DNA of 35,905 bases from a bacterium. Its GTDB lineage: Bacteria; Pseudomonadota; Alphaproteobacteria; Rhizobiales; Aestuariivirgaceae. Location: positions 1 through 35,905 of the forward strand of contig JALHQC010000042.1 in assembly GCA_022842165.1 (NCBI GenBank), read 5' to 3'. The translations under genes were made by a program, and so were the position numbers. The notes beneath the pieces were generated by a model. It ran no database searches, was not told where the DNA came from, and was given only the letters and a program-made list of their open reading frames with translations. This document shows positions 1-35,905 of the stretch, piece by piece (position 1 is the stretch's first letter; every line of letters begins with the position of its first letter).

Positions 1-1266
1 TTGGTGGAACTCTACTCGCATGACGATTTCGTCAGCCCGCGCATTGACGCCGCGAAGAAGATCGTAGAGCTGCCCCGCCCTGCCGGCGTCATCTTCGCGC
101 TGATCCCCGTCACCAATCCAGTTGCGACCATATTCTTCAAGACCATTACGGCGTTGATGACGCGGAATGCGATCATTCTCTCGCCACACCCGCAGGCAAA
201 GGGCTGCTGCGCCGATGCAGCGCGCGTCCTGGCCGAGGCTGCAAAGGCCGCAGGTGCGCCCGATGGCGCCATTCAGGTGATCAACGAGCCCAACATTCCG
301 CTGCTTGAAAAGCTGATGGCGGATGAGCGGATCGACCTGATCGTGGCGACAGGCGGGCCTTCGGTCGTCAAGGCTGCCTACCGTTCGGGGAACCCTGCTT
401 TCGGCGTCGGACCCGGCAATGCGCCCGTGGTGGTGGACGAGACAGCGGACATCAAGCATGCAGCGAAGCGCATTGTTGCATCCAAGAGCTTCGACAATTC
501 CATTCTCTGCACCAATGAATCGACCGTGCTGGCTTTTGCGACGATCGCCGATCGGTTGCTCGATGCCATGAAGGCGGAGAAGGCTCACATCTGTTCGCCA
601 GAAGAGACAGACAAGTTGCGGAAGCTGCTGTTCACCGAAACGGGCTTCAACACCGCCATGATCGGCAAGGATGCCGGCGTGATCGCGCGCGAGGCGGGGT
701 TTAACGCACCGGGAGCGAAGATTCTCGTCACACCCGTCACCCTCGTGCAGGTGGAAGAGAAGCTGGTGCGCGAAAAACTCTGCCCGGTTCTGGCCTTCGC
801 GAAAGTTCAGACGATCGATCAGGCGATTTCCTGCGCGCGCTCCATGATGCGAAAGTCCGGCAAGGGGCACTCTGCTGCAATTCATTCGAAGCATGAAGCC
901 AACATCATGGCCTTCGCTGCGGCCGTCCCTGCCCTTCGCATCGCTGTGAACACGGGCTGTTCGCTGGGTGCCTCAGGCTACGAGACCAACCTCGGCCCTT
1001 CGATGACCATAGGCACCGGTTTTGCAGGCGGGTCGTCCATCGGCGACAATCTCACGCCGCATCACCTGCTGCATTTTGCGCGCATCGCCTACAACAAGGA
1101 GGCGTCCGAAATCTTCGGAAACTTCGCAGGGCTCGATCCGCTGAACCTCCCGAAGCGCGAGGCTTCTCCCGTTTCGCTCGCGGTCGACAACTCGTCTGAC
1201 GGCGAATTGCGGAAGGAACTGCGGCGTATCATTCTCGAAGAGCTCAAAGCGGTTCTGGCAGCTTGA
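1..1266 (+). CDS. Acylating (CoA-dependent) aldehyde dehydrogenase of a microcompartment, 5' partial
   Basis: EutE/PduP-like enzyme that would convert an aldehyde, CoA and NAD+ to acyl-CoA in the BMC lumen. The visible 421 residues begin inside the domain: the GVIFALIPVTNP segment (residues 29-40) normally lies roughly 110 residues into such proteins, so about 80 residues are missing and the TTG at base 1 is probably an internal codon. The catalytic cysteine is C170 in SILCTNES, and the GVGPGNAPV motif is at 135-143. A basic/acidic amphipathic helix at the extreme C-terminus (about 400-421, containing LRKELRRIILEELKAVL) after a Ser/Asp-rich linker resembles a BMC encapsulation peptide. It is the first visible gene of the shell operon, 6 bases before the next gene. 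Family assignment is firm; substrate chain length is not visible. Confidence 0.93.
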   Translation: MVELYSHDDFVSPRIDAAKKIVELPRPAGVIFALIPVTNPVATIFFKTITALMTRNAIILSPHPQAKGCCADAARVLAEAAKAAGAPDGAIQVINEPNIPLLEKLMADERIDLIVATGGPSVVKAAYRSGNPAFGVGPGNAPVVVDETADIKHAAKRIVASKSFDNSILCTNESTVLAFATIADRLLDAMKAEKAHICSPEETDKLRKLLFTETGFNTAMIGKDAGVIAREAGFNAPGAKILVTPVTLVQVEEKLVREKLCPVLAFAKVQTIDQAISCARSMMRKSGKGHSAAIHSKHEANIMAFAAAVPALRIAVNTGCSLGASGYETNLGPSMTIGTGFAGGSSIGDNLTPHHLLHFARIAYNKEASEIFGNFAGLDPLNLPKREASPVSLAVDNSSDGELRKELRRIILEELKAVLAA

Positions 1267-1272
1267 ATGTAA

Positions 1273-1872
1273 ATGGCAACGCTCCGCTCATATATCTTCA
1301 TCGACCAGCTGCAACCGCAGACGATGTGCTATCTCGGCGCCTGGATCAAGGGCTCGCTCCCGCGTACCCACATGGCCGCGCAGATCATCGAGGTGGCGCC
1401 CGGCCTCGACATTGAGGCGCTGACGGACGTGGCGCTGAAGACAGCCGAAGTTCAGGCGGGCATTCTCGTGGTCGAACGGCAGTTCGGCTATCTTGAAATC
1501 CACTCCCGCGATGTGGCCGCCGTCAAGGCATCCGCCGAAGCCGTGCTCGACGCGATGGGACTGACGCCAGACAAGGCGATGAAGCCGAAGATCCTCGCTT
1601 CAAAAATCGTGACGCGCATCGATCCGGGCCACGCATTCCTTATCAACCGCAACAAGGGCGGCTCCATGATCCTTGCCGGCGAAACGCTCTTCGTTTTGGA
1701 AACCGAACCTGCTGCCTATGCCATTCTTGCAGCCAACGCGGCGGAGAAGGCGGCGACAATCAAGATCGTCGACTACCGGATGATCGGCGCCACGGGACGC
1801 CTCTATCTTTCGGGAACGGAATCCGAAGTGCGTGCCGCCGCCACGGCTGCCGAACAGGCACTGGAGCTGTGA
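1273..1872 (+). CDS. BMC-T (tandem BMC domain) shell protein 1
   Basis: Shell protein of 199 residues with two consecutive BMC domains (about 1-95 and 100-195). Such proteins form trimeric pseudohexamers in the shell, often with a gated pore. The first repeat carries IIEVAPGL and VERQFGYLEIH, and the second carries INRNKGGSMILAGET and MIGATGRLYLSG. It is paralogous to the other BMC-T in this operon (2844-3497), which shares the ERQFG-x-LEIH block and the gene-end motif. The ATG at 1273 lies 6 bases after the aldehyde dehydrogenase stop. No clear Shine-Dalgarno sequence precedes it, so translation may be coupled. By order it would correspond to the mycobacterial RMM protein I recall as MSM0275; that correspondence is from memory. 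Confidence 0.93.
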   Translation: MATLRSYIFIDQLQPQTMCYLGAWIKGSLPRTHMAAQIIEVAPGLDIEALTDVALKTAEVQAGILVVERQFGYLEIHSRDVAAVKASAEAVLDAMGLTPDKAMKPKILASKIVTRIDPGHAFLINRNKGGSMILAGETLFVLETEPAAYAILAANAAEKAATIKIVDYRMIGATGRLYLSGTESEVRAAATAAEQALEL

Positions 1873-1873
1873 A

Positions 1874-2272
1874 ATGGCGCTAAGACCCGAGATGAGCAAC
1901 GAACTCCGCAGCATGGTGCGCGACGTGCTGCGCGAGGTGATGGCGAGCCGCAGTCAGGCTGCATCCGCAGCAGCGGTCGAGACGGTTCGCATTGCGAATG
2001 ACACTGACCTGGCGGCTTTCGTCGCGCGCATCATTGATCCGGCGCATGCCGAAAAGATCCGGTCTGGAAAGCTCCGCTTCACTCTTGGCCATTCCACACC
2101 TGCAACGCTGCCCACTTCATCTTCCGAGGTGTTGACCGGCGTCATCACCGAACAGAAGATCGACAGGTTGTCACCTCAGGCCGCGCTCGTTCTGGGGCCC
2201 GGTGCCGTGCTTACCCCGCTGGCGCGAGACAAGGCGCGGCGGCTTGGCCTCAAAATCGAAAGGAGACGCTAG
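1874..2272 (+). CDS. BMC-associated small protein with N-terminal encapsulation-like helix
   Basis: Protein of 132 residues with no enzyme signature that I recognise. Three parts can be seen. Residues about 9-22 (LRSMVRDVLREVM) form an amphipathic helix strikingly like the encapsulation peptides of PduE/PduP. A low-complexity Ser/Ala linker follows to about 35. A compact core ends in a C-terminal block (AVLTPLARDKARRLGLKI) of a kind found at the ends of several BMC-locus proteins. It sits between BMC-T and BMC-P with 1 and 0 base spacers, matching the unnamed gene at the same position in the mycobacterial RMM locus as I recall it. The start at 1874 has weak ribosome-binding sequence (GGAGCTG); an alternative ATG at 1892 would put the helix at the very N-terminus. 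Likely a lumen scaffold or cargo adaptor (inference). Confidence 0.8.
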   Translation: MALRPEMSNELRSMVRDVLREVMASRSQAASAAAVETVRIANDTDLAAFVARIIDPAHAEKIRSGKLRFTLGHSTPATLPTSSSEVLTGVITEQKIDRLSPQAALVLGPGAVLTPLARDKARRLGLKIERRR

Positions 2273-2527
2273 ATGCTGAAGGCGACGGTAACGGGCCGCA
2301 TCTGGTCCACGAAGAAAGTCTCGGAAGTGCCTGCGGGATCGATCCTCGAGGTTCTCGTGGACGATTCGAATTCCCGGCTTCTTGCCTTCGATCCGCTGGG
2401 ATGTGGGGAAGGCGAGAAGGTCATCATCGCCACAGGCTCGGTCGCAGCCGCGTGGTTTCCCGGAAAATCGCCACCCATCGATGCGCTGATCATTGGATCG
2501 ATCGATGAAGCGTCAATCAAGAAATAG
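2273..2527 (+). CDS. BMC-P pentameric vertex protein (EutN/CcmL family)
   Basis: Protein of 84 residues, the normal length for EutN/CcmL vertex proteins, which form pentamers capping the corners of the icosahedral shell. It starts with the family pattern of a beta-strand and G-x-I-W-x-T-K ([10 protein letters not shown], 6-15), and has [10 protein letters not shown] (43-52) and TGSVAAAWF in the middle, and [10 protein letters not shown] near the end. The ATG directly abuts the preceding stop codon, with AGGAG about 10 bases upstream, so it is co-translated with its neighbours. Only this one BMC-P gene is visible; RMM-type loci are recalled as having a single vertex protein. Confidence 0.94.
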
Positions 2528-2552
2528 TCAAGCGTTCAACACGGAGGACACC

Positions 2553-2834
2553 ATGAGCAACGCAATCGGAATGATCGAAACCAAGGGCTATGTGGCGGCA
2601 ATGGCCGCGGCGGATGCCATGGTGAAGGCCGCGAACGTCACCATCGTGGGACGCGAGCAGGTTGGCGACGGACTTGTCGCCGTCATCATCAACGGCGACG
2701 TCGGTGCCGTGAAGGCCGCGACCGAGGCCGGTGCCGAAGTGGCGGGCCAGGTCGGCACGCTGGTTTCGGTGCATGTGATCCCGCGTCCGCATGCGGATGT
2801 GTCGAAGCACTTCTCATCCGGCACCTCGAAGTAA
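2553..2834 (+). CDS. BMC-H hexameric shell protein
   Basis: Canonical single-domain shell hexamer of 93 residues (PduA/EutM family) with [19 protein letters not shown] at 5-23 and the beta-strand/pore region [15 protein letters not shown] at 32-46. The pore loop, usually K-I-G-S-G, reads Q-V-G-D-G here: Gln replaces Lys at position 36 and Asp39 replaces Ser. That should make the pore mouth acidic rather than basic. The ATG at 2553 is chosen because GGAGG lies 7 bases upstream and the domain begins right after it; the longer in-frame opening from 2493 overlaps BMC-P. It is the only BMC-H visible, so it probably supplies most shell facets. Confidence 0.95.
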
Positions 2835-2843
2835 ACCAGAGTC

Positions 2844-3497
2844 ATGCCGACGCCACGCACGGCGGCGAAGGGAGAGCTCCGGGTTTTTCTCAATGTGGAA
2901 AACCTGCAGCCGCAATTTGCCGCCTATATGGGAACGCCGACGCGGGCACGGGGCTATCCGCCCTATGCCGGTCAGCATGCGCTGATCATCGAGGTGGCAC
3001 CCGGCCTGATGATCGAGCGGGTGATGGACCTCGCGCTGAAAGCCGACCCCGATCTCGAGCCTGGAATTCTCTTTGTCGAGCGGCAGTTCGGCATTCTCGA
3101 AATCCACGGGAGCGACAGGGACAAGCTGATGGCTGCGGGCCGCGCCGTGCTGAAAGGCATGGCACTGACCGAGGGCGACCAGCTGGCGCCGCGCATTCTC
3201 TTCACCGACGTGATCGAGAACATCGCCGACCAGCACGCGGTGATCATCAACCGCAACCGGCAGGCCTCAATGGTGATGCCGGGCGAGACGCTGCTGGTGT
3301 GCGAGATGGTGCCTGCGCTTTATGCCGCCATAGCCGCGAACGAGGCGGAAAAGGTTGCCCCGAAGCTGACGCTCGTCGATGTGCAGATGATCGGCGCAGC
3401 GGGACGGCTCTACATGTCCGGCAGAACCGAAGACGTGGAACGGGGGCTTGCGGAGATCGAGCGGGTTCTGGCAGGAATCGAGGGACGCAAAGCCTGA
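2844..3497 (+). CDS. BMC-T (tandem BMC domain) shell protein 2
   Basis: Second two-domain shell protein, 217 residues. Its repeats carry LIIEVAPGLMIERVMDLAL and VERQFGILEIHG in the first half, and INRNRQASMVMPGET and MIGAAGRLYMSGR in the second. It aligns along its length with BMC-T 1 (1273-1872), so the two arose by duplication and have diverged. It differs by a longer, proline-rich N-terminal segment (about residues 1-30). It lies 9 bases after BMC-H and 11 before the kinase gene. Position matches the protein recalled as MSM0271 of the mycobacterial RMM shell. Two BMC-T with one BMC-H and one BMC-P is the full shell inventory of that type. Confidence 0.93.
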   Translation: MPTPRTAAKGELRVFLNVENLQPQFAAYMGTPTRARGYPPYAGQHALIIEVAPGLMIERVMDLALKADPDLEPGILFVERQFGILEIHGSDRDKLMAAGRAVLKGMALTEGDQLAPRILFTDVIENIADQHAVIINRNRQASMVMPGETLLVCEMVPALYAAIAANEAEKVAPKLTLVDVQMIGAAGRLYMSGRTEDVERGLAEIERVLAGIEGRKA

Positions 3498-3508
3498 CGG
3501 AGAGAGCC

Positions 3509-4519
3509 TTGACCGATTTCGACCTGCTCGCCCACGAGGAACAGATGGCGATTCTGCTGGAGGTCGCGCAGGCCGCTTTGCCGCGTTACGACCTTCCCGC
3601 GGGCGCCCGCGTTTCGCTGCTCAATCTGTCGGAAAACGCCACGTACAAGGTCGAAGCGCCAGATGGGCGCCGCTGGGCTCTGCGCGTTCACCGCGACGGC
3701 TATCATTCGCGCACCGCCATTGCATCCGAACTCGCCTGGCTCATGGACCTTCGGCAAACGGGTGTTGTCGCCACACCAGTGCCGGTGAAGGGCCGCGATG
3801 GCGAGATCATTCAGGATGTCGAGCACGTGTGCCTTCCCCGCCCGCGGCATGTAGTGCTTTCGGAATGGGAAACAGGTGCCGAACCCGGCATTGGCGAGGA
3901 TCTTTCCCAGCCCTTCGAGATGCTGGGCGAAGTGACGGCCCGCATGCATGTGCATGCACGGCAATGGAAGCGGCCTCCCTGGTTCACGCGTCTGACGTGG
4001 GACTTCGACACGGCGCTGGGCGAAGACAAGCCGCATTGGGGGCGCTGGCGGGATGGCGTCGGCATGGATGCGGCGAAGGAAAAGCTTTTTGCGCGGACGG
4101 TTGACCTCATCGGGGCACGGCTCAAGGCCTATGGCAAGGGACCGGAGCGCTTCGGCCTCATCCATTGCGACCTTCGCCTGGCCAATCTGCTGATCGACGG
4201 CAAGGCCGTGAAGGCCATCGACTTCGACGACTGCGGGTTCGGCTGGTACATGTATGACGCGGCGACGCCTGTCTCATTTTATGAGCATGAGCCGCAAGTG
4301 CCGGGGCTGATCGAATCCTGGAAGACGGGCTATCGCAAGGTGCTGGCGCTGCCCAAGGCCGATGAGGATGAGATTCCGACCTTCATCATGCTGCGGCGCA
4401 TTCTGCTGGTGGCCTGGATTGCATCGCATATCGAGGCCGAATTCCCGAAATCGCTAGGTGCCGGCTATACCGACGGCACCCTGCCCTTGTGCGAGGATTA
4501 TCTGCGAAAGTTCTCCTAA
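3509..4519 (+). CDS. APH-fold phosphotransferase, candidate amino-alcohol (1-amino-2-propanol) kinase
   Basis: Aminoglycoside-phosphotransferase/choline-kinase-fold enzyme of 336 residues. The catalytic loop is HCDLRLAN (219-226), the metal site DFDD (238-241), and the N-lobe ATP-contact strand ALRVHR (57-62). It is the last gene of the BMC operon, as in mycobacterial RMM loci, where the equivalent enzyme phosphorylates (S)-1-amino-2-propanol before a PLP phospho-lyase makes propionaldehyde. That function is transferred from the family, not shown here, and no phospho-lyase is visible in the window. I chose the TTG at 3509 because GGAGAGAG lies just upstream and the spacing to BMC-T 2 is 11 bases; ATG at 3545 is the alternative. 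Its stop overlaps the convergent SDR stop by 4 bases. Confidence 0.85.
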   Translation: MTDFDLLAHEEQMAILLEVAQAALPRYDLPAGARVSLLNLSENATYKVEAPDGRRWALRVHRDGYHSRTAIASELAWLMDLRQTGVVATPVPVKGRDGEIIQDVEHVCLPRPRHVVLSEWETGAEPGIGEDLSQPFEMLGEVTARMHVHARQWKRPPWFTRLTWDFDTALGEDKPHWGRWRDGVGMDAAKEKLFARTVDLIGARLKAYGKGPERFGLIHCDLRLANLLIDGKAVKAIDFDDCGFGWYMYDAATPVSFYEHEPQVPGLIESWKTGYRKVLALPKADEDEIPTFIMLRRILLVAWIASHIEAEFPKSLGAGYTDGTLPLCEDYLRKFS

Positions 4520-5286
4520 GCCTGCGCCAGAGCGTCGAGGCTTTCGGGAAGAATCTGGCCGCCATCGACAATGATGGTCTGGCCGGTCACATAATTCGCC
4601 TCTCTCGAGGCGAAGTAGAGCGCGGCATAACCGATGTCCTCGACCTGCCCCAGCTTCTTCAATGGCACCGACGCCGCCATCGATTTCTGATACTCTTCGC
4701 CCATGCCGGCGAGGCCTTCGGTAACGATGTTGCCGGGCATCACGGCATTGACCGTGATGCCGTATTTCGCAAGTTCCATGCAGGCAGTGCGCATGAAACC
4801 AAGCTGGCCGGCCTTGGTCGCTCCATAATGCGTCCAGCCGGGAAAGCCGGTGACGGGGCCGGTGATCGACGAGGTGATGACGATGCGGCCCTGGTCGGAC
4901 TTCTTGAGGTAAGGTATAGCCGCCTTCACCGAATGGAACGTGCCTTTCAGGTTGGTGTCCACCACTTCGTCCCACTGATCGCCCGTCATCTCCTCGAGCT
5001 TCGCTGGCGGAAAGATTCCAGCATTGGCGCAGAGCACATCAAGGCCGCCATTGCGATCCGCCACGGTTTTCATGGCGCTTTCCATGCTGGCGAGCGAAGT
5101 AACGTCACCCCCGATGCCAAACGCGCCGTGACCAATTTCCTTTGCCGCTGCTTCCGCCTGATCGGCATGGCGCGACATGATGGCGACCCTGGCGCCCGCC
5201 TGCGCAAAAACGCGCGCGATGCCCTTGCCTATTCCCTTCGACCCGCCGGTGACGAGGACGGAGCGGCTCTTGAGCGATTGTGTCAT
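4516..5286 (-). CDS. SDR-family NAD(P)-dependent dehydrogenase, candidate amino-alcohol dehydrogenase
   Basis: Classical short-chain dehydrogenase of 256 residues. TGGSKGIG (13-20) is the nucleotide-binding motif, NAG is at 88-90, and the catalytic residues are S140, Y154 and K158. The C-terminal YVTGQTIIVDGG is typical of the FabG-like group. It is the last gene of the long - strand operon that starts with the diol dehydratase, and its stop overlaps the stop of the BMC operon kinase gene on the other strand. RMM/AAUM microcompartments use an SDR that interconverts aminoacetone and 1-amino-2-propanol, so this is the natural candidate for that step here (inference from context). About 27 bases separate it from the permease gene upstream in the operon. 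Confidence 0.85.
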   Translation of the reverse strand: MTQSLKSRSVLVTGGSKGIGKGIARVFAQAGARVAIMSRHADQAEAAAKEIGHGAFGIGGDVTSLASMESAMKTVADRNGGLDVLCANAGIFPPAKLEEMTGDQWDEVVDTNLKGTFHSVKAAIPYLKKSDQGRIVITSSITGPVTGFPGWTHYGATKAGQLGFMRTACMELAKYGITVNAVMPGNIVTEGLAGMGEEYQKSMAASVPLKKLGQVEDIGYAALYFASREANYVTGQTIIVDGGQILPESLDALAQA

Positions 5287-5313
5287 GATCTACCTCCCAT
5301 AAGACAGAACGTT

Positions 5314-6120
5314 CTATTCGACGGCCTTGGCGCGGCGCATGGCGAGTATCGCGCCGTAGCCGCCAATCAGCAGTATGGCCGCGCCGACGGTCGAGACCGT
5401 GCCAAGCACGGGGACGCCGGGCGTGTAGCCGGCCACCATCTTGGCATAGAGATATTCGGGCACTGTCGTATCCGCACCGGTTGTAAACAGCGAAAGCGGG
5501 AAATTGCCCCAGGACAACAGAAACGCAAACAGCGCGCCTGAAAACAGACCCGGGAACAGGACCGGCAGCGTCACTTCCTTCAGGACCTGCCAGCGCGTGG
5601 CGCCGAGATCGAAGGCTGCCTCTTCCAGTGCCGGATCGAAGCTGTAGACCTGGATTGAGATGACGAGCGTCACCACCGGAATAATCCAGACGAGATGGGC
5701 GAACACCGCCGTCTGCCAGGAGAGCGAGAAGCCAAGCGTGTTGAACCACAACAGCAAGGCCAGGCCCAGCACCGACTGCGGAAAGAAAATCGGCAGCAGG
5801 ATGAGCTTCTGGTAGATGGAACGCCCTTTCCATTCATAGCGCGCGAAGGCCAGCGCGCCGAAGAAGGCGATCGTCACCGCGATCGCCGTGACGCAGAGTG
5901 CAATGGTGATCGACGTTGACAGCAGTTGCCGGATCTCGATCGAGCTGAAAGTCTTCTGCCACCAGTCGAGCCCCCATTTGTTGATCGGGAACTGGAAGTA
6001 GCGGCTGGCCGTCAGCGAAGCCAGAGTGATGCAGATTGTCGGAAGATAGAGAAAGACGAGGACGGCGAGCGTCCACACAGTGACGAGCGAATGGCGAAAC
6101 CTCTGGCCCCTGGTTTCCAT
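5314..6120 (-). CDS. ABC transporter permease, PotC-like (transporter 1)
   Basis: Inner-membrane permease of 268 residues with about six hydrophobic segments, beginning with the long one at residues 12-32. The cytoplasmic EAA loop is EEAAFDLGATRWQVLKEVTLP at roughly two-thirds of the length. It belongs to the spermidine/putrescine-type (PotC) group of binding-protein-dependent permeases. The ATG at 6120 is preferred over an upstream in-frame ATG (6267) because the earlier one lies inside the neighbouring permease gene; the spacer to that gene is 4 bases. It pairs with the PotB-like permease (6125-6967), the ATPase and the binding protein upstream in the same operon. Confidence 0.92.
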   Translation of the reverse strand: METRGQRFRHSLVTVWTLAVLVFLYLPTICITLASLTASRYFQFPINKWGLDWWQKTFSSIEIRQLLSTSITIALCVTAIAVTIAFFGALAFARYEWKGRSIYQKLILLPIFFPQSVLGLALLLWFNTLGFSLSWQTAVFAHLVWIIPVVTLVISIQVYSFDPALEEAAFDLGATRWQVLKEVTLPVLFPGLFSGALFAFLLSWGNFPLSLFTTGADTTVPEYLYAKMVAGYTPGVPVLGTVSTVGAAILLIGGYGAILAMRRAKAVE

Positions 6121-6124
6121 AGGG

Positions 6125-6967
6125 CTATCTCCGCCCCAGGAAGGTGTCGAGATCGAAGCGGCGCAGCGCGAGCAGCACCAGGACGCCGACGACCAGCATG
6201 AGCAATACGGACAGCGCAGCGCCCAGCGGCCAGTTTTGCGAATAGGTGAACGCGATCTCGATGTCATGCGTGATGGGGATGACGCGCTGCCCCCCTAGAA
6301 CCTTGGCTTCGGCGATGGCACCAATCGCCAGCACGAAGGTCAGCAGAAAGCCGATCACCACACCGGGCATCGACAGTGGCAGTTCCACTTCCTTGAAAAC
6401 CTGCCAACGCGAGGCGCCGAGATCAAACGCCGCATCGCGCGTTTCGTTCGGCACCATGGAGATACCAAGCGTCATCGGGAACAGCATGAAAGGCAGATAG
6501 ACATAGACCATCCCCAAGATGATGGCGGGCAGCGAGAACAGGATGCTTTCCAGTTGCAGTCCGAACATCGACTTCAGGGTGCCGAGCAGAACGCCGTTCT
6601 TGATGAGGAACAGCACCCAGCCATAAAGTCTAATGTTTTCCGATACAAAGAGCGGAATGGTGAAGAGAAGAGTGAGCAGCATGGCCCACTTGCCGAAGAC
6701 GCGCACGAGGCCATAGGCAACGGGGTAACAGACGAGCGCCAGCAGGGCGACGGCCGTCACCGCGAGAGAGAGCGACCACAGAAAGGAAATGTAGTTCGTG
6801 CCCTGGAAGATGGTCGCATAGTTCTCCAGCGTCGGCGCGCCGCCGAAGGAAAAACTGCGCGGCGGCATGAAGCTGAACCAGATGACGGCCAGCAGAGGTG
6901 CTGCAAATCCGACGATGAGAAACAGCACGACTGGTATTGCGGATTTGCCGCCCTGACTCAATCTCAT
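6125..6967 (-). CDS. ABC transporter permease, PotB-like (transporter 1)
   Basis: Inner-membrane permease of 280 residues. The first membrane segment (about 11-33) follows a short basic N-terminus, and five further hydrophobic segments are visible. The EAA loop reads RDAAFDLGASRWQVFKEVEL near residue 185. The order in the operon (binding protein, ATPase, PotB-like, PotC-like) makes a complete importer of the polyamine/opine/cationic-compound group. It is separated by 4 bases from each neighbour, so the three transporter genes are almost certainly co-translated. The exact substrate cannot be read from the permease sequence. Confidence 0.92.
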   Translation of the reverse strand: MRLSQGGKSAIPVVLFLIVGFAAPLLAVIWFSFMPPRSFSFGGAPTLENYATIFQGTNYISFLWSLSLAVTAVALLALVCYPVAYGLVRVFGKWAMLLTLLFTIPLFVSENIRLYGWVLFLIKNGVLLGTLKSMFGLQLESILFSLPAIILGMVYVYLPFMLFPMTLGISMVPNETRDAAFDLGASRWQVFKEVELPLSMPGVVIGFLLTFVLAIGAIAEAKVLGGQRVIPITHDIEIAFTYSQNWPLGAALSVLLMLVVGVLVLLALRRFDLDTFLGRR

Positions 6968-6971
6968 GAGA

Positions 6972-8039
6972 TCAGTCCGTCACCAGAATGGCGTCTTTCG
7001 CGTCCCAGCCGATGATCACATCGTCATCCAGCTTTCCCGTGAAGGCCTGCTGGCGGAGTTTCTCGACCGCGAAGACGCCTTCACCCACGCGCACCTGGTA
7101 TTGGATGCGCGAACCCAGGACATATTCATTGTAGAGGCGGCCCGAAACCGCGTTGTCCGCATCCGCCGCCTTGGCGAGAAAACGCAGGAACTCCGGCCTG
7201 ATGACGAGATGGCCTTCGCTGAAGCCTTCAGGAACCGGCGGCGGTTTCAGTCTCGCGCCCGTCAGCCTGGAATGAAGGCGGCCATCGGTATCGAGCGAGA
7301 CGGGCAGCACATTCACGTCGCCCACGAATTCGGAAACGAAACGGGTGTTCGGCGCGGAATAGATCTGATGCGGCGTGCCGACCTGCACCAGTTTGCCAGC
7401 GCGCATCACGCCGATGCGGTCGCTCATCACCATCGCCTCTTCCAGCGAGTGCGTGATATAGACGAAGGTCTTCTTCGTCTCGCGATGGATGTCCTTCAGT
7501 TCCTTCTCGAGAGTCTTCCGCAGTTTGTAGTCGATGGCGGAGAGCGGCTCATCGAAGAACAGAATCTGCGGGTCGTAGGCGAGTGCGCGGGCAAGCGCCA
7601 CGCGCTGCCTTTCGCCGCCCGAACACTTCAGCACGTTCTTGGCATAGTAGGATTGCGGCAGGCGCAGAAGATCCATCAACTGAAGCGCACGGGCCTTGCG
7701 GCTCTCCGGCACCTCGCCCCTGATCTTCAGCGGAAACTCGATGTTCTGCCCAACCGTGCGATGCGGAAACAGGGCAAGCGACTGGAACACCATGCAGGTG
7801 GGCCGCTTGTTGGCCGGCAAGTCATTGATGCGTTCGCCACGCAGCAGGATGTCTCCGCTCGTCGGCGTGTCCATGCCGGCAAGCATGCGGAGCATGGTCG
7901 TCTTGCCTGAACCGGATGGACCAACGATGGTGAAGAACTCGCCTTCCGCAATATCGAGATCGATCGAGTCGACGGCGGCATGGGCGCCGAACATCTTGCG
8001 GACGGACTTCAAGGAAAGGATGGGCGATGCTTCGGCCAT
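6972..8039 (-). CDS. ABC transporter ATP-binding protein, PotA-like (transporter 1)
   Basis: ATPase of 355 residues. Walker A is GPSGSGKTT (40-48), the signature is CSGGERQRVALARAL (139-153), Walker B is ILFFDEP (159-165), the H-loop is in YITHSLEEAM, and a TOBE-like regulatory domain fills about 240-355. The signature begins with Cys where Leu is usual (LSGGQ). The ATG at 8039 is chosen because the conserved domain starts immediately after it; the reading frame stays open further upstream but runs into the intergenic stem-loop. This is the only PotA-type ATPase in the window, so it may also energise the ATPase-less transporter 2 (14187-16918), which is inference. Confidence 0.93.
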   Translation of the reverse strand: MAEASPILSLKSVRKMFGAHAAVDSIDLDIAEGEFFTIVGPSGSGKTTMLRMLAGMDTPTSGDILLRGERINDLPANKRPTCMVFQSLALFPHRTVGQNIEFPLKIRGEVPESRKARALQLMDLLRLPQSYYAKNVLKCSGGERQRVALARALAYDPQILFFDEPLSAIDYKLRKTLEKELKDIHRETKKTFVYITHSLEEAMVMSDRIGVMRAGKLVQVGTPHQIYSAPNTRFVSEFVGDVNVLPVSLDTDGRLHSRLTGARLKPPPVPEGFSEGHLVIRPEFLRFLAKAADADNAVSGRLYNEYVLGSRIQYQVRVGEGVFAVEKLRQQAFTGKLDDDVIIGWDAKDAILVTD

Positions 8040-8069
8040 GCGGTTGGTCGTTCTCTCTCGATCAATGCA

Positions 8070-8097
8070 CAACCCCTGCGAAAAACCGCAGGGGTTG
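8070..8097 (-). promoter_or_regulatory. Intercistronic stem-loop between binding-protein and ATPase genes
   Basis: A perfect 11-base-pair stem (CAACCCCTGCG and CGCAGGGGTTG) encloses a 6-base loop. It lies 18 bases after the solute-binding-protein stop and about 30 bases before the ATPase start. It could stop part of the transcripts or protect the binding-protein mRNA from 3' decay, giving more binding protein than ATPase. No long T-run follows, so an mRNA-stabilising role is as likely as termination. Confidence 0.7.
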
Positions 8098-8115
8098 GCG
8101 ACGTGGTATCGATAA

Positions 8116-9282
8116 TCAGCCGGCGGAGGCTTCGCGCTTGGCCGCGGACATGATGTCGAGCAGCTTGTCATAATCCGGAACGATATCATATTCCGCGCAG
8201 CGGCCCATTTCCTCGGCGAGGCTGTCCCACTGGATTGCATCCAGCTGCTCGGCTGTAAACAGCTTGAAGCAATCGGGATTGCCCATCTGGGCTACCGGGT
8301 TGAAAGTGCCTTCCGCGAAAGCCACGGTGTGGGCGATATCAGGCGCCTGCACATATTCGAGGAAGTCCGCCGCCAGAGGCGAAAGCTCGGGATTGTTGAC
8401 GGTCGAGGTGATCTCGATCCAGGCAACGCCACCCTTGCCGCCCGCCATCGGGCCGGACTTCGGCGTGATGCCGCGGATTTCCGGATGTCCGTCGGCCCGG
8501 GCCGGAGAAGCGGAATAGGTGCCACCCGTCATATGGAAGTCGATCTCGCCCGCGATCAGCGACTGGTTCATGGTCGCGATGTCGCCCACCACCTTGGCGC
8601 CCTTGAACACGCGCTTGGCGGTTTCCGTGAACTTCGCCACTTCATCGTCACTATGGACCTTGAAGGGATCGAAGCCAGCGATCAGGCAGATGTTGAAGAC
8701 GTTCCAGTCGTCCGACTCGAGGATGCCGTATTTGCCGGCATTGGCCGGATCGTTCCACAGGTTCCAACCCTGATCCTCGGCGGCGGCGCGGCTGATCTTG
8801 TCGGTGTTGACGACGTAGCTGTAGGGCCCAAAGCGCTGCGCCATGCCGAGAAGTTCGGCTCCCGCCTCATCCATGGCCCATTTGTAGGGCGCCTTGAACT
8901 CCGGCATCATGCTGCCGAAGAAGGGTTCGAAACGGCCGCGGTCCAGCGGCTTGATCAGCTTCTCGGGGTGCATGACCTTGCGCGCCCAGGGATTGTTGAC
9001 GTTGATCAGATCCCAGACATTGGTTTCGCCGGCGCGCAGCCGGTTGATCATGGTCGGGTCGTTCGTCAGCGACTCGGCCTTGACCGTTGCGCCCTTGGAC
9101 GTGCGGAACGGGTCGAGCACCTGCGCGGAATTGTATCCTTCCCAGCACAGGATGTTCAGTTCCTTTTCGCGCGCCGCGAACGCCTGCCCCGGCAGCACGC
9201 TGCCGGCGCCCGCAAAGGCGGCGGCCCAAAGAGCCGACTGCTGCATGAAGTTGCGGCGTGAAATCTTGCTGCTGTTCGCCAT
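8116..9282 (-). CDS. Extracellular solute-binding protein, PotD-like, Tat-type signal (transporter 1)
   Basis: Periplasmic binding protein of 388 residues. The N-terminus has a twin-arginine motif (SRRNFMQ, 8-14), then a hydrophobic stretch and a likely cleavage site after GQAFA near 35, so export in folded form is likely. The mature start ELNILCWEGYNS matches the PotD-family opening strand with the aromatic substrate-cage Trp and Tyr. Later motifs include GPYSYVVNTDKIS and GGVAWIEITS. ATG 9282 has GGGAG 8 bases upstream and puts the Tat motif in place; the longer in-frame opening adds a non-signal sequence. It presumably delivers a cationic or amino-group substrate to the PotABC-like components downstream. 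Confidence 0.92.
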   Translation of the reverse strand: MANSSKISRRNFMQQSALWAAAFAGAGSVLPGQAFAAREKELNILCWEGYNSAQVLDPFRTSKGATVKAESLTNDPTMINRLRAGETNVWDLINVNNPWARKVMHPEKLIKPLDRGRFEPFFGSMMPEFKAPYKWAMDEAGAELLGMAQRFGPYSYVVNTDKISRAAAEDQGWNLWNDPANAGKYGILESDDWNVFNICLIAGFDPFKVHSDDEVAKFTETAKRVFKGAKVVGDIATMNQSLIAGEIDFHMTGGTYSASPARADGHPEIRGITPKSGPMAGGKGGVAWIEITSTVNNPELSPLAADFLEYVQAPDIAHTVAFAEGTFNPVAQMGNPDCFKLFTAEQLDAIQWDSLAEEMGRCAEYDIVPDYDKLLDIMSAAKREASAG

Positions 9283-9389
9283 GTCCACACTCCCTGATGT
9301 TTTTTCCGGTGTGCCTTCCTGTTGGAAGTCCCACATCGAATTCAGCACTAAAACTTCATCCGAGTAAAGAGCGATTCCGCAGTTGGCTG

Positions 9390-10085
9390 TCAGGCATTCT
9401 TAGTGTAGCCCGCAAGTTCACCCGACGACATGACGTGGCAATAGATCATGTTGATGATCTCGAGCTCCCTGTCGTGCAGATCGTCATTGGCCGCGGCGCA
9501 GCAGTCTTCCAGCACGATGACGCCGTAGCTTTCGTCCGCCAGGCTGCGCACGGTCGAGGACACGCATTGGTCCGTGAAGATGCCGCAGCAGATCACCGTC
9601 TTGATACCGAGATTATGCAGGATGAGCCGCAAATTCGTGCCAGTGAGTGCTGAATCCGTGGTTTTCGTGACTACGATTTCATCACCTACCGGCAGCAAGG
9701 CATTCACGATTTGCGAGGGCAGCTCATTCTTCGGCAACAGCAGATTGTTCCACCCCGGCATTTTCTGGGACAGCGAACGGTCGCGGCCATCCTTTGTGTG
9801 GCAGGCGATGCGCGCGAAGATGCACTCGATGCCAGCGCGGCGTGCAAAGTCCAACATTTTCGTCGTGTTCGGGATGACCGAGTTTCTCATGCGGCCGTGG
9901 AACGGCGTCCACAAATCATACCGACGCTGCTCTTGCGGAGAGAGCGTAGCCCGGTCCGGACGCTCGAGATAGGTGTTCTGGATATCGATGACGAGAAGGG
10001 CCGTCTCGCTTGGCACGATGACGGGATCATCGGGTTCGGGTGCTCCGTCATAGTAAAGTGAGCGGCGGGCCGTCTTCCAGTTCAT
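9390..10085 (-). CDS. Isochorismatase-fold cysteine hydrolase
   Basis: Protein of 231 residues with the complete catalytic triad of the isochorismatase-like hydrolase family: D34 in LLVIDIQNTYL, K141 in VVTKTTDSALTGT and C174 in CGIFTDQCVSS. Cysteine-containing members are mostly amidases (nicotinamidase, N-carbamoylsarcosine amidase, ureido/peroxyureido-acid amidases), so release of ammonia from an amide or ureide is likely. It sits 9 bases after the dehydratase small-subunit gene and 107 bases before the binding-protein gene, so it probably trims the imported substrate or a side product of the dehydratase pathway. The specific substrate is not visible. Confidence 0.88.
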   Translation of the reverse strand: MNWKTARRSLYYDGAPEPDDPVIVPSETALLVIDIQNTYLERPDRATLSPQEQRRYDLWTPFHGRMRNSVIPNTTKMLDFARRAGIECIFARIACHTKDGRDRSLSQKMPGWNNLLLPKNELPSQIVNALLPVGDEIVVTKTTDSALTGTNLRLILHNLGIKTVICCGIFTDQCVSSTVRSLADESYGVIVLEDCCAAANDDLHDRELEIINMIYCHVMSSGELAGYTKNA

Positions 10086-10094
10086 GACTTATCC

Positions 10095-10514
10095 TCAGAA
10101 GCGATAGGTATAAAGGCCGCGCGCCTCGTAGGTTTCCGCCGCCTCTTCCACGAAGTCCGCCATGCGGGTGGCGCCATGAACAGAGCGGAGCGTAGCCGCG
10201 GCATCGAGAATCTGTTGCTTCGAACCCGCGCGGCCGGGCCGCAGAAGCTCATAGACCTGCATGATGAAATCCTGCGGCACGTTCACCAGTTCGGCGGCGC
10301 GCTCGAAGTTCAGCGCCAGGGTGGGGCGGCCGGCATCGCGCGATATCCCGGCCTGCGCCTTCAGCGCATCAGGCGTGATGCGCAGATCCTCCATGGTGAT
10401 GCCGCCGGCGAGGACGGCGTCGAGGGTGATGTCGCTCAAGCGTTTGCCGCGCGTTCCGATGATGTCGTCCGGCTGGGTTTCGGCCAGGGGATAGTCAGCA
10501 CGGGTGCGCGTCAT
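10095..10514 (-). CDS. B12-dependent diol/glycerol dehydratase, small subunit (PduE/DhaE-like)
   Basis: Protein of 139 residues whose core closely follows PduE. It has DYPLAETQPDDI (7-18), LSDITLDAVLAGGITMEDLR (26-45), ITPDALKAQAGISRDAGRP (46-64), NFERAAELVNVPQDFIMQVY (69-88) and LLRPGRA. Small subunits of Pdu systems carry an N-terminal encapsulation helix ahead of the YPL motif; here only six residues precede it, so that helix is absent. Its start overlaps the stop of the fused large/medium subunit gene by 4 bases (ATGA), which fits coupled translation of a fixed-ratio complex. Confidence 0.95.
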   Translation of the reverse strand: MTRTRADYPLAETQPDDIIGTRGKRLSDITLDAVLAGGITMEDLRITPDALKAQAGISRDAGRPTLALNFERAAELVNVPQDFIMQVYELLRPGRAGSKQQILDAAATLRSVHGATRMADFVEEAAETYEARGLYTYRF

Positions 10515-12781
10515 GGCCTTGCTCCCGCAAAGCTCACCTCGACGAGTTCGGGCGTAGCGCCCTCTTCCGTCAGTCCGGTCTCGATTGCATAGATCATCGC
10601 CGTGCGGGCGTGATAGCGCGAGCCCATCGCCTCGCCGCGTTGCGGCACGACCACGGGCTCCGGCATTTCGCCAAGCGCATAGGCCGCGGCATTGGCGCCA
10701 AGAGCCCGGTAGTGATCGATCATGGTGATGGGCGCATTGGAAAAGAGTTCGAGGTTGTTATGCGGCAGGCGGCCACGCTGATGAATGACTGCCGTGCCTT
10801 TCGCCTGTATGCCGATGCCGAGTCCGGATCCCGCCAATCCCGCGGCCGAGAGCCCCAGGAACGAGGTGTCCGCCGTGTGGCGGAAGCGCACGATGCGCGG
10901 AACGAGACCACGCTTGCGGATCGCCTCCATCATCACGGACAGAAGTTCCGAAAGCCGATGGCCCGCCGTGGTCTGGAACAGCTTGACGCCGAAGGCCGGG
11001 CTGATGCCGATCACGATATCCCTGGCATCGTCCGACGGACCGGCGGCTCCGGCATTGCGATACCGAATACGGCGGGACTCCTCCTTCTCGTGCATGGCTT
11101 CCGAGCGCAGCACTTCCTTCTGGTCGAGGACATCGCGGATGCCGTTGATGCCCTGACGGCGCTCTTCGCTCACGCGGTAGCCGGTGCCGGGGCCGAGGTA
11201 ATCATTGGGGTCGTTCACGGCACTGGTGATGCGGCCATTGCGGATCATGGCGGAGGTCTGCAGATAGTCGCCCGAGACGCGCAGCTTCACCACATTCAGC
11301 AGGTTCTCGGCCTCGTCGCGGAAACCTCTTCGCGCCAGCGCCTTGATGACATCGATGACCGTGATACCCTTGTCCTTGATCGCTTCGCTGATGAAGCTCA
11401 CGTCGCGCGGCATGAAGCTCCGCGTCTCGTCGGAGCCCGAGGCGACCGTGACGCTCTGTTTCATGTCGGCGGTGGGCGCGGCGAGGCCAAGTTCCTCAAA
11501 AACGGCCGATACCGCCTCGACGGCGCGGCTTCTGAGATCGAGGGCGCGCTCCTCGGGTAAGGGCGTGAGGCCGCCATCCGCCTCGAAGTCGCGCTGCAGC
11601 ACGAGATAGTCCTCGAGTTCCTCGCCATTCAGGAGCGAAGGGTTGAAGGAGTTGTCGTATTTGAGGATCGACCCGAAGCCGGAGCAGATGAGATCGGAAC
11701 CGGCGATCAGATAGGGAAGGATCTTTGCGCCAACGCGGATTTCGGATTCCGTCGAGCGCGCATCGTTTCCTGACGCGCATTCGAGATCGAGCCAGACCGC
11801 GATGAGGTTTTCGGCCATCAGCTCGCGCACGCCGCCGGGGATTGTGGCTGTCAGCGGCGCTCCGTCAATGCCGCCGTTCTGTGTGCCCTGAACGCCCATG
11901 CCGCGTTGCAGGCAGAGGCAGCGCGCTTCGAGATAAAGCAGGGATTTCGCCTCGTGAAAGCCCATGAGCAGTTCGGAGCCGGCACCGGAGGTGCAGCGCA
12001 TCTTGATGCCGCGCGAGGCATAGGCAGCGGCGAGGAAGGCCTTGGACCATGGCGTATCATCGCCATCGATGAAGGTTTTTTCGGTGCCGTAGACCGACAC
12101 GGTCTCGGCATAGGAGGTGAAGCCCGCCATGCCGATGCGGAGTTCCTCGGCTTCTTCGCTCGAACACTGAAACAATGTGCCCCAGCGGCCCACGGCACCG
12201 CCCACCGCGCAGGCAAGTGCATTCGACCAGGCATTGCGCGAGACCCGCATCGTCGTCTCGATCTCGTCGAATCCGAATGCGACTGCGGTTGCCGCATCGG
12301 CGGCAAGCTGCAGGGGATCATCCTTGGCATTGGTCACATGCGCCTGATTTCCGGGCGTCTTGCGTGCGCGCATCTTGGAATAGGCGAAAGCGATTTCGAG
12401 TGCGTTGAGATGGGACACGACTTCCGCCAGTTTCGCGGGCGTCATGCCATGGGCGAGGCGCACGAGATCGGCGCGCGGCACATTCATGTCGACCAGCATC
12501 CGCGCGACATGCTTCGAATCGAGAGCCATCGCCTCGGGCGCGATGCCGACGTCGATGTGGTGGCGCGCGATGAAGCGGTCGATCATGTCGAAGTCGTGCT
12601 CGAGCACGCCGTCAAGCGCCGTCACCCGGCCGCCGCTGATCGCCAGTCCGGGCTTCGGGTCGGCGGGGCTCGTGAAGGCTGAAAAGCCGTTGGCCGGATC
12701 TTCGGCTGCGAACCGGTCCAGCCGCAGCGGCCGCTCATCCCAGTCGGCGTAGCGTTTCCAGCGGTTCGAGGTCGGTGTCAT
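10511..12781 (-). CDS. B12-dependent diol/glycerol dehydratase, fused large and medium subunits (PduC-PduD-like)
   Basis: One chain of 756 residues joins the radical-bearing large subunit (about 1-553) to the medium subunit (about 584-756) through a charged linker. It would use adenosylcobalamin to convert a vicinal diol to an aldehyde. The active-site and metal ligands of Klebsiella PduC (Q141, H143, E170, E221, Q296, D335, S362) all recur with a constant +5 shift: Q146, H148, E175, E226, Q301, D340 and S367, in motifs such as GNQAHVTN, FDEIETT and LDLECASGND. The medium part has IVIGISPAFG and GSGLGIGIQAKGTAVIHQRG. The usual N-terminal encapsulation helix of PduD is missing because that domain is fused. 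ATG 12781 is chosen at the start of homology, with GGAG upstream. First gene of the - strand operon; no reactivase gene follows. Confidence 0.95.
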   Translation of the reverse strand: MTPTSNRWKRYADWDERPLRLDRFAAEDPANGFSAFTSPADPKPGLAISGGRVTALDGVLEHDFDMIDRFIARHHIDVGIAPEAMALDSKHVARMLVDMNVPRADLVRLAHGMTPAKLAEVVSHLNALEIAFAYSKMRARKTPGNQAHVTNAKDDPLQLAADAATAVAFGFDEIETTMRVSRNAWSNALACAVGGAVGRWGTLFQCSSEEAEELRIGMAGFTSYAETVSVYGTEKTFIDGDDTPWSKAFLAAAYASRGIKMRCTSGAGSELLMGFHEAKSLLYLEARCLCLQRGMGVQGTQNGGIDGAPLTATIPGGVRELMAENLIAVWLDLECASGNDARSTESEIRVGAKILPYLIAGSDLICSGFGSILKYDNSFNPSLLNGEELEDYLVLQRDFEADGGLTPLPEERALDLRSRAVEAVSAVFEELGLAAPTADMKQSVTVASGSDETRSFMPRDVSFISEAIKDKGITVIDVIKALARRGFRDEAENLLNVVKLRVSGDYLQTSAMIRNGRITSAVNDPNDYLGPGTGYRVSEERRQGINGIRDVLDQKEVLRSEAMHEKEESRRIRYRNAGAAGPSDDARDIVIGISPAFGVKLFQTTAGHRLSELLSVMMEAIRKRGLVPRIVRFRHTADTSFLGLSAAGLAGSGLGIGIQAKGTAVIHQRGRLPHNNLELFSNAPITMIDHYRALGANAAAYALGEMPEPVVVPQRGEAMGSRYHARTAMIYAIETGLTEEGATPELVEVSFAGARP

Positions 12782-12912
12782 GACGCATGCTCCAGTCGCG
12801 GCCAAGACTATGGGAGTGCGTAACGAGATACAACGGCCCTGAAGCTGCCGAAGCCGCTGCTTGCAACCCAGTCACGGCCCGCTTATCTGACGGGAAAGGC
12901 GAGGTACTGGCC
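12782..12912. promoter_or_regulatory. Divergent intergenic region likely holding promoters for the dehydratase operon and the flavin oxidoreductase gene
   Basis: These 131 bases separate two divergently transcribed genes, so each probably has a promoter here. I see no convincing -35/-10 pair and no B12-riboswitch elements (such as the conserved B12-box) in either orientation. GGAAAGG lies upstream of the + strand gene and GGAG upstream of the - strand gene as ribosome-binding sites. Confidence 0.4.
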
Positions 12913-13917
12913 ATGGTTTCTCTTTCCGTTCTCGATCTCGTTCCGGTCATCGAAGGCGGCACGCCGCGCAACGCGCTGCTTGCCGCGCGCGATCTGGCGC
13001 GTCATGCCGAGCATCTCGGCTACACCAGGTACTGGGTGGCCGAACACCATAACATGCCGGGCATCGCCAGCGCAGCCACAGCGGTGGTGATCGGGTTCAT
13101 TGCCGGCAACACCGCCACGATCCGTGTCGGCGCCGGCGGCATCATGCTGCCCAACCACTCTCCACTCGTCATCGCGGAACAGTTCGGCACGCTCGAATCG
13201 CTCTACCCGGGGCGCATCGACCTAGGGCTGGGCCGCGCCCCCGGAACCGACCGGCAGACGCTGGCCGCATTGCGGCGCGATGCATCCGCCGCCGAAACCT
13301 TCCCGCGGGACGTCGTCGAACTGCAGGCATTGCTTGGCCCTCTGCAACCGGGGCAGACCATCCAGGCGGTGCCCGGCAGCGGGCTCAATGTGCCGCTCTG
13401 GATCCTGGGGTCCAGCCTCTTTGGCGCGCAGCTTGCGGCCATGCTGGGGCTACCCTATGCGTTCGCGTCGCACTTTGCGCCCGATGCCCTGATCGATGCA
13501 CTGCACATCTACCGCGAGCGCTTCGAGCCCTCGCTGCAACTTGATCGGCCTCATGCCATGGCCGGCGTGAACGTCATCGTGGCGGATAGCGATGAGGAAG
13601 CGAGGCGGCTGTTCACCTCCCTGCAAATGCGCTTTGCCGACATGTTCCGCAATGCGCGGGGCTTGATGAAGCCGCCCATCGACGACATCGAAACCTACTG
13701 GACGCCCGCGGAAAAAATGCAGGCTTCGCGCATGCTGGCCTGCAGTTTCGTAGGCTCGCCCGAAACCGTGGAGCGGGATTTGCGGAGCTTCGTCGCCAGG
13801 ACGGGCGCCAACGAACTGATGGTTGCCTGCGCGGTCCACGATCAACGGGCGAAATTGCGCTCCTTCGAACTGCTCAAAGGGCTGAACCTTGCAGCGGAGG
13901 GCCGCGCCGCCGCGTGA
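12913..13917 (+). CDS. LLM-class (luciferase-like) flavin-dependent oxidoreductase
   Basis: Protein of 334 residues resembling YhbW/MsnO8-type members of the bacterial luciferase-like superfamily, which use reduced FMN. It opens with SVLDLVPV and shows [17 protein letters not shown] (the EHH motif after the first barrel strands), [20 protein letters not shown] and [11 protein letters not shown], all diagnostic of this subgroup. The end has the [15 protein letters not shown] segment seen in the family. ATG 12913 is preferred to an in-frame ATG at 12787 because homology starts there and GGAAAGGCGAGG precedes it. It stands alone, diverging from the dehydratase operon; a link with that pathway is possible but unsupported. 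Confidence 0.9.
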
Positions 13918-14087
13918 GGTCAGGCGTTCCCGGCGCAGGCGCGACCGATGTCGCGGTGGCCTGCGGCAATGATCATGGCGAAGCGTAGCGCGAGCATCAT
14001 CTGAGCAAATGAATGGGTTTCGACCGGCATCCTGCAGATCCCGCCGGCGGCTCCGAAGCAGGCCTCTGCCCCGATGCGGCAGATGAT

Positions 14088-14112
14088 TCCCCGCAGATCT
14101 CGCCAGCGGGGA
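14088..14112 (+). terminator. Weak hairpin in the 13918-14186 gap
   Basis: A 7-base-pair GC-rich stem (TCCCCGC and GCGGGGA) with an 11-base loop, without a T-run. It may end the flavin oxidoreductase transcript or act in the leader of the next operon. The rest of this 269-base gap holds no gene that I can support. Confidence 0.3.
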
Positions 14113-14186
14113 TTGCGGGAAGGGCCGGTTCACGCCACTATGTGGGGCGACAGGGGCACAGACCCCATGCGAGGGAGTGAAACGAC

Positions 14187-15239
14187 ATGACATTCAAGAC
14201 CATACCAGCCGCAGTGTTTGCCGCGGCCCTTTCCTTTACGGCAATGCTGACGGCGGCGCAGGCCGAGACGCTCGTTATCTCGAACTGGGATGGCTACATG
14301 CCGAAGGACATGGCGGAAAAGTTCAAGGCAGCGACGGGCATCGATCTCGAAATCGCCGTTCATGCCACCAATGAAGAGATCATGGGCAAGGTCACCGCAT
14401 CGGGAGGCGAAGGATTCGACGTGCTCTTCGTCTCATCGCCCTTTGCCGAGGCGCTGAACAATCTAGGCCTCGCGGCGCCTATCGATCACTCGAAAATTCC
14501 CAACATGGCCAATCTCTATCCCGAAGCCATGCAGTTGAAGCACGATCCCGGCAATACCTTCTCGGTGCCCTATACATGGGGCACGACGGGTCTCTGCTAC
14601 CGCTCGGATCTGATCAAGACCGCCCCCTCAAGCTGGAACGACCTTCTCAAGCCGGCCGAAGATATCAAGGGCAAGGTCACAATGCTTTCGACCGATCGCT
14701 GGCTGATGGCGGCAGGCTTTCTCGCCAACGGCATGTCTGTCAACACCACCGAACAGGCAAGCCTCGACAAGGTGCGCGACCAGCTCGTCGAGACCAAGCG
14801 CGCGCTTTTGTCCTATGACGACACCACCTTCTATTCGAAACTGGTTTCGGGCGAGGCCAGCCTCGTTCAAGCCTGGGATGGCTGGTGCAACTACGGTATC
14901 GCCGAAAAGCCCGAAATCAAATACGTGATTCCCAAGGAAGGGTCCGACCTGTGGGTCGACTCGATCGTGGTGATGAAGGCTTCCAAGAATCCCGATGCGG
15001 TGCACAAGTTCATCGACTTCGTTCTCAATGCCGAGAACGGCAAGTGGGTGGTCGAAAATATCATGTACAAGTCGCCCAACAAGGCCGGGATGGAGGCTGT
15101 CGACAAGGCCATGCTGGAGAAATATCCCAACATGGCGATCGCGCCCGCCGACCTTCTGAAGTACGAGCAGCTCCGCGATCTCGGCGAAGGCATGAAGGCC
15201 TTCTCGAAGACCGTTTCGGAAATCATGGCGGCAAAGTAG
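14187..15239 (+). CDS. Extracellular solute-binding protein, PotD-like (transporter 2)
   Basis: Periplasmic binding protein of 350 residues with a Sec-type signal peptide (basic start, hydrophobic core, cleavage expected after TAAQA near 27). The mature protein begins TLVISNWDGYMPKD, the PotD-type opening with Trp and Tyr that stack on the ligand. VPYTWGTTGLCY and QAWDGWCNYG follow, the latter carrying the Trp-Asp pair typical of amine-binding members. GGGAGTG lies 8 bases upstream of the ATG. It heads a + strand operon with two permeases, a glycosyltransferase and two cupins. It is distinct from the Tat-exported PotD-like protein of transporter 1, so the two importers probably take different ligands. 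Confidence 0.92.
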   Translation: MTFKTIPAAVFAAALSFTAMLTAAQAETLVISNWDGYMPKDMAEKFKAATGIDLEIAVHATNEEIMGKVTASGGEGFDVLFVSSPFAEALNNLGLAAPIDHSKIPNMANLYPEAMQLKHDPGNTFSVPYTWGTTGLCYRSDLIKTAPSSWNDLLKPAEDIKGKVTMLSTDRWLMAAGFLANGMSVNTTEQASLDKVRDQLVETKRALLSYDDTTFYSKLVSGEASLVQAWDGWCNYGIAEKPEIKYVIPKEGSDLWVDSIVVMKASKNPDAVHKFIDFVLNAENGKWVVENIMYKSPNKAGMEAVDKAMLEKYPNMAIAPADLLKYEQLRDLGEGMKAFSKTVSEIMAAK

Positions 15240-15254
15240 CCGATGGTCCTCAAG

Positions 15255-15281
15255 CTCCGGCCAGCCAGACGGCGGCCGGAG
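15255..15281 (+). promoter_or_regulatory. Intercistronic stem-loop after the transporter 2 binding-protein gene
   Basis: An 8-base-pair perfect stem (CTCCGGCC and GGCCGGAG) with an 11-base loop lies 15 bases after the binding-protein stop. The GGAGG that ends the stem overlaps the only Shine-Dalgarno-like sequence before the permease start, so folding could also limit permease translation. Confidence 0.55.
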
Positions 15282-15300
15282 GCGATGGACGGCCTTCACC

Positions 15301-16152
15301 TTGAACCAGCGTGTTGCATCATGGCTTCTGATGGCGCCCGGCCTGCTATGGCTGACGGCGCTGATGATCGTTCCTTGCCTGCTGATCTTCGTGCTCGCGT
15401 TCTACGAGCGTGGAATATATGGCGGCATCGACTGGAACGCGCCGACGCTCGGCAATTTTCGTCGCGCTGCCGACTACCTCTATGTCTCGATCTTTCTTGA
15501 TAGCGCACGGATTGCGGCGATCACGACGGCGATCGCGCTGCTGATCGGATATCCGGCGGCTTTCGCAATCTCCCGCGCACCGGCCCGCTGGCAGACGTCG
15601 CTGCTGTTCCTGGCGATCCTGCCATTCTGGACGAATTACCTGATCCGCACCTACGCCTGGATCGTGCTGCTCAATCCGGTGGGCCTGATAAATTCGGCCC
15701 TGATCGGCATCGGAGCAACTATTGCTCCCCTGCCCCTGCTCTACAACGAGTTTGCCGTCATCCTCGGCCTTGTCTACAGCTACACGCCCTTCGTCGTGCT
15801 GGCGATCTATTCGTCGCTACAGCGGCTCGACCCGTCCTATGCCGAGGCTTCCCGCGATCTGGGCGCCAGTGCGCTTACGACCTTCCTGCGCATTACCCTG
15901 CCGCTGACGGCCGCCGGCGTGGCGGCCGGCGCCGTCTTCGTATTTGTCCTGTCGATCGGAAACTTCGTGACGCCCGATCTCCTCGGGGGCGGCAAGCTGC
16001 AGATGATCGGCAACCTGATCTACGACCAGTTCCTCACCGCCCGTGACTGGCCCTTCGGAGCGACACTTTCCGGGCTGCTGATCGCCTTGATGATGCTGGC
16101 ACTCGCCTTCCAGGCGATGGCGGCCCGGCACGCGGGAGGCGGCCATGCCTAA
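15301..16152 (+). CDS. ABC transporter permease, PotB-like (transporter 2)
   Basis: Inner-membrane permease of 283 residues with six hydrophobic segments, the first at about 8-30 (WLLMAPGLLWLTALMIVPC). The EAA loop is YAEASRDLGASALTTFLRIT near residue 180. No ATG or GTG occurs in frame between the preceding stop-free sequence and this point, so the TTG at 15301 is the best start: it restores the NQRVASWLLMAPG opening usual in PotB homologues. The alternative ATG at 15331 would cut into the first membrane segment. The ribosome-binding sequence is poorly placed (about 18 bases upstream), which suggests low translation. Confidence 0.9.
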   Translation: MNQRVASWLLMAPGLLWLTALMIVPCLLIFVLAFYERGIYGGIDWNAPTLGNFRRAADYLYVSIFLDSARIAAITTAIALLIGYPAAFAISRAPARWQTSLLFLAILPFWTNYLIRTYAWIVLLNPVGLINSALIGIGATIAPLPLLYNEFAVILGLVYSYTPFVVLAIYSSLQRLDPSYAEASRDLGASALTTFLRITLPLTAAGVAAGAVFVFVLSIGNFVTPDLLGGGKLQMIGNLIYDQFLTARDWPFGATLSGLLIALMMLALAFQAMAARHAGGGHA

Positions 16153-16918
16153 AGTGCTTTCGGCCCATCTGGCCGCCACATATGCCTTTCTTTATCTTCC
16201 TATCGCCGTGCTGATCGCGCTGTCCTTCAACAAGGCCGGACTGCCGACGGTATGGACCGGCTTTTCGCTGGAATGGTACGGCAAGCTCGCGGCCAACCCC
16301 AAGATCCTGGCCTCCGGCTGGAACTCCCTGGTGGTCGCGGTTGTATCGACGGTGATCGCCACGACGATCGGCACCCTGCTTGCCGTGGGTGTCGAGCGCT
16401 CGCGGCATTCCGCGGCGCGCGATGCGCTGTTGTTCGCGCCGATGATCATTCCGGATATCGTGCTGGCGATCGCGCTGCTCTCGTTCTTCACGCTGCTGAA
16501 ATTCTCGCTAGGGCTCAGCTCCATCATCCTCGCGCATGTGGTCTTCAACATCGCGTTCGTGTGCGCCGTGGTGCGGGCACGGTTGAAGAGTTTTGACTGG
16601 TCGCTCGTGGAGGCCTCGCGGGACCTCGGCGCCGGCGCCTTCGTCACCTTCTGGCGCATCACGCTGCCGCTGATCCTGCCTGCCGTGATCGCGGCGGCGT
16701 TGCTGGCTTTCACACTGTCGATCGACGAATTCATCATTGCCTATTTCACGGCGGGCGCCGGTCAATCCTCCACCACGCTGCCGATGCAGATTTATGCCAT
16801 GATCCGCTTCGGCGTAACACCCGAGATCAATGCCATGGCGACGATCGTGATGTTATTGAGTTTCGTGCTTGTTCTCAGTGCGCAGCGGCTGAACCGCGGG
16901 CGCATTCCGGGGTCGTGA
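16145..16918 (+). CDS. ABC transporter permease, PotC-like (transporter 2)
   Basis: Inner-membrane permease of 257 residues, overlapping the previous permease gene by 8 bases. The first membrane segment is at about 9-29, and the EAA loop reads VEASRDLGAGAFVTFWRITL near residue 155. The following segment SIDEFIIAYFTAGAG is typical of PotC. With the preceding permease it forms the membrane channel of transporter 2. No ATPase gene follows: the next gene is a glycosyltransferase. The pair must therefore borrow an ATPase from elsewhere, for example the PotA-like protein at 6972-8039. Confidence 0.92.
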   Translation: MPKVLSAHLAATYAFLYLPIAVLIALSFNKAGLPTVWTGFSLEWYGKLAANPKILASGWNSLVVAVVSTVIATTIGTLLAVGVERSRHSAARDALLFAPMIIPDIVLAIALLSFFTLLKFSLGLSSIILAHVVFNIAFVCAVVRARLKSFDWSLVEASRDLGAGAFVTFWRITLPLILPAVIAAALLAFTLSIDEFIIAYFTAGAGQSSTTLPMQIYAMIRFGVTPEINAMATIVMLLSFVLVLSAQRLNRGRIPGS

Positions 16919-16955
16919 GGCTCCAATCATCCACTACCTGTTCAAGGAGAGAAAA

Positions 16956-18338
16956 ATGGTGAAACCACCTGCGAAGAAAACAGCAAGGAAGCCGGCAGCA
17001 AAGGCGAAGACCGCTTCAAAGAAAGCGCCCAGGAAGCCCGCGAAGAAAGTCATCGCACTGTTTCCCGAAGCGGCATTTGGACCGGCACTCAACTCCGTGG
17101 GCATCGGGCAGGCGCTCAAGAAGCTTGGGCACAAGGTGGTGTTCCTGTCCGATCCGGGTTTTCTCGACGTCTACAAGGGCTATGGCTTCGAAGCGCATCC
17201 GGTCAATCTCTCGGAACCCCTGCCGCCGGAGCAGATGGCAAAATTCTGGGTCGATTTCATCAACGGCCACATCCCGAATTTCAGGAAGACGCCTTATGAG
17301 CAGATCGACAACTACGTGAAGGACTGCTGGGGCATGATCGTGGAGACTGCAAAGTGGGCGGAAATGGATTTGCCGGGCGTTCTCGACAAGGTGAAGCCGG
17401 ACGTGATCTGCGTCGATAACGTGATCCTGTTTCCGGCCATCAAGCGCTATGCCAAGCAGAACGGGAAGCCCTGGGTGCGGATCATCTCATGCTCGGAAAA
17501 CGAGATCGAGGACCCGGACATTCCGCCACATCTTTCAGGCTGCGGCGAGAACGACAAGAAAGGCTTCGCCCGATACCGCAAGCGCTTCAACGAGGTGATC
17601 AGGCCAATCCATGACGACTTCAACGCTTTCCTGAAATCGGTTGGCGAGAAGAAGTATCCGATTGGCCAGTTCTTCGAAGCCAGCCCGCATATGAATATCC
17701 TGCTTTATCCCTCCGCCGTGAAATTCAAGCGCCGGCACAAGCTGCCGGCGAAGCAGTTCCAATATCTCGAGGGCTGCGTCCGGAAGGACGCCGCCTACAA
17801 GATTCCGGAGTTCAAGGCGAACAATGACAAGCCTCTTCTCTATGTCAGCTACGGTTCCCTGGGCTCGGGCGACACCGAGCTTCTGAAGCGGGTGATCAAG
17901 ACGATCGGCACCATGCCGGTACGCGCACTGGTGAATGTGGGCGACTACATGGATCAGTATGAAGACATTCCCCCCAATGTGATCATCGACAAGTGGTTCC
18001 CGCAGCCCTCGGTCATCCGGCAGGCCGATGGCGTCATCCATCACGGCGGCAACAACTCCTTCACGGAGTGCCTGTACTTCGGCAGACCTGCGATCATCAT
18101 GCCCTATGTGTGGGATGGGCATGACAACGCGACACGCGTGGAGGAAACCGGCCACGGCTTCAAGATGGACCGCTATGACTGGACTGAAGAGGACATGAGC
18201 GACAAGATCATGACCATGATCACCGACAAGAACATGAAAGCGCGACTCAAGAAGACCTCGGCTGCAATGCGCGCCCAGCATGGGCCAACCAAGGCCGCAA
18301 AGGTGATCGATGGCCTGACGCGCCGGAAGATCAGCTGA
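16956..18338 (+). CDS. GT1-type glycosyltransferase with Lys/Ala/Pro-rich N-terminal tail
   Basis: Protein of 460 residues. The C-terminal half has the nucleotide-sugar-binding signature of UDP-glycosyltransferases of the GT-B fold: KWFPQPSVIRQADGVIHHGG (346-365), the core HHGGNNSFTE, then GRPAIIMPYVWDGHDNA. The N-terminal acceptor half starts VIALFPEAAFGPALNSVG, followed by the usual GHKVVFLSD strand. Residues 1-31 are an added tail of Lys, Ala, Pro, Thr and Arg with 13 basic and no acidic residues, like histone H1/AlgP-type tails. It has no signal peptide or membrane segment. AAGGAGA precedes the ATG. It follows transporter 2 by 37 bases and overlaps the first cupin gene by 1 base, so the imported compound may be its acceptor (inference). 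Confidence 0.85.
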   Translation: MVKPPAKKTARKPAAKAKTASKKAPRKPAKKVIALFPEAAFGPALNSVGIGQALKKLGHKVVFLSDPGFLDVYKGYGFEAHPVNLSEPLPPEQMAKFWVDFINGHIPNFRKTPYEQIDNYVKDCWGMIVETAKWAEMDLPGVLDKVKPDVICVDNVILFPAIKRYAKQNGKPWVRIISCSENEIEDPDIPPHLSGCGENDKKGFARYRKRFNEVIRPIHDDFNAFLKSVGEKKYPIGQFFEASPHMNILLYPSAVKFKRRHKLPAKQFQYLEGCVRKDAAYKIPEFKANNDKPLLYVSYGSLGSGDTELLKRVIKTIGTMPVRALVNVGDYMDQYEDIPPNVIIDKWFPQPSVIRQADGVIHHGGNNSFTECLYFGRPAIIMPYVWDGHDNATRVEETGHGFKMDRYDWTEEDMSDKIMTMITDKNMKARLKKTSAAMRAQHGPTKAAKVIDGLTRRKIS

Positions 18339-18703
18339 TGCCGACCAATCTCAATTCATCGGCCCCCCATCTCGAAGCTCCGGCGCAGTATGCTGGCCCG
18401 CTCAGGGATTGGGGCCATCAGCCCGATCCGATTGCCGGAGACTCCAAGAGCGACGGCGTTCTGCTGTTCAAGGGGCCGGGCAACGAACCCGAGGTCGGCC
18501 TCTGGCAGTGCACGCCCGGAACCTGGCCACTTGCGATCCCGCGCGACGAGCTCTGTCATTTCGTCAGCGGATCGGCCACATACACCCATGAATCCGGCGA
18601 GACGATCGCCGTCGCCGCCGGCACCGTGGTGCTCTTTCCCGGCGGCTGGCGAGGCACCTGCACCGTTCATGAGACCATGCGCAATGTTTACATGCTGAGA
18701 TGA
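18338..18703 (+). CDS. Cupin-domain protein (DUF861/EutQ-like), copy 1
   Basis: Single-domain cupin of 121 residues. It has LWQCTPGTW (54-62), RDELCHFVSGSATYTHESG (69-87) and VLFPGGWRGTCTVHETMRNV (98-117), the pattern of the cupin_3/DUF861 group that includes (S)-ureidoglycine aminohydrolase-like and EutQ-like proteins. Many members have no known reaction. Its ATG overlaps the glycosyltransferase stop by one base, so the two are translationally coupled. About half of its residues match the next gene, including the SSAPHL start and the VHET-x-R-x-VYM-x-R end, so the pair is a tandem duplication. Confidence 0.85.
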   Translation: MPTNLNSSAPHLEAPAQYAGPLRDWGHQPDPIAGDSKSDGVLLFKGPGNEPEVGLWQCTPGTWPLAIPRDELCHFVSGSATYTHESGETIAVAAGTVVLFPGGWRGTCTVHETMRNVYMLR

Positions 18704-19071
18704 ACATGACACTGAAACTCGACTCTTCCGCACCGCATCTCCGCGACCCCGCGGGATACCCCGGCCCCTTCAAGGACTGGGGCATAATCCCCACCATGAT
18801 CGAGGGTGAATCGCGCACCAGTGGCATCGTGATCTTCAAGGGGCCAAACGGCCAGAGCGAGAGCGGCATCTGGATTTGCACACCGGGGTACTGGAACTGC
18901 CACGTGACGAGCGACGAATTCTGCCACTTCCTGCTGGGACGCTGCACTTACACGCATGAGTCCGGCGAGGTGATTGAAATCGTGCCGGATACGGTAGCGT
19001 TTTTCCCGAAGGACTGGAAAGGCACCTGCCGCGTGCACGAAACGATCCGCAAGGTTTACATGATCCGGTAG
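18700..19071 (+). CDS. Cupin-domain protein (DUF861/EutQ-like), copy 2
   Basis: Second cupin of 123 residues, paralogous to copy 1. Matching blocks are DSSAPHLRDPAGY, IWICTPGYWNCH, SDEFCHFLLGRCTYTHESGE and FPKDWKGTCRVHETIRKVYM. The ATG at 18700 overlaps the previous stop in an ATGA arrangement; the ATG at 18706 is an equally possible start. Conservation of the same cupin core in both, with different first-motif residues, suggests a heteromeric pair or two successive steps on similar ligands. Last gene of the transporter 2/glycosyltransferase operon, 9 bases from the convergent glycosidase stop. Confidence 0.85.
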   Translation: MNMTLKLDSSAPHLRDPAGYPGPFKDWGIIPTMIEGESRTSGIVIFKGPNGQSESGIWICTPGYWNCHVTSDEFCHFLLGRCTYTHESGEVIEIVPDTVAFFPKDWKGTCRVHETIRKVYMIR

Positions 19072-19080
19072 CGCTTCCCG

Positions 19081-20358
19081 TCAGGCGGAGCCGGGGTTCG
19101 CGGCGTCAACCGGCTGCGCCACGGTTTCATGCCCGGTCGCCACTTGCGTGCTGTCTTCGCCAGGCAGGTCGACCGGGACGACAAGACAGAGGCTCTGGGT
19201 GGGAAGCACGTTGCGCCATTGTTCGATAAGGTGCTTGTAGGCCTTGCCCACCGGCCGGATGTTGCGATCGAGATCATACAGGCCCAGGGGATTGACGGTG
19301 CCATTCCGCTGCCGGAGGGATGTATCCCAGTCGACCTGGTCCGTGAGGCTGTACCAGGTAAAGCCGACGATCGGGACGCCGTCGTTGCGGACGCGCAGGA
19401 CGTTCGCCCATTGCTTCCACAGCCACTCGACAGCCTCGGTGCCGCGCGCTCCCTGGTAGAAGTTCGTTTCGGTATGCATCACCGGGAGCTTGTAGCGATT
19501 GTAGTATTGCCGCGTGATCTCGTCATATCCGAAAATCTCGCCCGCCGGCCGCACGATGCCTTGCGCGGAAACGCGGTGCTCGTTGGTGGCATAGTAGTCG
19601 TTGCCCATGATGCAATGCCGCTTTAGGCGGTTGTGAAGGAAGAAATGGTATTCCTCACGGGTCATGCCATTGTCGAGAAGGTACTCGTAGCTGTCGCTGT
19701 TCACCCGCAGCCCATAGTTGAGATCAAGCGACAGGAATCGGAGATTGTTGAAATGCTCGGCAGGCCCGATCGCCGACGGGTTCTCGGCGTGAAAATACTC
19801 GGATGACTCCGACTGGATGAACAGGGCGTCCGGCCTGATTTCGAGAATTGACCGCATCGCCTGCACATTCGCGAGCACCAGATGCTTGAGGGCGGTGACG
19901 AAGGCACGGTCGCTTTTCAGTTGCTCGTTCCACCACCCGTAGCGCGCGGAAAATGTGGCGCATATGAACATCTCGTTCACCGGCGTGTAGAGCTGCACCC
20001 AGGGAAAACGTTCGGCGAAGGCCCGGGCATAGGCGGGAAACATCTTCGGGAAATCAGGGTTCTGGAAATTTTCCAGCCAATCCGGCAGACCGAAATGGCA
20101 AAGATCGACGATGGGTACGATCCCGAGGCGCTTCAGTTCCGCGAAGGTCTCATCCGCGAAGTCCCAGTCGTAGCGCCCCTCGCCCAGAAACGTCCTGTGC
20201 AATGGCGGGCCATAGCGCAGGAACTGTAACCCCATGTCCTTCACCAGCGCAAAGTCCTCGCGCCAGTATTTATAATGGCCGCAACTCTCCATTTCGTCGA
20301 CCCGCGTCCTGCCACCATCGAGCGTAGGGGCGCTGTTCTCGATCCCGGTGCTGAACAT
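19081..20358 (-). CDS. Family 1-like glycoside hydrolase (beta-glycosidase fold)
   Basis: Clan-A TIM-barrel glycosidase of 425 residues. The acid/base glutamate is E129 in YTPVNEM and the nucleophile is E297 in VMHTETN. VGFTWYSLTDQVDW (331-344) matches the GH1 VWSLLDNFEW block that lines the sugar site. There is no signal peptide, so it acts in the cytoplasm. A tail of about 40 residues (386-425) of low complexity follows the barrel. The ATG at 20358 is the only usable start codon in frame, yet the codons just upstream (reading AIITF) look like the first barrel strand, and no good ribosome-binding site is seen. It converges on the glycosyltransferase/cupin operon, so it may remove the sugar that enzyme adds (speculative). 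Confidence 0.82.
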   Translation of the reverse strand: MFSTGIENSAPTLDGGRTRVDEMESCGHYKYWREDFALVKDMGLQFLRYGPPLHRTFLGEGRYDWDFADETFAELKRLGIVPIVDLCHFGLPDWLENFQNPDFPKMFPAYARAFAERFPWVQLYTPVNEMFICATFSARYGWWNEQLKSDRAFVTALKHLVLANVQAMRSILEIRPDALFIQSESSEYFHAENPSAIGPAEHFNNLRFLSLDLNYGLRVNSDSYEYLLDNGMTREEYHFFLHNRLKRHCIMGNDYYATNEHRVSAQGIVRPAGEIFGYDEITRQYYNRYKLPVMHTETNFYQGARGTEAVEWLWKQWANVLRVRNDGVPIVGFTWYSLTDQVDWDTSLRQRNGTVNPLGLYDLDRNIRPVGKAYKHLIEQWRNVLPTQSLCLVVPVDLPGEDSTQVATGHETVAQPVDAANPGSA

Positions 20359-20405
20359 GAAGGTGATGATGGCCGGTTTTCCTTGTGCGATGGAAGCTGC
20401 GGGGA

Positions 20406-20437
20406 TTGAAACGCCGCGCGGGGGGCGTTTGTTTCAA
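20406..20437. promoter_or_regulatory. Inverted repeat in the divergent glycosidase/aldo-keto reductase promoter region
   Basis: TTGAAACGCC and GGCGTTTGTTTCAA pair across a GC-rich centre. The outer halves TTGAAAC/GTTTCAA match half-sites often seen in LacI-family operators. It lies 48 bases upstream of the glycosidase start and about 75 bases before the reductase start. It could equally be an RNA hairpin. Confidence 0.35.
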
Positions 20438-20510
20438 CGCTATGGACTTGCAGGTCCGGATCGGAGGAGTATGACCTCACGCCTCTGGACAGCCTTTAGG
20501 GAGACCAACC

Positions 20511-21488
20511 ATGACGCCCGACCCGACGACAAGGGTACCGCTCGGCCGCACGAAGCTTTCCGTGAGCCGCATCTGTTTCGGTCTCGCTCCCATCGGCGAC
20601 ATGCCGGATACCTATGGTTATGGCGTGAGCGCGGAACAGGGCCGCGCAGTGGTGCGGGCCATTTTCGACGGGCCAACCAATTTTCTCGATACGTCGCGAA
20701 ACTATGGTTTCGGCCGCAGCGAGGAACGGGTTGGCGAAGTCATCCGCGAGCGCGGCGGCCTTCCGGGCGGGTTCGTGATTTCGACCAAACTCGACCGCGA
20801 CATGGAAACCAACAGGTTCGACAGATCGCGGGCGCGGCGTTCGCTGGAGGAAAGCCTGAAAACGCTTGGCGTCGACCGCATTCAGCTGTTGCATGTCCAT
20901 GACCCCGAATACGCGTCAGCGCTTGCGGACGTGACGGGCGCCGAGGGTGCGATCAGCGAATTGTTCCGCATGAAGGAGGAAGGGCTAGTGGAAGCGGTCG
21001 GCCTCGCCGCCGGCAAGGTCGATATCATGATGCCCATCCTGCGCAACTGGAATTTCGACGCGCTGATGACGCATAACCGCTTTACGCTGTTGAACCGCAA
21101 TGCATTAACGATGATCGACTATGCCAATGAACGCGGCGTTGCAGTGCTGAACGCCGCTCCCTACGCGAGCGGCATTCTTGCCAAGGGCTCGGCAGCTCAG
21201 GGGCGCTACGTCTATCAGGAAGCCTCTGGGGAGACGATCAGCCAGGTCTCTCGCGTCGAAGATGTTTGCCGCAGGCACGGCATTCCCCCTGGCGCGGCGG
21301 CTCTGCAGTTTTCGATGCGTGACGAGCGCATCACCTCGACCGCCTGCGGCATCAGCAAGCCGGAGCGCATTGCCCAGACGCTGGACTGGGCACGCTACGA
21401 CATTCCCGCTGCGGCGTGGACTGAACTTATGGAGCTTCCCTATGAGAGCGAAGATCCGGAAGCGAGTCGTGTCTATAAGCCGGGGTGA
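20511..21488 (+). CDS. Aldo/keto reductase (aldose/pyridoxal 4-dehydrogenase-like)
   Basis: Protein of 325 residues with the AKR catalytic tetrad: D60 and Y65 in LDTSRNYGFGRSEERVGE, K93 in ISTKLDR, and H130 in LLHVHDPE. The opening VPLGRTKLSVSRICFGLAPIG and the GVAVLNAAPYASGIL segment place it with the D-threo-aldose/L-fucose dehydrogenase and pyridoxal 4-dehydrogenase group, which oxidise sugars or related hydroxy-aldehydes with NAD(P). GGGAGACC lies just upstream of the ATG. It is divergent from the glycosidase and followed by a hairpin, so it is likely transcribed alone. Its substrate may be the sugar released by the glycosidase (inference). Confidence 0.9.
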   Translation: MTPDPTTRVPLGRTKLSVSRICFGLAPIGDMPDTYGYGVSAEQGRAVVRAIFDGPTNFLDTSRNYGFGRSEERVGEVIRERGGLPGGFVISTKLDRDMETNRFDRSRARRSLEESLKTLGVDRIQLLHVHDPEYASALADVTGAEGAISELFRMKEEGLVEAVGLAAGKVDIMMPILRNWNFDALMTHNRFTLLNRNALTMIDYANERGVAVLNAAPYASGILAKGSAAQGRYVYQEASGETISQVSRVEDVCRRHGIPPGAAALQFSMRDERITSTACGISKPERIAQTLDWARYDIPAAAWTELMELPYESEDPEASRVYKPG

Positions 21489-21514
21489 GACCGCAAGGGC
21501 AGAACCCCGGCTTT
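21477..21514 (+). terminator. Rho-independent-like terminator after the aldo/keto reductase gene
   Basis: A perfect 10-base-pair stem (AAGCCGGGGT and ACCCCGGCTT) starts within the last codons of the reductase gene and ends in TTT. It separates the reductase from the convergent small gene and could work in both directions, because the outer base pairs are A-T. Confidence 0.65.
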
Positions 21515-21523
21515 GAACCGCGT

Positions 21524-21546
21524 AGAACCGTCGCTTCAGCGGTTCT
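21524..21546 (-). terminator. Hairpin at the end of the small disordered-protein gene
   Basis: A 7-base-pair stem (AGAACCG and CGGTTCT) with a 9-base loop overlaps the - strand stop codon at 21536. There is no clear T-run, so it may act together with the neighbouring stronger hairpin. Confidence 0.4.
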
Positions 21547-21964
21547 TCGCGATACGGTCGGGGAGACGATCCTCGCCTGCCGCATCAGGATCGGGCTCGC
21601 TTCCATGCGCGCCGTCGTTCAGCAATCTGGTCGCTACATCATGCTTGGTGGAATTGTCGGTGGGCATGGGAGCAGTCTCGCCATCCGCCACGATGCCTTT
21701 CGGCGACTTTCCAGCATTTTCCTCGCGCGCTGATTGCCCGAACTGGGCAAGCGCTTCCGGGCGTTCGCCTTCAGGCGTGGGAGCTACGGTGCGGCGTCCT
21801 TCGGAAGATTCGCCGGCCTCGCGCTGCATCTGGTCGAGTTCCTGTCGTTCTGCACTGTCCGATGCAGGCTGCGACGTTACATCGACAGAGGTTCCGCTAT
21901 CGGTGGGCAGCGGCGGGCGGCCGGTACGCGGATCCTTGGTCGGATCGTATGAACTGGATGTCAT
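21536..21964 (-). CDS. Small hydrophilic, probably disordered protein of unknown function
   Basis: I do not recognise this 142-residue protein. It is rich in Ser, Asp, Glu, Pro and Arg, has almost no hydrophobic clusters, and contains no Cys, Trp or membrane segment. It starts MTSSSYDPTKDPRTGRPPLP, a style common in small stress-related proteins of Rhizobiales. The ATG at 21964 is chosen because AGGGG lies 8 bases upstream; a longer opening to 22003 lacks such a site. It is flanked by hairpins at its 3' end. A GGAAC element about 60 bases upstream hints at control by an EcfG-type general stress sigma factor. The gene is supported by start context and composition, not homology, and could in principle be a chance frame. 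Confidence 0.6.
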   Translation of the reverse strand: MTSSSYDPTKDPRTGRPPLPTDSGTSVDVTSQPASDSAERQELDQMQREAGESSEGRRTVAPTPEGERPEALAQFGQSAREENAGKSPKGIVADGETAPMPTDNSTKHDVATRLLNDGAHGSEPDPDAAGEDRLPDRIAKNR

Positions 21965-22001
21965 TCGAATTACCCCTTCATGATGCCGGACATGGCGTAT
22001 C

Positions 22002-22026
22002 AATCCACGTCGACGCGCAAGGTTCC
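22002..22026 (-). promoter_or_regulatory. Possible EcfG-type (general stress) promoter
   Basis: On the - strand GGAAC is followed after 16 bases by GATT, compared with the EcfG consensus GGAAC-N16/17-CGTT. The -35 part is exact and the -10 part matches only two of four bases. It would start transcription about 35-40 bases before the small protein gene. Confidence 0.25.
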
Positions 22027-22112
22027 ATCGACCGCTGAAAAGCCATGTCTTCCGCTTCGGTCACACATCGACTATGGCACGGCCCTTCCTCGCATCCGGG
22101 CTCACGAAACGC

Positions 22113-23735
22113 ATGATTCGCATCGACAATGTCAGCAAGCAGAACGGCCACCAGATCCTGTTCATCGAGGCCTCAGCGGCCTTGCACCGGGGCGAAAAGG
22201 TGGGGCTTGTCGGCCCGAATGGCGCCGGAAAGACAACGCTGTTCCGCATGATCACCGGGCAGGAGGAACCGGACGAAGGCCAGGTCTCGGTCGATCGCGG
22301 CATCACGATCGGCTATTTCAGCCAGGACGTGGGCGAGATGTCGGGCCGCAGTGCGGTTGCGGAAGTGATGGATGGTGCCGGCCCGGTCAGTTCTGTTGCA
22401 GCAGAATTGAAGGAGCTTGAAGCCGCGATGGCCGATCCGGATCGCTTGGAGGAGATGGACGAGATCATCGTCCGCTATGGCGAGGTACAGGCCCGCTTCG
22501 AGGAGCTTGACGGCTACGCGCTGGACAGCCGTGCACGCGAAGTGCTTGCCGGCCTCAGTTTCAGCCAGGAAATGATGGATGGCGATGTCGGCGCGCTCTC
22601 GGGCGGCTGGAAGATGCGCGTGGCGCTGGCTCGCATTCTGCTCATGCGACCCGATGCGATGCTGCTCGACGAGCCCAGCAACCACCTCGACCTCGAAAGC
22701 CTGATCTGGTTGGAACAGTTTCTTAAAGGGTATGACGGCATGCTGATGATGACATCGCATGACCGCGAATTCATGAACCGCATCGTCTCCAAGATCGTGG
22801 AGATTGATGGCGGCGAACTCACTACCTATTCGGGCGACTATGAGTTCTACGAGCAGCAGCGCGCGCTGAACGAGCGCCAGCAGCAGGCGCAGTTCGAGCG
22901 GCAGCAGTCTATGCTGGCCAAGGAGATCAAGTTCATCGAGCGCTTCAAGGCACGCGCGTCGCATGCCGCACAGGTGCAAAGCCGCGTGAAGAAGCTCGAG
23001 AAGATCGACAGGGTCGAGCCGCCCAAGCGCCGGCAAACCGTGCTGTTCGAATTTCCAGCAGCGCCACGCTCGGGCGAGGATGTCGCCAGCTTGCGGAACG
23101 TTCACAAGCGCTATGGCAACCGCAGCATTTATGAAGGGCTCGATTTTCAGGTGCGGCGGCGAGAGCGCTGGTGCGTGATGGGCATCAATGGCGCGGGCAA
23201 ATCCACGCTGCTGAAACTGGTGACGGGCACGACCGAGCCTGATCAGGGCCGCGTGAGCCTGGGTGGCAGCGTGAAAATGGGATATTTCGCCCAGCATGCG
23301 ATGGAGCTTTTGCATGGCGAGCATACTGTGTTCCAGTCGCTCGAATCCTCCTTCCCCCAGGCCGGGCAGGGATCGCTCCGGGCGCTGGCGGGGTGTTTCG
23401 GCTTCTCGGGCGATGACGTGGAGAAGAAATGCCGCGTCCTCTCGGGCGGCGAGAAAGCACGGCTCGTTATGGCGAAGATGCTTTACGACCCGCCGAATTT
23501 CCTGGTGCTGGACGAGCCGACCAACCACCTCGACCTGCTGACCAAGGAAATGCTGATCAAGGCCCTGGCGGACTATGAGGGAACGATGCTGTTCGTTTCG
23601 CACGACCGGCATTTCCTTGCCGCGCTTTCCAATCGCGTTCTGGAACTGACGCCCGAAGGCATCCACCAATATGGCGGCGGCTACACAGAGTATGTGGCGA
23701 GCACCGGGCACGAGGCGCCAGGCTTGCATAGCTGA
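22113..23735 (+). CDS. ABC-F family ATPase (Uup/YbiT-like)
   Basis: Soluble twin-ATPase protein of 540 residues without membrane segments. The first domain has Walker A GPNGAGKTT (34-42), the signature LSGGWKMRVALARIL and Walker B MLLDEPSNHLDLES. The second has GINGAGKST, LSGGEKARLVMAKML and LVLDEPTNHLDL. A charged linker rich in Gln, Glu and Lys (QQQAQFERQQSMLAKEIKF) sits between them. ABC-F proteins bind the ribosomal E site and relieve stalled translation; some give antibiotic resistance, but this one looks like a housekeeping member. ATG 22113 (start MIRIDNVSKQ) fits the usual N-terminus better than ATG 22074. Not obviously tied to neighbouring catabolic genes. Confidence 0.93.
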   Translation: MIRIDNVSKQNGHQILFIEASAALHRGEKVGLVGPNGAGKTTLFRMITGQEEPDEGQVSVDRGITIGYFSQDVGEMSGRSAVAEVMDGAGPVSSVAAELKELEAAMADPDRLEEMDEIIVRYGEVQARFEELDGYALDSRAREVLAGLSFSQEMMDGDVGALSGGWKMRVALARILLMRPDAMLLDEPSNHLDLESLIWLEQFLKGYDGMLMMTSHDREFMNRIVSKIVEIDGGELTTYSGDYEFYEQQRALNERQQQAQFERQQSMLAKEIKFIERFKARASHAAQVQSRVKKLEKIDRVEPPKRRQTVLFEFPAAPRSGEDVASLRNVHKRYGNRSIYEGLDFQVRRRERWCVMGINGAGKSTLLKLVTGTTEPDQGRVSLGGSVKMGYFAQHAMELLHGEHTVFQSLESSFPQAGQGSLRALAGCFGFSGDDVEKKCRVLSGGEKARLVMAKMLYDPPNFLVLDEPTNHLDLLTKEMLIKALADYEGTMLFVSHDRHFLAALSNRVLELTPEGIHQYGGGYTEYVASTGHEAPGLHS

Positions 23736-23776
23736 ACCTGCCTAAAGCGTAAGCAGTACAGGCCTGTTTCACCGCA

Positions 23777-23819
23777 GTGCAAAACGCATTTGCGCATTGC
23801 ACACGCGCAAATTTGCGTT
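23777..23819. promoter_or_regulatory. Overlapping inverted repeats upstream of the CUT2 sugar operon
   Basis: Two competing dyads are visible. AACGCATTTGCGC pairs with GCGCAAATTTGCGTT (13 pairs with a 2-base bulge, 9-base loop; 23783-23819). GTGCAAAACGCA pairs with TGCGCATTGCAC (10 of 12 positions; 23777-23802). Lying between the ABC-F stop and the binding-protein start, they could be a terminator for the former or operators for the latter. Confidence 0.45.
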
Positions 23820-23869
23820 CGGCCCTCTTGCCATCGCCCCCGTTCTGCAGCAACATCTTACCTAATGAG

Positions 23870-23890
23870 CTGGTCATCATGTGATACCAG
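23870..23890. promoter_or_regulatory. Possible operator upstream of the CUT2 binding-protein gene
   Basis: CTGGT and ACCAG form a 5-base inverted repeat with 11 bases between them, 18 bases before the start codon. GGT/ACC dyads are seen in GntR-type operators, but the arms are short and chance is possible. Confidence 0.25.
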
Positions 23891-23908
23891 TCAATGGGAG
23901 GAAGACCA

Positions 23909-24910
23909 ATGAAGCTTTCAAGACGTGAATTCACCGTCGGTGCGCTGCTGGCCGCTGGCACGATGGGCCTGCCCATCATGGTGAAAGCCCAGGGCACAAA
24001 GACGGTGGCGCTGCTGTTCGACAGCCTCGTCTCGCCCTTCTGGGTGTCGGGCATCGAGATCATGCGCGAGAAGGCCAAGGCCAATGGCTGGGAAACGCTC
24101 GAGAACATCTCGGACTTCGACGACAACAAGCAGTTCGAGCAGGTGAAAGCCATGATCGGCCGCAAGGTCGATGGCATCCTCATCATCCAGACCGACTCCA
24201 AGGCGGTGATCCCCGCGATCCGTGCGGCGAACGAAGCCGGCATCCCGATGGTGCATTTCAACCGCCCGCCCGCCGAGAGCGATGCCTATTCGGTGGCGAT
24301 CCAGGCCGACAACCGCAAGATCATGGCCGACACGGTGCAGTTCCTCGTCGACGAAGCCAAGAAAATGGGCGGCAAGTACAAGGCCTGCCTGCTGATCGGC
24401 GACTTGGGCGACGTCAACGCCATCCAGCGCCGCGACGGCTTCTTCGACGTGGTCGACAAGAATGCCGACATGATCGAAGTCGTTGCCCGCGTCTCGACGG
24501 AGTGGAATGCCGACAAGGCCTTCGCCGGCCTCACCAACGCGCTGCAGGCAAATCCGGACATCAACTTCCTTGTTACCTCGTCGGACTTCATGCACCCGCA
24601 AATCGAGCAGGTGCTGCAGACCGCCGGCAAGTGGCACAAGCGCGGTGAAGAAGGCCACGTGTTGTTTGCCGGCTTCGATGGCGATGAAGGCGCCTATGCC
24701 CGCCTGAAGGATGGCTATCTCGACGCCTGCGGTGTGCAGAACCTGTTCCTCGAAGTCGATATGGCATTCCAGGCCTTCATCGACATGTGGGCCGGCAAGA
24801 AGCCCGAGAAGCTTCTCCTCGATCCGGGCTTCGTCATCACGCAGGCCAATCTCACCGAAAAGCAGGACGAGATGTGGGGCTACACGGTCTGGAAAAAGCA
24901 GAACGGCTAA
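23909..24910 (+). CDS. Sugar ABC transporter substrate-binding protein (RbsB-like, CUT2)
   Basis: Periplasmic binding protein of 333 residues in the ribose/galactose class. The signal is Tat-like, with SRREFTVG at 4-11 and cleavage probably after VKA near 27. The mature protein shows VALLFDSLVSPFWVSGIEIM, VDGILIIQTDSKAVIPAI, the DN-x-x pair AIQADNRKIM, and the late GFDGDEGAYARLKDGYLDA, all usual for RbsB-type sugar binders. ATG 23909 is preferred over 23894 because GGGAGGA lies 7 bases upstream. It heads a seven-gene + strand operon of transport and oxidation genes, so the ligand is probably a sugar, sugar alcohol or sugar acid. Confidence 0.93.
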   Translation: MKLSRREFTVGALLAAGTMGLPIMVKAQGTKTVALLFDSLVSPFWVSGIEIMREKAKANGWETLENISDFDDNKQFEQVKAMIGRKVDGILIIQTDSKAVIPAIRAANEAGIPMVHFNRPPAESDAYSVAIQADNRKIMADTVQFLVDEAKKMGGKYKACLLIGDLGDVNAIQRRDGFFDVVDKNADMIEVVARVSTEWNADKAFAGLTNALQANPDINFLVTSSDFMHPQIEQVLQTAGKWHKRGEEGHVLFAGFDGDEGAYARLKDGYLDACGVQNLFLEVDMAFQAFIDMWAGKKPEKLLLDPGFVITQANLTEKQDEMWGYTVWKKQNG

Positions 24911-24920
24911 GCTGAATACC

Positions 24921-24953
24921 AGCGCCGCCATGACGAGGAGTCGTGGCGGCGCT
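24921..24953 (+). promoter_or_regulatory. Intercistronic stem-loop after the CUT2 binding-protein gene
   Basis: A 14-base-pair stem (AGCGCCGCCATGAC and GTCGTGGCGGCGCT, with one G-T pair) closes a GAGGA loop, 10 bases after the binding-protein stop. It is the strongest hairpin in the window and lies 35 bases before the first permease gene. It lacks a T-run, so mRNA stabilisation or partial termination is likely. Confidence 0.75.
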
Positions 24954-24988
24954 TTCCGTCTCACCCGATTCGACGAGCGCTTTTCCAT

Positions 24989-26017
24989 ATGACAAGCACT
25001 GACGTTACGGCTGTCTCCAAGCCCCGCGCGCAAGCCGGATGGAAACGGCTGCTGCTTTCGGAATACCTCGTGCTTGTCCTGACAGTCTTCTACTTCGCCG
25101 TGATGTGGACGATCGTTCCTGAGATCGCCACGGCGGATACCCTGCTCGATATTCTGCGCGCCATGATGCCGCTGCTGGTCGTCGCCATCGGCCAGACTTT
25201 CGTCCTGATCGTTGCCGGCATCGATCTCTCCGCGCCGTCGATCATCGCCATGGCCAGCGTCGTCGGGGCATCGGTGCTGACGGGCGATGGCGGCTATGCG
25301 AATGGCACAGGCTTCGAGATCATCGCCGGCATTCTTGCATTTATTGCGGTCGGCGCCGTCATCGGCACCTTCAATGGCTTGTGCACCACGCGATTCAACA
25401 TGCCCTCCTTCATCGTGACACTGACGACGATGATGTTCTTTTCAGGCGCGGCCATCTGGTACACGACGGTGCACACGGACGCGAGCAGCATCGGCAATCT
25501 GCCGCGCGGCTTCATTGGCATCGGCCAGGGAACGTTTTTCGGCGGCCTGCCCTTCTCGCTGTTCGTGGTGCTGGTCGTCGGCGGCGCGGCACATTTCATC
25601 CTCAGCCGCACGGTCTATGGCCGCTGGCTCTACGCCGTTGGCCTCAATCCGCGGGCGGCAGCGGTTTCCGGCGTGCCGGTGCGGCGCGTCATCTTCTGGG
25701 CCTTCGTCATCTCGGGCGTCTGCGCCGCGATCGCCTCGATCCTCTATACCGGGCGGCTGGAAACCGGAACGCCGGTGCTGGGTCAGCGCATCCTGCTGGA
25801 CGTGATCGGCGCTGCCGTCATCGGCGGCGTCAGCCTGTTCGGCGGCAAGGGCAAGATCCTCTGGACCATCTTCGGCGTCCTGTTCCTCACCGTGATCGAC
25901 AAGAGCCTGCAGCTCATGGGGCTTCCCATCGCTTCGGTGTTCGCGATCAAGGGCAGCATCATCCTCGCCGCCGCGGTGATCGATGCCGTGCGGCACCGCG
26001 TGCTGGTGCGCGGATGA
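24989..26017 (+). CDS. Sugar ABC transporter permease (RbsC-like), first copy
   Basis: Inner-membrane permease of 342 residues with a hydrophilic N-terminus of about 20 residues and 8-10 hydrophobic segments. The CUT2 motifs are TFVLIVAGIDLSAPSIIAMA (about 70-89), GTFNGLCTTRFNMPSFIVTL and the cytoplasmic YAVGLNPRAAAVSGVPVRR. Its stop overlaps the ATPase start in an ATGA arrangement. It differs from the second permease of the operon (27576-28556), so the channel is probably a heterodimer, unlike the RbsC homodimer. Ribosome-binding sequence before ATG 24989 is weak, in line with low expression after the strong stem-loop. Confidence 0.92.
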   Translation: MTSTDVTAVSKPRAQAGWKRLLLSEYLVLVLTVFYFAVMWTIVPEIATADTLLDILRAMMPLLVVAIGQTFVLIVAGIDLSAPSIIAMASVVGASVLTGDGGYANGTGFEIIAGILAFIAVGAVIGTFNGLCTTRFNMPSFIVTLTTMMFFSGAAIWYTTVHTDASSIGNLPRGFIGIGQGTFFGGLPFSLFVVLVVGGAAHFILSRTVYGRWLYAVGLNPRAAAVSGVPVRRVIFWAFVISGVCAAIASILYTGRLETGTPVLGQRILLDVIGAAVIGGVSLFGGKGKILWTIFGVLFLTVIDKSLQLMGLPIASVFAIKGSIILAAAVIDAVRHRVLVRG

Positions 26018-27579
26018 GTGCGGCCGCTTCAGTCTCGGCAGCGCCCGCGGCAGGTGCGCCGCTCCTGGAAATCGAAGGCTTGTGCAAGAGCTTCTTCGGC
26101 GTCGAAGTTTTGCACAAGGTGGGTTTCACGGTTCATGCAGGCCGCGTGCTGGGGCTGGTGGGCGAGAACGGTTCCGGCAAGTCCACGACGATGAACATCA
26201 TTGGCGGAGTCCACCAGATGGATTCGGGCCGCATCATGTTCGGTGGAGCGGATTACCGGCCCAAGGGCCCGCGCGATGCCTCGAAACAGGGCATCGCCTT
26301 CATCCATCAGGAATTGAACCTGTTCCGCAATCTGTCGATCGCCGAAAACCTGTTCATCACTGAGTTTCCGAAGCTCGTTCCCGGCCTGCCCTTCATCGAT
26401 CGCGGCGCCGCGCGGAAACGCGCTTCCGAACTGCTCGCGGCGGTCGACCTCGATATTCCACCAACGACGCTCGTCAACCGCCTGTCGCAGGGTGAGCGCC
26501 AGCTTGTTGAAATCGCCAAGGCGCTGGGTGCCAAGGCCAAGATCATCATCTTCGACGAGCCGACGACATCGCTCACGACGCGTGAGACCGACCGGCTGTT
26601 CGACATCATCAACAAGCTGCGCCAGCAGGGCATCGCCATCATCTACATCAGCCACATCCTCGACGACATCATGCGCCTTTGCGATGACATCGTCGTACTG
26701 CGCGATGGCAATCTGGTCGGCAAGGCGCTCAAGGCGGACATGACCATCGAGCGCATGATCTCGCTGATGGTTGGCCGCAATATCGATCAGCTTTTCCCGC
26801 CGCGCGACTCCGCAATCGCGGCAGGACCGCCGGTGCTGGAGGTCAGGAACATCACGCAGCGCGGCACGGTGAAGGATATTTCCTTCAGCCTGCGGGCGGG
26901 CGAAGTGCTGGGCGTCTCGGGGCTGATGGGTGCGGGCCGCTCGGAACTGGCGCGCATCCTCTTCGGGATCGACGATTTCGGGTCAGGCGAGATCATCGTC
27001 AACGGCAAGGCATTGACGAAGCCCACGCCCACCGTCTGCATGGACAATGGCATGGCGTTCCTCACCGAGGACCGGCGCGCCGAAGGCCTCATGATGGAAG
27101 CCCCCATCGACCACAATATCGCGCTGTCCTCGCTCCAAGCTTATGCTGGCGGTTTCGCGCACAAGATCGACAGTACGCGGCTCAATGCGGATGTCTCGAA
27201 AATGAGCGCATCTGTCCAGATCGGGGCGCGCGACATTGCCAATACGCTGGTGAAGAACCTGTCCGGCGGCAATCAGCAGAAAGTCGTCATCGGCAAATGG
27301 CTGCTGCGGGAGCCGACGGTCTTCATCCTCGACGAGCCGACACGCGGCATCGATGTCGGCGCCAAGAATGAAGTCTACAAGATCATCAACCGCCTTGCAG
27401 CGGGCGGCGCCGGCATCCTCATGATATCATCCGAGATCGAAGAGCTGGTCGGCATGTCGGACCGCATCATGGTGATGGCGCATGGCGAAATCCGCGCCAC
27501 GTTCGAGCGCGGCGCATTCGATCGCGAGGAACTGCTGCGCGCCGCAATGTGGGACGGCATCCGGAGCAACGCGAAATGA
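26014..27579 (+). CDS. Sugar ABC transporter ATP-binding protein (RbsA-like, two ATPase domains)
   Basis: CUT2 ATPase of 521 residues with two nucleotide-binding domains. In the first, Walker A is GENGSGKST (50-58), the signature LSQGERQ (157-163) and Walker B IIIFDEPT (177-184). The second domain has a degenerate Walker A (LMGAGRSELARILFG), the signature LSGGNQQKVVIGKWLL and FILDEPTRGIDVG, the RbsA/MglA pattern in which the second site is altered. The ATG at 26014 overlaps the permease stop by 4 bases. The frame stays open about 630 bases further upstream, but that part lies inside the permease gene and is not coding. Confidence 0.94.
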   Translation: MSAAASVSAAPAAGAPLLEIEGLCKSFFGVEVLHKVGFTVHAGRVLGLVGENGSGKSTTMNIIGGVHQMDSGRIMFGGADYRPKGPRDASKQGIAFIHQELNLFRNLSIAENLFITEFPKLVPGLPFIDRGAARKRASELLAAVDLDIPPTTLVNRLSQGERQLVEIAKALGAKAKIIIFDEPTTSLTTRETDRLFDIINKLRQQGIAIIYISHILDDIMRLCDDIVVLRDGNLVGKALKADMTIERMISLMVGRNIDQLFPPRDSAIAAGPPVLEVRNITQRGTVKDISFSLRAGEVLGVSGLMGAGRSELARILFGIDDFGSGEIIVNGKALTKPTPTVCMDNGMAFLTEDRRAEGLMMEAPIDHNIALSSLQAYAGGFAHKIDSTRLNADVSKMSASVQIGARDIANTLVKNLSGGNQQKVVIGKWLLREPTVFILDEPTRGIDVGAKNEVYKIINRLAAGGAGILMISSEIEELVGMSDRIMVMAHGEIRATFERGAFDREELLRAAMWDGIRSNAK

Positions 27580-28556
27580 ACGGCTACCGCAACAGGTTCG
27601 CCATGCTGGCGCTGCAGAATGCGCCCCTCCTCCTGTTCGCGGTGCTGGTCATCGTGTTCGGGCTGATGTCTGACCGGTTTCTGACGCCCGTCAACTTCCT
27701 CAACATCATCAACCAGTCCAGCCATATCGCCATCATCGCCATCGGCATGACCTTCGTGCTGCTGATTGCCGGCATCGACCTTTCGGTGGGCGCCAACATG
27801 TATCTGAGCGCTGCCATTCTCGGCGTGTTCTTCGTGGGCATGCCGCCGCTCGTGGCCTTTCCGCTGGTTGCCGTGCTGGGCCTGGCCTTTGGCGCCTTCA
27901 ACGGCTTCATGATCACGCAGCTTCGCGTGGCGGCCTTCATCACGACGCTCTCCACCCTGTTCATCGGCAGGGGCATCGCGCTCTATTTCTCCGGCAACAA
28001 GATGGTGCCCTTCAGCAAGGACGTGCTGACATTCGGCCGCACGGCCTATCTGGGCATTCCCTCAGCCATCTGGGTTTTCGCGCTGGTGCTCATCATTGCA
28101 CTGATCGTGCTGAAAATGACGACCTTTGGCCGCCAGGTCTATGCGGTGGGAGCCGACCCCGACGCCGCCGCCAAGGCCGGCATCAATGTGCGGCGCGTGA
28201 CGTTTGCCGTCTATTGCATCTGCGGGGTGTGTGCTGCCGTGGGCGGCCTCGTCTCGGGAAGCCAGGTGGCCGTCGCCTCCTCCACCTTCGGTTTCCAGAA
28301 GGAGTTTCCAGTGATCGCGGCGGCCGTGCTGGGCGGCACCAGCCTGTTCGGCGGGCGGGGCGGCGTGCTCGGCACGGTGTTCGGCGCGGTGCTCATCCAG
28401 ACGGTCGAGAACGGTCTCGTGATGACCAATGCCAATCCTTACATTTATCCGCTCGTCATCAGCGTCATCATTTTCATCGCGGTCTTCACCGACAGTTCGC
28501 GCACCACCGTGCTTGAGCGGCTGGAACGTCGGAAGATCAGGGTCGAGCCGGATTGA
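27576..28556 (+). CDS. Sugar ABC transporter permease (RbsC-like), second copy
   Basis: Inner-membrane permease of 326 residues. CUT2 motifs include GMTFVLLIAGIDLSVGANMYL (around 58-78), FGAFNGFMITQLRVAAFITTL, YAVGADPDAAAKAGINVRRV and AAVLGGTSLFGGRGGVLGTV near the end. The ATG at 27576 overlaps the ATPase stop by 4 bases. It is clearly homologous to, but distinct from, the first permease, and the ATPase gene lies between them. This arrangement fits a transporter with two different membrane subunits. The next gene starts 36 bases on and belongs to catabolism. Confidence 0.92.
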   Translation: MNGYRNRFAMLALQNAPLLLFAVLVIVFGLMSDRFLTPVNFLNIINQSSHIAIIAIGMTFVLLIAGIDLSVGANMYLSAAILGVFFVGMPPLVAFPLVAVLGLAFGAFNGFMITQLRVAAFITTLSTLFIGRGIALYFSGNKMVPFSKDVLTFGRTAYLGIPSAIWVFALVLIIALIVLKMTTFGRQVYAVGADPDAAAKAGINVRRVTFAVYCICGVCAAVGGLVSGSQVAVASSTFGFQKEFPVIAAAVLGGTSLFGGRGGVLGTVFGAVLIQTVENGLVMTNANPYIYPLVISVIIFIAVFTDSSRTTVLERLERRKIRVEPD

Positions 28557-28592
28557 GGCTCCCGAGTTCGGTCAAGACGTGCAGGAGCAACC

Positions 28593-29360
28593 ATGAGCAA
28601 TCCTTTCGACCTGACGGGCCGCGCCGCGCTGGTTACCGGCGGTAACGGTGGCATCGGCTTCGGCATCGCCAGGGGCCTCGCCGAGGCGGGCGCGATGGTT
28701 GCGATTGCCGGACGAAACACGGCCAAGAACTCCAAAGCGGTTGCCGAATTGGAAGCACTGGGCGCGAAGGCGATAGCGGTCGAGGCGGATGTCTCGGACG
28801 AAGCCTCCGTCGCCGCCATGACAAGCCAGGTAGCTGAGCGCTTCGGGCGGATCGACATTCTCGTTGCCAATGCCGGGATCAACATCCGAAAGCCCCCAGA
28901 AGATTATGCGCTGGCCGAATGGCATCAGATCATCAATGCCAATCTGACGAGCCTGTTCCTCTGCGCCAACGCCGTGCTGCCGGCGTTCAGGGCAGCGGGT
29001 GCCGGCAAGATCATCACCATTGGTTCCATGTCATCGATCTTCGGCGGAGCGATCATCGGGCCCTATGCCGCAAGCAAGGGTGCGGTTGTGCAGTTCACGA
29101 GGTCGCTCGCCGTTGCCTGGGCAAAGCACAATGTACAGGTGAACTCCATCCTGCCCGGCTTCATCGACACCGATTTGACACGCGGCGGGCGGCAATCGGC
29201 GCCCGAGATGTTTGCAAGGATCGTCGAGCGCACCCCCGCCGGGCGCTGGGGCCAGCCCGAAGACCTGGCCGGACTCGCCGTGTTTCTGGCGAGCCGCGCG
29301 TCCGATTTCATCACGGGCACCGCCATTCCGGCCGATGGCGGCTACTCGATACAGCTTTGA
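28593..29360 (+). CDS. SDR-family oxidoreductase (gluconate/deoxygluconate dehydrogenase-like)
   Basis: Classical short-chain dehydrogenase of 255 residues. TGGNGGIG (15-22) binds NAD(P), NAGINIRKP follows at 93-101, and the catalytic residues are S145, Y158 and K162. The NAGINIR-x-P pattern and the end TGTAIPADGGYSIQ are common in 2-deoxy-D-gluconate 3-dehydrogenase/gluconate 5-dehydrogenase-like enzymes, so a sugar acid or polyol is a reasonable substrate. AGGAG lies 6 bases before the ATG. It is the first catabolic gene after the CUT2 importer and likely acts on the imported compound. Confidence 0.9.
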   Translation: MSNPFDLTGRAALVTGGNGGIGFGIARGLAEAGAMVAIAGRNTAKNSKAVAELEALGAKAIAVEADVSDEASVAAMTSQVAERFGRIDILVANAGINIRKPPEDYALAEWHQIINANLTSLFLCANAVLPAFRAAGAGKIITIGSMSSIFGGAIIGPYAASKGAVVQFTRSLAVAWAKHNVQVNSILPGFIDTDLTRGGRQSAPEMFARIVERTPAGRWGQPEDLAGLAVFLASRASDFITGTAIPADGGYSIQL

Positions 29361-29372
29361 CAGGAGAATGAT

Positions 29373-30422
29373 ATGAGCGAGAAGACATCGCCAGCATCGA
29401 GAACGCGCGTGGGCCTCATCGGCTGCGGCTTCTATGCGCAGAATCATCTTCACGCCTGGAAGGATCTTGCAACGGAAGGCGCCGACCTCGTTGCCGTCTG
29501 CGATCGCGACGAGAGCAAGGCGCGTGCTGCCGGAGAGAAGTTCGGGGCGCCCTGGTTCACCGATGCCAGGAAAATGCTCGACAGCGTGGCGCTCGACCTC
29601 GTCGACATCACGACTCGTATGGACACGCATCTGGAGCTTGCAGCGCTCACTTCCGAGAGGCGCATTCCGACCGTGGTGCAAAAGCCCTTCGCGCCCGAAT
29701 GGAAGGACTGTGTCGCGATTGTCGAGACCGCAAAGAAACACGGCGCCTGGCTGGCGGTTCACGAGAACTTCCGCTTCGCCACATCGATGATGCGCGTGAA
29801 GCAGGTGCTCGACAGTGGCACCATCGGCGAGCCCACATGGGCGCGGCTCTCCTTCCGCACCGGCTTCGATGTCTACAAGGGCCAGCCCTATTTCTACAAC
29901 GAGGAACGCCTGGTCATTCTCGATGTCGGCATTCACGTTCTCGATCTGGCGCGGGTCTTCATGGGTGAAGTCGAACGCGTCAGCTGCGAAACGCAGCGGC
30001 GGAACCCGAAGGTGCGCGCCGAGGATACGGCGACCATCATGATGCGCCACACGTCTGGCGCCGTGTCGATCGTCGAGTCCACTTATGAGGCCAAGCGCAG
30101 TGCCGATCCGTTCCCGGAGACGATGCTCGAAATCGAAGGACCACTCGGCTCCATCATCGTCTCGAAGGGCGAAGTGATGACGGTGACGACGCAAGGCCTG
30201 AGCTTCGAGGAAAAGATCGGCGCACCCCTGCTCTCGTGGACGACGAGGCCATGGCATGTCTCTCAGGAGGCGGTGCGCAACACCAACCTGCACATGATGC
30301 AGGCGCTGCGTGCCGGGCGGCCCGCCGACACCTCCGGTGAAGACAATCTCAAGACTTATGCGCTGGTCGAGGCTGCTTACGAGTCCGCTGCCACCCATGC
30401 AAGCGCTAAGCCCAAGGCGTAA
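29373..30422 (+). CDS. Gfo/Idh/MocA family oxidoreductase
   Basis: NAD(P)-dependent sugar or cyclitol dehydrogenase fold, 349 residues. The Rossmann motif is GLIGCGFYAQNH (14-25). The conserved E-K-P motif reads Q-K-P (VVQKPF, 103-105), keeping the catalytic-site Lys but replacing the Glu. The C-terminal half has ILDVGIHVLDLARVFMG (182-198) with the D-x-G-x-H active-site pattern (D184, H188). AGGAG precedes the ATG, 12 bases after the SDR stop. In this operon it may oxidise a hydroxyl of the imported sugar at a different carbon from the SDR. The exact reaction cannot be read from the sequence. Confidence 0.92.
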   Translation: MSEKTSPASRTRVGLIGCGFYAQNHLHAWKDLATEGADLVAVCDRDESKARAAGEKFGAPWFTDARKMLDSVALDLVDITTRMDTHLELAALTSERRIPTVVQKPFAPEWKDCVAIVETAKKHGAWLAVHENFRFATSMMRVKQVLDSGTIGEPTWARLSFRTGFDVYKGQPYFYNEERLVILDVGIHVLDLARVFMGEVERVSCETQRRNPKVRAEDTATIMMRHTSGAVSIVESTYEAKRSADPFPETMLEIEGPLGSIIVSKGEVMTVTTQGLSFEEKIGAPLLSWTTRPWHVSQEAVRNTNLHMMQALRAGRPADTSGEDNLKTYALVEAAYESAATHASAKPKA

Positions 30423-30443
30423 AGCAGCGGAGAGTCACAACCC

Positions 30444-31139
30444 ATGACACAGTTCGCATTCACGGCCGCCGACCTGGATATCCTGAAGCAGTGGGATACG
30501 CCGACGATCTGCAACGGTCTCGAACTGATCGTGCCGGAGCGGCGCGCAATCGGCTTCACAGTCGAGCCGATGGTGGCCGTTGATCGCAAATTTCCGCCCA
30601 TCGTCGGGCTTGCCCGCACAGGTCTCGTCCGAGCAAAGGAGCCGCCGCGCGGGCCCATTCCGCCGCGCGAGGCATGGTATGACTATGTTGCGGCGGGTGA
30701 CTTTCCGACCATCGCCGTCATTCAGGACATTGATGACAGGCCCGGCTTCGGCGCCTTCTGGGGCGAGGTGCAGACAACGATTCACAAGGCGCTCGGTGTC
30801 TCGGGCTGCGTGACCAATGGTTCCTTCCGTGATCTTGACATGCTGGCGCCGGGCTTCCAGATCATCGGGGGACGCATCGGCCCCAGCCATGCGCATATCC
30901 ACATGGTTCAGATGAACTGCGACGTGAACATCTTTGGCATGCTGGCGCGGCATGACGACGTGATCCACGCCGATTTTCATGGCGCTGTCGTCATCCCCGC
31001 CGATGCGGTGAAGAAACTTCCCGAAGCCATCGACCTTTGCACCAGGCGCGAGAAGGTCATTCTCGATATGACAAAAAGTCCCGGCTTCAACTCGCAAATG
31101 CTGCGCGCGGCGCTGAAGGCAGCGGGCGAAATTCACTGA
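30444..31139 (+). CDS. RraA-like/HMG aldolase-family protein
   Basis: Protein of 231 residues of the RraA/4-hydroxy-4-methyl-2-oxoglutarate aldolase fold, often misnamed demethylmenaquinone methyltransferase. The family patterns GE (107-108, in GAFWGEVQTT) and R129-D130 (in TNGSFRDLDML) are kept; these residues bind the metal and substrate in aldolase/decarboxylase members. The usual D-G before them is N-G here (N125). Placement after a sugar importer and two dehydrogenases favours cleavage or decarboxylation of a 3-oxo sugar acid rather than RNase E inhibition. It ends the operon and converges on the xylitol dehydrogenase-like gene with a 55-base gap that shows no terminator. Confidence 0.9.
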   Translation: MTQFAFTAADLDILKQWDTPTICNGLELIVPERRAIGFTVEPMVAVDRKFPPIVGLARTGLVRAKEPPRGPIPPREAWYDYVAAGDFPTIAVIQDIDDRPGFGAFWGEVQTTIHKALGVSGCVTNGSFRDLDMLAPGFQIIGGRIGPSHAHIHMVQMNCDVNIFGMLARHDDVIHADFHGAVVIPADAVKKLPEAIDLCTRREKVILDMTKSPGFNSQMLRAALKAAGEIH

Positions 31140-31194
31140 CGCCACGCGGTGAGTGCATCGATCGTTTCGGCGTCAAGCAGGGTGGCGGCGTTTC

Positions 31195-32229
31195 TCAACC
31201 CATCGTGATCTGGAGCTTGACGTCCGTCGGCAAGCCGCTTGCTGCCCGCTCGAAGGCCTTGATGCTGTCCTCGAACGTGTAGACGCCGGTGATGAGCGGT
31301 TTCAGATCGACCTTTCCGGAGGCGATCAGGCTCAACGCGCGATCGAAGATGTTGGCGTAGCGGAAAACCGTTTCGATCCGCACTTCGCGAGAACAGGCGC
31401 CTGCAACGTCGAAGGCGACGGGATCGACCGGCAGGCCGATCAGCACCAGCGTGCCGCCGGGCCGCATGAGCTTGAAAATCCCATCATAGGCCTTGGCGCT
31501 GCCGCTGGCTTCGAAGACGATGTCAGCACCCCAGTTGCCGGTTTCCCGCGCCAGGACATCGGCGAAACTCTCCGCCTTGAGGTTGACGGGGATGATGCCG
31601 TCATACTGAGCGGCAATCTTCAGCTTCTCGGCGCTGAAGTCAGAGATGTAGACCCGGCTGCATCCGCCTGCGAGGGCCGCAAGCGCCACCATGATGCCAA
31701 TCGGCCCTGCCCCGATCACGGCGCCGACATCGCCCGGCGTGATCCCCGCACGGGAGGCCGCCTGCATGCCGATGGCGAAGGGCTCGACCATCGCGCCTTC
31801 AGCGAAGGAGACATTCTCCGGCAGCTTGTAGGTGAAGGCGGCCGGATGCACGGCATGCGGCAGCAATATGCCATGCACCGGCGGCGTTGCCCAGAAGGTG
31901 ACCGCGGGGTCGACGTTGTATTGCCCGAGCTTAGAGGAGCGCGAACTGAGATCGGGAACGCCCGGCTCCATGCAAACGCGATCGCCAACGGCAAAGCCGG
32001 TAACGCCGGCGCCAACTTCGACCACAGTGCCCGATGCCTCGTGCCCCAGAACCATGGGGGCGTTGACAACGTACGAGCCAATGCGTCCGTGCGTATAGTA
32101 GTGAACGTCGCTGCCGCATACGCCCACAGTATGGATCGCGATCTTCAGATCGCCTGGCCCCATCTTCATGGGGATGTCGATGTCACGGATCGCCAGTTCA
32201 TGCTGGCGTTCAAGAACGAGTGCGCGCAC
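31195..32229 (-). CDS. Medium-chain Zn-dependent polyol dehydrogenase (xylitol/sorbitol dehydrogenase-like)
   Basis: Protein of 344 residues that would oxidise a polyol such as xylitol with NAD+. Catalytic zinc residues are C38 in [11 protein letters not shown] and H63-E64 in LGHEASG, with E149 in MVEPFAIG. The Rossmann motif is [11 protein letters not shown]. The loop that normally holds four cysteines for structural zinc reads [20 protein letters not shown] (89-108) and has none, as I recall for Gluconobacter-type xylitol dehydrogenases. The start is the GTG at 32229, with AGGAG 9 bases upstream; the frame stays open beyond it but without homology. It faces the CUT2 operon and likely works in the same pathway. 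Confidence 0.9.
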
Positions 32230-32404
32230 GGTGATTTCTCCTGAGAATACTTCGGGGCCAGAGTAGAGAATTGCGCGGGCCGGATGCAACTGTAAAGCCA
32301 GCCCGGGTTGTCTAGCCGGACTGCGGGCTGAAGCGGGGACGAGGCCATTGCATCGCCACTGACTTCCGGTAGACAATGATGCGGGCGACACGACAGGAGG
32401 GGCC

Positions 32405-34723
32405 GTGCCATCCACAAGAAGCGGAGAATTTATGTCTGCAGCAATTCCCTCGTTGACGTCACGGCGCTTTCTTGACGGTGGCGGCGAGACCGCCGCGATG
32501 ATCGCCCGCCGGGACTGGTCGGAAACGCCCCTAGGCCCGATTTCCCGATGGCCCGCCACCTTGAAGATCACGCTTGAAATCCTGCTGCATTCACCGGTGC
32601 CGATGGTTCTTCTGTGGGGAACTGAAGGCACTATGCTTTACAATGACGGCTATTCCCTGTTTGCAGGCAAGCGGCATCCGCAGTTGCTCGGTACGCCGGT
32701 CAGGTCCGGGTGGCCGGAGGCTGCGGAGTTCAACGACAATGTCATGAAGGTGGTGCTGGCGGGTGGTACGCTGGTTTACCGCGATCAGGAACTGACACTG
32801 CACCGCAAGGGCGTTCCCGAACAGGTGTGGATGAACCTCGACTATTCTCCGGTCTTCGATGAATCGGGAAAACCCGCCGGAGTGCTCGCCATCGTCGTCG
32901 AGACGACGGCACGCGTCCTAGCGGAACGGCGGATCGCGATCGAGCACTGGCGCCTGACTGAAATGTGCGAGCAGGCTCCAGGCCTGATGGCCATCTTCGA
33001 TGGGCCGGAGCACCGTTTCGTTCTTGCGAATGCTGTCGAACGGCAGTTGATCGGGCGCGAGGACGTGCTGGGACGGACGGTGCGCGAGGTGTTGCCGGAG
33101 ATCGAGAATCAGGGGTTTCTCGAACTGCTCGACAAGGTCTATGCGACGGGGCATCCCTACCACGGCACTGCGGTTCCTGTAAGGCTTGCAAGGTCGGGCG
33201 AGCAGCAGCTTGAAACGCGCTTTCTGAATTTCGTGTTTCAGCCGCTCAAAGATGCTGCGGGCACCGTCAACGGAATCTTCGTCGAAGGATTCGACATCAC
33301 CGAAGAGCGCAAGGAGGTCGAGCGGCGGACGCGCGCCGAGACCGCGCTACGCGACCGCGAGCGCGAATTGCGCCTGCTGACGGACGCCATGCCGGTTCTC
33401 ATTTCCTATATCGACAGCGACAAACGCTTCCAGTTCGTAAACCTCGTCTATGAATCCTGGTTCGCGCTGCCCCGCGACAGGATTCAGGGTTCGCTGGTGC
33501 GCGACATTCTCGGCACCCAGATGTTCTCCAAGGTCGAGCCGATGGTCGACCGGGCGCTGTCGGGCGAGCGCGTGTCCTTCGAGCAGCACATGCAGTATCC
33601 CGGTGGCGAGCGCTATATCCGCGCCGATTACGTGCCGCGTGTCGACGATGGCGGGCACGTCATCGGCATCTACACGTTGGTCGAGGACATCACGCGCGCC
33701 AAGAAGGCGCAGATCGCAATTCAGGCCAGCGAGAACAGGCTGCGGCAGAGCGAAGAGCGGTTGCGGCTGGCAAGCGAGGCGGCGGGGCTTGGCGCCCACG
33801 ATCATGACGTGCAAAGCGGCGCGGTATTCTGGTCGTCCGGCATCCGGCTGATCGTCGGGCAGCAAGGCGAGGGCGACGTTCAGTTCAGCGACGTGCTGAA
33901 GGCGGTTCACCCCGCCGATCGCGATCGGATCGAAGCCGAAATGATGGCGATCACCCGGCGGGCGGGGCCTTATGAGCTCGAGTTCCGCATCCGGCAGCCG
34001 GATGGGCAGGTCCGCTGGGTTCTGGACAGAGGCGAAGCTTTCGGCCCGGTCGACGAGGCCAGCGGCAAGGTTTCCCGTGTCATGGGCGTGCTGATCGACA
34101 TTTCGGAACGGAAGCGTTCCGAAGATCGCATCCGGCTTCTCATGCGCGAAGTCAACCATCGCTCGAAGAACCTGCTTTCCGTCGTGCAGGCCATCGCCCG
34201 GCAAACTGTTGGCTATGCCACGGCCGAAACCTTCGCCGAACGCTTCGTCGAGCGCCTGCAAGGGCTGGCGGCGAGCCATGATCTGCTGCTGCGCAATAGC
34301 TGGGAGGGCGTAGACCTCGAGGAGCTCATCAAGTCCCAGCTCTCCTATCTGCGGGACATGGTGGGAAGCCGTATCGTATTGCGCGGGTCGAAAGTCTGGC
34401 TCACGCCCGCCGCCGGCCAGACGCTGGGCATGGCGTTGCACGAACTGGCGACCAATGCCGCCAAGTACGGCTCGCTTTCAACGCAGGCCGGAACTGTGAC
34501 GATTACCTGGTCGGTGGGCGCCGACAAGGAACAGGCAATGTTCAGTCTCGACTGGAAGGAAGCGGGCGGGCCTCCGGTGACGCCGCCGGTGCGCCGCGGG
34601 TTTGGCAGCCTGCTTCTGTCTCAGATCACCGAGCGCAGCGTCGATGGCAAGATCGAGCAGGTCTTCGATCCGTCAGGCCTGACCTGGCGGCTCGAAGCGC
34701 CTGTCCATGCCATCATGGCTTGA
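32405..34723 (+). CDS. HWE-family sensor histidine kinase with multiple PAS domains
   Basis: Cytosolic histidine kinase of 772 residues without membrane segments. PAS-like regions lie at about 60-175, 185-300, 320-435 and 450-568, each ending in patterns like FDITEERK or LIDISERK. The phosphorylated His is H585 in [11 protein letters not shown], the N box is [11 protein letters not shown] (679-689), the diagnostic W-x-E is WKEAGGPPV (717-725), and a G box is GFGSLLL. HWE kinases are common in alphaproteobacteria, often in light or general stress signalling. GTG 32405 has AGGAGG 5 bases upstream; ATG 32432 is an alternative with GGAG. No response regulator lies next to it, so its partner is elsewhere. 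Confidence 0.92.
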
Positions 34724-34736
34724 GGACTTGGCGCGC

Positions 34737-35905
34737 TCAATTCTGTTGCAGCTCCATCAGCAGGTCCTTTGCCTCGACCTGCGAGCCGGGGTGGACATGC
34801 ACTGCTTTCACCATTCCTGAGCGCTCGGCACGGAGCCCGGTTTCCATTTTCATGGCCTCGATGGTGAGAAGCAGGTCTCCAGCATTGACCTTCTGGCCCG
34901 CAGTGACGCTCACGGCGGCAATGGCACCCGGCATCGGTGCGCCGACATGGAGAGGGTTTCCCTCAACAGCCTTGGGGCGCACCGGCGCCCTTGCCTTCAC
35001 CGTGCGGTTCGGAACCCTGATGACGCGGGGCTGACCGTTCAATTCAAAGAAGACCTTGACGTCGCCCTCCTCCGTCGTCTCGCCCAGCGCCTGCAGCCTG
35101 ATTTCCAAAGTCTTGCCGGGATCGATCTCGAGCGAAACTTCTTCGCCCGGCTGCATGCCGTAGAAGAACACCGGTGTCGGCAATGTGCGCACCGGACCGT
35201 AACTGCGATGTCGTCCGATGTAATCGAGAAACACCTTGGGATACATGAGGTAGCCATTCAAGTCTTCATCGTCGATGGCGCGGCCGTCAAGTTCCTTTGA
35301 GAGTGCGGCTCGTGTCTGCTCGAGATCGACAGGAGGAAGCAACTTGCCCGGCCTCACCGTGCTGGGCGTTTCGTCCTTCAGCGCCTTTTTCAGAATGCCT
35401 TCAGGCCAGCCGCCGGGAGGCTGGCCGAGATTGCCGCGCAGCATGTCGAGTACCGAGTCGGGGAAGGCCACATCGACAGCCGGATTCTCGACTTGCGCGC
35501 GGCTCAACCCCTGGGCCACCATCATCAGCGCCATATCGCCGACGACCTTGGAGGATGGCGTAACCTTCACGATATCGCCAAACATCCGGTTGGCCTCGGC
35601 ATAGGCTTGCGCCACTTCATGCCAGCGCGGCTCCAGCCCCAAGCTTCGCGCCTGAGCCTTGAGGTTGGTGAACTGGCCGCCGGGCATCTCATGGAGATAG
35701 ACCTCGGACGCCGGCGCTTCGATACCGCTTTCGAAGGCGGCGTACTGATGACGCACGCCTTCCCAATAATTCGAGAGGCTGCGGATGGCGCCGGGATCGA
35801 GCCCGGTATCGCGATCGGTGCGTGCCAGCGCCTCGACGATGGAGCCGAGGCATGGCTGGGAGGTTCCGCCCGAGAACGAATCCATCGCCGCATCCACCGC
35901 ATCGA
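34737..35905 (-). CDS. pyc: Pyruvate carboxylase, C-terminal part (runs off the window)
   Basis: The visible 389 or so residues are the end of a protein normally near 1150. They comprise the last part of the carboxyltransferase barrel (GTSQPCLGSIVEAL near the start, HEMPGGQFTNLKAQARSLGL about 68-87), the conserved PC region through about 300, and the biotin carrier domain at the end. The biotin-accepting lysine is in IEAMKMET, 36 residues from the C-terminus, as in other pyruvate carboxylases. It makes oxaloacetate from pyruvate and bicarbonate to refill the citrate cycle. Its stop is 13 bases from the convergent kinase stop. The 5' part and start lie beyond the right edge. Confidence 0.95.
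   Translation of the reverse strand, partial: DAVDAAMDSFSGGTSQPCLGSIVEALARTDRDTGLDPGAIRSLSNYWEGVRHQYAAFESGIEAPASEVYLHEMPGGQFTNLKAQARSLGLEPRWHEVAQAYAEANRMFGDIVKVTPSSKVVGDMALMMVAQGLSRAQVENPAVDVAFPDSVLDMLRGNLGQPPGGWPEGILKKALKDETPSTVRPGKLLPPVDLEQTRAALSKELDGRAIDDEDLNGYLMYPKVFLDYIGRHRSYGPVRTLPTPVFFYGMQPGEEVSLEIDPGKTLEIRLQALGETTEEGDVKVFFELNGQPRVIRVPNRTVKARAPVRPKAVEGNPLHVGAPMPGAIAAVSVTAGQKVNAGDLLLTIEAMKMETGLRAERSGMVKAVHVHPGSQVEAKDLLMELQQN

Follow-up and report, generated by a model that had tools for sequence, protein, structure and literature searches.

RMM microcompartment loci have been described as serving the utilization of aminoacetone and 1-amino-2-propanol (PMC8007038 and PMC6620236, in the portions of both papers available to us). 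Those that also carry a diol dehydratase were named RMM2 by Axen et al. (2014; PMC4207490), who, in the part of the article available, argued from the strand of the genes that the RMM2 shell does not use the dehydratase, and raised a bifunctional shell as the alternative.

The locus described here occupies positions 1–12781 of the window, by which we mean the whole stretch of 35,905 nucleotides that was analysed. As an earlier note on this DNA had proposed, and as open reading frames and family scans confirm, a plus-strand RMM-type shell operon converges here on a minus-strand operon for a fused dehydratase (Table 1). The two meet tail to tail, the kinase ending at 4519 (+) and the SDR at 4516 (−). 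The AldDH gene is cut by the start of the contig; its N-terminal part lies on a neighbouring contig, C15, because the last 119 bases of C15 are the window's first 119 and the gene reads across in frame. The class III PLP gene, missing from the window, is also found on C15. By gene content and strand, we place the window as an RMM2-type locus. It has the RMM shell set (two BMC-T proteins, of the MSM0275 and MSM0271 kinds, a BMC-H and a BMC-P); an AldDH, a kinase (phosphotransferase) and an SDR with the shell; the class III PLP gene, on C15; and diol dehydratase genes opposite in strand to the shell operon. It differs from RMM2 in two ancillary genes—a Pot-like ABC importer where RMM2 has an amino acid permease, and, beside the PLP gene, a DeoR regulator where RMM2 has GntR—and in being alphaproteobacterial, with some relatives that have shell and dehydratase on a single strand. 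The earlier note had suggested an undescribed BMC class; this we reject because the combination of RMM and diol dehydratase is already in print as RMM2 (Axen et al., in the part available).

Table 1. Genes of the locus, in window coordinates
Feature	Position	Strand	Basis or remark
Acylating-type AldDH, C-terminal 421 aa; cut by contig start	<1-1266	+	PF00171; PDB matches
BMC-T shell protein, MSM0275-like	1273-1872	+	phmmer 292.8 bits to 5l39
EP-type protein	1874-2272	+	N-terminal amphipathic helix resembling encapsulation peptide; C-terminal TPLA motif
BMC-P pentamer (EutN/CcmL)	2273-2527	+	PF03319 58.5 bits
BMC-H hexamer, MSM0272-like	2553-2834	+	PF00936; 5l38 140.8 bits
BMC-T shell protein, MSM0271-like	2844-3497	+	5suh 286.7 bits
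APH-fold kinase, probably amino-alcohol kinase	~3491-4519 (start approximate)	+	PF01636; 6ef6 292.4 bits
SDR, probably amino-alcohol/aminoketone dehydrogenase	4516-5286	-	6ci8/6ci9 287/286 bits
PotC-like permease	5314-6120	-	PF00528; PotC 125 bits, below cut-off
PotB-like permease	6125-6967	-	PF00528; PotB 139.9 bits, below cut-off
PotA/PhnT-like ABC ATPase	6972-8039	-	PF00005, PF08402; NCBIfam matches shown all below cut-off
Periplasmic binding protein, distantly PotD-like	8116-9282	-	PF13416 36 bits; PotD 23 bits
Isochorismatase-family cysteine hydrolase (amidase type)	9390-10085	-	PF00857 114.8 bits
Diol dehydratase small subunit	10095-10514	-	PF02287 146 bits
Fused diol dehydratase large+medium subunit; S301D, C302G, Q336A, M373S	10511-12781	-	PF02286 + PF02288; alignments

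By sequence, the shell is of the RMM type: the best PDB relatives of its BMC-T proteins are MSM0275 and MSM0271, and MSM0272 ranks second for the BMC-H protein, behind a BMC-H tandem fusion protein. Among the PDB matches of the window's proteins, those from RMM1 systems (Mycobacterium smegmatis, Rhodococcus) rank first or close to first for the shell, the SDR and the kinase, and the RMM1 locus on R. jostii pRHL2 has the same gene order, AldDH–BMCT–EP protein–BMCP–BMCH–BMCT, but no dehydratase in the 40 kb read. The best PDB matches of the AldDH are acetylating acetaldehyde dehydrogenases; its matches shown to acylating NCBIfam models are all below cut-off. The EP-type protein, which has no Pfam or NCBIfam match, has both ends in common with 22 homologues (21 distinct), and the hydrophobic moment of its N-terminus, 0.73, is the highest among 16 proteins scored, although this measure fails to discriminate encapsulation peptides (0.64 for the dehydratase N-terminus versus 0.56 for the AldDH C-terminus). 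The C-terminal helix of the AldDH resembles such a peptide by eye, and its moment does not single it out. In the linker and small subunit of the dehydratase, inspected by eye only, no encapsulation peptide is visible.

The dehydratase resembles that of PDU metabolosomes in family, subunits and diol-binding residues. It differs in that its large and medium subunits are fused, its pocket is altered, no reactivase was found, and the shell is RMM; in PDU systems the medium subunit is separate and carries an N-terminal encapsulation peptide. A Pfam scan of 40 window ORFs shows no PduL- or PduQ-type family. The fusion is a single frame of 764 amino acids (PF02286, 717 bits at 15–563; PF02288, 71 bits at 602–715). 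The PDB contains fused alpha–beta chains of glycerol dehydratase (9vi2 and its kin, apparently engineered) that have the same fusion order and align over residues 6–747, but theirs is the canonical Ser301 pocket, whereas the window's fusion is natural and has Asp301. The substitutions S301D, C302G and M373S are present in each of the 82 sequences of the clade for which there are data; for D301, the count among genome loci is 79 (80 minus L051). Serine, in contrast, occupies position 301 in 9/9 comparison sequences, and S301 and C302 are kept in seven of seven unfused dehydratases and in both alphaproteobacterial paralogues. A second fused dehydratase in the window's own genome retains S301, C302 and M373. 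Seven residues are unchanged throughout the clade: Q141, H143, E170, E221, Q296, D335 and S362. Of these, E221 we take to be an active-site residue of diol/glycerol dehydratase. The available text of PMC7674605 names the other six as active-site or substrate-facing, and has the C3-hydroxyl of glycerol directed at Ser301 in the pro-S pose. Retention of the diol-binding residues speaks against the enzyme acting directly as an ammonia-lyase on 1-amino-2-propanol.

Our best reading of these sequences is an amino-diol dehydratase that would feed an amino-alcohol kinase/phospholyase route in which the shell is optional; the substrate, the product and the phospholyase step are what we infer. The substrate would be a 1,2-diol bearing a positively charged group held by Asp301 (e.g. 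3-amino-1,2-propanediol), though D301 could instead bind a neutral polyol. A clade of B12 dehydratases is thereby given a concrete, testable change of specificity. A literature search turned up no amino-diol dehydratase and no such pocket, a weak negative given its thin coverage of subscription journals. For the reactivase PduGH (PF08841), the window's genome gives no match and 47 dehydratase genomes give none above cut-off (single weak match, 20.8 bits); the same search found it in 2 of 14 control genomes, above cut-off in one. Fusion should block the proposed repair of the dehydratase by beta-subunit swap, which is consistent with no reactivase having been found. A naturally fused enzyme of this kind may be useful where inactivation limits diol dehydratases. 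The window contains no cobalamin riboswitch at gathering score.

Loci of relatives were mapped by protein queries, and single loci by a GC-position gene caller. Many genomes repeat this arrangement, and the co-occurrence is far above chance. Among 385 genomes of Alphaproteobacteria, the dehydratase (called at 67% identity or more, one call being a partial match) occurs in 7, the shell in 11, both in 7, and the dehydratase alone in none (Fisher 4.9e-11 when the window's genome is excluded; 2.9e-6 when counted by genus). The kinase (at least 40% identity) is present in all seven; the dehydratase is absent from 4 of the 11 shell genomes and 15 of the 22 kinase genomes. The earlier note had asked for this survey and would have dropped its joint pathway had co-occurrence been lacking; since dehydratase, shell and kinase keep company in 7/7, that ground falls away. 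The idea of a joint pathway gains further from shared strand and from the position of the DeoR regulator, described below. Of the 20 loci that bear a shell, 9 have the shell genes and the dehydratase on the same strand, and in five of these they belong to one long run; in L073 the two matches are 9 bp apart. Axen's preferred view, that the dehydratase genes are mere neighbours unused by the shell pathway, draws on the opposite strands of the window and of 11/20 shell-bearing loci, and on further dehydratase genomes in which the shell is missing; set against the same-strand loci, several tightly spaced, and the presence of shell and kinase in every dehydratase genome of the class-wide sample, it seems to us very improbable. 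These two findings undercut the argument from strand and reopen the question, answered in the negative in print, of whether the RMM2 shell uses its dehydratase. We give roughly 55% probability to the reading that, in this RMM2-type locus, the B12 dehydratase performs a step upstream in the RMM amino-alcohol pathway and is no accidental neighbour.

The cassette is not tied to the shell, because 25 of 48 further dehydratase genomes have no RMM shell. All nine Mesorhizobium loci retain dehydratase–small–amidase–APC–SDR and kinase–PLP, while the six shell/AldDH genes in between are absent; no shell was found in any of the seven Mesorhizobium genomes searched. On plasmids of Shinella and Agrobacterium, a single strand carries dehydratase–small–UgpC–SDR–APH–class III PLP–GntR, with no shell gene within the 26 kb read; the importer in these Rhizobiaceae operons is sugar-type. 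Shinella shares only enzyme classes with the window, since its SDR is 30% identical and its kinase and PLP enzyme belong to other subfamilies. Comparison of the loci shows a recurring set of dehydratase, small subunit, SDR, kinase and class III PLP enzyme, in most cases joined by a hydrolase and an importer, and on top of it a removable module of six genes, shell plus acylating AldDH. Among the 43 loci with full flanks, SDR and kinase are present in 32, as is a PLP gene of either type; the other 11, which count against the reading, have no kinase at the thresholds used, though one of these (L080) has another APH protein. With lineages both with and without a shell around the same enzymes, the purpose of the shell becomes testable by growth and aldehyde leakage. 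If the amino-diol dehydratase reading is true, Mesorhizobium offers a natural experiment in which the shell has been removed and the rest of the pathway left intact.

Kinship gives the SDR, kinase and PLP enzyme a putative role on aminoacetone and 1-amino-2-propanol. For the kinase, 6ef6 stands far above the next PDB match, at 59 bits; for the SDR, 6ci8 and 6ci9 are second to 3rih, at 299. The PLP enzyme of the window's genome (type 1) has aminotransferases as its best PDB matches (~184 bits) and is not close to phospholyases. A second type, the Hyphomicrobium-type PLP2, is: its best PDB matches are the phospholyases 5g4i and 6tor (381 and 355 bits; next 182), and it is 57% identical to the Shinella and 53% to the Agrobacterium PLP enzyme. 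The Shinella kinase and PLP enzyme match opposite ends (10–339 and 584–1010) of one 1015-aa NCBIfam model.

In the proposed pathway, the dehydratase would convert the amino-diol to an amino-carbonyl compound, which the SDR would reduce to an amino alcohol. If every enzyme is to have a part, that compound would be aminoacetone; 3-aminopropanal is the alternative. The kinase would phosphorylate the amino alcohol, the PLP enzyme would eliminate both ammonia and phosphate, and the resulting aldehyde would be converted to acyl-CoA by the AldDH, which its C-terminal helix may carry into the shell. Formation of aminoacetone runs opposite to the usual regiochemistry of diol dehydratases, and we know of no member of the family with such a regiochemistry. 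We advance only tentatively, as less probable than its negation, the whole of the proposal that the clade is a new diol dehydratase branch: naturally fused, lacking reactivase, holding ammonium by Asp301, and forming aminoacetone for a shell-independent route.

Amino-alcohol and diol chemistries could yield the same aldehyde. The organelle might accordingly be bifunctional, with 1-amino-2-propanol (through kinase and PLP enzyme) and 1,2-propanediol (through the dehydratase) separately giving propionaldehyde for the shell-borne AldDH. Intact diol-binding residues fit this, and PMC4207490, in the part available, raises such a shell; we consider it unlikely in view of the three pocket positions altered throughout the clade, the second, unaltered dehydratase in the same genome, and the persistence of the set in Mesorhizobium, Shinella and Agrobacterium with neither shell nor such an AldDH in view. 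Slightly more doubtful still is that the dehydratase makes 3-aminopropanal for an aldehyde dehydrogenase, with kinase and PLP enzyme working in parallel on other amino alcohols. This accords with normal diol dehydratase chemistry, and aldehyde dehydrogenases do occur nearby: one of aminobutyraldehyde type follows the kinase in 4/80 loci (that of L025 scores 792.6 bits against subfamily NF010000, cut-off 615, and 746.3 against equivalog TIGR03374, below its cut-off of 909.3), and an NAD aldehyde dehydrogenase lies upstream of the dehydratase in L065–L067 and L070. In L023 and L025, however, a second Pot-type importer follows, to which the gene may belong; the L065 and L070 enzymes fall below the cut-off of every amine-type model; and this reading gives no reason for SDR, kinase and PLP enzyme to remain beside the dehydratase where the shell is missing.

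Genes like those of PotABCD are present, as the earlier note said, but the likeness is loose, all NCBIfam matches shown being below their cut-offs. For the N-acyl or N-carbamoyl substrate that it also considered, nothing speaks beyond the family of the hydrolase, whose nearest NCBIfam model is BiuH (72.9 bits against a cut-off of 370). A search for a common promoter motif in the 157 bases ahead of the PLP gene and the 170 bases ahead of the dehydratase gave no 8–10-base word occurring in both. In the window's genome, a DeoR gene adjoins the PLP–AldDH–shell operon; in four loci, homologues of this regulator (44–49% identity) lie between divergent shell and dehydratase operons. The LuxA-like gene at 12787–13917, next to the dehydratase, was dropped as a member of the cassette, having a match in L021 alone among 80 loci. 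Other neighbours are a glutamine-synthetase-like gene and an iron-ADH, in L042 and L054, and an APC permease is present in L006 and L022.

The gene inventory of the earlier note was borne out by ORF lists and Pfam scans. The locus consists of two runs of genes, listed in the table, that converge tail to tail at 4516-4519. The small protein of the plus-strand run has a start that resembles an encapsulation peptide (EP). The window spans the whole of contig C42 (35905 bases); its first 119 bases are also the last 119 of contig C15, where the start of the aldehyde dehydrogenase (AldDH) gene is carried in frame. The class III aminotransferase-type (‘PLP’) gene that one expects upstream of AldDH is on C15, and a DeoR-family regulator gene is divergent from it. 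Elsewhere in the window, two adjoining EutQ-like cupin genes follow those of a second binding-protein importer and of a glycosyltransferase; nothing here ties them to the microcompartment (BMC) locus. A histidine kinase gene lies close to the contig end.

Features of the window, its genome and related loci
Feature	Location	Strand	Remarks
Shell run	window	+	in order: AldDH, BMC-T, small EP-type protein, BMC-P, BMC-H, BMC-T, APH-fold kinase
Dehydratase run	window	-	5' to 3': fused dehydratase, small subunit, isochorismatase-family hydrolase, binding protein, Pot-like ATPase, two permeases, SDR
Class III PLP gene	C15 77415-78698		87% identical to PLP gene of relative locus L006
EutQ-like cupin pair	window 18338-19071		PF05899
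Histidine kinase	window 32405-34723		multi-PAS, HWE family
Second fused diol dehydratase	G000:C3:117067-119169 (L002, L098)		window's genome; 48% identical; S301, C302, M373 canonical; upstream, NAD aldehyde dehydrogenase and family III CoA-transferase
Plasmid operon	Shinella and Agrobacterium plasmids	one strand	sugar ABC importer, dehydratase, small subunit, UgpC, SDR, APH, class III PLP, GntR
EP-type protein with insert	L108:9781-10626; L109:8735-9592; L110:8817-9677		insert between EP-like start and TPLA end
Class I glutamine-amidotransferase	L027 (12693-13427), L031, L038		in place of the hydrolase beside the dehydratase
Glutamine-synthetase-like gene and iron alcohol dehydrogenase	L042:6646-9172; L054:7354-9882		Roseovarius; adjoin D301-type dehydratase
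Duplicated shell genes	L095 20001-25490		Rhodococcus jostii RHA1 pRHL2

The shell is of the RMM type. Both BMC-T proteins have the RMM shell proteins MSM0275 and MSM0271 as their best PDB relatives, and MSM0272 ranks second among the PDB matches of the BMC-H protein. The SDR matches 6ci8 with 287 bits, second after 3rih (299), and the kinase matches 6ef6 with 292 bits, the next best PDB match scoring 59. We take 6ci8 and 6ci9 to be the RMM dehydrogenase and 6ef6 the RMM kinase, both of Mallette and Kimber.

The earlier note had raised the possibility of an undescribed BMC class, and here it went too far. RMM2 is defined as RMM plus a diol dehydratase in the sections seen of Axen et al. 2014 (PMC4207490), so the pairing is already published for Actinobacteria, and RMM2 is retained as a type in those seen of Sutter et al. 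2021 (PMC8217296). The window locus is a real, conserved and interesting RMM2 variant, and no new class. The same sections of PMC4207490 place the RMM2 dehydratase on the opposite strand and take this as a sign that the shell makes no use of it, with a bifunctional shell as the alternative reading. Excerpts of PMC6620236 and PMC8007038 give the RMM/Aut/Aaum route as one for use of 1-amino-2-propanol or aminoacetone. On plasmid pRHL2, the shell genes are tandemly duplicated, with the same protein accessions, and flank a class III aminotransferase gene; downstream come genes for an ethanolamine permease and an isochorismatase-family protein.

We consider it likely that the dehydratase and the RMM set form a joint pathway, as the earlier note proposed, on the grounds of co-occurrence, co-directional loci and the position of DeoR genes; its substrate and regiochemistry are putative. 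Among 385 evenly drawn alphaproteobacterial genomes, the dehydratase (67-100% identity) occurs in seven, RMM BMC-T in 11, and both in seven, that is, in every dehydratase genome. One of the seven, G163, has a partial match only, and an eighth match, in G148 (44%), has the other pocket and was excluded. With the window's genome left out, Fisher's test gives 4.9e-11 by genome and 2.9e-6 by genus, four of the seven belonging to one genus. Matches to the kinase occur in 27 genomes, 22 of them at ≥40% identity; these 22 include all seven, and the dehydratase genomes therefore nest inside the kinase genomes. Absence of the dehydratase from 4/11 shell genomes and 15/22 kinase genomes counts against joint use. 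In the genus of three of those shell genomes (loci L108-L110), no dehydratase, kinase, PLP or SDR was found in the 19 kb read, and these loci look like another variant. The insert in their EP-type protein is a SnoaL-like domain in L108 (PF12680, 67 bits) and, by eye, the same in L109 and L110; has this protein turned into an enzyme carrier?

The other argument against joint use, that of the strands, is weakened by the gene order of relatives. A scan of GTDB contigs gave 145 loci; in the best 80 the dehydratase is 67-89% identical, and almost every record with a name at class level or below is alphaproteobacterial. (One contig, L067 or L070, is binned as Halieaceae, a gamma; its dehydratase is near-identical on the tree to that of a Paracoccaceae MAG, reflecting misbinning or very recent transfer.) Gene maps place the shell at 20 of the 80, many of the remainder being short contigs. 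Shell and dehydratase share a strand at nine of the 20: L041, L046, L077, L079 and L083, in the order permease-SDR-kinase-PLP-AldDH-shell-amidase-dehydratase-small subunit; L043 and L053, with an opposite-strand AraC-type gene in between; L073, where only 9 bp separate the BMC-T and dehydratase matches; and L074. Seven are convergent like the window. The other four (L058, L068, L071, L072) are divergent, with a DeoR regulator between the operons that is 44-49% identical to the PLP-adjacent DeoR of the window's genome. The enzyme set recurs: at the 43 loci with full flanks, SDR plus kinase are present in 32, a PLP gene of either type in 32, an amidase or class I glutamine-amidotransferase in 33, and an APC or Pot-type importer in 38.

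The shell is optional for this enzyme set. Sixty of the 80 loci show none, and 50 of these were submitted to a whole-genome search, giving 48 genomes (L038 and L080 share one; L011 was not covered). RMM BMC-T was found elsewhere in 23/48, in contrast to 7/7 in the class-wide draw, and not in 25/48, including all seven Mesorhizobium searched, Azospirillum halopraeferens, Roseovarius spongiae and Ancylobacter polymorphus; the 80 loci are biased toward near relatives of the query dehydratase. A FastTree of 83 dehydratases, 70 of known shell state, requires at least 10 changes in shell presence, absence being inflated by incomplete MAGs. The gene order at each of the nine Mesorhizobium loci matches that of shell-bearing L006, except that precisely the six genes from BMC-T to AldDH, which in L006 sit between the kinase and PLP genes, are missing. 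The Shinella and Agrobacterium plasmids show neither a shell gene nor an amidase gene over the 26 kb read, and a BMC-T search confined to the plasmid collection did not list either of them among its matches.

The dehydratase aligns over residues 6-747 to a fused glycerol dehydratase chain in the PDB. All active-site positions checked are unchanged in its clade, and the pocket is altered: S301D, C302G and M373S are invariant in 82/82 sequences with data (window, 79 loci, Shinella and Agrobacterium; L051 gave none), and Q336 is A, T or C. None of the six search peptides spans these positions. S301 and C302 are kept in seven unfused dehydratases and in two alphaproteobacterial paralogues, one being the window genome's second copy; both paralogues have Q336A, and M373 is kept except in G148 (L). 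In the portions seen of the review PMC7674605, the glycerol C3-OH faces Ser301 in the pro-S pose, and kinetics of S301A and Q336A are given. The substrate would be a cationic 1,2-diol. The product may be aminoacetone, to be handled in turn by SDR, kinase, PLP and AldDH, or, alternatively, 3-aminopropanal. AldDH and the EP protein would enter the shell via end helices; no encapsulation peptide was seen by eye on the dehydratase, and a hydrophobic-moment score fails to separate it from the other proteins scored. No reactivase (PF08841) was detected in the window's genome, nor above cut-off in 47 dehydratase genomes (one weak match of 20.8 bits; L011 and L061 not covered); the same search found the family in 2/14 control genomes, one over cut-off. 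The portions seen of PMC7674605 also offer a beta-subunit-swap hypothesis for reactivation, and report that an engineered alpha-beta fusion better resisted inactivation in cell lysate, a finding that calls for further work.

The Hyphomicrobium-type PLP enzyme has phospholyases as its best PDB matches (5g4i, 381 bits; 6tor, 355; next, 182); the Shinella and Agrobacterium enzymes share 57% and 53% identity with this PLP enzyme. The window's genome has a PLP enzyme of another type, not close to phospholyases, and the plasmid SDR shares only 30% identity with the window SDR. The same dehydratase is thus accompanied by two dissimilar kinase/PLP pairs and by dissimilar SDRs, which points to kinase/PLP, SDR and dehydratase acting as sequential steps, though it could also reflect looser company around the dehydratase. 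In both Shinella and L080 the kinase matches the N-terminal part, and the PLP protein the C-terminal part, of a single NCBIfam model of 1015 residues, which suggests that the two are fused as one protein elsewhere.

The glutamine-amidotransferases and glutamine-synthetase-like genes in the table hint that gamma-glutamyl or other amide forms are involved. At L040 and L048, a class I glutamine-amidotransferase occurs alongside the isochorismatase-family hydrolase near the dehydratase. At the two Roseovarius loci the kinase set is absent, and the importer is Liv-type, judged by the look of its proteins.
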